64,000 nucleotides of DNA from Parazoarcus communis (GTDB lineage Bacteria; Pseudomonadota; Gammaproteobacteria; Burkholderiales; Rhodocyclaceae): contig NZ_CP022188.1 of NCBI RefSeq assembly GCF_003111665.1, forward strand, positions 744,001-808,000. The letters run 5' to 3'. Position 1 is the stretch's first letter. Every line of letters starts with the position of its first letter. The notes under the pieces are model-generated. The model made no database searches. It was not told the origin of the DNA and was given only the letters and a program-made list of their open reading frames with translations. Both the position numbers and the translations under genes were made by a program. Below are positions 1 through 64,000 of the stretch, piece after piece.

Positions 1-390
1 CTTTATCTGCTGGGGCCGTATTTCGTCAAGGTCGTCTCCATACCGCGGGATGTGCTCTATGGCGCCATTGCCCTGCTTGCGGTCCTGGGCAGCTATGTGT
101 CGACGTACTCGGTGTTCCAGATGATCGTGGCACTGGCCATGGGCGTGCTTGCGTACAGCATGAGAAAGAACGGTTTTCCGGTCATCACGATGGTCCTCGG
201 CTTCATCCTCGGGCCCAATCTTGAAGAGTTCTTCCGTCGCTCACTGGCGATCTCGAACGGGAATCCGATGACCTTCCTGACGAGCCCGGACAGTCTGTTC
301 TTCGTCGGCCTGACCCTGGTGTTCATCTATTTCCTCTGCATCAGAAAGCCGCCCAAGACACCGGTGTGCGCTGCCGAAACCAGCGCCTGA
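1..390 (+). CDS. tripartite tricarboxylate transporter permease, TctA family (C-terminal part)
   Basis: The reading frame is open from the first base and ends at TGA 388-390, so only about 129 C-terminal residues are present. They form three hydrophobic segments. The stretch [15 protein letters not shown], followed by an [16 protein letters not shown] motif and then NG-P-TFL, is the hallmark C-terminal region of TctA, the large membrane subunit of TTT carboxylate uptake systems. Its TctC and TctB partners would lie left of the window. The next gene, an aldehyde dehydrogenase on the same strand 46 bp downstream, suggests uptake and catabolism of a sugar acid or dicarboxylate. The substrate cannot be read from this fragment. 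Confidence 0.85.
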
Positions 391-436
391 TGCCGACCCG
401 CTCAGCCCACCTTCACCATATCCGGGATACATCCAC

Positions 437-2026
437 ATGCAAGTAACAGGACAATCATTGATCGGCAGCCAGGCCGTGCTTTCGACCGGCAAGCCGATTC
501 AGGCACTCAACCCCGCAACGGGGGCGTTCATCGAACCTGCATTCAGAGGCTGCGGCGCCGAAGAGCTTGACCGCGCCTGCGCGCTCGCGGCAGCGGCGGC
601 TACGGCCTTTCGCAATACGCCGCTTCAAGTCCGTGCGAACTTCCTTGAGACCGTCGCGACCGAGATCGAAGCCCTCGGTCACGCACTGATCGAGCGCTGC
701 ATGCTGGAATCCGGTTTGCCGCGCGCACGCCTGGAAGGCGAACGCGCCCGGACCTGCGGCCAGCTGCGCCTGTTTGCGTCGGTGGTACGCACCGGCGAGT
801 GGCTCGATGTACGCATCGAACCGGCCTTGCCCGAGCGCCAGCCCCTGCCCCGCTCCGATCTGCGCCTGCAGAACATTGCCATCGGCCCGGTGGCAGTATT
901 CGGCGCCAGCAACTTTCCGCTGGCATTCAGCGTCGCCGGTGGCGACACGGCCTCGGCCTTCGCTGCAGGATGTCCTGTGGTCGTGAAAGCGCACGCGGCA
1001 CATCCGGGCACCTCGGAACTCGTCGGCCGTGCGATTCAGACCGCGGTCTCCAAGTGCGGCCTTCCCGAGGGGGTGTTCTCCCTGCTGTTCGGCACGGGCA
1101 ACGAGCTTGGCCTCGCGCTGGTATCGGATTCACGCATCAAGGCCGTGGGCTTCACCGGTTCGCGCAGCGGCGGCATGGCACTGATGAAGGCCGCTCAGGC
1201 ACGGCCCCAGCCCATCCCGGTGTACGCGGAGATGAGCAGCATCAACCCGGTATTTCTGCTCCCCGATGCACTCCAGCAACGTGGCGCTGCACTCGCCGAA
1301 GGCTTTGTGGCGTCGCTTGCGATGGGCGCTGGGCAGTTCTGCACCAATCCCGGCCTGGTGGTCGGCGTGCGCGGCACGGCGCTCGACACCTTTCTGCATG
1401 CGGTCGCGCAGGCGGTCTCCGGCGTTGGCGCCCAGACCATGCTTTCGCCAGGCATTCATGCTGCGTATAACGACGGTTCGGGGGCGCTCGCGGGCCACGC
1501 CAGGGTCAGGCCGGTGGGCCAGGGCGCAGCTGCCGAAGGCCCCTGCCAATGCCAGGCCAGGGTGTTCGTTACGGCGGCATCCGACTTCCTCGAGGATGAA
1601 GTGCTGCAGCGCGAGGTGTTCGGGGCGACCTCGCTGGTCGTCGAATGCGAGGACTGGGCCGAGGTCGAACGCGTTGCGCAATCTCTTGAAGGTCAGTTGA
1701 CGGCCACGCTGCTCATGGATGAAAGCGACCTCGAAAAGGCGGCTCAGTTGCTGCCGGTGCTTGAGGAGAAGGCAGGGCGCCTGCTGGTCAACAACTGGCC
1801 GACGGGCGTGGAGGTGTGCCACGCGATGGTGCACGGCGGCCCCTTCCCCGCAACCTCCGACGCCCGCACGACGTCAGTCGGCACGGCGGCGATTCAGCGC
1901 TTTCTGCGCCCGGTCTGCTATCAGAACCTGCCCCAGGCGCTGTTGCCCGAAGCCCTCCGCGACGGCAATCCGTCAGGCGTGTCCAGACTGGTGGGCGGGA
2001 CACGCATGGTGCCGGCATCCGCGTAG
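437..2026 (+). CDS. NADP-dependent aldehyde dehydrogenase, alpha-ketoglutaric semialdehyde (2,5-dioxovalerate) dehydrogenase type
   Basis: This is a 529-residue ALDH-superfamily enzyme predicted to oxidise 2,5-dioxopentanoate to 2-oxoglutarate, the last step of several sugar-acid and hydroxyproline pathways. Visible features are the cofactor-binding region with [20 protein letters not shown], the GFTGS glycine motif, the general-base Glu in YAEMSSINP and the catalytic Cys in GQFCTNPG. The [13 protein letters not shown] form and the length of about 525 residues are typical of the KGSADH subgroup rather than of classical 480-residue ALDHs. It follows a TctA permease gene and precedes a FadR-type regulator, which fits a small substrate-inducible catabolic locus. 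No strong Shine-Dalgarno precedes the ATG. The exact substrate is inferred from family resemblance. Confidence 0.85.
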
Positions 2027-2355
2027 AAAACCGCAGCAGTGCTGAAGGGAAAACCAGGCCCCGAAGCGCTTGAAACCGGGCTTGGCGCAGTGATCCGCCG
2101 CTGGGCTGCGCTGACGACATGCGCACAGCCCAGCGCGCACCATCGCGGCGTCTGCGTCTCGGGCAACCGGCACGCCATCATTTCTGGCTGCAGTCGAGAC
2201 GCCTCGGCAGCAAGCGCAATGGACCCGCCTCGCGCACGCCGCCGGGACGGGCCGCGCTGAGCACTGTACCGGAACGCTGCCGGGCAATTCCTTTACCGTC
2301 CACAGCACTGTTCCTATAATCTTCCACCGAAATATCATAGGCTTCGATCAAATAC
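2027..2355. other. intergenic region, G+C-rich, only a promoter recognised
   Basis: About 330 bp lie between the aldehyde dehydrogenase stop and the GntR start. Frames that stay open here look like G+C-rich shadows (Arg/Pro/Ala-rich, no motif). The only structure I can name is the sigma70-like promoter at its right end. Confidence 0.5.
2292..2320 (+). promoter_or_regulatory. sigma70-type promoter for the GntR gene
   Basis: TTTACC at 2292-2297 and a perfect TATAAT at 2315-2320 are separated by exactly 17 bp. They lie 36 bp upstream of the GntR ATG in an otherwise very G+C-rich stretch. Confidence 0.6.
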
Positions 2356-3135
2356 ATGGCGCGCCGCAAAGCAGCTGAACCATCCATACCGCAGGAACCG
2401 GCCCTTGTGGAGGAGCCCGCCGGAGAGCGGCTGCATGCCTCCGGCCCACGCGACCGGCTGTCCGATCAGCTGTACGGCAAGGTGTTCGAGCAGATCACGT
2501 CGGGCAGCATCAAGGTGGGCGAGCAGCTGCCATCCGAAGTCGAGATTTCGGAGCGTTTCGGCGTGTCGAGACCCGTCGTGCGGGAAGCGCTCCTGCGGCT
2601 GCGCGTCGACGGGCTGATCACCTCGCGCCAGGGCCTGGGGACCTTTGTCAGCCATCAACCCGCCCCGCGCATCAAGACCTTTGCCAAGGCGCAGGACATC
2701 GCCTCTTACCTGCGCTGCCAGGAAGTGCGCATCACGCTCGAAGGCGATGCCGCCCGCCTCGCCGCAGAGCGTCACACCGATGAACAGCTTGCAGCCCTGG
2801 TTGCAGCCCACGAGGCGTTTGCCGAGGGCGTGCGCAGCGGCAACCTGGAGCCTGCTGCCGACCTCGATTTTCATGCGCGCATCGCTGAAGCCAGCGGCAA
2901 CGAATTCTATTCCAGCCTGCTGGAGAGCATTCACGAGGCCATGACCGGCCTGATGCGGCTCACGCTGGGGCTGACCCGCACCGCATCCAAGAAGCGCGCG
3001 CTCACCGTGCTGGACGAGCACACCGCCATCGTCGCCGCGATCCGCGCCCGCGAGGGCGAAGAAGCGCGCGTCGCGATGCAGTTCCATCTTGGTCAGGCAC
3101 GCCGTCGCCTGATCGACGGGCGCCGCGACAAGTAA
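2356..3135 (+). CDS. GntR-family transcriptional regulator, FadR subfamily (FCD domain)
   Basis: This 259-residue protein has an N-terminal winged helix (about residues 35-105, with the SGSIKVGEQLPSE, RFGVSRPVVREAL and GLITSRQGLGTFV elements typical of GntR). A C-terminal all-helical FCD effector domain follows, with DLDFHARIAEASGN and a later DEHTAIV segment that supply the usual acidic/His ligand set. FCD regulators bind organic acids and usually repress neighbouring catabolic genes, so the upstream permease and aldehyde dehydrogenase are the likely targets (inference). About 35 residues precede the DNA-binding domain, a somewhat long N-terminus. No clear Shine-Dalgarno precedes the ATG at 2356, so an internal start is possible. 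Confidence 0.9.
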   Translation: MARRKAAEPSIPQEPALVEEPAGERLHASGPRDRLSDQLYGKVFEQITSGSIKVGEQLPSEVEISERFGVSRPVVREALLRLRVDGLITSRQGLGTFVSHQPAPRIKTFAKAQDIASYLRCQEVRITLEGDAARLAAERHTDEQLAALVAAHEAFAEGVRSGNLEPAADLDFHARIAEASGNEFYSSLLESIHEAMTGLMRLTLGLTRTASKKRALTVLDEHTAIVAAIRAREGEEARVAMQFHLGQARRRLIDGRRDK

Positions 3136-3505
3136 GTCGCGCACCGCCGCGGGACCTGCACTCGCAACGTCCGTCCGCGCGACCGGCCGATGCGTGTCCC
3201 TGCCGCACGCTGCGTACAACCCGCTCGATCACGGCCGCGACACATGTCGTCGCGGCGCCGGTTCGGCTCCCCGCACCAAGCCCATTCCCCTTGCTGCTTC
3301 AGGCACCGCGCCGCCCGCCGCACCGGCGCGCCATCGCGTCCGCAGATTCAGTCAGGTAACGCTCGATTAGTCGACGTTCATGAACAGTGTCTTTCCATCG
3401 CCCCGGATTATCCGTCGCGCCTTAATCGGTACGCTTGCCTCCAGTACGACGGAGCACCCGTTCCGCCGTGCCTTCGCAAGGTACTGACAAGGACAGGAGG
3501 ACATC
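3136..3505. other. intergenic region with no recognised feature
   Basis: About 370 bp lie between the GntR stop and the nitroreductase start. I see no convincing gene, terminator hairpin or promoter apart from the AGGAGG-like Shine-Dalgarno just before 3506. The first 200 bp are extremely G+C-rich and the last 150 bp are closer to average. Confidence 0.45.
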
Positions 3506-4135
3506 ATGAACGCACCACTCCCCAGGAATGCAGCGCAACTGCATCGCACACCCGCCCATCCGGTCGATCCGGTCTTCATCGAACGCTGGTCGCCGCGCGC
3601 CTTCACTGCGTCGGCCATGCCCCGCTCTGAGCTGATGACGATGCTCGAGGCGGCACGCTGGGCGCCGTCGGCATACAACATCCAGCCTTGGCGCTTCGTC
3701 CATGCGATGCGCCAGGACGCACACTGGGACGACTTTGTCGGCCTGCTCGACCCCTTCAACGCGCGCTGGGCACGCAATGCATCCGCGCTGATCTTCCTGC
3801 TGTCGGACCGCTTCATGCCGGCGCGCGACGCCGGGCCTGCCACGCCCTCGAGCACCCATGCGTTCGACGCAGGCGCTGCGTGGGCGCAGCTGGCACTGCA
3901 GGCCACGATGCTGGGCTACCAGGCGCATGCAATGGCGGGAATCATGCGCGACGAAGTGCGCACGAAGCTCGCGGTCCCGGACAACTTTGAGATCGAGATC
4001 GCCATCGCAGTCGGCCGCCAGGCGTCGCCTGCGAGCTTGCCCGGCGGTTTGCGCGAGCGCGAAGTGCCCAGCACGCGACTGGCGCTCGCCCAGATCGCGT
4101 TTGCCGGACGATTTCCCGACCCTGCGCTCGACTGA
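3506..4135 (+). CDS. nitroreductase family protein
   Basis: This 209-residue protein is probably an FMN-dependent oxidoreductase of the nitroreductase superfamily. The N-terminal half has the family signature: an ERWSPRAF segment (the Arg-Ser-x-Arg phosphate-binding element) and then EAARWAPSAYNIQPWRF, where the Ser-x-x-Asn-x-Gln-Pro-Trp stretch binds FMN. The C-terminal half has the GLQ-like and ALQATMLGYQAHAMAGI helix seen in NADPH-type members. The start is well supported by an AGGACAGGAGG Shine-Dalgarno at 3488-3498. The physiological substrate (nitroaromatic, quinone or other) is unknown. It stands alone, followed 42 bp later by a DMT exporter gene with which it may be co-transcribed. 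Confidence 0.88.
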   Translation: MNAPLPRNAAQLHRTPAHPVDPVFIERWSPRAFTASAMPRSELMTMLEAARWAPSAYNIQPWRFVHAMRQDAHWDDFVGLLDPFNARWARNASALIFLLSDRFMPARDAGPATPSSTHAFDAGAAWAQLALQATMLGYQAHAMAGIMRDEVRTKLAVPDNFEIEIAIAVGRQASPASLPGGLREREVPSTRLALAQIAFAGRFPDPALD

Positions 4136-4177
4136 GGGGCGCCCCCACCCTGCCCCGCTTCGCTGGAGTCTTCCATC

Positions 4178-5128
4178 ATGAACACATCCATCAGACCGGG
4201 GGCGCCTGCCTCCGTCGCCTCCCTGCTTCATGAACCGTCGGTGCTGCTGCTCCTGACCGGCACCCTGATCGGCCTGAACTTCCCGCTTGGCAAGGTCGGC
4301 GCTGCGGCGGGCGTCTCGCCCATGCTCTGGGCGCTGCTGATCTCCACCGGCGCCAGCCTGACCCTGTTGCCGGTGCTGATCGCGCGCCGCGAACTGGCAT
4401 GGCCCTCGCTGCGGGTAATGCGCTACACCGCATGCTCGGCGCTGATCTCGTTCATCGCGCCCAACCTGTTGCTGTTCTCCGCGATTCCGCACGCGGGTGC
4501 GGGCTACACCGGGCTCATGTTCGCCCTCTCGCCAGTGTGCACGGTGTTGCTCGCAGGCCTGTGCCGGCTCGAAACGCCGGGCCGCACCGGGCTGCTCGGG
4601 ATTGCACTGGGGCTGGCAGGCGCCGCCATCGTCAGCCTGACCCGCGGTGCGGCGGCAGACGCGCCCGCACTCGGCTGGTTGCTTGCGCCCCTGCTGATTC
4701 CGATGGCACTGGCAGCGGGCAACGTCTATCGAACACTGCACTGGCCGCACGGAGAGTCGCCCAATACCCTCGCCTTCTGGGGCCAGGCGTTCTCCAGCGG
4801 CGTGCTCCTGTTGCTGCTATGGCTCACACACGGGACCCTGCCCATTGCCGAACTCCTTCCCGCAGGCGGCGCTGCACTGATGCAGATCCTGGTCGCAGGC
4901 ATCACCTTTCCGGTGTCTTACCGGCTGCAGCAACTCGGCGGGCCGGTGCTGCTGAGCCAGATCGGCTACGTTGCGGCGGCGGTGGGTCTTGTCGTGGCCA
5001 CGGTCTTCCTCGGCGAACGCTACGCGCCGGCGACCTGGGCCGGTGCGGGCGTCATCGCCCTGGGCATCGGCGTCACCATCGTTGCGCAACTTGGAGCGCG
5101 CAGAGCGGGCAACGCCCGACGCAACTGA
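4178..5128 (+). CDS. DMT-superfamily (EamA) membrane transporter
   Basis: This 316-residue integral membrane protein has about ten hydrophobic helices arranged as two EamA repeats (roughly residues 15-155 and 165-300), the usual architecture of drug/metabolite exporters. Each repeat ends with the small-residue-rich helix typical of the family (for example GLLGIALGLAGAAIVSL and GAGVIALGIGVTIVAQL). The substrate cannot be predicted. Its TGA stop abuts the stop of the convergent LysR gene with no spacer: TGA and TCA together form TGATCA at 5126-5131. Confidence 0.88.
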   Translation: MNTSIRPGAPASVASLLHEPSVLLLLTGTLIGLNFPLGKVGAAAGVSPMLWALLISTGASLTLLPVLIARRELAWPSLRVMRYTACSALISFIAPNLLLFSAIPHAGAGYTGLMFALSPVCTVLLAGLCRLETPGRTGLLGIALGLAGAAIVSLTRGAAADAPALGWLLAPLLIPMALAAGNVYRTLHWPHGESPNTLAFWGQAFSSGVLLLLLWLTHGTLPIAELLPAGGAALMQILVAGITFPVSYRLQQLGGPVLLSQIGYVAAAVGLVVATVFLGERYAPATWAGAGVIALGIGVTIVAQLGARRAGNARRN

Positions 5129-6037
5129 TCAGTCTGCATCCCAGTAAGGCGGGTCCTTGATGTACTCGGCGAGGAAATCGACAAAGGCACGGATCTTTGG
5201 CGACAGGTGCTTGCGCTGCGGATAGACGGCATAGATCGACACTTCCATCGTCCGGTAGCCTTGCAGCACCGCCCTGAGCCGCCCTGCCCGGATATCGGCG
5301 CCGACCACGAAGGTGGGCGTCAGGGTCACGCCGGCACCATTGAGCAAGGCCTCGCGCAAGGCCAGGCTGCTGTTCATCTTGATGCGGCTGGTGACGGTCA
5401 CCTGACGATGGCCGCCATCCGCGGCAAGAAAGTGCCACTCGTCCGGCGCATTCGTGTAACGGTAGGTGATGGCCGCATGTTGCGACAGATCCTCGAGCGA
5501 CAGGGGAACGCCATTGCGCGCGAAATATGCCGGCGCCCCGCACACCACATGCCGGCACGGGCCCAGTCGGCGCGCCACCAGCGATGAATCGGGCAGCTCT
5601 CCGATCCGGATCGCCAGATCGAAACCCTCATCCACGAGGTCGACCTTGCGGTCGTCCAGCACCATATCCACCGTCAGTTCCGGGTAGCGCGCCTGGAGCG
5701 CCGGCAGCAGGGGCGCAAGGTGCAGGATGCCGAAGGACATCGGGCTGCTCAGGCGCAACTCACCACGCGGCTCGCCCTGCATGCGCGAAACCTCTGCCTC
5801 GGCCTCCTCGATCTCCAGCAAACCCCGCTGGCTGCGCTCGAAGAACGCCCGCCCCACCTCGGTCAGACTCAGCCGCCTCGTCGTGCGGTTCAGCAGGCGC
5901 GCGCCCAGCCTGTCCTCAAGACGGGTCACATACTTGCTCACCACCGATTTCGAGAGTCCCAGCGTCTCGGCTGCGGCTGTGAAACTGCCGCGACTGACGA
6001 CCTGAACAAACACGGCCACATCACTGAGTGCGTCCAT
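5129..6037 (-). CDS. LysR-family transcriptional regulator
   Basis: This 302-residue LTTR starts at the ATG at 6037 (MDALSDVAVFVQVV). An in-frame TTG at 6055 is possible, but a G-rich stretch precedes the ATG. The N-terminal winged helix-turn-helix (residues 5-65) contains GSFTAAAETLGLSKSVVSKYVTRLE and LLNRTTRRLSLTEVG, as in the CrgA/AaeR-like group. The substrate-binding domain covers about residues 90-295. It is divergently transcribed from the exported cyclase-family gene at 6148, the usual arrangement for an LTTR and its target, so that gene is the likeliest regulon member (inference). Confidence 0.92.
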   Translation of the reverse strand: MDALSDVAVFVQVVSRGSFTAAAETLGLSKSVVSKYVTRLEDRLGARLLNRTTRRLSLTEVGRAFFERSQRGLLEIEEAEAEVSRMQGEPRGELRLSSPMSFGILHLAPLLPALQARYPELTVDMVLDDRKVDLVDEGFDLAIRIGELPDSSLVARRLGPCRHVVCGAPAYFARNGVPLSLEDLSQHAAITYRYTNAPDEWHFLAADGGHRQVTVTSRIKMNSSLALREALLNGAGVTLTPTFVVGADIRAGRLRAVLQGYRTMEVSIYAVYPQRKHLSPKIRAFVDFLAEYIKDPPYWDAD

Positions 6038-6067
6038 AGCGCCCCCATTACTCAAGCGTTGAGAACA

Positions 6068-6095
6068 ATCTTATTCCATCAGCCCAGATTATCAA
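6068..6095 (-). promoter_or_regulatory. candidate promoter for the LysR gene, in the divergent intergenic region
   Basis: On the minus strand TTGATA (6095-6090) and TAAGAT (6073-6068) are spaced 16 bp, about 30 bp upstream of the LysR ATG. The same 110-bp region carries two direct copies of CGTTGAGA (6057-6064 and 6114-6121) that could be regulator contact sites. This is tentative. Confidence 0.4.
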
Positions 6096-6147
6096 TTCCA
6101 TGAAGATCTCTATCGTTGAGACACCTTGAACACAACGGAGATCTGCG

Positions 6148-7140
6148 ATGAACACGCAAATGAAAACCACCCTGAGTGCGATGTTGCTCGGACTCGCGCT
6201 TGCAACGGGCTCACCCGCAACGCACGCGGCACAGGAGGTGGGCATCAGCCCGTGGGGCCCGCAGGACGAAATCGGCCGCCTCAACCTGATGACCGCAGAC
6301 TCGCAGGCCGCAGTGCTGGCGCGACTGGCAGGCGGCAAGAGCTACGACCTGTCCGTCGAGTACCACATCGGCATGCCCAGCTGGCAGGCCGCCGGTGACC
6401 CGCACTACCGCATCTGGATGACCCACACGCCCCATGGCAACGTTGTCGCCGACCCGCTCGGTCTGGGCCAGGCCATGAACGAACATGTGAGCTACACCGG
6501 CGCGGCCATCTCGATGTACACGCACATGGGCACCCACATCGACGCCCTTGGTCATTTCGGCCTCGACGGCCGGATCTGGAATGGTTTCGACGCGAGGACT
6601 CACCTCGGCGACCGCGGATGGACGGTAGCGGGCGCAGAGAAGATCCCGCCCATCATCGCCCGCGGCGTCCTGATCGACGTGGCGGCGTCCAAGAGCGTGG
6701 ACATGCTGCCGGACGGCTATCGCGTCACGCGTGAGGACCTGCGCGCTGCGCTCTCACATCAGCAAACCAGGCTCGAACCCGGCGACGTCGTACTGATCCG
6801 CACGGGCCGGATGCGTCATTACGACGATGCCGAGGCCTACATGGCGAATCCTCCGGGGATGGGAATGGAGGCTGCACGCTTCCTGGTGGAAGAAAGCGGT
6901 GCCATGGTGGTCGGTGCCGACAACCTGAGCTTCGAGAGCTTCCCCTCGGAAATCGAGGGCAACTACGTGCCACTTCACACCTATCTGCTGGCCCAGACCG
7001 GCACGCCGATCATAGAATTGGCCTATCTGGAGGAACTGGCACGCGACCGCGTGTATGAGTTTGCCTTCATCGGCGGCTCACTCAAGCTTCGGGGCTCGGA
7101 CGCCGCACCTCTGCGGCCGATTGCCATTCCGCTGCGCTGA
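6148..7140 (+). CDS. exported cyclase-family (kynurenine formamidase-like) metal-dependent hydrolase
   Basis: This 330-residue protein has an N-terminal signal peptide (charged start, hydrophobic core LSAMLLGLALATG, cleavage near THA-AQ), so it is probably periplasmic. The mature part belongs to the putative cyclase family (PF04199). The metal-binding motif THMGTHIDALGHF (H-x-G-T-H-x-D-x-x-x-H) lies at about residues 128-140, and a GADNLSFE segment lies near residue 250. Family members hydrolyse amides or lactones (N-formylkynurenine, isatin and similar), and the substrate here is unknown. The signal peptide is less common than cytosolic forms. It is divergent from the LysR gene. A hairpin follows 10 bp after the stop. 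Confidence 0.85.
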   Translation: MNTQMKTTLSAMLLGLALATGSPATHAAQEVGISPWGPQDEIGRLNLMTADSQAAVLARLAGGKSYDLSVEYHIGMPSWQAAGDPHYRIWMTHTPHGNVVADPLGLGQAMNEHVSYTGAAISMYTHMGTHIDALGHFGLDGRIWNGFDARTHLGDRGWTVAGAEKIPPIIARGVLIDVAASKSVDMLPDGYRVTREDLRAALSHQQTRLEPGDVVLIRTGRMRHYDDAEAYMANPPGMGMEAARFLVEESGAMVVGADNLSFESFPSEIEGNYVPLHTYLLAQTGTPIIELAYLEELARDRVYEFAFIGGSLKLRGSDAAPLRPIAIPLR

Positions 7141-7150
7141 GGCACCGGAC

Positions 7151-7170
7151 ACGCGCCCGCAAGGGCGCGT
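7151..7170 (+). terminator. hairpin after the cyclase-family gene
   Basis: A perfect 8-bp stem (ACGCGCCC / GGGCGCGT) with a GCAA tetraloop starts 10 bp after the stop and is followed by AATTTC. The T-tract is weak, so termination may be partial. Confidence 0.5.
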
Positions 7171-7227
7171 AATTTCGCCACGGGCAGCCCACCTGCACGA
7201 GAGGCGTGACGAACAGGAGGGAACATC

Positions 7228-7908
7228 ATGAAGGTCTGCGTTGTAGGCGCATCCGGGAAACTCGGCCAGTACATGGTCCAGCATGCACTCGACCGCGGCC
7301 ATGAGGTCGTCGGCGTCTGCCGTGAGCGCAGCGTCGGCAAGCTCGACCGGTTCAAGGGTCGCATCACCATCGTCCCGGGCGCCACAAACGACCGCGAAGT
7401 CATCAGGAAAGCGGTCGCAGGCTGTGATGGCGTGCTAACCGTACTGGTCCCCTGGGGTGTCCAGCAGTATTCATCGGGCACGGCCCAGGCCGTGATGGAC
7501 TATTCATCCACGGATGCACGGCTCGTGTTCTCCTGCGGCTGGCATATCAGCCGCGACGGCAAGGACCGCTACTCGTGGAAACTGAAAGCCCTGGTGGCCA
7601 TTGCCGGCCCCATCGCACGCCTCTTCCGCCTGGTGGAGCTGGACGATCAGGTTGAGGCGTGCCGACGAATCTTCGCCAGCACGACGAAGTGGACCGTCGT
7701 CCGCGCAAGCGACCTTGAGGAAGGGGACAGCCAGGGCCTGCCGGTCTGGAGCCGGCACGTTGGCGACGCCATCCTCGAAAGCAATCTCACACGCCGCGTG
7801 GACTTCGCCCTGTTCATGGTGGCAGCGCTCGAGAACGACGAACTCATTCATGAAGCACCCGCAATCGTGGGCTGTCAGACGCCGTCGGCGCTCGCCGGCA
7901 AAGCTTGA
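7228..7908 (+). CDS. NAD(P)-binding NmrA/epimerase-like protein
   Basis: This 226-residue Rossmann-fold protein has the dinucleotide-binding motif VVGASGKLGQYMVQHAL (G-x-x-G-x-x-G) at residues 6-21 and a short C-terminal domain. This matches the atypical-SDR / NAD(P)H-binding family. The typical SDR Tyr-x-x-x-Lys is replaced by SWKLKALVAIAG, so catalytic activity is uncertain and a redox-sensing role is possible. A good GGAGG Shine-Dalgarno precedes the ATG (7216-7220). It lies downstream of the cyclase gene across a hairpin. Function is not assigned. Confidence 0.7.
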   Translation: MKVCVVGASGKLGQYMVQHALDRGHEVVGVCRERSVGKLDRFKGRITIVPGATNDREVIRKAVAGCDGVLTVLVPWGVQQYSSGTAQAVMDYSSTDARLVFSCGWHISRDGKDRYSWKLKALVAIAGPIARLFRLVELDDQVEACRRIFASTTKWTVVRASDLEEGDSQGLPVWSRHVGDAILESNLTRRVDFALFMVAALENDELIHEAPAIVGCQTPSALAGKA

Positions 7909-8041
7909 TGCGGCCAATCGGATCAGTCGACGCGTAGCAGGTGCGCTACAGGCGTCCAGGCCTCGAGGGCCGGCAGGTTCATATCGGCGTCGGGCATCGT
8001 GTGCCAGTGCCAAACAAACCGGCTAACCAGAATGCCCGCAG

Positions 8042-9001
8042 CTATGCGGCAGGCTTGAAACAGACCCGGTTTCGGCCCGAACTCTTGGCCTGGTAGAGAG
8101 CTGCGTCGGCCGCTGCCACCAGGATTTCAGCTCCACTGCCGTCCTGAGGGAAGGCGCTTGCCACCCCAACGCTGACCGTGACCACCGCTGCGGTCGCCGA
8201 ACCAGCATGGGGAATCGCGAGCGCCTCGACCGCCGCGCACACTTCCTCGGCTTTCACGCGTCCCGCCTCCAGATCGCACTCGGGAAGCAGGCAGACGAAC
8301 TCCTCACCGCCATAGCGGGCGGCGAGATCGTGTGGTCGGCCGAGTTGCAGCCTGACGGCGGTCGCGACCCTCCTGAGACAGGCATCGCCTTCCTGATGGC
8401 CGTAGCGATCGTTGTATTGCTTGAAATGGTCGATGTCGATCATGAACAGCGTGAGCGGCAGCCCGCCGCGCCGGCAACTGCGCCATTCTGTCTGAATAGC
8501 CTCATCGAAGCGGCGGCGGTTGGCGATGCCTGTCAGACCATCGATGAAGACAATCGCCTTGAGCAGGTCAGACTGCGCCTTCATGGTGAGATGGGTCTTG
8601 ACCCTGGCGCGCACCACGGCCGGGTTGACCGGCTTGCTGATGAAATCGACCCCGCCGGCCTCCAGGGCCCGTGTTTCGTCCAGCGCGTCCGTCTGAGCCG
8701 TGACGAAGATGATCGGGATGTCGCGCGTGGCAGGATTGGCCTTGAGGCGGCGGCAGACTTCCAGTCCATCGAGGCCCGGCATCTCCACGTCGAGCAGGAT
8801 CAGGTCGGGCAGCTGGTCTCTGTCGCACAAGGCCAGCGCCTGTTCACCGCTCGTGGCCATGAAGACCTCATGGTCCTCCGCAAAAATCCGGTAAAGCACC
8901 TGGATGTTGGCAGCCAGGTCATCGACCAGCAGCAAACGGGGCCGATCTCGTGGATCGGCCAGCAGCCCTTCCCCGGCGTGTGCGTGTGCGGAACCTGTCA
9001 T
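8042..9001 (-). CDS. response regulator with GGDEF diguanylate cyclase domain
   Basis: This 319-residue protein starts at the ATG at 9001, whose first bases overlap the stop of the preceding small gene (ATGA). An N-terminal receiver domain (about residues 20-135; LLLVDDLAAN, phospho-acceptor Asp in LILLDVEMPG near residue 70, VTAQTD, SKPVNP) is followed by a GGDEF domain (about 155-310). The active-site GGEEF is intact, and an RPHD I-site lies five residues upstream, as needed for product inhibition. It should therefore make c-di-GMP when phosphorylated, presumably by the hybrid kinase encoded two genes upstream. No EAL domain is present. The in-frame extension to 9130 lacks domain character and overlaps the small gene, so I rejected it. 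Confidence 0.92.
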   Translation of the reverse strand: MTGSAHAHAGEGLLADPRDRPRLLLVDDLAANIQVLYRIFAEDHEVFMATSGEQALALCDRDQLPDLILLDVEMPGLDGLEVCRRLKANPATRDIPIIFVTAQTDALDETRALEAGGVDFISKPVNPAVVRARVKTHLTMKAQSDLLKAIVFIDGLTGIANRRRFDEAIQTEWRSCRRGGLPLTLFMIDIDHFKQYNDRYGHQEGDACLRRVATAVRLQLGRPHDLAARYGGEEFVCLLPECDLEAGRVKAEEVCAAVEALAIPHAGSATAAVVTVSVGVASAFPQDGSGAEILVAAADAALYQAKSSGRNRVCFKPAA

Positions 9002-9252
9002 GAGCGCTCTCTCACTACCGTGATTCGGAACGTATCGGCGTGATCCGGCGAGCCGCGCCCGGCTGCCTCGGTCACGCCCTCTATCAATACAAGGGGACTC
9101 TGCGCCAAGGGTCCGGTTCCACAGAGACATGCCCTCAGCTTTTCACCCCCGGTTGCGCTGAAGACGTCGAGGTCGGCGCAGAAAAGCGGGCCGAAGGCCG
9201 GGACGCAGTCCGCCGGACCCTCCACGACCAGCGGACCTGGCCGCCAGCTCAT
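8998..9252 (-). CDS. 84-residue protein of unknown function, coupled between hybrid kinase and GGDEF regulator
   Basis: This short minus-strand ORF is usually overlooked because larger frames cover the region. Three sequence facts support it: its ATG overlaps the kinase stop as ATGA (9249-9252), a perfect AGGAGG Shine-Dalgarno lies eight bases before the ATG inside the kinase gene, and its own TGA overlaps the ATG of the response regulator (8998-9001). Translational coupling on both sides argues for a real gene. The product has no signal peptide or membrane helix. It has four Cys (in ADCVP, LFCAD and ACLCG) and a beta-strand-like tail (DTFRITVVRE). I recognise no family. A connector or accessory protein of the phosphorelay is a reasonable guess only. 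Confidence 0.65.
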   Translation of the reverse strand: MSWRPGPLVVEGPADCVPAFGPLFCADLDVFSATGGEKLRACLCGTGPLAQSPLVLIEGVTEAAGRGSPDHADTFRITVVRERS

Positions 9253-12200
9253 ATCGCACCCTCCTGGCGCAAGCTCGCCACCAGGGTCCGCGCAGCGGCA
9301 AAATCGAGTCGCTGCACGGCGTGATCCAGTTCGGCGAAGCGTTCGCCGTGCCCGCCTGCTGCCTGTTTCAACGCCGCGAAAACATCGAGCGCACGCAGGT
9401 TGTGCTCTGCCAGCAGGGGCACCAGTTCGTCGAACAATTCGGCCACGCGACCCGGCTCGGCCGGTTGAGGCTCAACGGAAGCCTGCGGCGGATCGAACGC
9501 CTCGGCAAGGGTCAGCAGGGACGCGGCGCTCGTGTCGATCAGCGTGCGCAACCGGGTGAGGTTTTCGGCATGGTGGGCTGCGTCCTCGCCCGACCTGACG
9601 GCAGACTCGGTCTCCGCAGCCAGGTTCGCCAGCGGCTGGGCGCCCAGCATCGCCGCCTGCCCCTTGAGCGTATGCAGTTCGCGTGTCGCCGTCGTGAAGT
9701 CGCCCTGGCTCCAGGCCTGATCGATGCGGTCGGCACTATCGCCCTGATCGGCAACAAAATCGCGCGCCAGTTGCGCAAAAAACCTGCGATCGCCATTCAG
9801 TCTTGCCAGCGCAGGCCCCAGGTCGAAGCCTTCGGGGCTTTCCGGAAGCGGCCCGGCTGGCTGAACCACCGGGGCCACAACCTCTGCCCGGCCACATTGC
9901 CGCAACAGGGTGGCTACCAGTTCCCGCGAATCGATGGGTTTGCCGACGTGGTCGTTCATGCCGGCGGCAAGACAGGCGTCGCGGTCGGCCGCCAGCACGT
10001 TGGCTGTCATGGCGATGATCGGCACCTTGAAACCACCCGCGCGCAGGCGGCGCGTGGCCTCATAGCCGTCCATTCCCGGCATCTGGATATCCATCAGCAC
10101 GGCATCGAAGAGCGCCTCGGCCCGTTGCGCCAGTGTCAGCGCGGCCTGGCCGTCGTCCGCCACCGTCACCCAGGCGCCGGCATGAACCAGCAGTTCCCGC
10201 GCGACCTGCTGGTTCAAGGGATTGTCTTCGACCAGCAAGAGCCGCAGCCCGGCAAGCGGCCGGCCAAGGAGGTGTGCGCCGCCCTGGTGTTCCGTCGTGA
10301 CCGATTCGCCGCCGGTGGCGACGGCAATGGCGTCGAACAGCATGGATGGCGTGACCGGCTTGACCAGAAAACCGTCGAGGGGGTTGTCGTCGACGCCGGC
10401 AATGCGCTCCTCGAGCATTTCGCGGCCCTTGGCGGTCACCATCAGCAGGACAGGCTCGCGCGGGCCGTGCTCCATTGCGCGGATGCGTTCGGCCGTATCC
10501 CAGCCGTTCAGACCGGGCATGAGCCAGTCCAGGCAGATGATGTCGAACGGCCGCCCGGCGGCGATGGCCGCGTCTGCGCGCTCGACAGCCTCCTCGCCGC
10601 TGGCGGCGGTTTCGGTAGACCAGCCAAAGGACTGCGTCGCATTGGCCAGGACCTGGCGGGCCGTGGCGTTGTCATCCACGATCAGCACATGCGGGGGCTT
10701 GGGCAGGCGCCCGGGGTCGAGCTCGCGCTGGACGAGTTGCTCGGTCGCCTCGTCGCGAAGGAGGTCGAGGGTGAAATGGAAACGGCTTCCGGCCCCGGGC
10801 GTGCTTTCCACCTGCAGTTCGCCGCCCATCAGGCCCACCAGGCGCTGGCTGATGGCCAGGCCGAGGCCGGTGCCGCCGTAGTGGCGCGTGGTCGAGCCTT
10901 CCGCCTGAGTAAAACCCTCGAATACCGCCTGCAGACGCTCAGCCGCAATGCCAATGCCGGTGTCGCGGACCGCAAACTCGATGCGGGCAGACTCGGCCCG
11001 CGTTTCGACCGGACGCAGGCTGACAATGACCTCGCCCCGCTCGGTGAACTTCACCGCGTTGCCGGCCAGGTTGAGCAGCACCTGCTGCAGGCGCAGCGGG
11101 TCGCCACGCAGCGCGCGAGGCAACTCGGGAGCGATATCGAACAGTACCTCCACCGGTTTGTCCTGCAGCGCAGCGGAGAGCATCACCGAGAGGTTGCGCA
11201 GCAGTTCGTCGAGGCGGAAAGGGGTGTCGTCCAGCTGCATCCTGCCCGCCTCGACCTTGGAGAAATCGAGGATGTCGTTGAGGATGGCGAGCAGGGAGCG
11301 CGCCGCGCCTTCAGCCTTGCGCACGTAGTCGAGCTGATGCCCGTCCAGCCTGGTGTGCTGCAGGAGTTCCAGCAGGCCAAGCACCGCGTTCATTGGCGTA
11401 CGGATCTCGTGGCTCATGTTGGCAACGAAGGCACTCTTGGCCCGGCTGGCGGCCTCGGATTCGACGCTGCGTTTCTCGAGGGCAGCGTTGGTGGCCTCCA
11501 GTTGCAGCTGTGCCTGCTTGAGCTCCGTGATGTCGTTGACGAGCACGAAGAATCCGCGCACCTGGTCCTCGACCACGTCGGGAATGTAGTGGGCCCAGGT
11601 GTAGCCGGTGCTGCCATCAGCCTTGGTCAGGGTGCGTTCGAAGTGCTGGCACTCGCCAGCCAGCGCCGCCCGTATGAAGGGCTCGTTCTTCTCGAACAGG
11701 GCTTTGTGCATGAGCTCCTGAATGTGGATGCCCCGCATCTGCTCCGGCGTTTTGCCGAACCATTCGCGATAGGCGATGTTGGCAAAACCGCAGCGCAGGT
11801 CGGCATCCCAGTAGCCGACCATGCCAGGAATGATGTCGATCAGCGAACGCATGAAATGCTCGCTGCGCGCCAAGGCAGCGGCGGCCTGCTCCCTTTCCGC
11901 CTCGACGCGGCGGCGGCGGCGCTGGTCGATTGCCAACCCGGGCACGCTCAAGCCCGCAAGCAGGACGAACAAGCCGCCCCCCATCCAGGCCTGGCCCCGC
12001 CAGGCACCATAGAGCACGCCCATGTCGCGCCCGACCGCGACCACCAGAGGTTGGTCCATCGGCACATCCTCCGGCAGGATGGTGTGCAGCGCCATCATGC
12101 GCAGCTCGCCTGTCGCCGCGACCACGCCCTCGAGCACCTCTGCCGGATGCGCGCTCGCCATGTGGCGCGAGAAGAAGGAACCGGGCTGAGCCAGATTCTT

Positions 12201-12866
12201 GCCGGACTGACCGGGCCGGTCCGGCTCCATGATGACCTGCAGACCGTCGCCGTGGGCGATGGCCGCCCACATGTCCGTCCCGTAAAGGACAGCGCTCAGC
12301 TGTGAGCGAATCTCGTCCGGATCGAGCGTGGCAGAGACGATGCCCGCAAACTTTCCGTCAGCGGTCATGATCACGCGCACCACGTTCATCGCCCAGACCC
12401 CGAGCGCAGTCTCGAAGGGCGGCGAGACGTAGAGCACGTCGGGATTGGCGTCGGCCTGCGCCCTTTGAAAGTAGGGCCGGTGAGCGAAGTTCATGCCGAG
12501 CAGCGCCGGCCGGTTCGCCGCGACGACATTGCCCTCGGGATCGAAGACCAGCAAGGTGCGCACACTGCGCATGGCATCGGCGAAGGCCCGCAACCGGTGG
12601 CTGGCGCGGGCCATGCCGTCCCTCTCCTGCTGCCAGCCGGGCAGATCATCGCGGATACCGATCAAGGCGCGGTCGACCACGAGCAAGGCGCGACCGAGGT
12701 TCTTGTCGATGACGCGCGCCTGGGTGGCGAGCCGGTCGCGCTCGAGGACGCCGATGGCCGTGTGGTCACGGTAGAGCGTCAGCCCGATGACCGCAGCAAC
12801 GATGAACAGCCCGCTCAGAAGCAGAAGCCACTCGGCCAGGAAGCGGTTACGGGTAATCAGGGGCAT
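9249..12866 (-). CDS. membrane hybrid histidine kinase: Cache-PAS-HisKA-HATPase-REC-REC-HPt
   Basis: This is a 1205-residue complex sensor kinase. Transmembrane helices at about residues 12-33 and 293-313 bracket a periplasmic double-Cache-like sensor. A PAS domain (about 335-450) comes next, then the HisKA domain with phospho-His 486 in [18 protein letters not shown]. The HATPase domain follows (GTGLGLAIS near 663). Two receiver domains come next (LIVDDNA near 725 with [19 protein letters not shown] near 875 with [11 protein letters not shown]). A C-terminal HPt domain has the acceptor His in [10 protein letters not shown] near residue 1063. The complete His-Asp-His chain could pass phosphate to the GGDEF response regulator downstream. 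The signal is unknown, and Cache domains often bind small carboxylates or amino acids. The stop overlaps the next start as ATGA. Confidence 0.93.
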
Positions 12867-12959
12867 TGCACTTTTCTCTGCGTGGGCAACTCATGCCAGG
12901 AGCCTGCATTCCAGCACAAAAACTGCCGCGACAAGGAAGGGACTCCAATTATGCCTTCG

Positions 12960-12988
12960 GTTATAGATGGCGTTAGTGAACTGCACAA
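12960..12988 (-). promoter_or_regulatory. candidate sigma70 promoter for the hybrid kinase operon
   Basis: On the minus strand TTGTGC (12988-12983) and TATAAC (12965-12960) are separated by 17 bp, about 95 bp upstream of the kinase ATG, in a locally A+T-richer stretch. Confidence 0.4.
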
Positions 12989-13368
12989 CAGTCGGCCCCC
13001 TGTTGGAAGGCTGAAGTCACCGCGTGACCTGGCCAGCCAGTCTGACAAACAGTGCCGTGACGAATTGCTGACGTTCGCAAGAACCGTCAAATGCTCGCGC
13101 TGCTCCCTGCTTGGCAGGCCGCGATAATCACCTGACGGACGACAGCCCCCCTTGATCCCGGCGCTCGAAGGCAAACTTCGGTGAAGGCGAAGCATCGCCC
13201 GAGTGCTCAGAGTTCGCTCCTGTCCCTTTATCCAAAGATGCTGGACGAATTGCTAAAAATCGTCTTTATTCCAATGAAGCTGCCAGCCGACGGCTTCCGT
13301 TAGCAACTGTTGGAAATCGAGCCTGGAGATACGGCAAGGCCGTCGCGGTGGCGTCCAGCAGGCCGCTC

Positions 13369-13405
13369 GAGAGGGTGTCGCCCGAAAAGCCGGGCGCAGC
13401 CTCTC
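13369..13405. other. imperfect hairpin upstream of the membrane-protein gene
   Basis: An outer stem GAGAGG/CCTCTC and an inner stem CGCCCG/CGGGCG (13379-13384 with 13391-13396), with a short asymmetric bulge between them, form a long stem-loop 32 bp before the ATG at 13437. No T-tract follows. It could be a leader structure or a remnant repeat. Confidence 0.35.
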
Positions 13406-13436
13406 ATGTCAAACGTCAGAGCCCTTGGGAGGCGTG

Positions 13437-14282
13437 ATGCAAGAGAACGAAGCTGTCAGTAACGCCTTGGGCAGGAACCGACCGATGTGGCTGCGCGCCC
13501 TGATCTGGCTCGGCATCGCCTTTCTCTTGCTCAACACGCTTGTTGTGGCGCTCTTCTTCGTATCGCCGAGCCTCAACATGGGCATGCTGCTTCGGATCGC
13601 GCTGGTCGGCGCGGTGGTGAGCATACCGCTGTGGAAGTGGCACGGCCTGAACGTGTTGCGCACATGGCGCAATCCGCCAACATCCAGCTTCACACGCCAC
13701 GACGATCCGGCAACGGGCGGCTATCTTTTCGATGTGCAGCCCGCACGCGCAGCGCGCATGCCTGCGCTGCCGCTGTTCGCCATTGGAGTCTTCCTGCTGC
13801 TCAACGCACTCTTGGTAGGCACAAGATCATCCGGCGGATTTGCGGGGCTTTTCATCGTCGCGCTCGTGTTCATCGGTGTGGGTTGCACCTTCGTGCTGCC
13901 TGGGGCACGCGACAGAAAACCCGCAAGGATCTCGGTCTCCCCACAGGGGGTTCAGAGCGGTGACGTCAGCATCGAAATGAAAGCCGTGACGGACGTGTAC
14001 GTCGCACATGAAGGACTGGTCGTGGATCCCGACCCTCTCATGCCAGGACCCAACGGCGTACCGATTGCCTCAATGGCCGGGCGCCATATGGGCCGACGTC
14101 AATCAAAACGCGGCTATACGGTAATGATCCGCGAAGACGGCATGAGCGCAGCCAGCATTCTTGCAGGCGGACTGACCGAGGACTGTGCAACAGCCTTGGT
14201 CACCGACATCAAAAAGGCCTTGCATGATCAATCTCAGCCTAAGGAAGCGGAATCAAAGGGCTCAAAGTCGATTGATCCATGA
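13437..14282 (+). CDS. hypothetical membrane protein with four predicted helices
   Basis: This 281-residue protein has no recognised family. The start is the ATG at 13437, preceded by GGGAGG, rather than the in-frame TTG at 13425. Two pairs of hydrophobic segments (about residues 20-45 and 50-70, then 105-125 and 130-150) are followed by a soluble domain of about 130 residues (starting near RKPARISVSPQGVQ) with beta-strand character. The layout resembles membrane-anchored PH-like proteins, but no motif fixes this. It ends just before the left repeat arm of the 14.3-22.0 kb island. Its stop overlaps the ATG of a 48-codon frame that runs into the repeat. Confidence 0.7.
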   Translation: MQENEAVSNALGRNRPMWLRALIWLGIAFLLLNTLVVALFFVSPSLNMGMLLRIALVGAVVSIPLWKWHGLNVLRTWRNPPTSSFTRHDDPATGGYLFDVQPARAARMPALPLFAIGVFLLLNALLVGTRSSGGFAGLFIVALVFIGVGCTFVLPGARDRKPARISVSPQGVQSGDVSIEMKAVTDVYVAHEGLVVDPDPLMPGPNGVPIASMAGRHMGRRQSKRGYTVMIREDGMSAASILAGGLTEDCATALVTDIKKALHDQSQPKEAESKGSKSIDP

Positions 14283-14425
14283 AGAGTCCGGCAATTTCCG
14301 CTTCAGACTGGACCTTCTCGTTCAACAATCAGAAAACCGGACTGTTCCTTGCCAATCAAGTCGAAAACGTGGCAATAGAGTTGAAAACGCCCCGGCATCT
14401 CGTCGGGGCGTTTTCGTTTGCCTGA
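14279..14425 (+). CDS. possible 48-residue ORF running into the left repeat arm
   Basis: An ATG overlaps the preceding gene's stop as ATGA and opens 48 codons that end within the repeat hairpin. From about residue 21 the peptide (GLFLANQVENVAIELK...) matches the same frame in the right repeat arm (LFLANKVENVAIKLK...). Differences between the copies here fall mainly at first codon positions, which argues against selection on the peptide. It may be a chance fusion of coding DNA to a repeat, and I list it because of the start/stop overlap. Confidence 0.25.
   Translation: MKSPAISASDWTFSFNNQKTGLFLANQVENVAIELKTPRHLVGAFSFA
14383..14420 (+). terminator. strong hairpin inside the left repeat arm
   Basis: A perfect 12-bp stem (GAAAACGCCCCG 14383-14394 with CGGGGCGTTTTC 14404-14415) and a 9-nt loop, flanked by A- and T-rich tails on both sides, look like a bidirectional intrinsic terminator. 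It follows the membrane-protein gene by 100 bp. The matching hairpin in the right arm lies just after glmS. Confidence 0.6.
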
Positions 14426-14581
14426 ATTTACAGGTGTCTGCCCCCCGGTCTGCGCATGGATCGCTTTTCGGGGGGCTTCGGCTGTGGGGGACATCGGTGA
14501 CTGGCTGGTGATCGGCCAAAGCGGTCGCTGGCCTAGCGCGCTGAATCGGGCTGCAATCCGCCGGTTTCCTGCCGCTACGCA

Positions 14582-14612
14582 TTGGAAGCTAGAGAGCGGC
14601 ACTTTCTATAAT
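14582..14612 (+). promoter_or_regulatory. candidate promoter for the RloC-like gene at the repeat edge
   Basis: A perfect TATAAT at 14607-14612 has TTGGAA at 14582-14587, 19 bp upstream (a long spacer), and lies about 108 bp before the chosen ATG. It falls exactly at the inner edge of the left repeat arm. Confidence 0.4.
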
Positions 14613-14719
14613 GGCCAGAACTTCAATCACAGGGCTTGTCATTCCTGTACGGGTAGATTTATTCTCAATGTCCTCGGCATCTTTCGATGTCAAATACCAG
14701 ACCTATACGGGACAGCGGG

Positions 14720-16990
14720 ATGATCGAGACCATTTCCCTATCGAAGACGGCGACCTACGGTGATCAACCCGAAATTCTGGGGCCGCTCAGACGCGTAAAT
14801 TTCATCTTTGGCACTAACGGCACAGGCAAGACCACGATCAGCAGGGTGATTGCCGACGACACAGGCTATGCCGCTTGCGGAGTTGCCTGGAAGAACGGTC
14901 AGCCTCTACAGGCTTTGGTCTATAACCGGGATTTTGTTGAGCATAATTTCAGCCGGTCAGCGGAGCTCAAAGGGGTATTCACCCTCGGCGAAAAGCAGGT
15001 CAAGGCCCAAGAAGAGATGAAGGAGAAGAAGCGGGAAGCTGACCGCTACAAAGACAAGATCGCTGCCGACAAAATGGTTCTTGAAGGAGATGATGGAAAG
15101 TCCGGAAAACGAGGCGATTTGGCGGCGCTTGAAGACAGATTTCTCGATCAGTGCTGGGAAGCCTACGGCAAGCATAAGGAAAAGCTTTCCCACGCGTTTG
15201 ATGGGGTCCGAAACAGCAAGAAAGAGTTTAAGGCTAGGGCGCTACGTGAAGCTGCCTCCAACACATCCCAAACCGTGCCGTTAGATGAGCTGCATAAACG
15301 GGCTGAAACGATTTTCGGGCAGGCCCTCAGCGAGGCGAGTGTTGTTTCTGATGTCAGCTTATCCATTTTGCTTGGCTACGAAAGCGATCCGATCATTAAA
15401 AAGCGAGTGATCGGCAAGGAAGATGTCGATATCGCCGAGATGATCAAGAAACTGGGTAATAGCGATTGGGTGAGGGAGGGCAGAACCTTCTACGACGTAA
15501 ATGATCGGGTGTGCCCGTTTTGTCAGCAGGCGACTGACGAGGCGTTTGAAAAGAGCCTCAACGAGTATTTCAACGAGTCGTTCGAGCGGGACAGCAAGGC
15601 GATAGGGGCGTTGCTCGACAACTACAAAACAGAAGCAACCCGCGTTCTGCAGGAGTTGGGGCAGATTTCGGCTTCGCCCTCCAAGTTCCTGGACGTTGCC
15701 AAGTTCCAGAGCGAACGAGATTTTCTGGAAGCGAAGCTAAGTCTGAATACCCAGCAACTAGTCAGAAAGAGCAAAGAGCCCAGCCAGATTTTTGAGCTTG
15801 AATCCGTTGGCAACATCGCCGCCTCGATTGCGGGACTGATAGCGGAGGCCAACAAAAAGGTGGCCGACCACAACGCCTTGGTGAAGAACATCGGAAAGGA
15901 AAAGGCAAAACTCGTTTCCGATGTCTGGAAGTACATGATTAATAGGGATTTGAGCGCGGCATATGCCCATTACAAGGACACGAAGGGTGGGCTGGAAGGG
16001 GCCATAAAGTCGCTTGAAGAAAGGGTTCAAAATTTCGGCCAAGAGGTTCGCGCACGCGAAGTGGCCATTCGGGAGCTGGAAAAACAAACCACAAGCGTGA
16101 AGCCGACGATTGACGCGATCAATTCCCTGCTTGCTTCATTCGGGTTTCATGGCTTCTCGCTTGCGATAGCGGATAACGGAACCTCATACCAGCTTGTTAG
16201 GGAAGACAAGTCGGATGCAAAGGAGACGCTGAGCGAGGGGGAAAAGACCTTCGTGACCTTCCTGTATTTTTACCATCTGCTCAAAGGCAGTGACACGGAA
16301 AGCGGGATCACCACGGATCGGGTTGTGGTGTTCGATGATCCAGTATCAAGTCTGGATAGCGAGATTCTGTTCATCGTCGGAAGCCTCATTAAAAATGTCT
16401 TCGATGAAGCGCGCAGCGGAACGAGCCTGATTAAGCAAGTCTTCGTTTTGACGCACAACGTGTATTTCCATAAGGAAGTCTCGTTCAACAACTCCCGAAC
16501 GGACAAGGCTCTCAAAGACGAAACATTTTGGGTTGTGCGCAAGCCGGCTAAGCAATCGAAACTGGAGAAGCACGATGGGAATCCGATCCAGACTTCTTAT
16601 GAGCTGCTTTGGTCAGAGGTCAAAAACCCGAATCCTTCGCTGCTGACCATTCAGAACATCATGCGCAGAATCCTTGAAAACTACTTCAAGTTTTTTGGTG
16701 GGATTGAGCCGAGAGACATATGCGCAAGACTGCCGGGCAAGGAGCAATCGATCTGCAACAGCCTTCTGTCATGGGTGAATGACGGTTCGCACTATGCCCA
16801 AGACGATATCTACGTGAGCATGGATCATGGAGCGGTCCAGACCTATTTGAAGGTCTTCCACCTGATCTTTAAGTTGTCTGAGCACGAGGCTCACTACAAG
16901 ATGATGATGGGGAATGATTACGTGGAACTTGAGGATTTCGCTCATGTTGGAACTGGGGCCACTGCGGCGGAAGAAGCGTCGGCAGCATAA
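14720..16990 (+). CDS. RloC-like AAA_13-family protein: ABC ATPase with zinc hook and putative anticodon nuclease domain
   Basis: This 756-residue protein starts at the ATG at 14720 (MIETISLSK...). An in-frame ATG at 14687 adds 11 residues without support. Visible parts are Walker A GTNGTGKTT (31-39), coiled-coil segments around a CPFC zinc-hook motif (265-268), ABC signature LSEGEK (504-509), Walker B VVVFDDPVSSLD (from 535) and an H-loop LTHN. The C-terminal region has R649-x-x-x-E653 and H691 in DGSHY. This order is that of RloC, a wobble-nucleotide-excising tRNase related to PrrC, whose ATPase controls a C-terminal Arg-Glu-His nuclease. It would act in the cytoplasm on tRNA after phage or DNA-damage signals (family knowledge). 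No restriction-modification genes lie nearby, unlike many prrC loci. G+C is visibly lower than in neighbouring core genes, which indicates transfer. AAA_13 membership is secure; the nuclease activity is inferred. Confidence 0.75.
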   Translation: MIETISLSKTATYGDQPEILGPLRRVNFIFGTNGTGKTTISRVIADDTGYAACGVAWKNGQPLQALVYNRDFVEHNFSRSAELKGVFTLGEKQVKAQEEMKEKKREADRYKDKIAADKMVLEGDDGKSGKRGDLAALEDRFLDQCWEAYGKHKEKLSHAFDGVRNSKKEFKARALREAASNTSQTVPLDELHKRAETIFGQALSEASVVSDVSLSILLGYESDPIIKKRVIGKEDVDIAEMIKKLGNSDWVREGRTFYDVNDRVCPFCQQATDEAFEKSLNEYFNESFERDSKAIGALLDNYKTEATRVLQELGQISASPSKFLDVAKFQSERDFLEAKLSLNTQQLVRKSKEPSQIFELESVGNIAASIAGLIAEANKKVADHNALVKNIGKEKAKLVSDVWKYMINRDLSAAYAHYKDTKGGLEGAIKSLEERVQNFGQEVRAREVAIRELEKQTTSVKPTIDAINSLLASFGFHGFSLAIADNGTSYQLVREDKSDAKETLSEGEKTFVTFLYFYHLLKGSDTESGITTDRVVVFDDPVSSLDSEILFIVGSLIKNVFDEARSGTSLIKQVFVLTHNVYFHKEVSFNNSRTDKALKDETFWVVRKPAKQSKLEKHDGNPIQTSYELLWSEVKNPNPSLLTIQNIMRRILENYFKFFGGIEPRDICARLPGKEQSICNSLLSWVNDGSHYAQDDIYVSMDHGAVQTYLKVFHLIFKLSEHEAHYKMMMGNDYVELEDFAHVGTGATAAEEASAA

Positions 16991-17174
16991 GGCCGGCCTG
17001 TTTCAATTTTTTTGACTTGCCGTAGGCGACGTAGGTTAGTAAACCACACTATGAGGAAGACGAAGACTGCTACTAGCCTTTTGCCCTCTCAGAGCCCCGC
17101 CGCGCCGATTCCTCGCCCCACTTCGTCTGATCGTTTGGGAAGTGATCAATGGCGGCTATCTGGCGAGGTTGATC

Positions 17175-18515
17175 CTAAAAACTCGCTGCAACTGTTACGA
17201 CAAATTCGCTTGCAGCATCCTCAGACACTTGCCACATGCCGATGCCGAGTCCTTTAATCTTTGAAACAAGCACGGGGTGTGGATGGTGGCTACGGCCCGT
17301 TGCAGCACAGGAAATAGTCATCGCATGCGAGGCCTCTTCGAGTACCTCACTGTGAACGCTTGAGTTGCTTCCATGGTGAGGCAGGAGAAAAGTTCCGGTC
17401 TCCTTTAATAACTGGCTATAGCGCCGTAGCCACGCCGAGCGGGTGTTGCGACTCTTGAGATCCGCGTCGCCAGTACTGATCCAACCTGCTCGTTCTGGAT
17501 AGAAAAGTGGTTCCGATACGAGTGCAGAGGGGATATAGTGCCACCTCACGTGCAGAGGCCAGTGCGCGTGGTAGTACCCTGACCCCAACGTCTGTATTTC
17601 CCACACATCGCCCCGACCGGGGAAGGGGCCGCTGTAGAGCGATAAGGAAGGCTTGTTATTGTTCGAGGAAAGGAGGGCGTAGCACCTCTTGAGATTTTCG
17701 CGCTTTGCCACATCAGTTAGCGCGGCGAACAACCGTCTCGCGAATGCAGGAGTGGCAATCGCTTCGGTATCCGGCACACTCAACGTCGTTCGGACCGCCT
17801 TCAGAAACGCTTTTACTCGGTCCTCGGGAAACGGATGAACATACGGCACAAAGAGCCAAGTCAACTGTGAAGCAGAGCCTATAGAGAGATCTACCTCGAA
17901 CGCACTTGAGGATGGCAGCACGCTTGCCGATATCTTTGTCGTGGGAAGATGCACCGGACTACTTGCGGAAGAGTGAACTAAACACTTGAGGCGGCGAGGC
18001 TCTTGCCGCTGATTGGGGGCAAGAGGCTCACCCACCTGGAGTGGACTCGGCGAATCTGGGCCGAAGGGAGGAGCAGAGTCATCTCCCGGCGTATCCCGAC
18101 TCAGGAATAGCACACGTTTGACGCCTCTATCGGCGAACCAGGTAGCCGGGTTGCGCAAGAAGTTTTTCAGACCGCCGGGAATGCCGCCGCGATTGAGTTC
18201 CTCGCACACTATTGCCGTCATGTTGAGCGGATCTAGGCAAGGTAGAACGACCGTGTCGACATCAACTTTACTAAGCAAGAGATCTATTCCATTCACATGA
18301 TCAGCGTCGAGATGAGAGATGAACAGTATGTCTACCGCTCTGTCTTCCAGCGCATCGATGCCTTGCCGAAGGTGTTCTCTATTCACCGATCCACAGTCAA
18401 ACGCTATCTTGAAGGCGTAGGGTGGTCTTGGGGCATCGCGTACAACGATCTCCGAAGTCATAAGGCCGCCTTGACCCACGGCCATTTGACGAGTCGTCAC
18501 CCGTGCTTCTAGCAT
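17175..18515 (-). CDS. metallo-beta-lactamase-fold hydrolase (ComEC-type MBL domain), unknown role
   Basis: This 446-residue protein begins with a VGQGG segment and a CGS turn. The metal-binding motif SHLDADHVNG follows (H68, D70, D72, H73). A second histidine pair lies in LPHHGSNSSVH near residue 378. The fold is that of soluble MBL domains related to the ComEC/Rec2 C-terminus, but there are no competence-channel helices, so it is a stand-alone hydrolase, perhaps a nuclease or phosphodiesterase. A long insert (about residues 150-330) separates the two metal motifs. The start has a good AGAGGA Shine-Dalgarno. It is convergent with the RloC-like gene, 184 bp apart, inside the same repeat-bounded island, which suggests shared cargo. 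Function is not known. Confidence 0.75.
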   Translation of the reverse strand: MLEARVTTRQMAVGQGGLMTSEIVVRDAPRPPYAFKIAFDCGSVNREHLRQGIDALEDRAVDILFISHLDADHVNGIDLLLSKVDVDTVVLPCLDPLNMTAIVCEELNRGGIPGGLKNFLRNPATWFADRGVKRVLFLSRDTPGDDSAPPFGPDSPSPLQVGEPLAPNQRQEPRRLKCLVHSSASSPVHLPTTKISASVLPSSSAFEVDLSIGSASQLTWLFVPYVHPFPEDRVKAFLKAVRTTLSVPDTEAIATPAFARRLFAALTDVAKRENLKRCYALLSSNNNKPSLSLYSGPFPGRGDVWEIQTLGSGYYHAHWPLHVRWHYIPSALVSEPLFYPERAGWISTGDADLKSRNTRSAWLRRYSQLLKETGTFLLPHHGSNSSVHSEVLEEASHAMTISCAATGRSHHPHPVLVSKIKGLGIGMWQVSEDAASEFVVTVAASF

Positions 18516-18636
18516 TAAGTGTTCCTCTATCGATTGAATTCGGCTTAATCATAAGCTACGACAGTGGTCTGCGAGGAGCCGGTTTGTGCCCTTATGCAAA
18601 GCTATTTTCATATGGGCACGGAGTACGCATTCGCCA

Positions 18637-18732
18637 GAAAGGAAAGCTGCCGTTCGCGACCTCTCAAGGCTGAACGGCAGGTAAGCGGCGGATTACTGCC
18701 CGATTGAGCGCATCAAACCAACGGCCGTTAGG
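18637..18732 (-). repeat. third, truncated copy of the island repeat
   Basis: About 96 bp align with 21701-21798 in the same orientation (AAGCTGYCGTTCG, then CGGCAGGTAA/CGACAGGTAA, then ACCAACGGC). The match stops exactly where the IS1182-family terminal repeat begins, so this copy appears to have been cut by that insertion. It lies just beyond the start of the MBL gene, so the RloC-MBL pair alone is bracketed by inverted copies. Confidence 0.75.
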
Positions 18733-18751
18733 GGTCCAGACTGTGTCAAAA

Positions 18752-18789
18752 CCCCCTTTATGATATGATGTATGAATAGATAAAGGGGG
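18752..18789 (+). promoter_or_regulatory. inverted repeat covering the IS1182 transposase ribosome-binding site
   Basis: CCCCCTTTAT (18752-18761) and ATAAAGGGGG (18780-18789) form a perfect 10-bp stem. The 3' arm contains the G-rich Shine-Dalgarno five bases before the transposase ATG. In transcripts entering from outside the element the site would be sequestered, a known way for insertion sequences to limit impinging expression (inference). Confidence 0.55.
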
Positions 18790-18794
18790 CTGAC

Positions 18795-20231
18795 ATGAAG
18801 CGTTTCGTTCAAAGCGAAAACCGAAATCAAGCCGTGTTGCTCCCTGAACATCTGGATGACTACGTCACAGAAGACAACCCGGTGCGCGTCGTTGATGCTT
18901 TCGTTGAGCAGCTCGATTTGCGCAAGCTCGGATTCGAGGCCGTTGATCGCGCATCGAATGGTCGTCCTGCCTACCATCCGGCAGTCCTTCTCAAGATCTA
19001 TATCTACGGCTACCTCAATCGGATCCAGTCCAGCCGACGGTTAGAACGCGAGGCAGGCCGTAACCTTGAATTGATCTGGCTGACCAGCCGACTGGCGCCG
19101 GACTTCAAGACCATCGCGAACTTTCGCAAGGAGAACGGCCCGGCGATCCGCAACGTCTGCCGTCAGTTCATCACGATTTGCCGAAAGCTCGAGCTGTTTT
19201 CGGAAGCCATGGTGGCAATCGACGGCAGCAAGTTCAAGGCGGTCAACAACCGGGACCGAAACTTCACCGCTAACAAAATTGAGCGGCGTCGCGAACAGAT
19301 CGAGGCAAGCATCGAGCGCTACTTGGCCGCGATCGAAACGGCCGACCGCCAGGAACCGGACATTGCCGAGGCGAAGACGACTCGCCTGCGGGATAAAATC
19401 GCCGTGCTCAAAGAGCAGATGGCGAAGCTCGGGGAAATCGAGACCCGCTTGAAGGAAACACCGGACAAGCAGATATCACTGACTGATCCCGACGCCCGGT
19501 CCATGGCAACCAGTGGCCGCGGTACCGGCACGGTAGGCTGCAACGTCCAGACTGCCGTCGACACCAAGCACCACCTGATCGTCGCGCACGAGGTAACCAA
19601 TGTAGGCCACGACCGCACCCAACTTGCCAACATGGCGATCCAGGCCAAGAAGGCGATGAGGGTGTCAGAGTTGAGCGTCGTTGCGGATCGTGGTTACTTC
19701 CGGGGCGAGGAGATTCTTGCCTGTGAGAAGGCCGACATTACCGCGTTCGTTCCCAAGCCAATGACTTCCAACTCAAAGGCCGAGGGTCGATTCGGCAAAG
19801 ACGACTTCATCTACGATCGCGATACGGATGAGTATCGCTGTCCTGCCGGAGAGCGCCTGATTTGGCGTTACCAGACTACCGAGAGTGAACTAACCGTCCA
19901 TCGCTACTGGAGTTCCCACTGCAAGCAGTGCGCTTTGAAATCTCAGTGCACGACCGGCAGCGAGCGGCGGGTCACACGCTGGCAGCATGAAGAAGTTCTC
20001 GAGTCGATGCAGAGGCGACTGGATCGGACGCCAGACGCGATGGCTATACGTCGAAAAACGGTCGAGCACCCATTTGGTACGCTCAAAGCCTGGATGGGCG
20101 CTACGCACTTTCTCACCCGAACGCTGGATCGAGTGCGTACCGAGATGAGCTTGCATGTGCTCGCATATAACCTGAAGCGAGTGATGAAAATCCTCGGAAA
20201 TGAAGCAGTAATGAAAGCAATTCGGGCCTGA
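18795..20231 (+). CDS. IS1182-family transposase
   Basis: This 478-residue DDE transposase appears intact. The N-terminal DUF772-type domain (VLLPEHLDDYVTEDNPVR, GRPAYHPAVLLKIYIYGYLN, SRRLEREAGRNLE) is characteristic of IS1182. Catalytic Asp residues are in VAIDGSKFKAVN and VVADRGYFRGEE, and the Glu is in EHPFGTLKAWMGATHF. A central coiled-coil-like insert (about residues 155-215) is normal for the group. The downstream part of the element was split by the IS5-family insertion 25 bp after the stop, which leaves the coding sequence untouched, so it may still be active in cis. Confidence 0.93.
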   Translation: MKRFVQSENRNQAVLLPEHLDDYVTEDNPVRVVDAFVEQLDLRKLGFEAVDRASNGRPAYHPAVLLKIYIYGYLNRIQSSRRLEREAGRNLELIWLTSRLAPDFKTIANFRKENGPAIRNVCRQFITICRKLELFSEAMVAIDGSKFKAVNNRDRNFTANKIERRREQIEASIERYLAAIETADRQEPDIAEAKTTRLRDKIAVLKEQMAKLGEIETRLKETPDKQISLTDPDARSMATSGRGTGTVGCNVQTAVDTKHHLIVAHEVTNVGHDRTQLANMAIQAKKAMRVSELSVVADRGYFRGEEILACEKADITAFVPKPMTSNSKAEGRFGKDDFIYDRDTDEYRCPAGERLIWRYQTTESELTVHRYWSSHCKQCALKSQCTTGSERRVTRWQHEEVLESMQRRLDRTPDAMAIRRKTVEHPFGTLKAWMGATHFLTRTLDRVRTEMSLHVLAYNLKRVMKILGNEAVMKAIRA

Positions 20232-20252
20232 TGCAGGCTCTATTTCTTTCTT

Positions 20253-20256
20253 TTAA
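20253..20256. repeat. target-site duplication TTAA, left copy
   Basis: TTAA at 20253-20256 and again at 21581-21584 immediately flanks the IS5-family element on both sides, as expected for a 4-bp target duplication. Confidence 0.65.
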
Positions 20257-21580
20257 CAGGGTGATGCAAAAGTCAGTGAACGATCCATCAAGCTGCTTGT
20301 CATAGAACCATCTCCAAACTCCTTGTACTGCAACGATGCGCGGCCAACTCGACCCCCAGTCCTCGATGTTCCATTATTTCTCGCCGGAATCGCGTGTGCC
20401 TGCCGATCATCCGCTGCGACGGGTGAAGCGTTTGGCGGATCGAGCCCTTGGTTTGATTTGCGCAGAATTGGATGCGCTTTACTCGTCGGTCGGCCGTCCG
20501 TCGATTCCGCCAGAGCGTCTGCTCAAGGCGCAATTGCTGATCGCGCTGTATTCGGTTCGCTCCGACCGGCAGTTCTGCGAACAACTCGACTACAACATCC
20601 TGTTCCGCTGGTTCCTCGACATGGATCTCGAGAGTCCGACGCTGGACCAATCGAATTTCAGCCGTCTGCGTGAGCGCCTGGTCGCCACTGACGTAGCCCG
20701 ACGCTTCTTCGACGAGGTCGTCAATCTGGCCCGGAAGCAGAATCTGCTGTCCTCGGACCATTTCACGGTAGACGGCACGCTGATCGACGCCTGGGCCTCG
20801 TTCAAGAGCTTCAAACGCAAGGACGGGACCCCGCCCAATGACGGTGATGATGGCACGGGGATGGTCGACTTCAAGGGCGAGAAGCGCTCGAACGCCACGC
20901 ATCAAAGCACAACGGACCCCGAGTCCCGCCTCATGAGAAAGGGCAACGGCCAGCCGGCCAAACTCAGCTACGGCGGACATGTGCTCATGGAAAATCGCAA
21001 CGGGTTGTGCGTCGATATCCTCATCACCGAATCGATTCAGGCCGAGCACCGTGCGGCCCGGCAGTTGCTCACGCGAGCGCGACGCAGGCACATTCACCCC
21101 GAGACACTGGGTGCGGACAAGGGCTATCACGTGAAGGCGTTCGTCGAGCATCTGCGCGAGCATCAGATCCGTCCGCACATTGCACGCATCAAGGGTCGGA
21201 AGACACCTGGACTGGATGGGCGAACCACCCGGACCGAGGGCTACCGGGTCAGCCAGCGAAAGCGAAAGCGCGTTGAGGAAATATTCGGCTGGTTGAAAAC
21301 GGTCGGCGGGTTGAGAAAAACCCGCTTCATCGGCCAGGCGAAGACCCAGATGGCGGCCTTTATTTCCGGCGCTGCATACAACCTGCTCCGAATCGCGAAA
21401 TTGAGCGTTACGGAGGTAAAGGCATGAGTGCAGGCGCACAAAATAGCCTTCGCGGCCGCCGTTGCGGCCACGAAGGCTATTCGAAAGTGGCGAGAAAGCT
21501 ATTTCGGAAAACGATGTCACGATGAAATTCGACCTGAACCTCAATGCTGACGCGGAATCGCCGGTTTTTGCATCATCCTG
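20257..21580 (+). mobile_element. complete IS5-family insertion sequence nested in the IS1182 element
   Basis: The element is 1324 bp. Terminal inverted repeats CAGGGTGATGCAAAA (20257-20271) and CAGGATGATGCAAAA (reverse complement of 21566-21580) match at 14 of 15 positions, and TTAA is duplicated outside. It carries one intact transposase gene in the same direction as the host transposase. Intact ends and gene indicate a recent insertion. Confidence 0.85.
20336..21427 (+). CDS. IS5-family transposase
   Basis: This 363-residue transposase has an N-terminal DUF772 domain (MFHYFSPESRVPADHPLRR, GRPSIPPERLLKAQLLIALY, SDRQFCEQLDYNILFRWFL) and a DDE domain. Catalytic Asp residues are in FTVDGTLIDAW and LGADKGYH, and the Glu is in RVEEIFGWLKTVGGLRKTRF. 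It has normal length with no frameshift. It fills most of the nested 1.3-kb element. I see no second reading frame that would suggest programmed frameshifting. Confidence 0.92.
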   Translation: MRGQLDPQSSMFHYFSPESRVPADHPLRRVKRLADRALGLICAELDALYSSVGRPSIPPERLLKAQLLIALYSVRSDRQFCEQLDYNILFRWFLDMDLESPTLDQSNFSRLRERLVATDVARRFFDEVVNLARKQNLLSSDHFTVDGTLIDAWASFKSFKRKDGTPPNDGDDGTGMVDFKGEKRSNATHQSTTDPESRLMRKGNGQPAKLSYGGHVLMENRNGLCVDILITESIQAEHRAARQLLTRARRRHIHPETLGADKGYHVKAFVEHLREHQIRPHIARIKGRKTPGLDGRTTRTEGYRVSQRKRKRVEEIFGWLKTVGGLRKTRFIGQAKTQMAAFISGAAYNLLRIAKLSVTEVKA

Positions 21581-21700
21581 TTAAATGCAGTGACGCTGAT
21601 TTCTGAATCAATTTGGATAACTGTGCTTCACATGGCCGCTGCGGTGAACGCAGCAGAACGGAGTTTTTACACAGCCTGGGTCGTCAGTCCCCGCTCACAG

Positions 21701-21973
21701 AATGGAGAAGCTGTCGTTCGTCGTCACCTCGCAGGTGAGCGACAGGTAACCGGCGCATTGCCGCCTGATTGCGCGCACCGGACCAACGGCGGGTCAGGCC
21801 GATCACCAGCCAGTCACCGATGTCGCCCAAAGCCGAAGGACGCCCCCGAACGGCGATCCATGCGCAGATCGGGGGCAGGTAACTGTAAATCCAGGTAAAC
21901 GAAAACGCCCCGACGAGATGCCGGGGCGCTTTCAACTTTATTGCCACGTTTTCGACTTTATTGGCAAGGAACA
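21701..21973 (-). repeat. right copy of the ~270-bp island repeat
   Basis: This is the reverse complement of the left copy at 14343-14613. It ends 23 bp from the glmS stop. It includes the hairpin at 21901-21933 and a frame on the minus strand that stays open for 96 codons (21684-21974) with the peptide blocks CAWIA-RG, GDIGDWLVIG and RRW--A-N-A--RRLP, which are also found in the left copy. Confidence 0.85.
21901..21933 (-). terminator. hairpin at the end of glmS, within the right repeat arm
   Basis: GAAAACGCCCCG (21901-21912) pairs with CGGGGCGCTTTC (21922-21933) with one mismatch and a 9-nt loop. On the minus strand it is followed by GTTTAC. It lies 64 bp after the glmS stop and probably ends that operon. 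Confidence 0.5.
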
Positions 21974-21996
21974 AGCTCGCGCCGATCGCGGCCAGA

Positions 21997-23823
21997 TCAC
22001 TCCACCGTGACGCTCTTCGCCAGGTTCCGTGGCTTATCTACGTCCGTGCCCTTCACCAGCGCAGCGTGATAGGACAGCAACTGCAGTGCGATCACGTGCA
22101 GCACCGGCGACAGCATGCCGTAGTGCTCCGGCATGTGCAGGATGTGCACGCCTTCGGACTCGGGGATCTCGCTGCCGGCATCGGCGAACACATAGAGTTC
22201 TCCGCCTCGGGCGCGGACTTCCTGCAGGTTGGACTTGAGCTTTTCGAGCAGTTCGTCGGCCGGGGCAACTGCGATGACCGGCATGTCCTTGTCCACCAGC
22301 GCGAGCGGGCCGTGCTTGAGTTCGCCGGCGGCATAGGCTTCGGCGTGGATGTAGGAGATTTCCTTGAGCTTGAGCGCACCTTCCATCGCAATCGGCCAAT
22401 GGCGGCCGCGACCGAGGAAGAGTGCGTGCTCCTTGCTGGCGAAGCGCTGCGCCCAGGCTTCGATCTGCGGTTCAAGCTCAAGCACTTTCTGGATGGCGAC
22501 CGGCAGGTGACGCAAGGCGCTGAGGTAGTCGGCCTCGTCGGTCTCGGAGAGACGACCATTGATCTTGGCCAGCGACAGGGTGAGCAGGGCCAGCGCGGCA
22601 AGCTGGGTGGTGAAGGCCTTGGTCGACGCAACACCGATTTCAGGGCCTGCGCGGGTGATGAAGCGCAGGGCGGCTTCGCGCACGATGGCCGATTCGGGCA
22701 CGTTGCACACCGCGAGGGTGCGGGTCATGCCCAGCGCACTGGCATGCTTGAGCGCAGCCAGGGTATCGGCGGTTTCGCCTGACTGGGAAATTACCACCAC
22801 CAGGGTATCGGTTTCGGGCACTGACTTGCGGTAGCGGTATTCGCTGGCGATCTCGACCGTGCACGGGATGCCTGCGACCGACTCCAGCCAGTAGCGCGCG
22901 ACCAGACCGGCGTGGTAGCTGGTACCGCAGGCGAGTACGAGTACGCGACGCACACCGTCGAAAACCTCAGGGGCGCGCGCGCCGAAATGCAGCGGCGAGA
23001 TCGAGCCGCCACCGGCAATCATCTCCAGCGTATTGCCCAGTGCCTGCGGCTGCTCGAAGATTTCCTTCTGCATGTAATGGCGGAACTGACCCAGCTCGAC
23101 CGCATCGGCCGACAGACTGGAGATATGTACCTCGCGCTCGACCGGTGAGCCGTCGGGCAGCATGACGCGGTAGCTGTCGCGACGCAGTTCGGCCAGATCG
23201 CCGTCTTCGAGATACACCACCTTGCGCGTGACCTGCAGCAGCGCAGCGGTATCGGATGCGGCATACATGCCGTCCTCGCCAATACCGAGCAGCAGTGGCG
23301 AACCACGGCGCGCGACGATGGCGCGGAAGGGGTCGGCCTCGGACAGCACGCCGATGGCGTAGGCTCCGATCAGTTCGTTGGTTGCCAGACGCACCGCATC
23401 GAAGAGATCGGGCGTAGTCGCGAGCTTGCTGTGAATGAGGTGGGCGATGGCTTCGGTGTCGGTCTCGGACTCGAACACATAGCCACGCGCCTGCAGGCTG
23501 AGCTTGATCGACTCGAAGTTCTCGATGATGCCGTTATGCACCACTGCCAGCCCCGCCGAGATGTGCGGATGGGCGTTGCGCTCTGAGGGCACGCCGTGGG
23601 TTGCCCAGCGTGTGTGGGCAATGCCGATGTTGGCCGACAGTCCGGCCTGATCCGCGAGCGCCGCAAGCTCTGCAACGCGACCAGCCGAGCGCAGGCGGGT
23701 CAGCTCGCCGGACAACACCGCCAGCCCGGCGGAATCATAGCCACGATATTCGAGCTTGCGCAGGCCCTCGAGGAGCACGGGCACGACGTTGTTGGTGGCG
23801 ATTGCTGTGACGATACCGCACAT
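21997..23823 (-). CDS. glmS: glutamine--fructose-6-phosphate aminotransferase
   Basis: This 608-residue enzyme converts fructose-6-phosphate and glutamine to glucosamine-6-phosphate, the first committed step to UDP-GlcNAc for peptidoglycan and LPS. The N-terminal glutaminase domain starts MCGIVTA, with Cys2 as the processed nucleophile, and contains [17 protein letters not shown]. Two SIS sugar-isomerase domains follow ([22 protein letters not shown] and [18 protein letters not shown]), and the C-terminus is the usual [11 protein letters not shown]. It lies 48 bp downstream of glmU on the same strand, the standard glmUS pair. The right repeat arm lies immediately beyond its stop. Confidence 0.97.
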
Positions 23824-23871
23824 GACGCTGATCCTTTGATCCGGACGCTGCAGACCGGCTGCAGACGAGGG

Positions 23872-25230
23872 TTACTTGGTTTTGACCGGTTTCTTCCAGC
23901 TGCTGATGCTGAGCTGTTTGGTACGCGAAACGGTGAGCTGCTCGGGCGGCGCATCCTTGGTGAGGGTGGTGCCCGCACCCAGCGTGGCACCACGCCCGAC
24001 TCTGACCGGTGCCACAAGCTGGGTGTCCGAGCCGATGAAAACGTCATCCTCGATGACGGTGCGGTGCTTGAACGCACCATCGTAATTGCAGGTAATGGTG
24101 CCGGCGCCGATATTCACGCGCTGACCGACATCCGCATCACCCACGTAGGCCAGATGATTGGCCTTGGAGTGATCGGCGACCACGCTGTTCTTGATCTCGA
24201 CGAAGTTGCCGACGTGCACATCCTGACCAAGCACCGTGCCCGGACGGGTGCGCGCATAGGGGCCGATGACGCAGGCTTCGCCCATGGTGGTGCTGTCGAG
24301 ATGCGAAAACGGTGCGACGCGGGTGCCTGCACCGATACGGCTGTCGCGCACCACGCAGTTGGCACCGATGACCACGCCATCGCCGAGTTCGACACGCCCT
24401 TCGAACACGCAGTTGATATCGATCTCGACGTCGCGCCCGCAGATCAGTTCGCCACGCACATCGATGCGGGCGGGATCGATCAGGGTCACGCCCTCGTCGA
24501 GCAGACGCCCTGCAATCGCAGCCTGATGCAGGCGCTCGAGCTGCGCGAGCTGGGACTTGCTGTTGACGCCAAGGGTCTCGGACACGGCGTCAGGTTGCAC
24601 CGTGACCACTTCGACATCCTCGGCCACGGCCATGCCGATGATGTCGGTCAGGTAATACTCGCCCTGGGCATTGTCGTTGCCGATACGCCCCAGCCAGTCA
24701 CGCAGGCGGGCAACCGGAGCGACGAGAATGCCGGTGTTGACTTCCCGCACCTGACGTTCGGCATCAGAGGCGTCCTTCTCTTCGACGATGCGCTGCACTC
24801 GACCCGCGCCATCGCGCAGGATGCGGCCGTATCCGGTGGGCTGTTCGAGTTCGACGGTAAGCAGCGCGAGTCGGCTCTTTCCCGCCGCCTGCGCCAAACG
24901 ACGGAGCGTCGGCACGCCGATCAGCGGCACATCGCCATACAGCACGAGCGCAAGCGAGCCGTCCGTCAGATGCGGCAAGGCCTGTTGCACTGCATGCCCG
25001 GTGCCCAGTTGCGGGGACTGCAGCGCCCAGGACAGATCCGGGGCATCGAGGCGCTCGCGGACGACTTCGCCACCGTGTCCGTACACCACGCAAATCCGTT
25101 TCGCATCAAGTTCACGGGCTGCACCCAGCACATGGGCCAGCATCGGCTTGCCTGCAATCGGCTGCAGCACCTTGGGCAGAACCGAACGCATGCGCTTGCC
25201 CTGACCCGCAGCGAGAATCACGACTTCCAT
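23872..25230 (-). CDS. glmU: bifunctional N-acetylglucosamine-1-phosphate uridyltransferase / glucosamine-1-phosphate acetyltransferase
   Basis: This 452-residue GlmU starts at the ATG at 25230 ([16 protein letters not shown]), which is the conserved uridylyltransferase motif. The longer frame upstream to 25407 is not GlmU-like. The N-terminal Rossmann-type domain (1-225) has LAAGQGKRM and GDVPL. The C-terminal left-handed beta-helix (about 250-450) has hexapeptide repeats and the acetyltransferase segment with [13 protein letters not shown] and [13 protein letters not shown]. The product is UDP-GlcNAc. It is transcribed away from the MaoC-Pta operon and ahead of glmS. Confidence 0.97.
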
Positions 25231-25325
25231 GGAGCATCCCGTGAGATTTATCGACGCGGATTTTAGCATGTGGCATGCCCCCGCCCTGTGACGCGTGCCC
25301 TGTTGTCGAAGTGATACGAAGTTCG

Positions 25326-25402
25326 TGCTGCAGTGCACTAAAACCCATCGGATTCCAACCTCCGTAATAATACTGAAAGTAGAATGGGCTTGTTGCAATG
25401 CA
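25326..25402. promoter_or_regulatory. two copies of a TGYTGCARTGCA motif bracketing the maoC-pta promoter region
   Basis: TGCTGCAGTGCA (25326-25337) and TGTTGCAATGCA (25391-25402) differ at two positions and lie 65 bp apart, upstream of the MaoC-Pta start. TTGC--TGCA-type sites resemble those recalled for PhaR, the polyhydroxyalkanoate-responsive repressor of betaproteobacteria. The assignment is inference. Confidence 0.4.
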
Positions 25403-25419
25403 CGCAAAAAGGGTCAGAT

Positions 25420-26829
25420 ATGGAACACGCAGCTCAATCGCTCATCCAGAACCGCATCTTCGACGAGATACAGGTCGGTGACTTTGCACAGCTGGTACGG
25501 ACGCTCCGCCCGGAGGACATCCACCTGTTCGCCGCCATGTCGGGCGACGTCAATCCGACGCACGTTGACCCGGAGTTCGCGCGCTCAAGTCAGTTCCGCG
25601 AGGTCGTGGGCCACAGCATGTGGGGCAGCACACTGATCTCCACCGTGCTCGGCACCGAATTCCCCGGCCCCGGCACCGTGTATGTGTCGCAGGGGCTCAA
25701 CTTCTGGCGCCCCATCACCATTGGTGACACGCTCACCATTTCGGTGACCTGCCGTGAGAAGTTCGAACACAATCATCACATCATCTTCGACTGCCTCGCC
25801 GTTAATCAGGACGGACTCAAGGTCATCGACGGCGCAGCCGAAGTCGCCGCACCAACAGAGAAGATCTCGCGCGCGCGGGTCGTACTGCCCGAAGTCACGA
25901 TTTCCGATCGCGAGCTGCGTTACCGTCACCTGTTGTCGGTTACTGCGGGGATGTCGCCGATTCCGATCGCGGTTGCGCATCCGTGCGACGCAGAATCGCT
26001 GCGCGGCCCCATTCAGGCCGCACAGGCAGGCCTGGTCGACCCCATTCTGATTGGCCCAGAGGCGAAGATCCGCGCCGTTGCCGAGGAAGAAGGGCTGGAC
26101 CTCAAGGGTTTCCGTATCGTTGACGTACCGCACAGCCATGCATCGGCTGAAACTGCTGTCGCCCTGTGTCGGGACGGCGGCATCGAGGCCCTGATGAAGG
26201 GCTCGCTGCACACCGACGAGCTGATGGCCGCAGTCGTATCGAGGACCAACGGCCTGCGCACCGCGCGCCGCATCAGCCATGTGTTCCTCGCGGACGTGCC
26301 GACCTATCCGCATCCGCTGATGATCACCGACGCGGCCATCAACATCGAACCGACGCTCGAGGACAAGGTTCACATCATCCAGAACGCGATCGACCTCGGC
26401 CACATGCTCGGCCTGCCCGAACCCAAGGTTGCCATCCTGGCCGCAGTGGAAACGGTTAACCCCAAGATGCGTTCGACCATCGACGCTGCCGCACTGTGCA
26501 AGATGGCGGACCGTCGCCAGATCACCGGCGGCCTGCTCGACGGCCCGCTCGCATTCGACAACGCAGTGTCGCTGGTTGCAGCCAAGACCAAGGGCATCCG
26601 CTCGGCAGTTGCCGGCAACGCAGACATCCTCGTCGTGCCCGATCTCGAATCGGGCAACATGGTAGCGAAGCAGCTTGAGTACCTGGCCGATGCGCTGATG
26701 GCCGGCGTTGTGCTCGGCGCACGCGTGCCCATCGTGCTCACCAGTCGTGCCGACACGGCAGAAACACGGGCCGCATCGTGCGCAATTGCGCAGCTGATGG
26801 CCCACCGCAAGCGCGAGGCCATGCTATGA
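25420..26829 (+). CDS. bifunctional MaoC-type enoyl-CoA hydratase / phosphate acetyltransferase
   Basis: This 469-residue fusion starts at the ATG at 25420 (MEHAAQSLIQ). An upstream in-frame ATG at 25384 overlaps the second 12-mer operator-like motif. Residues about 15-140 form a MaoC hotdog domain with the hydratase motif SGDVNPTHVDPEFA (Asp-Asn-Pro-x-His). Residues about 165-465 form a phosphate acetyl/butyryltransferase domain (PTA_PTB), including GPIQAAQAGLVDPILIGP and MKGSLHTDELM. It would interconvert acyl-CoA and acyl-phosphate and may also hydrate enoyl-CoA. Its stop overlaps the ackA start (ATGA), so acyl phosphate can be passed to the kinase for ATP. Chain-length preference (acetyl, propionyl or butyryl) cannot be read. 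Confidence 0.9.
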   Translation: MEHAAQSLIQNRIFDEIQVGDFAQLVRTLRPEDIHLFAAMSGDVNPTHVDPEFARSSQFREVVGHSMWGSTLISTVLGTEFPGPGTVYVSQGLNFWRPITIGDTLTISVTCREKFEHNHHIIFDCLAVNQDGLKVIDGAAEVAAPTEKISRARVVLPEVTISDRELRYRHLLSVTAGMSPIPIAVAHPCDAESLRGPIQAAQAGLVDPILIGPEAKIRAVAEEEGLDLKGFRIVDVPHSHASAETAVALCRDGGIEALMKGSLHTDELMAAVVSRTNGLRTARRISHVFLADVPTYPHPLMITDAAINIEPTLEDKVHIIQNAIDLGHMLGLPEPKVAILAAVETVNPKMRSTIDAAALCKMADRRQITGGLLDGPLAFDNAVSLVAAKTKGIRSAVAGNADILVVPDLESGNMVAKQLEYLADALMAGVVLGARVPIVLTSRADTAETRAASCAIAQLMAHRKREAML

Positions 26830-28013
26830 AAGCGGTACTTGTTCTCAATGCAGGCTCGAGCAGCCTGAAGTTTGCACTGTTTGCCATCGAACCCGAGCTG
26901 GCCGAACACCCTGCCCTGTCGGGCCAGATCGACGGCATCGGCACCACGCCGCAATTCAATGCGAAAAGCGCCGCAGGCGAGCGCTTCGAGGAGGCGGTCC
27001 CGACCACCTCTTCGAGCCAGCGCGAGCAGCACCGCGACGCGCTCACCCATTTGCTCGACTGGCTGGCAGCACACAACCCCGCGCTTGAGATTGCCGCCGC
27101 AGGCCACCGCATCGTGCATGGCGGCGACCTGTTCAGTGAACCTGTGCGCCTGTACGGCCACATCATGCTCAAGCTCAAGAAGTTCGTACCGCTTGCGCCA
27201 CTGCACCAGCCCCACAACCTGAATGCGGTGCAGGCGATTTCGGCCATGGCACCCGACATCCCGCAGGTTGGCTGCTTCGACACGGCTTTTCATCGCACCC
27301 AGCCGGCCGTCGCCCAGGCTTATGCGCTGCCGCGCAAGATCAGCGCCGAGGGCGTCAAGCGCTACGGTTTTCACGGTCTTTCCTACGACTACGTTGCACG
27401 CCAGCTGCCATCGGTGATCGGCGACAAGGCCTCGGGCGCCGTCGTCATTGCCCACCTGGGTAACGGCTCGTCGATGTGCGCGCTGCGCGACGGACGCAGC
27501 GTCGCGTCAACGATGGGCTTCACCGCGGTCGAGGGGCTGATGATGGGCACCCGTACCGGCAGCCTCGACCCCGGCGTGCTGCTCTACCTGATGGATCAGA
27601 AAGGGATGAGCTCCAAGGAGCTGACCAATCTTCTGTACAAGGAATCGGGGCTGCTCGGCGTATCCGGCATCAGTCAGGACATGCGCACCCTGCTCGCGTC
27701 CACCGCGCCGGAAGCGAGTGAAGCTGTGGATCTTTACTGCTACCGGATCGCGCGTGAGCTTGGTTCGCTCGCGGCCGCTGCTGGCGGACTAGATGCGCTG
27801 GTCTTCACCGGCGGCATTGGTGAACACGCAGCCCAGGTGCGTGAAAAGGTGGCAAAGCTGTCGGGCTGGATCGGCGTCGACATCGACCCCGAGGCCAACA
27901 CCGCACATGCGAGCCGGATCGACAGCCCGTCGAGCAAGGTGGCCGTCGCCGTGGTGCCTACCAACGAAGAAGGCATGATTGCCCGCTACACGGTCGAAGT
28001 GCTGGGCCTCTGA
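26826..28013 (+). CDS. ackA: acetate kinase
   Basis: This 395-residue ASKHA-fold kinase converts acetyl phosphate and ADP to acetate and ATP. The N-terminal signature VLVLNAGSSSLKFALF and the second signature GFHGLSYDYVA (with the catalytic region FDTAFHRT before it) are complete. The phosphate motifs HLGNGSSMCA and FTGGIGEHA are present. The start is the ATG overlapping the preceding stop. In the first 130 residues the sequence is closer to proteobacterial acetate kinases than to butyrate kinases. With the fused phosphotransacetylase it makes an overflow or substrate-level phosphorylation pathway. Confidence 0.92.
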   Translation: MKAVLVLNAGSSSLKFALFAIEPELAEHPALSGQIDGIGTTPQFNAKSAAGERFEEAVPTTSSSQREQHRDALTHLLDWLAAHNPALEIAAAGHRIVHGGDLFSEPVRLYGHIMLKLKKFVPLAPLHQPHNLNAVQAISAMAPDIPQVGCFDTAFHRTQPAVAQAYALPRKISAEGVKRYGFHGLSYDYVARQLPSVIGDKASGAVVIAHLGNGSSMCALRDGRSVASTMGFTAVEGLMMGTRTGSLDPGVLLYLMDQKGMSSKELTNLLYKESGLLGVSGISQDMRTLLASTAPEASEAVDLYCYRIARELGSLAAAAGGLDALVFTGGIGEHAAQVREKVAKLSGWIGVDIDPEANTAHASRIDSPSSKVAVAVVPTNEEGMIARYTVEVLGL

Positions 28014-28035
28014 GCCTGCGTACGGGACGGGCGGC

Positions 28036-28791
28036 TCAGCCGAGCAGACCGTCCCACAACAGCTTTACCCCCGACAGCCCCAAGGCCGCGATGGCAAAAA
28101 AGTAGAACGGGCGCTCGGGGATCTTCGCCAGCAGGCGCATGCCTAGCCATACGCCCAGAGGCACAAGCGGCAGCAGCGTGGCCGACATCACCAGGGTATC
28201 CCGCGAAAACAGGTCCAGCCCGATATAGAAGGGTAGCTTGGCGAGATTGATCGCCGCGAAGAAGAACACCGAGGTTGCCACGTAAGTCTGCTTCGGCAGT
28301 CGACGGCTCAACAGATAGGCCATCAACGGTGGACCACCGGCATGCGCGAGCGTGCTGGTAAATCCTGCCCCAGCGCCGCAGAGCCAGCCGAACCAGCGTC
28401 CTGCATGCGATGTCGCCGACACCGCATGGCCTGCCCTGCGCAGCAGCCGATCAAGCGCAAACGCGATCGAGATCACGCCCAGCACCACTTTCACCACCGC
28501 ATCCGACATCGCCCCGAACGCCAGCGTAGCGAGCGCAATACCGACCAGCGCAGAAGGGATCAGCAGTTTGAGGTCGCCAACATCCGCCTTGCCACGCCAG
28601 GCACGAATCCCGACCAGGTCCATCGCAATCAGGATCGGCAGCACGACCGCCACGGCGTCACGCGGCGAGATCCACATCGACATGAAGGGCACGGCCAGTC
28701 CGCCCAGCGCACCGCCGAGCCCCGACTTCGAAATGCCGGTCAGGAGAATCGCCACTGCAGTGACAATCCAGCCGCTTGCATCCATCTCCAT
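28036..28791 (-). CDS. TauE/SafE-family sulfite/anion exporter
   Basis: This 251-residue membrane protein starts at the ATG at 28791, preceded by GGGAG. The longer frame to 28968 reads through the gltD terminator and is rejected. It has about eight hydrophobic helices in two halves, each opening with the family's glycine-rich element (TGISKSGLGGALGGLAVP near residue 17, and later the AGAGFTSTLAHAGGPP repeat). TauE/SafE proteins are proposed to move sulfite, sulfoacetate or related anions across the inner membrane. There are no sulfur-metabolism genes nearby, so the substrate is unknown. It is convergent with ackA (22-bp gap). Confidence 0.87.
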   Translation of the reverse strand: MEMDASGWIVTAVAILLTGISKSGLGGALGGLAVPFMSMWISPRDAVAVVLPILIAMDLVGIRAWRGKADVGDLKLLIPSALVGIALATLAFGAMSDAVVKVVLGVISIAFALDRLLRRAGHAVSATSHAGRWFGWLCGAGAGFTSTLAHAGGPPLMAYLLSRRLPKQTYVATSVFFFAAINLAKLPFYIGLDLFSRDTLVMSATLLPLVPLGVWLGMRLLAKIPERPFYFFAIAALGLSGVKLLWDGLLG

Positions 28792-28824
28792 TCCTGCCGC
28801 TCCCTCTGCCCCTGCATTGTCCGG

Positions 28825-28858
28825 AAAAAACGAAGGCGACCCCGCAGGGTCGCCTTCG
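28825..28858 (-). terminator. intrinsic terminator after gltD
   Basis: A perfect 12-bp stem (28831-28842 with 28847-28858) and a 4-nt loop read on the minus strand into six T residues (28830-28825). It lies about 55 bp after the gltD stop and just before the TauE/SafE start. Confidence 0.88.
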
Positions 28859-28913
28859 TGATCAGTTGCTACGCCAGCCAGTGCTCGTCCGAGCCCGTCC
28901 GACGTGTTGCCGC

Positions 28914-30380
28914 TTAACGGGGCAGAACGCTCGCCCCCATCAGGAACTCGTCCACCGCACGCGCGCACTGACGGCCTTCACGGATCGCCCACACCACCAG
29001 CGACTGGCCACGACGGACGTCGCCCGCGGCAAACACCTTCGCAACGTTGGTCGCGTAGCAGCCCTCGCCATCGGTCGTTGCCTTGGCATTGCCGCGCCCG
29101 TCCTTATCCACACCGAAGGCTTCGAGCACACCGCCCACCGGATTGGTGAAGCCCATGGCAAGGAACACACGCTCGGCCGGGTAGACCTTTTCGGTGCCAG
29201 CAACTTCAGCCATGCGGCCATCCTTCCACTCGAGATGAACGGTGCGCACGCCGGTCAGCTTGCCGTTCTCGCCGACGAACTCCTTGGTACCGATCGCGTA
29301 TTCACGCTTGGTATCGCCTTCGACGTGCGAGGAAGAGGTGCGCAGCTTGATCGGCCAGTACGGCCAGGTCAGCGCCTTGTTCTCCTGCTCGGGCGGCTGC
29401 GGCATCACTTCGAACTGGGTCACCGACTTGGCGCCGTGACGATAGCTGGTGCCGACACAGTCGGAGCCGGTGTCACCACCGCCGATCACCACCACGTTAC
29501 AGCCGTCGGCGGAGATCGGATTCGGCTTGTCGCCTGCAACCTGCTTGTTCTGCGGGATCAGGAACTCGAGCGCGAAATGCACGCCGTCGAGATCACGCCC
29601 CGGAACCGGCAGATCGCGCGGCACTTCCGAACCACCCGCGAGCACCACGGCGTCGAACTCGGCCATCAGCGACTCGGCGGTGACGACTTCCTTCGCATCA
29701 CAGATGATGCGGGACGGCATGTCCTTCGTACCGACCACCACGCCGGTGCGGAAGGTGACCCCTTCGGCCTCCATCTGCTCGATACGACGATCGATCAGGC
29801 CCTTCTCCATCTTGAAGTCGGGAATGCCGTAGCGCAGCAGACCACCTGCACGGTCGTTCTTTTCGAACACCGTAACGTCGTGACCCGCACGCGCCAGTTG
29901 CTGGGCATTGGCCAGACCGGCAGGGCCGGAGCCGACCACGGCAACCTTCTTGCCGGTCTTGACCGCAGCCGGTTGCGGCAGCACCCAGCCCTCATCCCAG
30001 GCCTTGTCGATGATCGCGTGCTCAATCGACTTGATGCCCACCGCTTCATTGTTGATGTTCAGCGTACAGGCCGCCTCACACGGTGCCGGGCAAATACGGC
30101 CGGTGAACTCGGGGAAGTTGTTGGTGGAGTGCAGCACTTCGATCGCCTGCTTCCAGTCACCGCGATAAACCAGATCATTCCAGTCCGGAATGATGTTGTT
30201 TACCGGGCAGCCGTTATTGCAGAATGGGATGCCGCAGTCCATGCAGCGCGCACCCTGAATTGCCGCATCCTCGTCGGAAAGACGAAGCACGAACTCCTTG
30301 TACCCTTTCAGTCGCTCCGGAACGGGCTCGTAGCCCTCCGACAGACGCTGATACTCCAGAAATCCGGTTGGCTTGCCCAT
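28914..30380 (-). CDS. gltD: glutamate synthase (NADPH) small subunit
   Basis: This 488-residue flavoprotein delivers NADPH electrons to GltB. N-terminal Cys motifs ([19 protein letters not shown] near residues 45-65) bind 4Fe-4S clusters. The FAD fold has [19 protein letters not shown], and the NADPH fold has [13 protein letters not shown]. The C-terminal [16 protein letters not shown] segment is the second FAD contact. It lies 2 bp after gltB, as a tight gltBD operon, and a clear intrinsic terminator follows. Confidence 0.97.
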
Positions 30381-30382
30381 TT

Positions 30383-33300
30383 TTACGCCGCCTCCAGTTG
30401 CTTCTGACGTTGCTCGGCCATCTCGGCGAGCGCACGACGATATTCATTCGGCATTACCTTGACGAACTTGGTCCGCCACGCCGTCCAGTTGTCGAGAATC
30501 TCTCGCGCACGCGGGCTGCTGGTAAAGCGCGCATGACGCTCGATCAGCCCCTTGAGAATGAGCTCGTCGCCCATGCTCAGGTGGTCGATCGCGACGCGGC
30601 CATGCGACTCGAGGTCGTCACCGGCCTCCGTGCCCTTGCGCGCCTCGACTTCCTCGGGCAGCGGCTCAAGCGCCACCTGCGCCATGTTGCAGCGCTGCTC
30701 GAAGCTGCCGTCCTGGTCGAGCACGTAAGCCACACCACCCGACATGCCGGCAGCGAAGTTGCGGCCGGTCTCGCCGAGCACGACGACGGTGCCGCCAGTC
30801 ATGTATTCGCAACCATGGTCGCCCACACCCTCGACCACCGCAGTCGCGCCGGAGTTACGCACGGCAAAGCGTTCGCCGCCGACGCCCGCCAGATAGACCT
30901 CACCTTCGGTCGCACCGTAGAGCACGGTGTTGCCGATGATGATGTTGTCCGCCGTGGTGCCGCGGAACTCGGCTTGCGGACGCACGATGATGCGACCACC
31001 CGACAGGCCCTTGCCCACGTAGTCGTTACCCTCGCCGATCAGCTCAAGCGTGACGCCACGCGCAAGGAAGGCACCGAAGGCCTGGCCTGCAGTCCCCGTC
31101 AGACGGACGTGAATGGTGCCGTCCGGCAAACCGGCATGACCGTACTTCTGTGCAACACGGCCGGAGAGCATGGTGCCCACCGTACGGTTGACGTTGCGCA
31201 CCGGCAGGTCGATGGACACGCGCTCACCCTTGTCGAGCGCAGGTGCGGCGAGAGCGATGAGCTGGTTGTCGAGCGCCTTCTCCAGACCGTGATCCTGGAT
31301 CTCGGTATGCAGACGCGGCACGCTGGCAGGCACATTCGGGCGATAGAAGATGCGCGAGTAATCGAGACCGCGCGCCTTCCAGTGCTGGATGCCCTTCTTC
31401 ATGTCGAGCAGGTCGGCACGGCCAATGAGGTCGTCGAACTTGCGGATGCCCAGCTGGGCCATCAGTTCGCGCACTTCCTCGGCAATGAAGAAGAAGAAGT
31501 TGACCACATGCTCGGGCTGACCGGAGAAGCGCTTGCGCAGCTCCGGGTCCTGCGTCGCCACACCCACCGGACAGGTGTTGAGGTGGCATTTGCGCATCAT
31601 GATGCAGCCCTCGACGACCAGCGGCGCGGTGGCAAAGCCAAACTCGTCTGCACCCAGCAGGGCGCCGACGACGACGTCGCGACCGGTCTTGATCTGACCG
31701 TCAACCTGCAGGCGGATACGGCTGCGCAGACGGTTCAGCACGAGGGTCTGCTGGGTTTCGGCAAGACCGAGTTCCCACGGCGAACCCGCGTACTTGATCG
31801 ACGACCACGGCGACGCACCGGTGCCACCGTCATGACCGGCGATCACGATGTGGTCGGCCTTGGCCTTGGCCACGCCTGCGGCAACGGTACCCACACCGAT
31901 CTCGGACACCAGCTTCACCGAGATATCGGCGCGCGAGTTGGCGTTCTTGAGGTCATGGATCAGCTGCGCCAGATCTTCGATCGAGTAGATGTCATGGTGC
32001 GGCGGGGGCGAAATCAGGCCGACGCCCGGTACCGAGTGACGCAGGAAGCCGATGTACTCGGACACCTTGTGACCGGGCAGCTGACCGCCTTCGCCGGGCT
32101 TGGCGCCCTGGGCCATCTTGATCTGGATCTGGTCGGCGTTGACCAGGTACTCGGTGGTGACACCGAAGCGTCCCGATGCGACCTGCTTGATGGACGAACG
32201 CAGCGAATCGCCGGCACCCAGTTCGAGGTCGCGCTCGATCCGGCCTTCGCCGATGATCTGCGACAGCTTCGTCGTCTGCGTGATCGGCTTGAAGCGCATC
32301 GGGTCTTCGCCACCCTCGCCGGTGTTCGATTTGCCGCCAATGCGGTTCATCGCCACGGCCAGCGTGGTGTGCGCTTCGGTCGAGATTGAACCGAGCGACA
32401 TCGCACCCGTTGCAAAGCGCTTTACGATCTCCTTGGCCGACTCGACTTCGTCGAGCTCAACCGGGGCACCTGCAGGCTTGATCTCGAACAGACCGCGCAG
32501 CGTCATGTGACGACGGCTCTGGTCGTTGATGATCTTGGCGTATTCCTTGTAGGTGTCGTACTTGTTCGAGCGCGTCGAGTGCTGCAGCTTGGCAATCGCG
32601 TCCGGCGTCCACATGTGTTCTTCGCCACGGATGCGGTACGCGTACTCGCCACCGGCGTCGAGCATGTTCGCCAGCACGGGGTCGGGACTGAACGCCTTCT
32701 GGTGCAGGCGGATTGCCTCTTCCATGACTTCGAACACGCTGATCCCTTCGATCTGCGTGGTGGTGCCGGTGAAGTACTTGTCCACCATCGCGCTCTGCAG
32801 GCCGACGGCTTCGAAGATCTGCGCACCGGTGTAGGACATGTAGGTCGAGATGCCCATCTTGGACATGACCTTCATCAGGCCCTTGCCCACACCCTTGACG
32901 AAGTGCTTGATGTACTTCGCACCGGTTTCCTCGTCACCCGCCAGTTGCTGGAGCGTTTCGAGGGCGATGTAGGGGTGAACCGCTTCCGCACCGTAACCTG
33001 CCAGTACTGCGAAGTGATGCGTTTCGCGCGCCGAACCGGTTTCGACCACCAGGCCCGCACGGGTACGCAGCCCCTTGGTGACCAGGTGCTGGTGAATGGC
33101 CGACAGCGCCAGCAGTGCAGGAATCGCGACCTGGTCGACCGTGACCTTGCGGTCGGAGACGATCAGGATGTTGCTGCCCTGCAGCACCGCGTTTTCTGCC
33201 TCGGCGCACAGCGAAGCCAGACGTGCCTCCACGCCTTCCTTGCCCCAGCTGACCGGATAGCAGATATCCAGTTCTGCGGAACGGAACTTGTTGTTGGTGA

Positions 33301-35056
33301 AGCGCGCGATGTTGCGGATCTTGGCCATGTCGCCGAAATCCAGCACCGGCTGCGTCACTTCGAGGCGGAACGGCGGGTTGATCTCGTTGATTTCGAGCAG
33401 GTTCGGCTTGGGTCCGATGAAGGACACCAGCGACATCACCAGCTGCTCGCGGATCGGGTCGATCGGCGGATTGGTGACCTGTGCGAAGAGCTGACGGAAG
33501 TAGCTGTAGAGCACCTTCTCACGGGACGACAGCACCGCCAGCGGCGAGTCGTTACCCATCGAGCCCGTGCCTTCCTCGCCCGTCTTGCCCATCGGCTCAA
33601 GAATGAACTTGATGTCTTCCTGGCTGTAGCCAAATGCCTGCTGACGATCGAGCAGACTGGCAACGCAGTCGGGTGCGGCGGCACCGGCAGGTACGTCGAG
33701 ACCGTCAAGCTTGATGTTGATACGCGACAGCCAGTCGGTGTAGGGACGAACCGAGGCCAGGCTGTCCTTGAGTTCCTTGTCGTCGATGATGCGACCCTGC
33801 TCCATGTCGATCAGGAACATCTTGCCCGGCTGCAGACGCCACTTCTTGACGATCTTGCTGTCGGGGATCGGCAGCACGCCGGACTCGGACGCCATCACTA
33901 CGAGGTCGTCATCGGTGACGAGATAACGCGCGGGACGCAGGCCGTTACGGTCGAGGGTCGCGCCGATCTGGCGGCCGTCGGTGAACGCGACCGCAGCCGG
34001 GCCGTCCCACGGCTCCATCATTGCAGCGTGGTATTCGTAGAAGGCACGACGCTTCTCGTCCATCTGGGTGTGCGATTCCCAGGCTTCCGGAATCATCATC
34101 ATCACCGCGTGCGCCATCGAGTAGCCGCTCATCACGAGCAATTCGAGCGCGTTGTCGAAGGCGGCAGAGTCGGACTGACCGGGGTAGATCAGCGGCCAGA
34201 TCTTTTCCAGATCGGCACCCAGCAGCGGCGACGACACGCCCTTCTCGCGGGCACGCATCCAGTTGTAGTTGCCGCGAACGGTGTTGATTTCGCCGTTGTG
34301 CGCGATGTAGCGGAACGGGTGCGCGAGGTTCCACTTCGGGAAGGTGTTGGTCGAGAAGCGCTGGTGCACCAGCGACAACGCCGAGGTGGCACGCGGGTCG
34401 ACGAGGTCGAGGAAGTATTCGCCAACCTGGGTCGCGAGCAGCAGGCCCTTGTAGTTCACGGTGCGGGCCGACATGGAAACCATGTAGAACTCCTGACCGT
34501 GCTTGAGGTTGAGCGCGTTGATCGCGTTTGCGGCACGACGACGGGTCACGTAGAGCTTGCGCTCAAGCGCTTCGGTCACCATGACGTCGGGACCACGGCC
34601 GACGAAGACCTGGCGAATCACCGGCTCCTTGGCCTTGACCGTCGGCGACATCGGCATGTCGGCGTTGGTCGGCACATCACGCCAGCCCAGCAGAACCTGA
34701 CCTTCGGCGCGCACGGCGCGCTCGATTTCTTCCTCACAGGCAAGACGCGAAGCCGCTTCCTTGGGCATGAACACCATGGCAACGCCGTACTCACCGGGCG
34801 CCGGCAGGGTGACGCCCCTGGCCGCCATGTCTTCGCGATAAAGCTGATCGGGAATCTGGATCAGGATGCCGGCACCATCGCCCTGCAGGGGGTCTGCACC
34901 AACTGCGCCCCTGTGATCCAGATTCTTCAGGATCTCAAGGCCCTGCAGAATGATATCGTGAGACTTCTTACCCTTGATGTGGGCAATGAAACCCACGCCG
35001 CAGGCATCATGTTCGTTCGCGGGATCGTACAGACCCTGCTTCTGGGGGAGATCCAT
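30383..35056 (-). CDS. gltB: glutamate synthase (NADPH) large subunit
   Basis: This 1557-residue enzyme makes two glutamates from glutamine and 2-oxoglutarate. The start is the ATG at 35056 (MDLPQKQG) with a GAGGA ribosome site. The open frame to 35149 lacks one and crosses the leader. An 18-residue propeptide precedes Cys19 in [11 protein letters not shown], the catalytic N-terminal nucleophile of the glutaminase domain. The central and synthase domains include the FMN region and the 3Fe-4S ligands in [15 protein letters not shown]. The C-terminal GXGXG beta-helix ([27 protein letters not shown]) channels ammonia. It is the first gene of gltBD, and its 5' leader contains a hairpin with a T-tract that could regulate it. 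Confidence 0.97.
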
Positions 35057-35154
35057 CTCGTTTGTCCTCGAAACAACACGCTCGCCGGGAAATTGCCGAC
35101 GAAGTTCGGGCGGCTCTCGCCGCTGCTCAAACCCGCACACGTAAACCATGCGGA

Positions 35155-35188
35155 CACAAAAAAGCCGGGCGCGCGGGCACCCCGGCTT
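35155..35188 (-). terminator. hairpin with T-tract in the gltB leader (terminator or attenuator)
   Basis: AAGCCGGG (35162-35169) pairs with CCCGGCTT (35181-35188) across an 11-nt loop. On the minus strand a T-rich run (35163-35155) follows. It lies about 100 bp before gltB and downstream of a separate dgt terminator, so it would act on transcripts that start in between. Confidence 0.65.
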
Positions 35189-35255
35189 GCACGATCGACT
35201 ATCTAACAGCCAATCACTACGAACACATCAAACGGATGCTCGAATATACCCTCGC

Positions 35256-35280
35256 AAAACGCTCGATTCAAGCGTTTTTT
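35256..35280. terminator. bidirectional terminator after dgt
   Basis: AAAACGCT (35256-35263) and AGCGTTTT (35271-35278) form an 8-bp stem with T-tracts on both strands, 25 bp after the dgt stop. Confidence 0.7.
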
Positions 35281-35304
35281 GCAGTGCGGTAAAGCTATGA
35301 CAAA

Positions 35305-36444
35305 TCAGTGTATTTCGCCGACAGCGAAGAGCCGGCGATGCTCTTTCATCGCGTAGCGATCTGTCATCCCGGCGATATAGTCGGCAATCGCCCTCGGCTT
35401 GTCGGTCTGCGCCTTGGTTTGATACTGCGGCGGCAGCAGGCGAGGATCCGCCATGAACGCCGAAAACAGATCGCCAATGATGCGACGCGCCTTGTCAGTC
35501 ATGCGCAGCACCTGATAGTGCCAGTACAGATTTTCGCGCAGAAAGACCTTCAGCGCCTGCAGACGAGGCCACTGCTCGGCCGAGTAAGACACCAGCCGCG
35601 GCGCAAGCCTCACTTCATCAAGCGTACTCACCCCGGCATCCACAATGTTCCGACGCGTTTGAGCGATCAGGTCCAGCGCCATGCTATCCACCATGCGCCG
35701 GATCGTTTCATGAATGAGCTTGCGTCCGTTCAGCCCCGGCCAGCGCGCCTCGACAGCACGCCTGTGGTCCGCAAACACCGGCACTTCATCGAGCTGCTCC
35801 ATGGTAATCAAGCCCGATCGCAAACCGTCATCGACATCGTGGTTGTTGTAGGCAATCTCGTCAGCAAGATTTGCCAACTGCGCTTCGAGAGAGGGTTGAG
35901 TGCCATCAAGAAAGCGCTTTCCAAGTTCGCCCAATTGCTCCGCATTCGGACGCGAGCAGTGCTTCAGCACCCCCTCGCGTGTTTCGTACATCAGGTTGAG
36001 CCCGTCGAAGGCCGCGTAGTGCTCTTCGAGCAGGTCGACCGTGCGCAACGACTGCAAGTTGTGCTCGAACCCGCCATAAGCTTTCATGCAGGCATTGAGC
36101 GCATCCTGACCCGCATGACCGAAAGGCGTGTGCCCGAGGTCGTGAGCCAGCGCAATCGCCTCGGCGAGATCCTCGTTCAAGCACAGCGCGCGTGAAATGC
36201 TGCGCGTGAGCTGGGCAACCTCGATGCTGTGGGTGAGGCGCGTGCGAAACAGGTCGCCCTCGTGATTGACGAAGACCTGTGTCTTGTACTCAAGACGCCG
36301 AAACGCCGTGGAGTGAATCACCCGATCGCGGTCGCGCTGAAAGTCCGAGCGCCCGCTGGGTGGCGGCTCATCGTGCTGGCGTCCGCGGCTGTTTCCGACC
36401 GTTACGGCGTAGCTCGCCAGCCCGCTTTCCTGACTCACGGGCAC
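35305..36444 (-). CDS. dgt: deoxyguanosinetriphosphate triphosphohydrolase-like HD protein
   Basis: This 379-residue HD-domain protein probably hydrolyses dNTPs to nucleoside and triphosphate. Metal ligands are visible in [10 protein letters not shown] and in [13 protein letters not shown], followed by FEHNLQSLR, which is the Dgt type-2 pattern. The N-terminal segment with [26 protein letters not shown] is also diagnostic. It overlaps the 3' end of aroB by 10 bp and is therefore the third gene of aroK-aroB-dgt. The name follows family convention, and the nucleotide preference is not visible. Confidence 0.93.
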
Positions 36445-37517
36445 CGGGCCTCGATAGCCGCAGCAAGGTCGGTCGCGGGCGAATCAGCATGCATGACTGC
36501 CTTGCCGAGCCCACGCAACAGGACCAGACGCAAGCGCCCGGCCTCGACCTTTTTGTCATGCGACATCAAGTCGAGATAGCGCTCCACGCCAAGCTTCGGC
36601 CCGGTCACCGGCAATCCCGCTCGGCAAAACAAGGTTTCGATGCGCGTAAGCTCGGCGGCACTCAGCCACCCGAGGCGCAGCGAGAGCTCCGCTGCCATCA
36701 TGGTACCGATCGCCACGGCCTCGCCATGCAGACACACCCCGTAACCGAGACCAGCCTCGATCGCATGCCCGAAGGTATGGCCCAGGTTGAGCAAGGCACG
36801 CTCACCCTGCTCAGTCTCGTCTGCCGCGACCACCTCGGCCTTGTTGCTGCAGGAGCGCTCGATCGCAAAGGCCAGGGCCTCCGGATCGCGCTCAAGCAGT
36901 CGGTCGAGATTGGCTTCAAGCCATTCCAGAAACTCGTGGTCGCGAATCAATCCGTACTTGATAACCTCCGCGAGACCAGCGGCCAGTTCGCGGGGCGGCA
37001 GTGTATTAAGCACGGAGGTATCTGCGAGCACCAGTCGTGGCTGATAGAAGGCACCAATCATGTTCTTGCCGAGCGGATGATTGATTGCAGTCTTGCCACC
37101 TACCGAAGAGTCCACCTGAGCAAGCAAGGTGGTGGGGACCTGAATGAATGGCATGCCGCGCTGGTAGCAGGCAGCTGCAAATCCGCCCATGTCGCCCACG
37201 ACGCCCCCGCCAAGCGCAATCAGCGTGGTAGAGCGCTCACAGCGGTCTCCGAGGAGTGCATCGAATATCAGATTGAGGGTTTGCCAGTCTTTGTGACGTT
37301 CGCCATCGGGCAGCACGACCGCGCTCACCCCTACGTCCAGCGCTTCGAGTCCGGACTGCAGTCGCGCGAGGTAAAGCGGCCCAACCACGTCGTTGGTGAC
37401 GATCACCACGCGTCGCGTCTTGAGGTGAGGAAGAATCAATTCGGGACAATCAAGAAGACTGCCGCCGATGTGAATTGGATACGCCCGGGCACCGAGCGCC
37501 ACATTCAGTGTTCGCAT
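36435..37517 (-). CDS. aroB: 3-dehydroquinate synthase
   Basis: This 360-residue enzyme closes DAHP to 3-dehydroquinate, the second step of the shikimate pathway, using NAD and a divalent metal. NAD-binding and active-site motifs include [21 protein letters not shown] and [54 protein letters not shown] is the central signature (residues about 125-157), and [12 protein letters not shown] supplies metal-binding His residues. It overlaps the end of aroK by 13 bp and dgt by 10 bp, consistent with one transcript. Confidence 0.97.
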
Positions 37518-38035
37518 GAAGTCTTATCCAGAGTAGCAAGCGCCTTCTCGATCTGACGCACCATGGCGCCGGGGTTTCCGCGACCGCCATCAACCACCAG
37601 GTCTGCAACTTCACGATAGAGCGGATCACGGATGCGGTGAAGCTCCTCGATCCGCTGACGCGGATTCTCAACCCGCAGCAACGGCCGGTTGCGATCATGG
37701 CGCGTGCGCTCCCAGAGAATCTGGGGTGGGACGTTCAGGTAGATCACGATACCCCGCTGCGTGAGCAAAGCCCGGTTTCCGGCGTCAAGCACCACGCCAC
37801 CACCCGTAGCCAGAACGAGATCCGTCTCAAGCGTGAGCTCGTCAAGCGCCTGCGCTTCGCGCCGACGAAAGCCGTCTTCACCCTCAATTTCAAAAATGGT
37901 GGGTATGGTGACCCCTGTACGCGCAACGATCTCATGGTCGCAATCGGCAAAGCGCATCCTTCTGCGCTTTGCAAGCTCGCGCCCTACAGTCGTTTTTCCG
38001 GCACCCATCATGCCGATCAGTATCAGACAAGTCAC
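37505..38035 (-). CDS. aroK: shikimate kinase
   Basis: This 176-residue P-loop kinase phosphorylates shikimate. I chose the GTG at 38035, giving (M)[20 protein letters not shown], because family members begin here and because the longer GTG start at 38089 lies inside the pilQ terminator hairpin. The Walker A motif GMMGAGKTT lies at 8-16, the shikimate-binding DCD follows near residue 32, and then come GFRRREAQ and ATGGGVVL. No strong Shine-Dalgarno is visible before the GTG. It is followed by aroB with an overlap. Confidence 0.93.
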
Positions 38036-38061
38036 ACGAATATCGCCGGCTTCAAATGTAC

Positions 38062-38094
38062 GAAAGGGCGGCGACCCCCATGGAGTCACCGCCC
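38062..38094 (-). terminator. hairpin after pilQ
   Basis: GGGCGGCGAC (38066-38075) pairs with GTCACCGCCC (38085-38094), with one G-U pair in the minus-strand RNA, over a 9-nt loop. TTTC follows. It begins 28 bp after the pilQ stop and separates the pil operon from aroK. Confidence 0.55.
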
Positions 38095-38121
38095 CCGAAT
38101 TGTAGCAGCAGCCGAACCGGC

Positions 38122-40227
38122 TTATCGGAGCGTCAGCGAATCTGTAACGATTCGTGGTGTCACGAAGATCAGCAACTCACTCCGCTCTGAAACCGTGCTG
38201 GTACTCCTGAACAAGCCCCCCACGACAGGAAGCTCGCCAAGGAATGGGACGCGATCAACACCCTTGGTTTCCTCTTCCAGATAGATCCCGCCAATCACGA
38301 CCGTTCCGCCATTCTCGACCAGAACTTCGCTTTTGATGTTCTTGGTCTCAATCGGCGGCACGTTGAGAAGCGCATCCTCATAAGCAGGACGATCCTTATT
38401 TACCTGGATTGCCAGTTGCAGACGCCCGTCAGGCGTAATCTGCGGCTTGACCTTGAGTGAAAGCACGGCCTTCTTGAAGGAAACACTCGTTGACCCGGAA
38501 CTGCTCGCCTCAAGGTAGGGAATTTCCGTACCCTGCTCGATTGACGCCTCTACCTGGTTCGCAGTCAGGATTCGCGGACTGGAGATCACACGCCCACGGC
38601 CGTCCGACTCCAGCGCCTGCAATTCGAGATTCAGGAATCGGGTGAGCGAACTGTTGAACAGACTGAGATTGACCGAGCCATAGCCTGAAGGCAAGTACCC
38701 GGTTCCGCTCTGAGCCAGCCCCGGCGTGAAGGTGTTCGAAGTCGTACCAACTGACGAGGACCCGAATCCAAGCTTTGCTCCGCCCCCCAGATTCACCGCC
38801 TTGTTGTTGCCAAGACCGAGCCGCACGCCGATATCCCTGGAAAAGGTTTTGGAGGCCTCTACAATCCGCGCCTCAATCAAGACCTGCTTCGGCGCAACGT
38901 CGATTTCTCCCACCAGCTTGCGCAACATTGCCAGGCGCGAGCCGATATCAGTCACGAAGACCTTGTTGCTCCGCTCATCCACGACGACGCTACCGCGCTT
39001 GGAGAGCATCGTCTGATCCTTGCTCTTCAGGAAGTCGAAGATTTCCTTCGCCTTGTGGTAATTGATCTGAAAACTTTCCGTCTGCAGCGGCTCAAGATCA
39101 CTGATCTGCGCCTTGGCTTCGAGCTGGAGCTTTTCGCGTGCAGCAAGCTCGTCACCCGGAGCGATCCAGATCACATTGCCACTCTTTCGCATGTCCAGAC
39201 CCTTGGCCTGAAGGATGATATCCAAGGCCTGGTCCCAAGGAACATCCTTCAGCCGCAGGGTCAGATTTCCCTGAACCGAATCAGAGGTGATGATGTTGAA
39301 GTTCGTGAAGTCGGCAATGACCTGCAGCACTGAACGCACATCGATATTCTGGAAGTTGAGCGACAGCTTCTCGCCCTGATACTGACCACGCGTACCTTGA
39401 ACCAGCTTGTTCGGATCTTCGATGACGCGTTTCACCTCAAGCACGAACTGGTCGTCACTCTGGTACGCGTTGTGCTCCCAAAGTCCATTCGGGGTCACCA
39501 CGAGACGGACATTGTCGCCCTGCTGTTGCGCCATCATGCCGGTAATCGGCGTCGCGAAGTCAGTCACATCAGACTTGCGGCGCAGATGCTCAGGCAGCGT
39601 GGTCTTGAGGAATTCGACGACGAGATTGCCACCCTGCTGCCGGATGTCGATACCGGTTTCTGCGCTGGAGAGCTGAACAAAAACACGCCCTTCGCCGTCC
39701 TTACCGCGCCGAAAATTGATGTCGCGGATGCTCTTTCCACCACTGATGGCAGGATTTGCCGTCGCGAAATTGGCATATGCCTGCTCTCCGACAGTTTGCG
39801 TGGTCTGAACATTGACCGGCGTGAGCGCGATGATGACGTTACGCCCCTCGACCCGGGTCTCGTAGGGCGACATCTTCACCAGATTGAGCACCAGACGGGT
39901 ACGCTCACCGGCCTGAACAATATTCGCGCTGCGAAGATCCCCACGCTCGATCGTCTGCACATTGCGCCCGAGCGCATTCGCCGTTGCCGGAAAATCAAAG
40001 GCAATCCGCGCTGGATTCGCGACACTGAAACTTGCCGGAGGCGCAGCAAGCGGCTCCTTCATAGCGAGCCGGACATAGATTGCCCCCCCTTGCTCAGCAA
40101 CCTCAAGCGCTTCGATGCGGTTGGACGCCACCTGAGCCACACCCGATTCCTGCGCAAACACAGTGCCCATTGGCATCAGCACTGTGGCCACCGCTGCGAG
40201 CAGCACCGTTCCGATTCTATTCTTCAT
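38122..40227 (-). CDS. pilQ: type IV pilus outer-membrane secretin
   Basis: This 701-residue protein has a signal peptide ending near VFAQ. Two AMIN domains bind peptidoglycan (about 40-140 and 160-260). An STN domain (about 305-355, FQNIDVRSVLQVIADFTNFNI) and an N0/N1 region (FLKSKDQTML, VVDERSNKVFVTD) follow. The C-terminal secretin domain has ISSPRILTANQVEASIEQGTEIPY and VEIGG-like VVIGGIYLEEE. It forms the gated outer-membrane channel through which the pilus exits. It is the last gene of pilMNOPQ, overlapping pilP by 4 bp. Confidence 0.97.
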   Translation of the reverse strand: MKNRIGTVLLAAVATVLMPMGTVFAQESGVAQVASNRIEALEVAEQGGAIYVRLAMKEPLAAPPASFSVANPARIAFDFPATANALGRNVQTIERGDLRSANIVQAGERTRLVLNLVKMSPYETRVEGRNVIIALTPVNVQTTQTVGEQAYANFATANPAISGGKSIRDINFRRGKDGEGRVFVQLSSAETGIDIRQQGGNLVVEFLKTTLPEHLRRKSDVTDFATPITGMMAQQQGDNVRLVVTPNGLWEHNAYQSDDQFVLEVKRVIEDPNKLVQGTRGQYQGEKLSLNFQNIDVRSVLQVIADFTNFNIITSDSVQGNLTLRLKDVPWDQALDIILQAKGLDMRKSGNVIWIAPGDELAAREKLQLEAKAQISDLEPLQTESFQINYHKAKEIFDFLKSKDQTMLSKRGSVVVDERSNKVFVTDIGSRLAMLRKLVGEIDVAPKQVLIEARIVEASKTFSRDIGVRLGLGNNKAVNLGGGAKLGFGSSSVGTTSNTFTPGLAQSGTGYLPSGYGSVNLSLFNSSLTRFLNLELQALESDGRGRVISSPRILTANQVEASIEQGTEIPYLEASSSGSTSVSFKKAVLSLKVKPQITPDGRLQLAIQVNKDRPAYEDALLNVPPIETKNIKSEVLVENGGTVVIGGIYLEEETKGVDRVPFLGELPVVGGLFRSTSTVSERSELLIFVTPRIVTDSLTLR

Positions 40228-40745
40228 TTTCCGGCCTCCTGCCGCTCCTGCAACTGCAGCGAACTGGCGCGCTCAACCCAGTCACCATTTACATCCTCAA
40301 CCAGCTCACGCAGTTCGACCGACGAATCGGTCACCGCAGTAATCACGCCATAATCCTGCCCGAGATAATTACCCGCCTTGACGCGATAGAGTGATTTATC
40401 CGCCTGTATCAGGGCCTGCGAAACCTTGTCCTGAGTCAGGACACCCACCATGCGCAGACTTTCCAGCGGATACGCTTCCAGCGGCTCACGCCTGCGATCG
40501 GGGTCCGGGCGCAACCCACCACCGCCGTTCTTGCGCTCGGGCTCGATCCGCGACGCCTTGAAAGGCTCAATGAGCGCAGCGGCTGCGTAATCAACAACTG
40601 AAAAAACCTTGATTTCAGGCAGCGGCTTGACCACCCCGCGCATGCCTGCGGATTGCTCCGCCATCCACGACTGAATGTCCTCTTGGTCGTCCGCACATCC
40701 GGCAAGTGCAATACAACTGATGAGAAGCGCTAATTTCCTCATCAT
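40224..40745 (-). CDS. pilP: type IV pilus inner-membrane lipoprotein
   Basis: This 173-residue lipoprotein has an N-terminal signal with lipobox LAGC (Cys17). A proline-rich linker is followed by a beta-sandwich HR domain from about residue 75 (LESLRMVGVLTQDK, YRVKAGNYLGQDYGVI) that contacts PilQ. It joins the PilN/PilO inner-membrane complex to the secretin. Its start and stop overlap pilO and pilQ by 4 bp each. Confidence 0.95.
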   Translation of the reverse strand: MMRKLALLISCIALAGCADDQEDIQSWMAEQSAGMRGVVKPLPEIKVFSVVDYAAAALIEPFKASRIEPERKNGGGGLRPDPDRRREPLEAYPLESLRMVGVLTQDKVSQALIQADKSLYRVKAGNYLGQDYGVITAVTDSSVELRELVEDVNGDWVERASSLQLQERQEAGK

Positions 40746-41416
40746 TTCTTCCCCTGCGCAGCCTTGGCTGCCTGTCGCTTCTGAGCCACCTCTTCTTCGT
40801 CCAGATAACGATAGGTGGTGGCCCTGGCGTCAAGCTTCAAACGCCCTTCCGCAGCAGCATCAAGCGAGATGTTATTCAGCGTGACGATCCGGGGCATGCG
40901 GGCAACATCGCTCGCAAACTCGCCGAGATCGTGATATCCGCCCGTCACCCTGATTTCAATGGGCATCTCGGCGTAAAACTCCTTCACCTGGTCGCTACCC
41001 GGCTTGAAGAGCTCGAACAGCAGACCACGCCCCAACCCGGCCTGGTTGATGTCGGACAGAAGTGAATCCATCTCGGCACGATTGGGCAGTTGCTTGAGCA
41101 GCGCGCCGAACTGCCGGTCAATCTCGGCAAGCTGACGCTTGTGTTCATCAAGGTTGACCGCGAGCCGCTTCTTGCCAACCCAGTCCTGGCGCAACTGCTG
41201 CTCTTCGACCTCGCGCTGCTCCAGCAGAATTCCCTGATCGCTCCAGTCGAACCACCAGGCGGCGGCGATGGTCGCAACGAACAGGAATACGAAAACTGCA
41301 ACACGCGGCGCAAGCGGCCAAACACCCGGATCATTCGGATCAAGATTCTGGAAATCCTGCTGCAAGCGCTGAAAATCAATGCCGCGAAGTCCGGAAAGCA
41401 CATCTTTGGACGTCAT
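40742..41416 (-). CDS. pilO: type IV pilus assembly protein PilO
   Basis: This 224-residue bitopic inner-membrane protein has one transmembrane helix at about residues 40-60 (VAVFVFLFVATIAAAWWF). A periplasmic coiled coil (residues 65-110) and a ferredoxin-like domain (from LLFELFKPG and the IEIRVTGGYHDLGEF motif) follow. It heterodimerises with PilN in the alignment subcomplex. It overlaps both neighbours by 4 bp, which suggests strict coupling. Confidence 0.95.
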   Translation of the reverse strand: MTSKDVLSGLRGIDFQRLQQDFQNLDPNDPGVWPLAPRVAVFVFLFVATIAAAWWFDWSDQGILLEQREVEEQQLRQDWVGKKRLAVNLDEHKRQLAEIDRQFGALLKQLPNRAEMDSLLSDINQAGLGRGLLFELFKPGSDQVKEFYAEMPIEIRVTGGYHDLGEFASDVARMPRIVTLNNISLDAAAEGRLKLDARATTYRYLDEEEVAQKRQAAKAAQGKK

Positions 41417-41985
41417 TGAGCACCTCCCTGGGCGTTCTCTGCCGACGGGGGCGCAATACCAATATTCAGGATGAACTCGCTGACCCTGCGATTATTCACA
41501 GTGGCAGACTTGACTTCAACCAGCCCGGGATTCTGCAAAAAAGGGGACTCGTCAAGGCTGCGCATCAGGGTCGAAACCCGCGCATTCGACTGTGCATAGC
41601 CGACCAGCGTGACCTGCTGCGCGGACTGCTTCACCGATTTGAGATACACCCCGTTTGGCATCTTCCGCGCCAACTCGTTGAACAGATGCACCGTTTCGGC
41701 CCGACTGCTCTGCAGCGCTTCAATGACCTGCTTGCGCGCCAGCAGCGAATCAATCTGCTCGCGAAGGCGCCGAATCTCAACGATCTCTTCGTCGAGCTTC
41801 ACGATTTCCGCCTTGATGAAAGCGTTCTTGGTTTCCTGGCGCTCAATGTAGCCGGCGTAAACTGTGTGCACCAGCAGGGCAATCGCGGCGCCGAGCAACA
41901 CCATGGCGCCCGAGAGCGTATAAAACTGCTGACGCCGCTCCTTTCGCTTTTCCTCGCGATGGGGCAGCAGGTTGATCCGGATCAT
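41413..41985 (-). CDS. pilN: type IV pilus assembly protein PilN
   Basis: This 190-residue protein starts at the ATG at 41985 (MIRINLLPHREEKR), because INLLP-HRE is the conserved PilM-binding N-terminus. A longer frame to 42015 adds ten uncharacteristic residues. The cytoplasmic tail is followed by one transmembrane helix (about 24-45), a coiled coil and a periplasmic fold. Its start overlaps the end of pilM by 4 bp. Confidence 0.95.
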   Translation of the reverse strand: MIRINLLPHREEKRKERRQQFYTLSGAMVLLGAAIALLVHTVYAGYIERQETKNAFIKAEIVKLDEEIVEIRRLREQIDSLLARKQVIEALQSSRAETVHLFNELARKMPNGVYLKSVKQSAQQVTLVGYAQSNARVSTLMRSLDESPFLQNPGLVEVKSATVNNRRVSEFILNIGIAPPSAENAQGGAQ

Positions 41986-43058
41986 GCGTCGAATCTCCGC
42001 AAAGCCAGCCCACACGCGACCATCAACGACGGTGCATCAGCCAGCAGATTCTTGGGACGGACCTTCGAGGACAGCGCCATCCCCGCAAAGGGGTTGGCCA
42101 CAATGGTCTCGACCTGAGTCCGGCCGCCCACGACTTCGGCAAGACCCGGCATGACCGCGCAACCGCCAGCAAGGACTAGATGGTCGACCTGGTTGTACTG
42201 AGTCGAAGTGAAGAAAAACTGCAATGCGCGCGAAACCTCAAGCGCAAGACTGTCCATGAACGGGCGCAACAGGTCACGCGCATAGTCATCCGGGAGACTT
42301 CCCGAACGCTTGGCGGCCTCAGCCTCATCCACGCTCATTCCGTACTGCCGCGCAATGTCCTGGGTCAGCTGGCTACCGCCAAAAGCCTGCTCCCTTGCGT
42401 AAACCTGATGCCCGTCGCGCAGCACAGCCACATTCATGGCCGAAGCGCCGATATCGATCAGGGCGACCACCTTCCCGGCGCCACCACCCGGCAACTGCCG
42501 GCTCACCAGTTCAAAGGAAGACTCGACTGCGAGTGACTCGACGTCGAGCACCACCGCCTTGAGGCCGCAAGCCTGCGCGACGGCGACCCGGTCTTCGACC
42601 TTCTCCTTACGCGACGCGGCAATCAGCACCTCGACTTCGCCGGGGCTACCGCCGGCGGGACCGACGACCTGGAAGTCGAGATTGACCTCGTCGAGGGCGA
42701 ACGGAATGTACTGATTAGCCTCGGACTCGACCTGGAGCTCCATTTCCTGCTCGCGCAGACCGTCCGGGAGAATGATTTTCTTGGTGATGACGGACGAAGC
42801 AGGCAAGGCCATGGCCACATTCTTCACGCCTGGGCCGAAGCGCCGGACGAGGCGCTTGACGCCTTCAGTAACGGCATCAAGGTTGGCGATATTGCCATCG
42901 ACCACAGCATCGCGCGGCAGGGGCTCGATCGCGTAGCGTTCAACGCGAAAGCCGCCTTTCTCACTCTCGACGAGCTCCACCATCTTCACGGATGAAGAAG
43001 AGATATCCAGCCCTGCGAGCTGTCGCGCCTTCGAACCGAATATTGAGAAGTCAATCAC
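41982..43058 (-). CDS. pilM: type IV pilus actin-like ATPase PilM
   Basis: This 358-residue cytoplasmic FtsA/actin-like protein binds the PilN N-terminus and so links the pilus inner-membrane complex to the motor. Nucleotide-binding motifs are visible (LAGLDISSSSVKMVEL, VVALIDIGASAMNVAVL and LVLAGGCAVMPGLAE). The start is a GTG at 43058 with AAGGG about eight bases upstream. It is the first gene of pilMNOPQ, and a good sigma70 promoter lies 57 bp upstream. Confidence 0.95.
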   Translation of the reverse strand: MIDFSIFGSKARQLAGLDISSSSVKMVELVESEKGGFRVERYAIEPLPRDAVVDGNIANLDAVTEGVKRLVRRFGPGVKNVAMALPASSVITKKIILPDGLREQEMELQVESEANQYIPFALDEVNLDFQVVGPAGGSPGEVEVLIAASRKEKVEDRVAVAQACGLKAVVLDVESLAVESSFELVSRQLPGGGAGKVVALIDIGASAMNVAVLRDGHQVYAREQAFGGSQLTQDIARQYGMSVDEAEAAKRSGSLPDDYARDLLRPFMDSLALEVSRALQFFFTSTQYNQVDHLVLAGGCAVMPGLAEVVGGRTQVETIVANPFAGMALSSKVRPKNLLADAPSLMVACGLALRRFDA

Positions 43059-43114
43059 AAAGAAAACCCTTAAATTTCTTTATGTTAGGCGCCAATGCTG
43101 AATAAGGCTCTCAA

Positions 43115-43143
43115 ATCCTAGCAACAAGCGCACGAGGTGTAAA
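43115..43143 (-). promoter_or_regulatory. sigma70 promoter of the pilMNOPQ operon
   Basis: On the minus strand TTTACA (43143-43138) and TAGGAT (43120-43115) are separated by 17 bp, 57 bp upstream of the pilM GTG. Confidence 0.6.
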
Positions 43144-43146
43144 GCA

Positions 43147-43168
43147 ATTTGCATCAATTTGCATCAAC
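43147..43168. repeat. tandem 10-bp repeat in the pilM-mrcA divergent promoter region
   Basis: AATTTGCATC occurs twice in tandem followed by AA (43147-43168), between the divergent promoters. It could be a regulator site on one face of the helix. Confidence 0.5.
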
Positions 43169-43203
43169 GGCCTCGCAAGGAGGCGTCCGCAGTTTTCGCC
43201 TTA

Positions 43204-43209
43204 TATAAT
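43204..43209 (+). promoter_or_regulatory. -10 box of the mrcA (PBP1A) promoter
   Basis: A perfect TATAAT lies 31 bp before the PBP1A ATG. No good -35 hexamer is seen at 16-18 bp, so an activator or extended contacts may be used. Confidence 0.45.
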
Positions 43210-43240
43210 GCGCGCCTATTCCACTTTCCCGGACAAATAA

Positions 43241-45652
43241 ATGCGCTGGGTTCTCTACCCCGTCGCCGCACTCACGGCCCTGGTGACGCTCGGGCTCGCG
43301 ACGCTGGCAGCAATTTCCATCCTGGCCTGGCCCAACCTGCCTTCACTGGAAGTGCTGACCGACTACCGTCCGCGGGTCCCGCTCCGCATCTACACTGCCG
43401 ACGGCCATCTTATCAGCGAATTCGGCGAGGAACGCCGCTCGGTAGTGAAGATCGAAGACGTTCCAGCCATTCTAAAGCACGCAATTCTTGCCGCTGAGGA
43501 CGAACGCTTCTATGAGCACCCCGGCATCGACCCGATTGGCATCGCCCGTGCGGCGCTGGCAAACCTTACCTCAGGCGGACGCGGCCAAGGTGCGTCAACC
43601 ATCACGATGCAGGTCGCGCGCAACTTTTTCCTGTCGCGCGAAAAAACCTACAACCGCAAGCTCTACGAGATCCTGCTGGCGCTGAAGATTGAACGCAATC
43701 TGAGCAAGGACCAGATTCTGGAGCTGTACATCAACCAGATCTACCTCGGGCAGCGCGCCTACGGTTTCTCGGCAGCCGCACGTGCGTACTTCGGGAAGCC
43801 GCTGAGCGAGATCAGCCTCGCCGAGGCCGCAATGCTGGCCGGCCTTCCCAAAGCCCCGTCTGCATACAATCCGATCGCGAACCCCTCTCGCGCGACCCTG
43901 CGCCAGCATTACGTGCTGCGCCGGATGGTCGAGGCCGGGTTCAGCGACAATGCGAGCTATCAGAAGGCGCTCAAGGAGCCTCTGCGCACTCAGACCGGCA
44001 GCGTGGCGCGCAACGGCGGCAACAGCACCCCGATGCATGGCGACTACGTTGCTGAGATGGCACGCCAGATTGCGGTCGAACAGTTTGGCGAAGAGGCCTA
44101 CCAGCTCGGCATCAAGATCGTCACGACCATTACCCGCGATGACCAGGAAGCGGCTTACGCTGCGCTGCGCAAGGGGGTGATGGATTACGACCGGCGCCAC
44201 GGCTATCGTGGCCCCGAGCGCTTCGTTGAGCTTCCACAGGGCGCAGATGCTGAAGCGCTGGACGACATCCTCGCCGACTCCAGCGATCACGACGACCTCC
44301 TTGCCGCGGTCGTTCTTGAAGCATCGCCTTCGGGCGTCAAGGTGTTCCGCCGCGGCGAAACCTACGACATCACGGGCGACGGACTGCGCTTTGCTGCGCC
44401 CATGCTCAGTGAAAAATCGCCGCAAACCCGACGCGTCCGTCGCGGCGCGGTAATTCGCATCCGCAGCATGGAAAAGCAGGGCTGGGAAATCGCACAACTG
44501 CCGGAGGTCGAGGCTGCACTGGTCTCGGTCGACCCTCATACCGGGGCAGTACGCGCCCTCGTTGGCGGCTTCGACTTCAACAGCAACAAATACAACCACG
44601 TCACCCAGGCGCAGCGCCAGCCGGGGTCGAGCTTCAAGCCCTTCATCTATTCGGCGGGACTGGAGCGGGGATACTCCCCAGGCACCCTGATCGAGGACGA
44701 GCCGCTCTACTTCCCTGCCGGCGTCACCGGCAGCCAGGCGTGGGAGCCAAAGAACTATGACGGCAAGTTCGCAGGGCTGATGACGCTGCGCGAAGCGCTC
44801 GCACGTTCAAAGAACATGGCTTCGATCCGGCTGCTGCAGAACATCACCCCGGACTATGCGCAGGACTACATCGGCCGCTTCGGCTTCGACCCCGCGCGCA
44901 ATCCGCCCTATCTGACCATGGCACTGGGCGCCGGATCGGCAACCCCGTGGGAAATGGCGACCGCGTACTCCGTGTTTGCCAACGGCGGTTACAGAATCGA
45001 CCCTTACATCGTGAAGGAGATCCACGATGGCAATGGCAAGCTGATCGCAAAGATCGACCCGCCCGTGGCCGGCGAGAGTGCGCCCCGCGTCATTGACCCG
45101 CGCAATGCGTGGCTGATGGATTCGATGCTGCAGGACGTTGTACGCCGCGGCACGGGCGCGCGCGCGCGCAGCCTCAATCGTGGTGACATTGCCGGCAAGA
45201 CGGGTACGACCAACGACTACCTCGACGCCTGGTTCTGCGGCTACAGCCCGGATCTTGTAGCCATCTCCTGGATGGGTTTCTCACAGCCAAAGAACATGGG
45301 GCGTGGAGAAACCGGCGGCGCAGCCGCACTGCCGATCTGGATCAACTACATGCGTGCAGCACTCAAGGGCGTACCGGAAAAGTCGCTCGCGCGCCCCGAG
45401 GGCCTGCTGAGCGCGCCCGTGGCCGACGGCAGCGTGGAGGATTTCTACTATGCCGAGAACGAGCCCCCGGCGCTGAAGCCCGAACCCGACTGGCTGGAGC
45501 AACTCTTCTCGAGCCACACCCCGGTTCTCGAAGCCCCCGAAGAGGCGATTCCGCCTGTGGCGCCGGCGCCCAAGCCCGCCCCCCGGCCGGTGCCACAAAT
45601 GCAGCCGCCGGCCCCGGTCGTCGATCGCATGCCGACGCCGATACGGCGCTGA
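43241..45652 (+). CDS. mrcA: penicillin-binding protein 1A (bifunctional transglycosylase/transpeptidase)
   Basis: This 803-residue class A PBP has an N-terminal membrane anchor (about 5-28). The GT51 glycosyltransferase domain (about 55-225) has EDERFYEHPGID, GASTITMQVARNFFLS and KILELYINQIYLG-type motifs. An OB-like insert follows, then the transpeptidase domain with SxxK in GSSFKPFIYSAGLE, SxN in RSKNMASIR and KTG in AGKTGTTNDYLDAWFCG. The tail is proline-rich. It polymerises and cross-links peptidoglycan at the inner membrane. It is divergent from pilM, as in many betaproteobacteria. Its TGA abuts the cyaY stop (TGATCA at 45650-45655). Confidence 0.96.
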   Translation: MRWVLYPVAALTALVTLGLATLAAISILAWPNLPSLEVLTDYRPRVPLRIYTADGHLISEFGEERRSVVKIEDVPAILKHAILAAEDERFYEHPGIDPIGIARAALANLTSGGRGQGASTITMQVARNFFLSREKTYNRKLYEILLALKIERNLSKDQILELYINQIYLGQRAYGFSAAARAYFGKPLSEISLAEAAMLAGLPKAPSAYNPIANPSRATLRQHYVLRRMVEAGFSDNASYQKALKEPLRTQTGSVARNGGNSTPMHGDYVAEMARQIAVEQFGEEAYQLGIKIVTTITRDDQEAAYAALRKGVMDYDRRHGYRGPERFVELPQGADAEALDDILADSSDHDDLLAAVVLEASPSGVKVFRRGETYDITGDGLRFAAPMLSEKSPQTRRVRRGAVIRIRSMEKQGWEIAQLPEVEAALVSVDPHTGAVRALVGGFDFNSNKYNHVTQAQRQPGSSFKPFIYSAGLERGYSPGTLIEDEPLYFPAGVTGSQAWEPKNYDGKFAGLMTLREALARSKNMASIRLLQNITPDYAQDYIGRFGFDPARNPPYLTMALGAGSATPWEMATAYSVFANGGYRIDPYIVKEIHDGNGKLIAKIDPPVAGESAPRVIDPRNAWLMDSMLQDVVRRGTGARARSLNRGDIAGKTGTTNDYLDAWFCGYSPDLVAISWMGFSQPKNMGRGETGGAAALPIWINYMRAALKGVPEKSLARPEGLLSAPVADGSVEDFYYAENEPPALKPEPDWLEQLFSSHTPVLEAPEEAIPPVAPAPKPAPRPVPQMQPPAPVVDRMPTPIRR

Positions 45653-45979
45653 TCAGGCGCTAGCGCTCAATACCACCTGCTCTCCCGACTGTTCGCTGAC
45701 AACGCGGGAGAGCAGCGCATAGAGCTCTGCCCCATCGCGCCCTGCGATCCAGCCTCCGTTTTCAGGACGGAAGTGGAAGCCGCCGGATTTCGCGGCCACC
45801 CATATCTCCCGCGCAGCGGTGTGACGATTGATGATGACCTTGCTGCCGTTGTCGAACTCCAGCTCAAGAATGCCTCCCGGCTTGAGCTCGATATCCATGT
45901 CCACCCCGCACGCTTCAAGTGCAGACTCGATTTTTGCCAGCTCGGCTTCTGCCAGAGCATTGAATGCGGATTCTTCCAT
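45653..45979 (-). CDS. cyaY: iron-sulfur cluster assembly protein CyaY (frataxin)
   Basis: This 108-residue frataxin homologue starts at the ATG at 45979. The longer open frame upstream overlaps lptM and is not frataxin-like. The N-terminal acidic helix (FNALAEAELAKIESALE) and beta-sheet core (GGILELEFDNGSKVIINRHTAAREIWVAAKSGGFHF, then GWIAGRDGAELYALLS) are complete. It binds iron and modulates IscS. It is divergent from lptM-lysA and convergent with mrcA. Confidence 0.95.
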   Translation of the reverse strand: MEESAFNALAEAELAKIESALEACGVDMDIELKPGGILELEFDNGSKVIINRHTAAREIWVAAKSGGFHFRPENGGWIAGRDGAELYALLSRVVSEQSGEQVVLSASA

Positions 45980-46024
45980 GCCGACTCCTTCTGTTAGCAT
46001 TCCGTTTTTTATCGAAGAACGGCC

Positions 46025-46210
46025 ATGCGAGCGATGATTCCCGCGGTAGCGCTGATCAGCGCACTGCTCCTGTCCGCCTGCGGCATCAAAGGGCCGCTCT
46101 TTTTGCCCGAAAAGCCTCAGGCAGAACAGTCCGGCAACACCGAAAAGGCGGCTGGCAATAATAGCAAACCCGATTTCAATCCCGCCTCGATTCCGACCAC
46201 AAGCAGATGA
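46025..46210 (+). CDS. lptM: LPS translocon maturation chaperone LptM (YifL-type small lipoprotein)
   Basis: This 61-residue lipoprotein has lipobox LLSAC (Cys19). Immediately after it comes the diagnostic C-G-I-K-G-P-L-F segment that mimics LPS and helps LptD mature in the outer membrane. The tail is polar and disordered. It overlaps lysA by 4 bp (ATGA), the usual lptM-lysA pair. Confidence 0.92.
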   Translation: MRAMIPAVALISALLLSACGIKGPLFLPEKPQAEQSGNTEKAAGNNSKPDFNPASIPTTSR

Positions 46211-47469
46211 GCAAGACCTTCCCCATCCCGACCCTGCGCCGCGTGCAAGGCGAGCTGATCCTCGAGGACGTGGCCCTGACGACCGTCGCCGAGCGCTTCG
46301 GCACGCCGGTCTACGTCTATTCACGCGCTGCACTGGTTAGCGCCTTCGAAGCCTATCGCAATGCCTTGCAGGGACGTCCTGCGCTGGTGTGCTACGCAGT
46401 CAAGGCCAACTCCAACCTCGGCGTGCTGTCGGTGTTTGCCGCACTGGGCGCCGGTTTCGACATCGTCTCCGGTGGAGAGCTTGCCCGCGTCATCGCCGCC
46501 GGTGGCGATCCGGCCAAGGTGGTGTTCTCCGGCGTCGGCAAGACACGCGCAGAGATGCGCCAGGCACTCGAAGCCGGCATCCGTTGCTTCAACGTCGAGT
46601 CGGCAACCGAACTTGACCGGCTCAACGACGTTGCGGCGCAGCTTGGCAAGTTCGCTCCGATCGCCCTGCGGGTGAATCCGGACGTCGACCCCAAGACCCA
46701 CCCTTACATCTCCACCGGCCTGAAGAGCAACAAGTTTGGCGTCGCCTTCGACGAAGCACTCGACCTCTATCGTCGTGCAGCCTCCCTGCCAAATCTTGAG
46801 GTCAGCGGCATTGCCTGCCATATCGGCTCGCAACTGCTTGACCCGGCTCCGATGGCCGAAGCGGCGGCAAAGGTGCTCGGACTTGTCGATCAGCTCGCTG
46901 CCGAAGGCATCCGCCTCGATCATATCGATCTTGGCGGCGGCCTCGGCATCCGCTATGACGACGAAACGCCGCCAGCGATCGCAGACTATCTTGCCCCGCT
47001 GCTGAAGGTTTTCGAAGGCCGCGCCGAAGAGCTGTGCTTCGAACCGGGCCGTTCGCTGGTGGGTAACGCAGGACTGCTGCTCACCCGGGTCGAGTACCTG
47101 AAGCCCGGAGAGGAAAAGAACTTCGCCATCGTCGATGCGGCGATGAACGACCTCGCGCGTCCGGCGCTATACGACGCCTATCATGAGACGGTTGCAGTGA
47201 TCGAGCGCGACCAGCCCGCCCAAAGCTACGACGTTGTCGGCCCGATCTGCGAAAGCGGCGACTTCCTTGCCCGCCAGCGCGAGCTTGCGATCGAAGAGGG
47301 TGACCTGATCGCGCTGTTGTCAGCTGGTGCTTATGGCATGACCATGAGCTCGAACTACAACACGCGCGGCAGGGCAGCTGAAGTCATCGTCGATGGCGAC
47401 AAGCTGCACCTTGTGCGCCAGCGCGAAACGATCGAATCGCTCTTCGCCCTGGAGCAGGTCCTGAGCTGA
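46207..47469 (+). CDS. lysA: diaminopimelate decarboxylase
   Basis: This 420-residue PLP enzyme makes lysine from meso-diaminopimelate. The PLP lysine is in VCYAVKANSNLGVL (near residue 61). HIGSQLLDP binds phosphate or substrate, and the GGGLGIRYDDE glycine loop is present. The second active-site Cys is in GPICESGDFLA, and the family C-terminal AYGMTMSSNYN motif is intact. It is coupled to lptM. A hairpin lies 12 bp after the stop. Confidence 0.97.
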   Translation: MSKTFPIPTLRRVQGELILEDVALTTVAERFGTPVYVYSRAALVSAFEAYRNALQGRPALVCYAVKANSNLGVLSVFAALGAGFDIVSGGELARVIAAGGDPAKVVFSGVGKTRAEMRQALEAGIRCFNVESATELDRLNDVAAQLGKFAPIALRVNPDVDPKTHPYISTGLKSNKFGVAFDEALDLYRRAASLPNLEVSGIACHIGSQLLDPAPMAEAAAKVLGLVDQLAAEGIRLDHIDLGGGLGIRYDDETPPAIADYLAPLLKVFEGRAEELCFEPGRSLVGNAGLLLTRVEYLKPGEEKNFAIVDAAMNDLARPALYDAYHETVAVIERDQPAQSYDVVGPICESGDFLARQRELAIEEGDLIALLSAGAYGMTMSSNYNTRGRAAEVIVDGDKLHLVRQRETIESLFALEQVLS

Positions 47470-47480
47470 AGCATGCTGGG

Positions 47481-47505
47481 TGAGCGTTCGCCACGCGAAC
47501 GCTCA
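47481..47505. terminator. hairpin shared by lysA and the convergent hypothetical gene
   Basis: TGAGCGTTCG (47481-47490) and CGAACGCTCA (47496-47505) form a perfect 10-bp stem with a CCACG loop, 12 bp after lysA. The last three bases are the stop codon of the minus-strand gene. No strong T-tract is seen. Confidence 0.5.
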
Positions 47506-47847
47506 ATTCGAAGAGCCGGCTCCCAGGCGTGCCGACTCTTCGTACAAGGCACGCCCGAACGCCTTCCAGGCCGGGCCGCCTTGGGTGTGCACACCGACCT
47601 GCGCGCTCTGACGCATCGTGTCGAGCATCATTTCCGAGAGCGCAAACAGCTCCCCCCTGCCCCGCGCTTTCGCATCATGATTGCGCAGCAAACCCAGACG
47701 GCAGTCTGTGGTGCACGTCAGTGCCTCGTGCGCCAGCGCGCGCATTGTCGCCGGGTCCTGCCAGTCAAGGCCAATCAACAACCCGCGCTTGAATATCTCG
47801 CGTTCAAGCTCCAGTGCTGTCCGGGCGAAATGCCCAAATCCGCTCAT
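47503..47847 (-). CDS. conserved-looking hypothetical protein, 114 residues
   Basis: I do not recognise the family. The frame has protein-like, mainly helical composition: amphipathic segments such as ARTALELEREIFKRG, ATMRALAHEAL and FALSEMMLDTMRQ, with a Cys in LTCTTDCRLG. There is no signal peptide or membrane segment. No good Shine-Dalgarno precedes the ATG. It lies between lysA and dacB on the opposite strand and occupies the whole gap, and competing frames there look less protein-like. A small cytoplasmic protein is the most that can be said. Confidence 0.55.
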   Translation of the reverse strand: MSGFGHFARTALELEREIFKRGLLIGLDWQDPATMRALAHEALTCTTDCRLGLLRNHDAKARGRGELFALSEMMLDTMRQSAQVGVHTQGGPAWKAFGRALYEESARLGAGSSN

Positions 47848-47877
47848 TGGTCCACACCCAGTCCAAAGCGGGCTACT

Positions 47878-47920
47878 AGAATGATGTCTTGTAGCCGCAA
47901 ATTAATCGAACGATCATTCT
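47878..47920. promoter_or_regulatory. inverted repeat upstream of dacB
   Basis: AGAATGAT (47878-47885) and ATCATTCT (47913-47920) are a perfect 8-bp inverted repeat with a 27-bp gap in the A+T-richer DNA between the hypothetical gene and dacB. The right arm lies within CGAACGATCATTCT. It may be an operator. Confidence 0.3.
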
Positions 47921-47959
47921 AACTCCGAATTACCCTGCACCGCAGCACGCCTCTATCCA

Positions 47960-49414
47960 ATGTCAGCAAGCACCGCTTCGAAACCACGCCCTTTTGTCAT
48001 CCTGAGCCTTGTTCTTGCCTGCCTGCTGAGCGCCGTCGATGCGCGAGCGGCAGGTGAAGAGACGCTCCCGTCCAGTGTCCGGCAGGCGCTCGATCAGGCC
48101 AGAGTACCGGCGGACGCGGTCGGCATCTGGGTACAGGCCGTGGATTCAGACACGCCAGCACTTGCGATCAATGCCGATCAGCCAATGAACCCGGCCTCGG
48201 TGATGAAACTGGTGACGGCTTTCGCCAGTCTGGAGTACTTCGGCCCCTCCCACACCTGGCAAACCCGGATCTCCAGCACCGGCACCGTGCGCAACGGCGT
48301 GCTGCAGGGCGATCTCTACATCGTTGGCGGCGGCGATCCGGTGCTGAGCTACGAACGGGCGTGGAAGCTGCTCAGGCGACTGCGCGCGCTTGGCGTGGAC
48401 ACGATCACCGGCGACATCGTGCTCGACGGCTCCGTGCTCAGGCTCCCAGCGCACGATCCGGATGCATTCGACGGGCGCGGGCTTCGCCCGTACAACAGCG
48501 GCCCCTACGGCCTGTTGCTGCACTTCAACACCCTTCAACTCGCGCTTTTTCCGGGCAACGGCCCCAACGACGCAGTCACGGTGGCCAGCGAGCCGCCACT
48601 CAACGGCGTCGTCATCGACAACCGCCTGCAGACCTCGGGAGCCAGCTGCGGCGTGTGGTACCGCGATCTTGAGGCTCGTGTCGAGCCCGGTCCTCGCCTG
48701 GTCTTGAGCGGCAGCCTTCCAGCCAGCTGCGGGCCACGCAACTGGAGCGCCGCCCCCCTCCCGCCCGAGGACTTCAGCACCGCAACGATCGCCGGCCTGT
48801 GGAAGGAAGTGGGCGGGCAGCTGCAGGGGCAGGTACGTAGCGGAACGGCGCCGCGCGAGGCCCGTCCGCAGCTTGTAGACGACTCGCCCGCGCTCGCCGA
48901 AATCGTGCGTGACATGAACAAGTGGTCGAGCAACGTCATCGCCCGCCAGCTCCTCGCCAACCTGGGCAGCACCAACGCAGACGGGGTAGCGGACATGGTT
49001 GCAGCGGGCGCTCAGGTCGCCACTGCACAACTGGCGGCCGCGGGCGTACAGACTGCCGGCCTCGTGATCGAGAATGGTGCCGGCCTGTCGCGAATCGAAC
49101 GCGTTCGTGCAGATAGCCTGGGTCAGTTACTGATCGCGGCCTGGCAGCGCCCCTGGATGGCCGAGTTTATTGCCGCATTGCCGATTGCCGGCGAGGACGG
49201 GACGGCTCGCAAGCGACTTGTCGGCAGCCCTGCTCGCGGCCAGGCGCACATCAAGACCGGCACCATCAACGGCGTGCGGGCCATCGCGGGCTATGTGCTC
49301 GACCACGACGGACGGCGCCATGTCGTCGTGATGCTGGTGAATCATGCGGAAGCCGCCAGCACACGTGCAGCACAGGACGCCCTGCTCGAATGGGTATGGG
49401 CGGGCGGTCGTTGA
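47960..49414 (+). CDS. dacB: D-alanyl-D-alanine carboxypeptidase/endopeptidase (PBP4 family)
   Basis: This 484-residue exported protein has a signal peptide (hydrophobic core VILSLVLACLLSAV, cleavage near ARA-AGE). The peptidase S13 motifs are SxxK in NPASVMKLVTAF (about residue 79), SxN in KWSSNVIARQLL and KTG in HIKTGTINGVRAIAGY. A large insert between the first two motifs is typical of PBP4. It trims peptidoglycan stem peptides and cross-bridges in the periplasm. It is monocistronic, with a hairpin 14 bp after the stop. Confidence 0.95.
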   Translation: MSASTASKPRPFVILSLVLACLLSAVDARAAGEETLPSSVRQALDQARVPADAVGIWVQAVDSDTPALAINADQPMNPASVMKLVTAFASLEYFGPSHTWQTRISSTGTVRNGVLQGDLYIVGGGDPVLSYERAWKLLRRLRALGVDTITGDIVLDGSVLRLPAHDPDAFDGRGLRPYNSGPYGLLLHFNTLQLALFPGNGPNDAVTVASEPPLNGVVIDNRLQTSGASCGVWYRDLEARVEPGPRLVLSGSLPASCGPRNWSAAPLPPEDFSTATIAGLWKEVGGQLQGQVRSGTAPREARPQLVDDSPALAEIVRDMNKWSSNVIARQLLANLGSTNADGVADMVAAGAQVATAQLAAAGVQTAGLVIENGAGLSRIERVRADSLGQLLIAAWQRPWMAEFIAALPIAGEDGTARKRLVGSPARGQAHIKTGTINGVRAIAGYVLDHDGRRHVVVMLVNHAEAASTRAAQDALLEWVWAGGR

Positions 49415-49428
49415 ACTGATGGAGCAGA

Positions 49429-49455
49429 CCGTTGCGCCGAAATCCGGCGCAACGG
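49429..49455. terminator. bidirectional hairpin between dacB and the COG3671 gene
   Basis: CCGTTGCGCCG (49429-49439) and CGGCGCAACGG (49445-49455) form a perfect 11-bp stem with a 5-nt loop between two convergent genes. The T-tract is weak on both sides. Confidence 0.55.
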
Positions 49456-49457
49456 CT

Positions 49458-49877
49458 TCAATCCATTGGCAGGGATTCCCGCTGTGAAAGCGCCCACCAG
49501 CCCCGCACCACGCGGTACAGCACCCACAGACTGGTGACCCCAAGGGCCAGCAGGCCGAAGGGCAGGCCAATGATGGTCATGATCATCACCACCGCCACCA
49601 TCACCCACAGCACGGCGAACCAGAAGGTGCGGATCTGCCAGCGGAAATGACTCTCGAGCCAGGTATCACGCACGGCGCCCTGCTTCACGTAGTTGATGAT
49701 CACGGCCGCGATCGACGGCACGCTGGCAATGAAACTGCCAAGAATCGTGGCCGACCCGACCACCCCGGTGAAGACTGCAAAGGCGTGCAGGGCGTAGATC
49801 AGGTGCGTGAGCGTGACCAGATTTTCAGTCGGCTGCCCGGGCTGAAGCGGAGCTGCGGTGTAATCGGATTGGGCCAT
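49458..49877 (-). CDS. COG3671-type (DUF4870-like) membrane protein
   Basis: This 139-residue protein has three to four hydrophobic helices (about 22-45, 48-65, 85-115 and 110-128). Predicted re-entrant or cytoplasmic elements include KQGAVRDTWLESHFRWQIRTFW, characteristic of this small family of unknown function. It is the last gene of the ridA-recG-ubiA-pyrF-ubiD run (37-bp gap after ubiD). Confidence 0.8.
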   Translation of the reverse strand: MAQSDYTAAPLQPGQPTENLVTLTHLIYALHAFAVFTGVVGSATILGSFIASVPSIAAVIINYVKQGAVRDTWLESHFRWQIRTFWFAVLWVMVAVVMIMTIIGLPFGLLALGVTSLWVLYRVVRGWWALSQRESLPMD

Positions 49878-49914
49878 CAGGTCATCCTTGCGTCATGCGT
49901 CAGTTTTCAGGGCA

Positions 49915-51405
49915 TCACAGGCCAAGTTCGGGCCACATCGCGTCGACGCGTTGCTTGACCGCGTCGTCCATGACAATCGGACGCCCCCATTCGCGATTCG
50001 TTTCACCTTCCCACTTGTTCGTTGCATCCAGCCCCATCTTGCTGCCCAGCCCGGCGACCGGTGAAGCGAAGTCAAGGTAGTCGATCGGGGTGTTGTCCAC
50101 CAGCGTGGTGTCACGGGTGGCATCCATCCGGGTGGTCAGCGCCCAGATCACTTCCTTCCACTCGCGGATATTGACGTCATCGTCCACCACGATGATGAAC
50201 TTGGTGTACATGAACTGGCGCAGAAAGCTCCAGATCCCGAACATCACGCGCTTGGCGTGCCCCGGATACTGCTTGCGAATCGACACCACTGCGAGGCGAT
50301 AGGAACAGCCCTCGGGCGGCAGGTAGAAATCAGTGATCTCCGGATACTGCTTCTGCAGCAGGGGGACGAAGACCTCGTTCAGCGCAAGCCCGAGCATGGC
50401 CGGCTCGTCGGGCGGCTTGCCGGTGTAGGTCGAGTGATAGATCGGCTTGCGCCGCGTGGTGATGCGTTCGACAGTGAACACCGGGAAGTCGGAGACCTCG
50501 TTGTAGTAGCCGGTGTGGTCGCCGTACGGCCCCTCCGGCGCCATGTCGTCCGGGTGGATCACGCCCTCGAGCACGATCTCGGCCGAGGCCGGCACCTGCA
50601 GGTCGGAGCCGACGCAGCGCACCAACTCGGTTTTCGACCCGCGCAACAGACCGGCAAACTGATATTCGGAAATCGCATCTGGCACCGGCGTCACCGCGCC
50701 GAGGATGGTGGCCGGGTCGCAGCCGAGCACCACCGCAACCGGGAAGGGCTCGCCCGGATGCGCCAGTTTGTGCTCGCGGAAATCGAGTGCTCCGCCACGA
50801 TGTGCCAGCCAGCGCATGATGACGCGGTTCGGCCCCAGCACCTGCTGGCGATAGATGCCGAGATTCTGGCGCTTCTTGTGCGGACCGCGCGTCACCACCA
50901 GGCCCCAGGTGATCAGCGGTGCGGCGTCGCCCGGCCAGCAGTGCTGGATCGGCAGCCGACCGAGGTCGACATCCTTGCCCTCCCACACCACTTCCTGGCA
51001 GGGCGCAGAGCGCACCTCTTTCGGCGACATGTTCATGACCTGCTTGAGCACAGGCCATTTCTCCCATGCATCCTTCAGGCCTTTTGGTGGCTCGGGCTCC
51101 TTCAGGAAGGCCAGCAGCTTGCCGACTTCACGCAATGGCGCCTGCCAGTCGCCCTCCGTGAGGTCTTCGCCCATGCCATAGGCCACCCGCTCGGGCGTGC
51201 CGAAGAGGTTGGCAAGCACCGGCATGTCCTGCGGCACCCCACGGGTCACCGGCTTTTCGAACAACAGTGCAGGCCCGCCGGCACGCAGCACGCGGTCGGC
51301 AATCTCGGTCATCTCGAGATGGGTATCCACCGGGACGCTGATGCGCTTGAGCTCTCCGCGCGCCTCGAGCTGGGTGATGAAGTCGCGCAAGTCGTGGTAT
51401 TTCAT
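49915..51405 (-). CDS. ubiD: 3-octaprenyl-4-hydroxybenzoate decarboxylase
   Basis: This 496-residue UbiD enzyme uses prenylated FMN to decarboxylate the prenylated ring acid in ubiquinone synthesis. It has full family length, with the N-terminal [22 protein letters not shown], the prFMN/metal region ([22 protein letters not shown]) and the glutamate-rich catalytic segment ([30 protein letters not shown]). The prFMN-synthesising UbiX gene is not in the window. It lies 12 bp after pyrF. A role in aromatic-acid carboxylation is possible in Rhodocyclales, but UbiA as near neighbour favours ubiquinone. Confidence 0.93.
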
Positions 51406-51417
51406 GCCATTCCCGTA

Positions 51418-52230
51418 TCAGCGCTGCGCGTTGATGGCGTCGCGTGTCTCGAGCGCCACCCTGCGTGCTTCGGCAGCGAAGTCCTCGCCCTTGCCCGCAT
51501 ACAGGATCGCGCGCGAGGAGTTGATCATCAGTCCGCAACCATCTGCAGTGCGCCCGGCCTGCATGGTGGCAGCAATGTCGCCGCCCTGGGCACCGATGCC
51601 CGGCACCAGCAGGGGCATGTCGCCCGTCAGTTCGCGCACGCGCGCGATCTCGGCCGGGAAGGTCGCGCCGACCACCAGACCGCAATTGCCGCTTGCGTTC
51701 CAGTCTTCCGCCACCAGACGCGCAACGCGCTCGTACAGCTTTTCACCACCGACATCGAGAAACTGCAGGTCGGAGCCACCGGGATTCGAGGTACGGCACA
51801 GCAGGATCACGCCCTTGTCCGGGTAGGCCAGATAGGGGTCGACCGAATCACGCCCCATGTAGGGATTGACCGTGATCGCGTCGGCACGGAAACGCTCGAA
51901 GGCTTCGACCGCATATTGTTCGGCGGTGCTGCCGATATCGCCGCGCTTGGCATCCAGCACCACGGGCGTGTCCGGATGGCGCTCATGAATGTGATCGATC
52001 AGCGCTTCGAGCTGATCCTCGGCACGGCGCGCAGCGAAGTAGGCGATCTGTGGCTTGAAGCAGCAGGCGAGGTCGGCCGTCGCATCGACAATCTGCTTGC
52101 AGAACTCGAAGATCGCATCCGGCCTGTCCTGCAGGTGCACGGGAAAACGGGCAGGATCGGGGTCGAGGCCGACGCACAGCAGGCTGTTGCGCTGCTGCCA
52201 GGCGCCCTTGAGGGCGGTCATGAAGTGCAT
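51418..52230 (-). CDS. pyrF: orotidine 5'-phosphate decarboxylase
   Basis: This 270-residue enzyme makes UMP. The catalytic motif [14 protein letters not shown] (Asp-x-Lys-x-x-Asp) lies near residues 92-105. The N-terminal [14 protein letters not shown] and the C-terminal [10 protein letters not shown] phosphate-binding segment fit the longer PyrF subfamily (about 270 residues). It lies between ubiA (27 bp) and ubiD (12 bp), an unrelated gene within a quinone-biosynthesis run. Confidence 0.96.
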
Positions 52231-52257
52231 GGTGAATTCCGGGTCAGGGCTGCCGGG

Positions 52258-53127
52258 TCAGAGCCGGCGCAGCAGGTCGTCGACAAGGACACCACAAAAG
52301 ATCGCGGCGCCCAGCCAGTTGTTGTGGCGAAAGGCCTTGAAGCAGTCGGCGCGTTCGCGATGGCGGATGAGGGTAAAGTGATAGAGCGCAATGCCTGCCG
52401 CAGCCAGCAGGCCAAGGTAGAACGCCGACCCGCGCGCCGTCTCCACGCCCACCCAGGCCAGCAGACACAGGGCGATGGCGTAGCACAGCATCACCGCAGC
52501 GACGTCAAAACGGCCGAAGGTGATGGCGGACGTCTTGATACCGATCTTGAGGTCGTCCGGGCGGTCGACCATTGCATATTCGGTGTCGTAGGCCACGGCC
52601 CAGAAAATGTTGGCCAGCAGCATCACCCAGGCCACCACCGGCACTTCGCCAAGCACCGCAGCGAACCCCATCGGGATGCCGAAGCCGAAGGCAATCCCGA
52701 GATAAGCCTGCGGAATGGCGAGAAAGCGCTTGGTATAGGGGTAACTGCCGGCAAGAAACAGTGCCGGGACGGATAACCAGATCACCAGTGGCTGCAGGGG
52801 CAGGACCAGCATGAAGGCGAGGAGCGCCAGTCCGCCGGCAAGCAGCAGCGCTTCGCGGGTGCTGACCGCACCGGTGGCGAGCGGTCGCAGGCGGGTACGT
52901 TCGACGTGGCCGTCGAAATCACGGTCGGCATAATCGTTGATCACGCAACCGGCCGAGCGCATCAGCAGTGTGCCAAGCGCGAAGATCAGCAGGATGTGCA
53001 GCGGCGGAACGCCGTCGGCCGCAAGCCATAGCGCCCACAGGGTGGGCCATAGCAGCAACAGGGTACCGATGGGCTTGTCGAGCCGCATCAGGCGAAGGTA
53101 ATGGGGGAATCGGTCGGCTAAGGTCAT
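52258..53127 (-). CDS. ubiA: 4-hydroxybenzoate octaprenyltransferase
   Basis: This 289-residue intramembrane prenyltransferase has about nine helices. Two Asp-rich motifs bind Mg-diphosphate: [15 protein letters not shown] (near residues 72-86) and [13 protein letters not shown] (near 195-207). I chose the ATG at 53127 ([21 protein letters not shown]). An in-frame ATG at 53157 adds ten residues. It catalyses the membrane step before UbiD in ubiquinone synthesis. Confidence 0.95.
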
Positions 53128-53167
53128 CGGATCAAAGCGGGTTCGCGCAGCGCGCATTTTACCCGGA

Positions 53168-55237
53168 TCAGGCCCGCAGCAGGCCTTCGCGTCCGCCCAC
53201 CCAGCGCGTGAGCAGCCGCTCGGCGAGCTTCGGCTCGCGTGCGAGCATGCGTTCGGCCAGCGCACGCGCCGGCTCGATCAGGTCGTCATCCTCTTCGAGG
53301 CTGGCGAAGCGCAACAGCGGCACCCCGCTCTGGCGCGCGCCGACGAACTCGCCCGGCCCACGGATGTGCAGGTCCTCACTGGCGATCACGAAACCGTCCG
53401 TCTGCTCGTAAATCACCTTCAGCCGTGCCCGCGCGGTTTCAGACAGCGGCTGGGCGTAGATCAGGATGCACACCGACTCCGCCGTCCCGCGCCCGACGCG
53501 GCCGCGCAACTGATGCAACTGGGCAAGGCCGAAGCGCTCCGCATGTTCGATCACCATCAGGCTGGCATTGGGCACATCGACACCGACCTCGATCACCGTG
53601 GTCGCCACCAGCACCTGCAGCTCTCCGGCAGCAAAGGCTGCCATTGTTGCCGCCTTCTCGTCTGCCTTCAGGCGCCCATGAATGAGGCCGACCTTCAGCT
53701 CCGGCAGGTCGGCGGACAGCATCTCGAAGGTATCCACCGCGGTCTGCAGCTGCAGCGCCTCGGACTCCTCGATCAGGGGGCACACCCAGTAGGCCTGACG
53801 CCCCTCGAGACAGGCATCGCGGACACGGCCCACCACTTCGTCACGCCGGCCGTCGGACACCAGACGGGTACGAATCGGCGTGCGTCCCGGCGGCAGTTCA
53901 TCGAGCACCGAGACGTCGAGATCAGCATAGTGGGTCATCGCCAGCGTGCGCGGGATTGGCGTGGCGGACATCATCAGCATGTGCGGACGCTGCCCGGCCT
54001 GCCCCTTTTCACGCAGCGCCAGACGCTGGCGCACACCAAAGCGGTGCTGCTCGTCTACCACGGCCAGCGCCAGTTTAGGCATTGCCACCGGGTCTTCGAT
54101 CAGCGCATGGGTGCCGACCGCAAGCAGCAACTCGCCGCTGTGCAGACGCGCAAGCTCCACCTCGCGTTCACGCTTCTTGCGACTGCCCGACAACCAGGCC
54201 ACTTCGATGCCCAACGGCGCCAGCCAGTCGTGCAGCTTGCGGAAATGCTGCTCGGCAAGGATCTCGGTGGGCGCCATCAGGGCCGCCTGCCAACCATTCT
54301 CGGCCGCTTGCAGCATCGCAAGGGCGGCGACAACCGTCTTCCCGCTGCCGACATCGCCCTGCAGCAGCCGCTGCATCGGATGCGCCGCGGCAAGATCGGC
54401 GGAGATCTCGGCGACCGCACGCTGCTGCGCACCGGTCAGGCTGAATGCAAGCTGCCCGAGCAAGGCCTGCGTCAGCTGCCGGCGTGGCGGCAGACTTGCC
54501 GCCCCCAGCGCCCGGCGGGCGTTATAGGCCCGGCGCAGCGACAACTGCTGAACCAGCAACTCCTCGAACTTGATTCGCCGCCAGGCCGGGTGCTCGCGGT
54601 TTTCCAGTGCAGCGGGGTCGGCGTCTGGCGCGGGGTGATGCAGGGCACGCACTGCCTCTGCAAAGCCCGGCAAACCGAGGCGGTTACACACGGCAGGCGG
54701 AATCGGATCGTCCAGCGCGACGGTTCGAAGCGCCAGATCGATCAGCTTGCGCAGTGTCGCCTGCCCGACGCCGGCCGTGGTGGGATAGACCGGCGTCAGT
54801 GCCTCAGGCAAGGACTCCCCCCGCTCCACCGGACGCAGGCGCGGGTGCACCATCTCGTCGCCAAAAAAGCCGCCGCGCACTTCTCCGAACAGGCGCACGC
54901 TGCGCCCGACAGACAGCTGCTTTTGCTGCGAAGGGTAGAAATTGAGCCAGCGCGCCACCAGCGTGCCGGACGCATCGCGCACGCGGGCAACCAGTTGCCG
55001 GCGCGGACGGAGCGTAACTTCGCAGGAGATAACCTCGCCCTCGATCTGGGCAGGGAAACCATGGCGCGCGTCGACGATGGGCGTCAGCCGGGTCTCGTCT
55101 TCATAACGCAGCGGCAGATGCAGGATAAGGTCTTCCTGCCGATAGAGATCGAGCTTTGCCAACCGCCCCGCCAACTGCCCGCCAACGCCCGGCCAACCCT
55201 GCGCGGGCGAGCGCCCGCCCGGTTCTCGCGAACCCAC
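53168..55237 (-). CDS. recG: ATP-dependent DNA helicase RecG
   Basis: This 689-residue monomeric helicase regresses stalled forks and processes branched DNA. The N-terminal wedge/OB domain begins near [15 protein letters not shown] (residues 17-31). Walker A is [16 protein letters not shown], the DEXH box is [13 protein letters not shown], and motif III is [13 protein letters not shown]. Motif VI (QLRGRVGRG) and the C-terminal TRG region are complete. The start is a GTG at 55237, 15 bp after ridA. Confidence 0.96.
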
Positions 55238-55252
55238 GTGCGGTGCTGTCGC

Positions 55253-55633
55253 TCAGCCCAGCACGAGGATGGCGTCGGCCTCGACCACCGCACCGCGCGG
55301 CAATTCCTTGACGCCGACGGCTGCGCGCGCCGGATAGGGCTCGGCAAAGTAGCGCGACATGACTTCGTTCACGGTGGCGAAATTGGACAGGTCTGTCAGG
55401 TAGATCGTGAGCTTGACCGCGTCGGCGAGCGAACCGCCCGCAGCCTCGGCAACCGCCTTGAGGTTTTCGAACACACGAACGGTTTGAGCCTCGAAGCCCT
55501 CGACCATCTGCATCGTTGTCGGGTCCAGCCCGATCTGACCGGAGCAATAAACGGTGCTGCCGGTCTTTACCGCTTGCGAGTAGGTACCGATGGCAGCGGG
55601 TGCGCTGGGCGTGGAGACGATGGAACGGCTCAT
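55253..55633 (-). CDS. ridA: RidA-family reactive intermediate/imine deaminase
   Basis: This 126-residue YjgF/YER057c/UK114 protein hydrolyses reactive enamines and imines from PLP enzymes. Signature features are [21 protein letters not shown], the [13 protein letters not shown] helix and the catalytic Arg in [22 protein letters not shown]. It is the first gene of the recG-ubiA-pyrF-ubiD run. The next upstream gene, fliW, is separated by a terminator. Confidence 0.94.
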
Positions 55634-55796
55634 GACTGAATCCCTGAAAAGATGAGTGTAGGCGGATTCTAACCTGTGCAGAGCAGGTGAAACCCCGGTT
55701 CGACGCGGGCGCTGGGGGCAAAGGACATCGCCACGCGAAGCCCGCGCTCACGCGACGGCCGGTGCCTGGGGTCGCACCCCCGACAGCGAAAGGCGA

Positions 55797-55821
55797 CAGC
55801 GCCCCAAAGTGTGGGGCGCTG
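55797..55821 (-). terminator. hairpin after fliW
   Basis: CAGCGCCCCA (55797-55806) and TGGGGCGCTG (55812-55821) form a perfect 10-bp stem with a 5-nt loop, 15 bp after the fliW stop. The following T content is modest. Confidence 0.6.
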
Positions 55822-55836
55822 CCTGCCGTTCGACAC

Positions 55837-56271
55837 TTACGCCTGTGCGCGCAGCAGAATATCGCAACCCAGCTTGTTGATGACCTTCTGCATGCCGCGA
55901 CGCGCACCGACGTTGATCACCAGCGGTGCCATGAAGTTTGCGCGCAAGCCAGCAGTAGCGGGATCGTCCCCATCCTTGCGCACGATGATGGCGACAAGGG
56001 CGTCCTCCGGCCGGTCGAGCTTAAGGATGGCCAGTTCTTCGTCCGACAAGGGGAATTCGTAATTGATACCGAACTGCTCGGGCCCGGTCAGGGAGAACGC
56101 CACTTCGGGGTCGTCCGCACTTTGCAGCATGAACACGGTTGCCTCGGCCCCCTCCTCATGCACGAGCACGAAACGGTGACACGCCTCGAAGCCGGGCAAG
56201 CCCTGCGGAAACTCGATCAGTTTGTCGTCGGATACTTCGAACACGCCCAACACCGGGCTTTCGATCTTCAT
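55837..56271 (-). CDS. fliW: flagellar assembly factor FliW
   Basis: This 144-residue protein starts at the ATG at 56271 (MKIESPVLGVFEV), with GGAGAG just upstream. Family motifs are visible (IEFPQGLPGFEACHRFVL, FMLQSADDPEVAFSLTGP, and NFMAPLVIN-ARRG near the C-terminus). FliW binds flagellin and the regulator CsrA. No flagellar or csrA gene is in the window, so it is away from its usual partners. It lies 59 bp after a SPOR-domain gene. Confidence 0.92.
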   Translation of the reverse strand: MKIESPVLGVFEVSDDKLIEFPQGLPGFEACHRFVLVHEEGAEATVFMLQSADDPEVAFSLTGPEQFGINYEFPLSDEELAILKLDRPEDALVAIIVRKDGDDPATAGLRANFMAPLVINVGARRGMQKVINKLGCDILLRAQA

Positions 56272-56330
56272 GTGTCTCTCCTCCCTTGTTTCGATGTATT
56301 TGCCAGCCGCAATCAGCGCTGTTGCCGGCT

Positions 56331-56894
56331 TCACTTGCTCTTGCGCGGCGGCACCAGGATGCCGGTTGCCAACCCCTCGCGTTTCAGCCGCGCGCGCGCC
56401 GCTTCCGCAGCCGCCTTGTCGGGAAACGGTCCGACCACGACCCGGCCCTCGACATGCGCCGGCAGCCCCCTTGCCGCCACATCGGCGCGCAATCCGTCAG
56501 CATTATCCATGGAGCCGAACACGCCCAGCTGCACCAGATAGCCATTTGCCAGCGGAACGGATACCTTCTTCTCGACAGGCGGCGGTGCTGACGCTGTCAC
56601 GACCTGCGTCAGCGGCAATGGATCGCTCTCCGCCTTGACGTCCGCTGGCTTGATGTCAGCTGATTCGGTTTCAGGCACTACGGCAGCGGTTTCGACCGGC
56701 AGCACCGGCTGTATGGCCTGCGCCGCCAGCGGAGCCTGCACCGCCATTGTGGCCGGGGCCGCCTCAGGCGTACGACCATCCTCAAACATCAGCACGGCAA
56801 GCAGCAACGCCACAGCAACCCCGCTCGCCAGCCCGGCCCGCTTCAGCGCACGGCTACGCTGCAAGCGGACCTGATCTGCAGTCATTGTGCTCAT
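56331..56894 (-). CDS. SPOR-domain membrane protein
   Basis: This 187-residue bitopic protein has a short cytoplasmic tail, one transmembrane helix (about 22-40) and an Ala/Pro-rich periplasmic linker. A C-terminal SPOR domain follows (about 112-183, GYLVQLGVFGSMDNADGLRADVAARGLPAHVEGRVVVGPF) that binds denuded glycan strands at the septum. It overlaps the DUF2802 gene by 4 bp. Confidence 0.88.
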   Translation of the reverse strand: MSTMTADQVRLQRSRALKRAGLASGVAVALLLAVLMFEDGRTPEAAPATMAVQAPLAAQAIQPVLPVETAAVVPETESADIKPADVKAESDPLPLTQVVTASAPPPVEKKVSVPLANGYLVQLGVFGSMDNADGLRADVAARGLPAHVEGRVVVGPFPDKAAAEAARARLKREGLATGILVPPRKSK

Positions 56895-57472
56895 ACGCCG
56901 CCCTCAAGCTCGCCACGCGCAGCCAGCGACACGACCAGTTCCGCCTCTGCCCGGGTAATGCCGCAGCGCGCAGCCACCTCCTCAACCGACAAGCCCCGTC
57001 GCGCCAGCACCAGCGCCTCGCTGTACTCCGGCGAAGCGCTCTGGCCAGCACTGTCTTCGAAGGCGTTTGAAACGGCCGGCGGCGCATCCAGGAGGCGCTG
57101 CACAGTTTCGTGCAGCGCACCGATCTCGCCCTGCTGCACGTCAAGCGCCGCGCGCAAGGCGCCCACTTCGCGCCGCAGGCGCTGCAACTCGAGTTCCAAC
57201 GCAAAGGTATCGGGCCGCTCTGCGGCAGGCGCCTCGGGGGCCGGCGGCGCAGCTGGCGCCACGACGTCTGACGGCAAGGGCGCGTAGTTGAAATCCGAAT
57301 CGTCGTCGTCCTCATCTTCCGCAGCGGTCGAATCGGCCTTCAAGGCAGCGGCCGCCGGCGGCGACGCAGCTTCAGCGCGGCCGCGTCCGGCGAGCAGGGC
57401 GCGCAGCAGTTGCCAGGCACCGTAGATCAGCAGTGCGGCGATCAACGCCCAGACAAGTTGGCGAAATCCCAT
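56891..57472 (-). CDS. DUF2802-domain membrane-anchored protein
   Basis: This 193-residue protein has an N-terminal membrane helix (about 5-27), an acidic/proline-rich linker and a coiled coil (about 95-130, LELELQRLRREVGALRAAL). A C-terminal DUF2802 motif follows (about 150-185, ALVLARRGLSVEEVAARCGITRAEAELVVSL), which looks like a helix-turn-helix. Relatives are found beside flagellar and motility genes. Function is unknown. It is translationally coupled to the SPOR gene. Confidence 0.82.
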   Translation of the reverse strand: MGFRQLVWALIAALLIYGAWQLLRALLAGRGRAEAASPPAAAALKADSTAAEDEDDDDSDFNYAPLPSDVVAPAAPPAPEAPAAERPDTFALELELQRLRREVGALRAALDVQQGEIGALHETVQRLLDAPPAVSNAFEDSAGQSASPEYSEALVLARRGLSVEEVAARCGITRAEAELVVSLAARGELEGGV

Positions 57473-57608
57473 GACGACTCAGGGAAGCACGAGAACGGAG
57501 ACAGGAAGGACGGAGACCGCCAGCCGGCACTGCATGGGCATGAGCTTGAAACCGCGGGAATGGAATTGCACTGATAATACTGGGCACGACACCAGAGGAC
57601 AAACACGA

Positions 57609-58394
57609 ATGGATTTCGACACCGCGATTGCCCTGTTCTGGCTCAAGAAGCTGGTCTCGGTACTGATTCTGCCGCCACTGATGCCCTTTGCACTGATCCT
57701 GATCGGCCTGCTGATGGGCCGCCGTCGGCCGCGTAGCGGACGAACGCTGGTATGGACAGGACTGGTCAGCGGTCTGTTGCTGATCACGCCGGCGCCAGTC
57801 GGTCTGCTGCTTGAGCCACTCGAGCCACGGCAGCCCGTGTCGCTGTCAGCGGCCGCCGACGCTCAGGCAATCGTCATTCTGGGGGGTGGGCGCATGAGCA
57901 ATGCGCCGGAATACGGTGGCGACACCGTCAACCGCATCACGCTTGAACGCCTGCGCTACGGCGCCAGACTTTCACGTCAGACCGGTTTGCCGATTCTGGT
58001 GAGCGGGGGCGCACCGAGCGGGGAGATCCCCGAGGCAATTCTGATGAAAGGCAGCCTTGAGGAAGACTTCGGCGTGCGGGTCCGGTGGACCGAGCCCTCC
58101 TCGCTCGACACCCGGCAGAATGCACGTTACTCGGCCGGGCAGCTCAAGGCTTCGGGCGTGACCCGCATCCTGCTGGTCACACACGCCGCACACATGCGCC
58201 GAGCGCGCGCCGAATTCGAGGCGGCTGGAATGCAGGTCAGCATCGCTCCGACGGCATGGCTGGGGCCACGCCCGCTTGGAAACCCTGTCGACGAAGAGGT
58301 CCTGCCGAACCTGCCCAGTGCCAGCTCGGCTTACGCCGCCTGGTTTGCGGTACACGAGTGGGTGGGGCTGCTGGCCTATCGCCTGTCACGCTGA
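57609..58394 (+). CDS. YdcF/ElyC-family (DUF218) membrane protein
   Basis: This 261-residue protein starts at the ATG at 57609 after AGAGGA. Two N-terminal helices (about 10-55) are followed by a DUF218 domain with AIVILGGG, RLRYGARLSRQTGLPILVSGG, SLDTRQNA and LLVTHAAHMRRARAEFEAAGM. ElyC-type proteins affect envelope (undecaprenyl-phosphate) metabolism, and the specific role here is unknown. Confidence 0.87.
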   Translation: MDFDTAIALFWLKKLVSVLILPPLMPFALILIGLLMGRRRPRSGRTLVWTGLVSGLLLITPAPVGLLLEPLEPRQPVSLSAAADAQAIVILGGGRMSNAPEYGGDTVNRITLERLRYGARLSRQTGLPILVSGGAPSGEIPEAILMKGSLEEDFGVRVRWTEPSSLDTRQNARYSAGQLKASGVTRILLVTHAAHMRRARAEFEAAGMQVSIAPTAWLGPRPLGNPVDEEVLPNLPSASSAYAAWFAVHEWVGLLAYRLSR

Positions 58395-58456
58395 ACATAC
58401 CGTCGGAGGACGCCTGTGGCGAGACAGCTTGAAACCGTCTCGCCCCGTCGAGAGAT

Positions 58457-59257
58457 TTACGCGCCCTTGAATACCGGCTTCCGCTTCTCGAGAAAGGCGG
58501 TCACGCCCTCGGCAAAATCCTCGCTCCCGCCGCAACGACCGAACGCCAGCGCCTCACTATGCAATTGGGATTCGAGCTGGCTGTCGTGGGACATCGCCAG
58601 CAGGCGCTTGATCTCGCCATAGGTCTGCAACGGGCCGGACCTGAGGCGCGCGCATAGCTTGCCGGTTTCGGCATCGAGACTGTCGGCCGGCACGCTGCGC
58701 GTGATCAAGCCGAGCCGCAGCGCCTCGGCTGCATCGAAGCGGTCCCCCAGCAACAGCAGTTCGGCCGCCTTGCGCCGACCGACGATACGCGGCAGAAAAT
58801 ACGACGCACCACCATCACCGGACAAGCCGATTGCGGCATAGGCGGTGGTAAACACGGCGCTGTCTGCACTCACGACGAGGTCGCACCCCATCATCAGGGT
58901 GAGGCCAAAGCCGGCGCAGGCACCACGCACCTTGGCTATCACCGGCTGGTCGAGCCCTTGCAGGGTCTCTACCGTCGGGTTGATGTACTGCTCGATCATG
59001 GCCCGGAAAGTGGCCTGGCGCGCCTCTGGAGAAAGATTGAGATGGGTGGCAAAGTCCTTCAGGTCGCCGCCGGCCATGAAGTGATCTCCTGCCCCGGTAA
59101 TGACCACGACGGCAAAGTCCTTGCGTCCCGCCAGATCATGCGCCGCGGCGGCTAAATCCTGCATCATTTCCACCGACAGCGCATTCAGGGCCGCAGGACG
59201 GTTGAGGGTCAGGGTAGCGACGCCATCGGCGACGTCGAGCAATACGGTTCCGGCCAT
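58457..59257 (-). CDS. enoyl-CoA hydratase/isomerase family protein
   Basis: This 266-residue crotonase-fold protein starts at the ATG at 59257, preceded by AGAGGAAG. The longer frame to 59533 runs through the nqrF terminator. The oxyanion-hole elements are present (ALNALSVEMM, AGGDLKDF, GACAGFGLTLMMGCDLVVSAD). The two hydratase glutamates are not evident: the segment is AYAAIGLSGDGGASYFLPR, with Asp where one Glu is expected. It may therefore be an isomerase or a divergent hydratase. It is a single gene in fatty-acid or aromatic-acid degradation (inference). Confidence 0.88.
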   Translation of the reverse strand: MAGTVLLDVADGVATLTLNRPAALNALSVEMMQDLAAAAHDLAGRKDFAVVVITGAGDHFMAGGDLKDFATHLNLSPEARQATFRAMIEQYINPTVETLQGLDQPVIAKVRGACAGFGLTLMMGCDLVVSADSAVFTTAYAAIGLSGDGGASYFLPRIVGRRKAAELLLLGDRFDAAEALRLGLITRSVPADSLDAETGKLCARLRSGPLQTYGEIKRLLAMSHDSQLESQLHSEALAFGRCGGSEDFAEGVTAFLEKRKPVFKGA

Positions 59258-59335
59258 GCTGTCTTCCTCTTGTATTTCGGGCAACCATTCTGCACCGTAT
59301 GTTGGGACCGACAGGTTAGCGCGGAATGCCGGAAT

Positions 59336-59376
59336 AAAAAAAGCCCCTGTGCCCGGGCTTGGCCGGAAACAGGGGC
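59336..59376 (-). terminator. intrinsic terminator of the nqr operon
   Basis: GCCCCTGT (59343-59350) and ACAGGGGC (59369-59376) form the outer stem, and the G+C-rich loop can pair further. Seven T residues follow on the minus strand (59342-59336, one interruption just after). It starts 45 bp after nqrF. Confidence 0.82.
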
Positions 59377-59421
59377 GCTGCAGATGTACCGGGCCACTGC
59401 GGGCCCGGATACGCGAAGCGA

Positions 59422-60648
59422 TCAGCCGCCGAAATCGTCGAGCATGATGTTTTCGCGTTCGACACCGAGATCGAGCAGGGTCTTGATCACCGCAGCGTTC
59501 ATCATCGGAGGTCCGCACATGTAGAACTCGCAATCCTCAGGGGCCGGATGGTCCTTGAGGTAGTTCTCGTACAGCACGTTGTGAATGAAGCCGGTGTAAC
59601 CCGTCCAGTTGTCTTCAGGCAGCGGGTCGGACAGAGCCAGATGCCACTTGAAGTTGGGGTTGTCTTCCGCGAGCTTGTCGAATTCCTCGACGTAGAACGC
59701 CTCACGCATCGAACGCGCGCCGTACCAGAAGCTGATCTTGCGCGTGCTCGACAGCCGCTTGAGCTGATCGAAGATGTGCGAACGCATCGGCGCCATACCT
59801 GCGCCACCACCCACGAAGACCATCTCGTTGTCGGTTTCACGGGCAAAGAATTCGCCAAACGGGCCGTACACGGTGACCTTGTCACCCGGCTTGAGATTGA
59901 ACACCCAGGACGACATCTTGCCGGCCGGAATATCGTCACGCCCCGGCGGAGGCGACGCAACACGGATGTTGAACTTCACCACGCCCTTCTCTTCCGGGTA
60001 GTTCGCCATCGAGTAGGCACGGATCACGGTCTCGTCGACCTTGGACACGAAGCGCCACATGTTGAACTTGTCCCAGTCACCGCGGTACTCGGGCTGGATG
60101 TCAAAGTCGGCGTACTTCACCACGTGGGGCGGGCACTCGAGCTGCACATAACCGCCGGCACGGAACTCGACGTTCTCGCCTTCGGGCAGGCGCAGGGTGA
60201 GCTCCTTGATGAAGGTGGCAACGTTGGGGTTGGACTCCACCGTGCATTCCCACTTCTTCACCCCGAACACTTCCTCGGGCACCTCGACCTTCATGTCCTG
60301 CTTGACCGGGGTCTGGCACGACAGGCGCCAGCCTTCCTTGGCCTGACGCTTGTTGAAGTGCGACTCTTCGGTGGGCAGCATTTCACCACCGCCCGACTCG
60401 ACCACGCACTTGCACTGCGCACAGGTGCCACCGCCACCGCAGGCCGACGACAGGAAGATGTCGTTTGCGGCGAGTGTCTGCAGCAGCTTGCCGCCAGCCG
60501 GCACGGTGATGGTACGTTCGTTGTTGATGTTGATGGTGACGTCGCCGCTCGACACGAGACGCGCACGCGCCATGAGGATGATCATGACCAGTGCAAGCAC
60601 GATGGCCGTAAACATGCCGATGGCGATGAAGATTTCCTGACTGTTCAT
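59422..60648 (-). CDS. nqrF: Na+-translocating NADH:quinone reductase subunit F
   Basis: This 408-residue subunit is the NADH entry point. An N-terminal membrane helix (about 5-25) is followed by a plant-type 2Fe-2S domain ([14 protein letters not shown] and a later LSCQ cysteine, about 60-115). A ferredoxin-reductase module has FAD-binding [11 protein letters not shown] and NADH-binding [15 protein letters not shown], ending in the typical LDDFGG. It is the last gene of the operon, 16 bp after nqrE. Confidence 0.97.
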
Positions 60649-60664
60649 ATGTCCTCCCCCGCCC

Positions 60665-61273
60665 TTACAGCTGTACGCCGGAGAACGACATGAAGCCCAG
60701 CGACATCAGCCCGATGGTGATGAAGGTGATGCCCAGGCCCTGCAGGCCTTCAGGCACATCGCTGTACTTCAGCTTCTCGCGAATGCCGGCAAGCAGTGCG
60801 ATGGCCAGCGCCCAGGAGAACCCGGAGCCAACACCATAGACGACGCTTTCGCCGAAGTTGTAGTCGCGCTCGACCATGAACAGGGTGCCGCCCATGATCG
60901 CGCAGTTCACCGTAATCAGCGGCAGGAACACACCGAGCGCGTTGTAGAGACTGGGAACATACTTGTCGAGCAGCATCTCGAGGATCTGCACGATGGCTGC
61001 GATCACCCCGATATACGACAACAGGCCGAGGAAGGACAGATCGACATCCGGCATGCCCGCCCACGCCAAGGCACCGTCACGCAGCAGCCAGGTGTAGATC
61101 AGGTTGTTGGCCGGTACGGTGATGGTCTGCACCACGACCACGGCGATACCAAGACCGATGGCAGTTTCGACCTTCTTCGAGATGGCGATGAAGGTACACA
61201 TGCCGAGGAAGAAGGACAGCGCCATGTTCTCGATGAACACCGCGCGCACGAAGAGGCTGATGTAATGTTCCAT
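60665..61273 (-). CDS. nqrE: Na+-translocating NADH:quinone reductase subunit E
   Basis: This 202-residue membrane subunit has six helices and is homologous to NqrD with inverted topology. [26 protein letters not shown] includes the conserved Cys near the N-terminus that, with NqrD, holds an intramembrane iron centre. [13 protein letters not shown] and [16 protein letters not shown] are further family segments. It lies 1 bp after nqrD. Confidence 0.96.
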
Positions 61274-61274
61274 A

Positions 61275-61943
61275 TCAGTACGCCTCCTTGTTGATCACCT
61301 GGGGCGCCATCTTGAACGACGCCTCCTCGACCTGCTCCGTCTTCCAGGTACGCAGACCCCAGATGATCAGGCCGATCAGGAAGAACGCCGAAGGCGGCAG
61401 CAGCAGCATGCCGTTGGGCACATACCATCCACCATCCTTGGCGAGGCTCAGGATCTCAAAACCGAACAGTTTGCCGGCACCGAACAGTTCGCGGATCACG
61501 CCCAGCGTCAGCAGCATTGCGCTGTAGCCGAGACCGTTACCGATACCGTCCATGAACGACAGCAGCGGCGGGTTCTGCATGGCAAAGGCTTCAGCCCGGC
61601 CCATCACGATGCAGTTCGTGATGATCAGACCGACGAACACCGACAACTGCTTGGCGAGCGTGAAGGCATAGGCGCGCAGGATCTGGTCGACTACGATCAC
61701 CAGCGAGGCGATGATCACCATCTGCACGATCATGCGGATCGAGCCCGGGATCTGCGCGCGGATCATCGAGATGAACATGCTCGAGAACGCGGTCACCAGC
61801 GTCAGTGCAATCGACATCACCACCGCAGTCTTGAGGTTGGAGGTGACGGCAAGTGCCGAACAGATGCCAAGGATCTGCAGCCCGATCGGGTTGTTATGAA
61901 AGATCGGGTTGAGCAGGACTTCTTTTATCGTGGGTTGCGACAT
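61275..61943 (-). CDS. nqrD: Na+-translocating NADH:quinone reductase subunit D
   Basis: This 222-residue membrane subunit has about six helices. Conserved [23 protein letters not shown] contains the Cys pairing with that of NqrE, and [20 protein letters not shown] is the repeat element. It lies 2 bp after nqrC. Confidence 0.96.
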
Positions 61944-61945
61944 GA

Positions 61946-62734
61946 TCAGACCCCCTGGGAACGCAGTTTGGCGAGATAGGGACCGAAGCCCTGTTCGCCG
62001 AGCCAGAACTGGAGAAGACGGTCGACGCCCTTGCTGGTGAGGGTCGCCCCTGCCAGCGCGTCAACCTGATGACCGGCGGCCGGACTGGCCGGATCCACAC
62101 CACCCTTGACGATCTCGATCACCGGCTTGCCGGCGTCGTCGAACAGGGTCTTGCCCGGCCACAGCGCCTTCCACTTGGGATTGTCGACCTCGCCACCCAG
62201 GCCCGGTGTCTCGGCATGCTGATAGAAGCCGAACCCGACCACGGTATTGAGATCAGCCTTCACAGCCATGAAGCCGTGCAGCGTTGACCACAGGCCATAG
62301 CCGCGCACCGGCAGAATCAGGGACTCGAGCTTGCCGTCCTGCTCCACCATGTACACCGTGGTGTAACGCTCGCGGCGCTTGATCAGGGCAAGGTCATCTT
62401 CACCGGGCAGCGCATCCGAGAGTTTCGGGTCGCGCGCAGCCTTCAGCGGGTCGAAGTTGTCCGGATTGAACTCGGTGGAATACTCACCGGTTTCCAGATC
62501 CACCAGCTTCGAGCTGATGCGACTGGAGAACAGCTCCTTGACTTCGCGCCCGGACAGGTCCGCATCGCCCAGCCCGGCAATTGCCAGAATGCTGCGCTGC
62601 TTGTCGAGCTGACGGTTCTCTATCTGCACCGGCTTGAGCGATACCGCCGCGCCGGCGACGAACACCGAGCTCACCAGACTGACCGCCAGCGCCACGAACA
62701 GCGTGCGGCTTGTCGATTCTTTCTTACTGGACAT
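61946..62734 (-). CDS. nqrC: Na+-translocating NADH:quinone reductase subunit C
   Basis: This 262-residue subunit has one N-terminal helix (about 12-32) and a periplasmic FMN-binding domain. The covalent FMN site is the Thr in [17 protein letters not shown] near residue 228. [23 protein letters not shown] is the family core. FMN attachment needs ApbE, whose gene is not in the window. It overlaps nqrB by 11 bp. Confidence 0.96.
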
Positions 62735-63938
62735 TGCGCGCCAACCTCCGCTTGATATTGGCCGAGACCACGAAGTGGTCGATCAGCGGGGCACACAGGT
62801 TGGCGAACAGAATCGCCAGCATGATGCCCTCGGGGAAGGCCGGGTTCACCACCCGGATGAGCACGGTCATGATTCCGATGAAGGCACCGAAAATCCACTT
62901 CCCGGTGTTGGTCATCGACGCCGACACCGGGTCGGTCGCCATGAAGATCATGCCGAAAGCGAAGCCACCAACCACCAGATGCCAGTACCACGGCAATCCG
63001 AACATCGGGTTGCTTGCGGAGCCGATGCCGTTGAACAGCAGGCTCATGCCGATCATGCCGATCATCACGCCGGCAACGATGCGCCACGACGCAATCTTCA
63101 TGATCAGCAGCACCGCGCCGCCAATGAGGATCGCCAGGGTGCTGGTTTCGCCTACCGAACCATGGATCAGCCCGAGGAAGGCGTCCATCCAGGTAATGCC
63201 GCCGGCCACGATCTGGTCCAGCCCGCCTGCAGCGCCGAGCGACAGCGGGGTCGCGCCGGTGTAGCCATCGACGGCCGTCCATACCGCATCGCCGGACAGC
63301 TGTGCCGGGTAGGCAAAGTACAGGAAGGCACGGCCGGTCAGCGCGGGGTTGAGGAAGTTCTTGCCCGTACCGCCGAACACTTCCTTGCCGATCACGACGC
63401 CGAAGCTGATGCCGAGCGCAACCTGCCACAGCGGCACGGTCGGCGGGCAAATCAGGGCGAACAGCACCGAGGTGACGAAGAAGCCTTCGTTCACCTCATG
63501 GCGGCGGATCGAAGCAAACAGCACTTCCCAGAAACCGCCGACAACGAAGGTCACCAGGTAGATGGGCAGGAAGTACGCTGCGCCATGCACCATGTTGTCC
63601 CATACGCTGCCCGGGTCAAAACTGGCAAAAACGGCGATCAGCGCCATCCGCCAGCCGTCCTGAGCTGCGAGCAGGTCAGGGTTGGCGGCGTAGATGGTAT
63701 TGGCCTGGAAGCCGATATTCCACATGCCGAAAAACAGCGCCGGAAAGGTGCACATCCACACCGTGATCATCATGCGCTTGAGGTCAAGACCGTCGCGCAC
63801 GTGAGCGGTGGTGCGGGTGACGCTGGAAGGGCGATAGAGTGCGGTATCGACCGCCTCGTAAAGGGCATACCACTTCTCGTGCTTGCCACCCTTTTCGAAG
63901 TGGTGCTCGATACTGTCGAGATATGAACGCAGACCCAT
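62724..63938 (-). CDS. nqrB: Na+-translocating NADH:quinone reductase subunit B
   Basis: This 404-residue subunit has about ten membrane helices and binds FMN covalently, riboflavin and quinone, and is part of the Na+ path. The FMN threonine is in [17 protein letters not shown] (near residue 226). It contains the family N-terminus with [20 protein letters not shown]. It begins 2 bp after the nqrA stop. Confidence 0.97.
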
Positions 63939-63940
63939 GT

Positions 63941-64000
63941 TCAGCCTTCCTTTTCGATGCGTGTCAGATTATCCCGCAGGATTGGGCCGTACTCGTACTT
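63941..64000 (-). CDS. nqrA: Na+-translocating NADH:quinone reductase subunit A (C-terminal end only)
   Basis: The last 19 residues (ending [16 protein letters not shown]) and the stop are present. The rest lies beyond the right edge. The C-terminal PILRD-L--IEKEG sequence and the position 2 bp before nqrB identify it. Confidence 0.85.

Follow-up and report, generated by a model that had tools for sequence, protein, structure and literature searches.

A putative RloC anticodon nuclease gene in an island beside glmS of Parazoarcus communis

RloC proteins, as described for Geobacillus kaustophilus and Acinetobacter baylyi, are built of an ABC ATPase split by a coiled coil with a CxxC hook (PMC2610378, PMC3874168), and they are defined by the C-terminal motif R-x3-E-x36-52-H, with published lengths of 658–897 aa (PMC2610378). 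It has been reported that the triad residues of Geobacillus RloC are required for anticodon cleavage, and that its activity is raised by hook mutations and lowered by zinc (PMC2610378). A. baylyi RloC, whose targets are tRNA-Glu and tRNA-Gln, is activated by a DNA-break inducer even without a restriction–modification (R-M) system; tRNA loss was only partial, and that account describes no clear host benefit (PMC3874168). The related nuclease PrrC is described as having no zinc-hook insert and as linked to a type I R-M enzyme (PMC2610378). In the published view, the nucleases of RloC and PrrC are divergent HEPN domains (PMC3710099). In Shewanella, Tn7-like CASTs that carry RloC have been described (PMC12452197).

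The window, that is, the whole stretch of 64,000 nucleotides of P. communis DNA that was analysed, contains an rloC-type gene at 14720..16990 on the forward strand; its predicted product of 756 aa combines a Rad50/SbcC-like split ABC ATPase with a C-terminal PrrC-like anticodon nuclease domain. The ORF from the first ATG runs over 14687-16990 on the same strand (767 aa); the start at 14720 is favoured over that at 14687 because all rows of the 60-row alignment A1 keep M1 of the 756-aa reading and because the database entry for this protein, P0003, likewise has 756 aa. Residue numbers therefore refer to the 756-aa reading. The preliminary description had proposed an order of motifs for this protein, and each was located at the residues it had named, on the forward strand: Walker A GTNGTGKTT (residues 31–39, 14810..14836; sequence and alignment), the CPFC zinc hook flanked by predicted long helices (265–268, 15512..15523), the ABC signature LSEGEK (504–509, 16229..16246; alignments) and the Walker B/D-loop FDDPVSSLD (538–546, 16331..16357; alignments). 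A putative HEPN-type anticodon-nuclease domain covers residues 598–738 (16511..16933, forward strand) according to alignment, model and PrrC profile match, and within it lies the presumed catalytic triad of R649 (16664..16666), E653 (16676..16678) and H691 (16790..16792), the last preceded by a serine, S690; all three are on the forward strand and are assigned by conservation and by their positions opposite PrrC residues. The low G+C of the gene, pointed out in the same description, was confirmed, with 50–52% over 15001–17000 against 62–69% over 1–13000 and 56–68% beyond 22000.

The Pfam family AAA_13, to which the protein had been expected to belong, matched residues 22–729 of the 767-aa reading with an E-value of 3.1e-189, so the rloC-type reading frame is not due to chance. 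The best PADLOC match was PDC-S06 (2.5e-287), a candidate system label that occurs in four papers of the literature searched and, in one of them, is given just as a list entry. Of 7998 candidates scored in a protein search, 3254 were homologous with an E-value of at most 1e-3, and several of these are named wobble nucleotide-excising tRNase by one source (JGI). R649, E653 and H691 are kept in all 120 close homologues listed (of 3254; the window's own protein included), so that the loss of these residues that would have told against the preliminary description was not seen among them. A wider alignment of 81 rows consisted of the window protein and the best 80 of 294 confirmed genome loci, with identities of 44–81%; four rows stop short of the C-terminus (three at early stops and one at a contig end), and the triad was counted over the remaining 77. 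In this set, R649 is present in 77/77 rows, E653 in 76/77 (one D) and H691 in 76/77 (one R); Walker A residues G31, G36 and K37 occur in 80 of the 81 rows, the remaining row being gapped, and among rows with a residue at the position, the hook cysteines are found in 78/79 (C265) and 79/79 (C268). In seven distant plasmid and phage homologues (26–47% identity), the arginine is kept in 7/7, the glutamate in 6/7 (one D) and the histidine in 4/7. Thus the triad is firm in the window's clade and, since the histidine is absent in three of these seven, is not universal among its relatives, unless the distant set is misaligned. The three phage-borne homologues L193, L194 and L198 keep the arginine, have no histidine opposite H691 and show a longer loop before that position; a fourth, L197, keeps the histidine. 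L193, one of the three without the histidine, is annotated as RloC.

Measured against the published definition, the window protein has R649-x3-E653-x37-H691 with S690, where the family has R-x3-E-x36-52-H, often with SH; its ABC motifs are split by a coiled-coil insert with a central CxxC, as in the Geobacillus and Acinetobacter proteins, and its length of 756 aa lies within 658–897 aa. A serine before the triad histidine, a mostly R-M-unlinked gene and a mobile context are likewise common to published RloC and the window gene; the Geobacillus gene is described in an IS4-family transposon (PMC2610378), whereas the window gene lies at a glmS site. Because its motifs fit the published definition, the window gene is, judged by sequence, an RloC orthologue, of a known kind and not a new system; the identification made in the preliminary description holds on every sequence criterion applied here.

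An island (C1:758343-765973) bounded by two inverted repeats of about 230 bp contains the gene; the repeats are 85% identical over their match and occur in two copies and nowhere else in this genome. Both repeats start with TGTTCC, and in each there are two CAATAAAGT-type sites in tandem: in the left repeat (14343..14576, forward strand), two variants of the site are followed by a terminator-like hairpin, and in the right repeat (21738..21973, reverse strand), two CAATAAAGT sites are present and the tip lies 23 bp past the stop codon of glmS. The site pattern has 5 matches in the window against 0.13 expected, and 4 of the 5 are at the island tips. The passengers are rloC, a gene for an MBL-fold protein and two IS elements, whose transposases, found by Pfam/NCBIfam scan, belong to the IS1182 family (18795..20231, forward strand) and the IS5 family (20336..21427, forward strand). 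The host gene glmS (21997..23823, reverse strand; named from its sequence) has the putative attachment site on its downstream side. The CAATAAAGT-type repeats of the island may be TnsB-type sites, by their likeness to the site motif of Tn7, and the position 23 bp past the glmS stop codon is taken to be where the ends of Tn7-like elements lie.

Tn7-like elements are reported to attach at the 3′ end of glmS and to have TnsB sites in arrays (PMC11406308), and the glmS-side tips with tandem sites fit insertion of such elements. The island would share with Tn7-like elements at attTn7 its TGT...ACA tips, its tandem CAATAAAGT-type sites and the tip 23 bp past the glmS stop codon. Unlike these elements, it has two near-identical ends, no TniQ nearby (the two TniQ matches in the genome are more than 400 kb away) and no 5-bp target-site duplication, the flanking 5-mers at the two tips being different; an autonomous Tn7-like transposon was rejected on account of the last two points. 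Two like ends are no bar in themselves, since a synthetic Tn7 with two right ends was reported to be functional (PMC11406308).

A TGTTCC tip was found 22–24 bp past the glmS stop codon in seven of the nine genomes compared (own included) and in neither G115 nor G150. The inclusion of five of the nine (G180, G139, G288, G037 and G034) was prompted by a hit of the repeat search at that place, so a fair count comes from the four other genomes of the genus: two of these have a tip at glmS (G180, and G067 in diverged form). The spacers between tip and glmS differ between genomes, except that the spacer of G067 resembles that of the window. In a family-wide DNA search of 297 genomes, the repeat matched 37 (own included), with the glmS-side matches read closely in part, and many of the 37 matches were partial (e.g., 183-277) and looked like a separate common intergenic repeat. 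In G033, a copy of the island tip (L138) is found at a place other than glmS, and ORFs that by eye resemble HsdS and an AAA ATPase are a few kb distant.

As for distribution, 8 of 199 genomes of the family match the window protein (own included): G149 has a close homologue with 55% identity over residues 1–738, G020 has one with 27% identity over 21–730, and the remaining five matches are weaker or incomplete. Within the genus, one of the four other genomes gives a partial match (61.5 bits) and three give none. This pattern fits sporadic horizontal acquisition. The window gene is very probably an orthologue of rloC that arrived with a mobile island, and its product would be expected to act like the published RloC proteins. 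The best surviving alternative, though unlikely, is a decaying or silent copy, with an intact frame that is not expressed or not active; the uptake of two IS elements by the island and the lack of a 5-bp target duplication would suit such a copy, but neither the reading frame nor the hook, the ATPase motifs or the triad of the window gene is damaged, which argues against decay.

The identity of the C-terminal domain was examined through its relation to PrrC. The PADLOC PrrC model at 1e-30 matched 10 of 274 genomes, and PrrC-type proteins from five of the ten, of 356–389 aa, were used; R301, E305 and H341 are invariant in all five. When window residues 501–721 were compared with these five proteins by hhalign, an E-value of 8e-6 and a probability of 83.7 were obtained with no hand adjustment, and the profile–profile alignment sets R649, E653 and H691 on R301, E305 and H341. 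The PADLOC PrrC model also matched the window protein (4.8e-12). ATPase sequence was included in both alignments and contributed to the hhalign score, and with it both give the C-terminal homology to PrrC by which RloC is recognised; the C-terminal triad and the ABC motifs of PrrC thus align with those of the window protein. The protein is not itself a PrrC, which would have 341–416 aa, no hook and a link to type I R-M: it has 756 aa and a hook, and no R-M gene was recognised in the four ORFs scanned. Three of the five PrrC-type genes (L142, L145 and L149) lie, by eye, between HsdS-like and RhuM-like ORFs, as described for PrrC loci.

Structure models were also built. The full model (60 rows, pLDDT 73.8, pTM 0.44) shows the expected ABC head and a hook flanked by long helices, which are predicted at residues 91–122, 130–160 and 167–180 before it and at 274–318, 326–352 and 364–455 after it; the hook region itself (264–272) has a pLDDT below 50. 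Its best structural matches are Rad50 and SMC heads, which recur with a second aligner, and the Lamassu LmuACB chain (4.1e-4), and it matches the PtuA and AriA structures weakly (E 0.018). The 141-aa nuclease-domain model, from an alignment (A3) of the window protein with 65 of the 80 loci (best 80 of 294), is mostly helical, with a pLDDT of 80.4 and a pTM of 0.73; it had no significant match in the PDB, HEPN matches being weak, and no RloC or PrrC structure was found there by sequence or profile. Several of these results would also suit a defence ATPase of the Rad50 type in which the C-terminal domain, instead of cleaving tRNA, targets DNA or works through a partner nuclease, after the manner of Lamassu or PtuAB: besides the structural matches to Lamassu, PtuA and AriA, the ATPase part matches the LmuB (6.5e-14) and AriA (6e-8) models, and the nuclease-domain model alone finds no significant structural match. 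This explanation is nevertheless improbable, since R-x3-E...SH is common to PrrC and the window protein by profile alignment and is conserved across 44–81% identity, and a constant partner gene is absent, the largest neighbour cluster occurring at 11 of 80 loci and DUF2130, in two clusters, at 13 of 80 (best 80 of 294).

The neighbouring genes were considered as possible partners of the RloC orthologue. That no hsd genes flank the gene, as stated in the preliminary description, stands for the four neighbouring ORFs (MBL, IS1182, IS5 and a 285-aa ORF to the left), in which Pfam and NCBIfam scans recognised no R-M gene; as an unusual feature this absence was rejected, because being unlinked is the published norm for RloC, the original survey giving 8 of 72 genes at type I or III R-M loci (PMC2610378). 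An HSDR_N search gave one match over the family cut-off in the genome (9e-8), at C1:4864800, far from the island. An R-M-type neighbour cluster lies within 6 kb in 25 of 80 RloC loci (best 80 of 294), a figure that comes from Pfam on cluster representatives only and from a set in which 52 of the 80 loci have more than 3 kb on both sides.

The MBL-fold protein (17175..18515, reverse strand) weakly resembles the ComEC C-terminal domain. That this convergent passenger activates RloC, as had been suggested, or forms a two-gene system with it by sensing or activating, is very improbable, and the MBL protein was rejected as a partner: the two genes adjoin in one island, with a gap of 184 bp, but they are convergent, none of 80 RloC loci (best 80 of 294, flanks of varying length) has an MBL relative, and on the two plasmids examined of 30 records, whose gene table is incomplete, no annotated RloC lies within 6 kb of the MBL relative. 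The plasmid records with an MBL relative are from Rhizobium in 24 of 30 cases, and one relative occurs in G112.

The mechanism proposed for the RloC orthologue follows that of the published proteins. What was observed here is the domain plan, the motifs, the conservation of the triad, the relationship to PrrC and the sporadic distribution; the DNA-end trigger, zinc switch, tRNA cleavage and phage defence would be as in published RloC, from which they are taken over. No part needed for that mechanism is missing from the window protein, which, by analogy, may work in the same way. The split ABC domain would form a Rad50-like ATPase head, and the coiled coils with the CPFC hook would form an arm restraining the nuclease. 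DNA ends and ATP hydrolysis would then release the C-terminal nuclease, and the R649/E653/H691 triad would cleave the anticodon loop of tRNA, probably with excision of the wobble nucleotide. The cleavage of tRNA would stop translation, and phage infection would thereby be aborted.

In relatives, a gene of a DUF2130 cluster lies near rloC on the same strand in 13 of 80 loci (best 80 of 294: L003, L010, L016, L017, L026, L031, L032, L034, L041, L044, L055, L059 and L074), upstream or downstream, and within 150 bp in 12 of the 13; Pfam was run on three of these genes (L016, L017 and L003) and found DUF2130 in all three. The loci belong to Pseudomonadota, Acidobacteria and one Paceibacterota record, and some are metagenome bins. 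In the class, 35 of the 369 genomes searched carry DUF2130, so a linkage at 13 of 80 is not expected by chance, and in the literature searched an RloC–DUF2130 association is unreported. The two genes may, however, do no more than accumulate together in defence islands. An obligate partnership with DUF2130 was rejected, since only 2 of 30 DUF2130 loci listed have an RloC-like match within about 1.5 kb and the window's genome has no DUF2130 match at 1e-10.

Locus L003, whose protein is 77% identical to that of the window, carries DUF2130 and Fic genes and is the only one of the 80 loci (best 80 of 294) with glmS close by, about 3.5 kb from rloC; no TGTTCC-type tip is present on its glmS side. 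The protein of L043 is closer (81%), but neither DUF2130 nor glmS lies in the flanking DNA of that locus, which spans about 10 kb on the upstream side and 1 kb on the downstream side. The Fic/DOC gene of L003 (8910-10145) lies between rloC and glmS, and a Fic association is known for some RloC-like genes (PMC3710099). It is tentatively hypothesized, as a possibility that is rather doubtful, that RloC of the broad clade is in part an undescribed module with DUF2130, and that the window copy is a solo form, carried by a Tn7-like element that has two like ends, is not autonomous and must be moved in trans.

The new points are thus the glmS-side island and the DUF2130 linkage in relatives, and the latter offers a testable hint of a possible partner for RloC. 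Since no solved relative was found in the PDB search, the 141-aa domain is a sensible target for deciding whether RloC/PrrC nucleases are HEPN proteins. The window gene adds a clean, intact RloC of its clade, and it supports the view that RloC does not depend on linkage to a restriction system and moves as cargo of mobile DNA.
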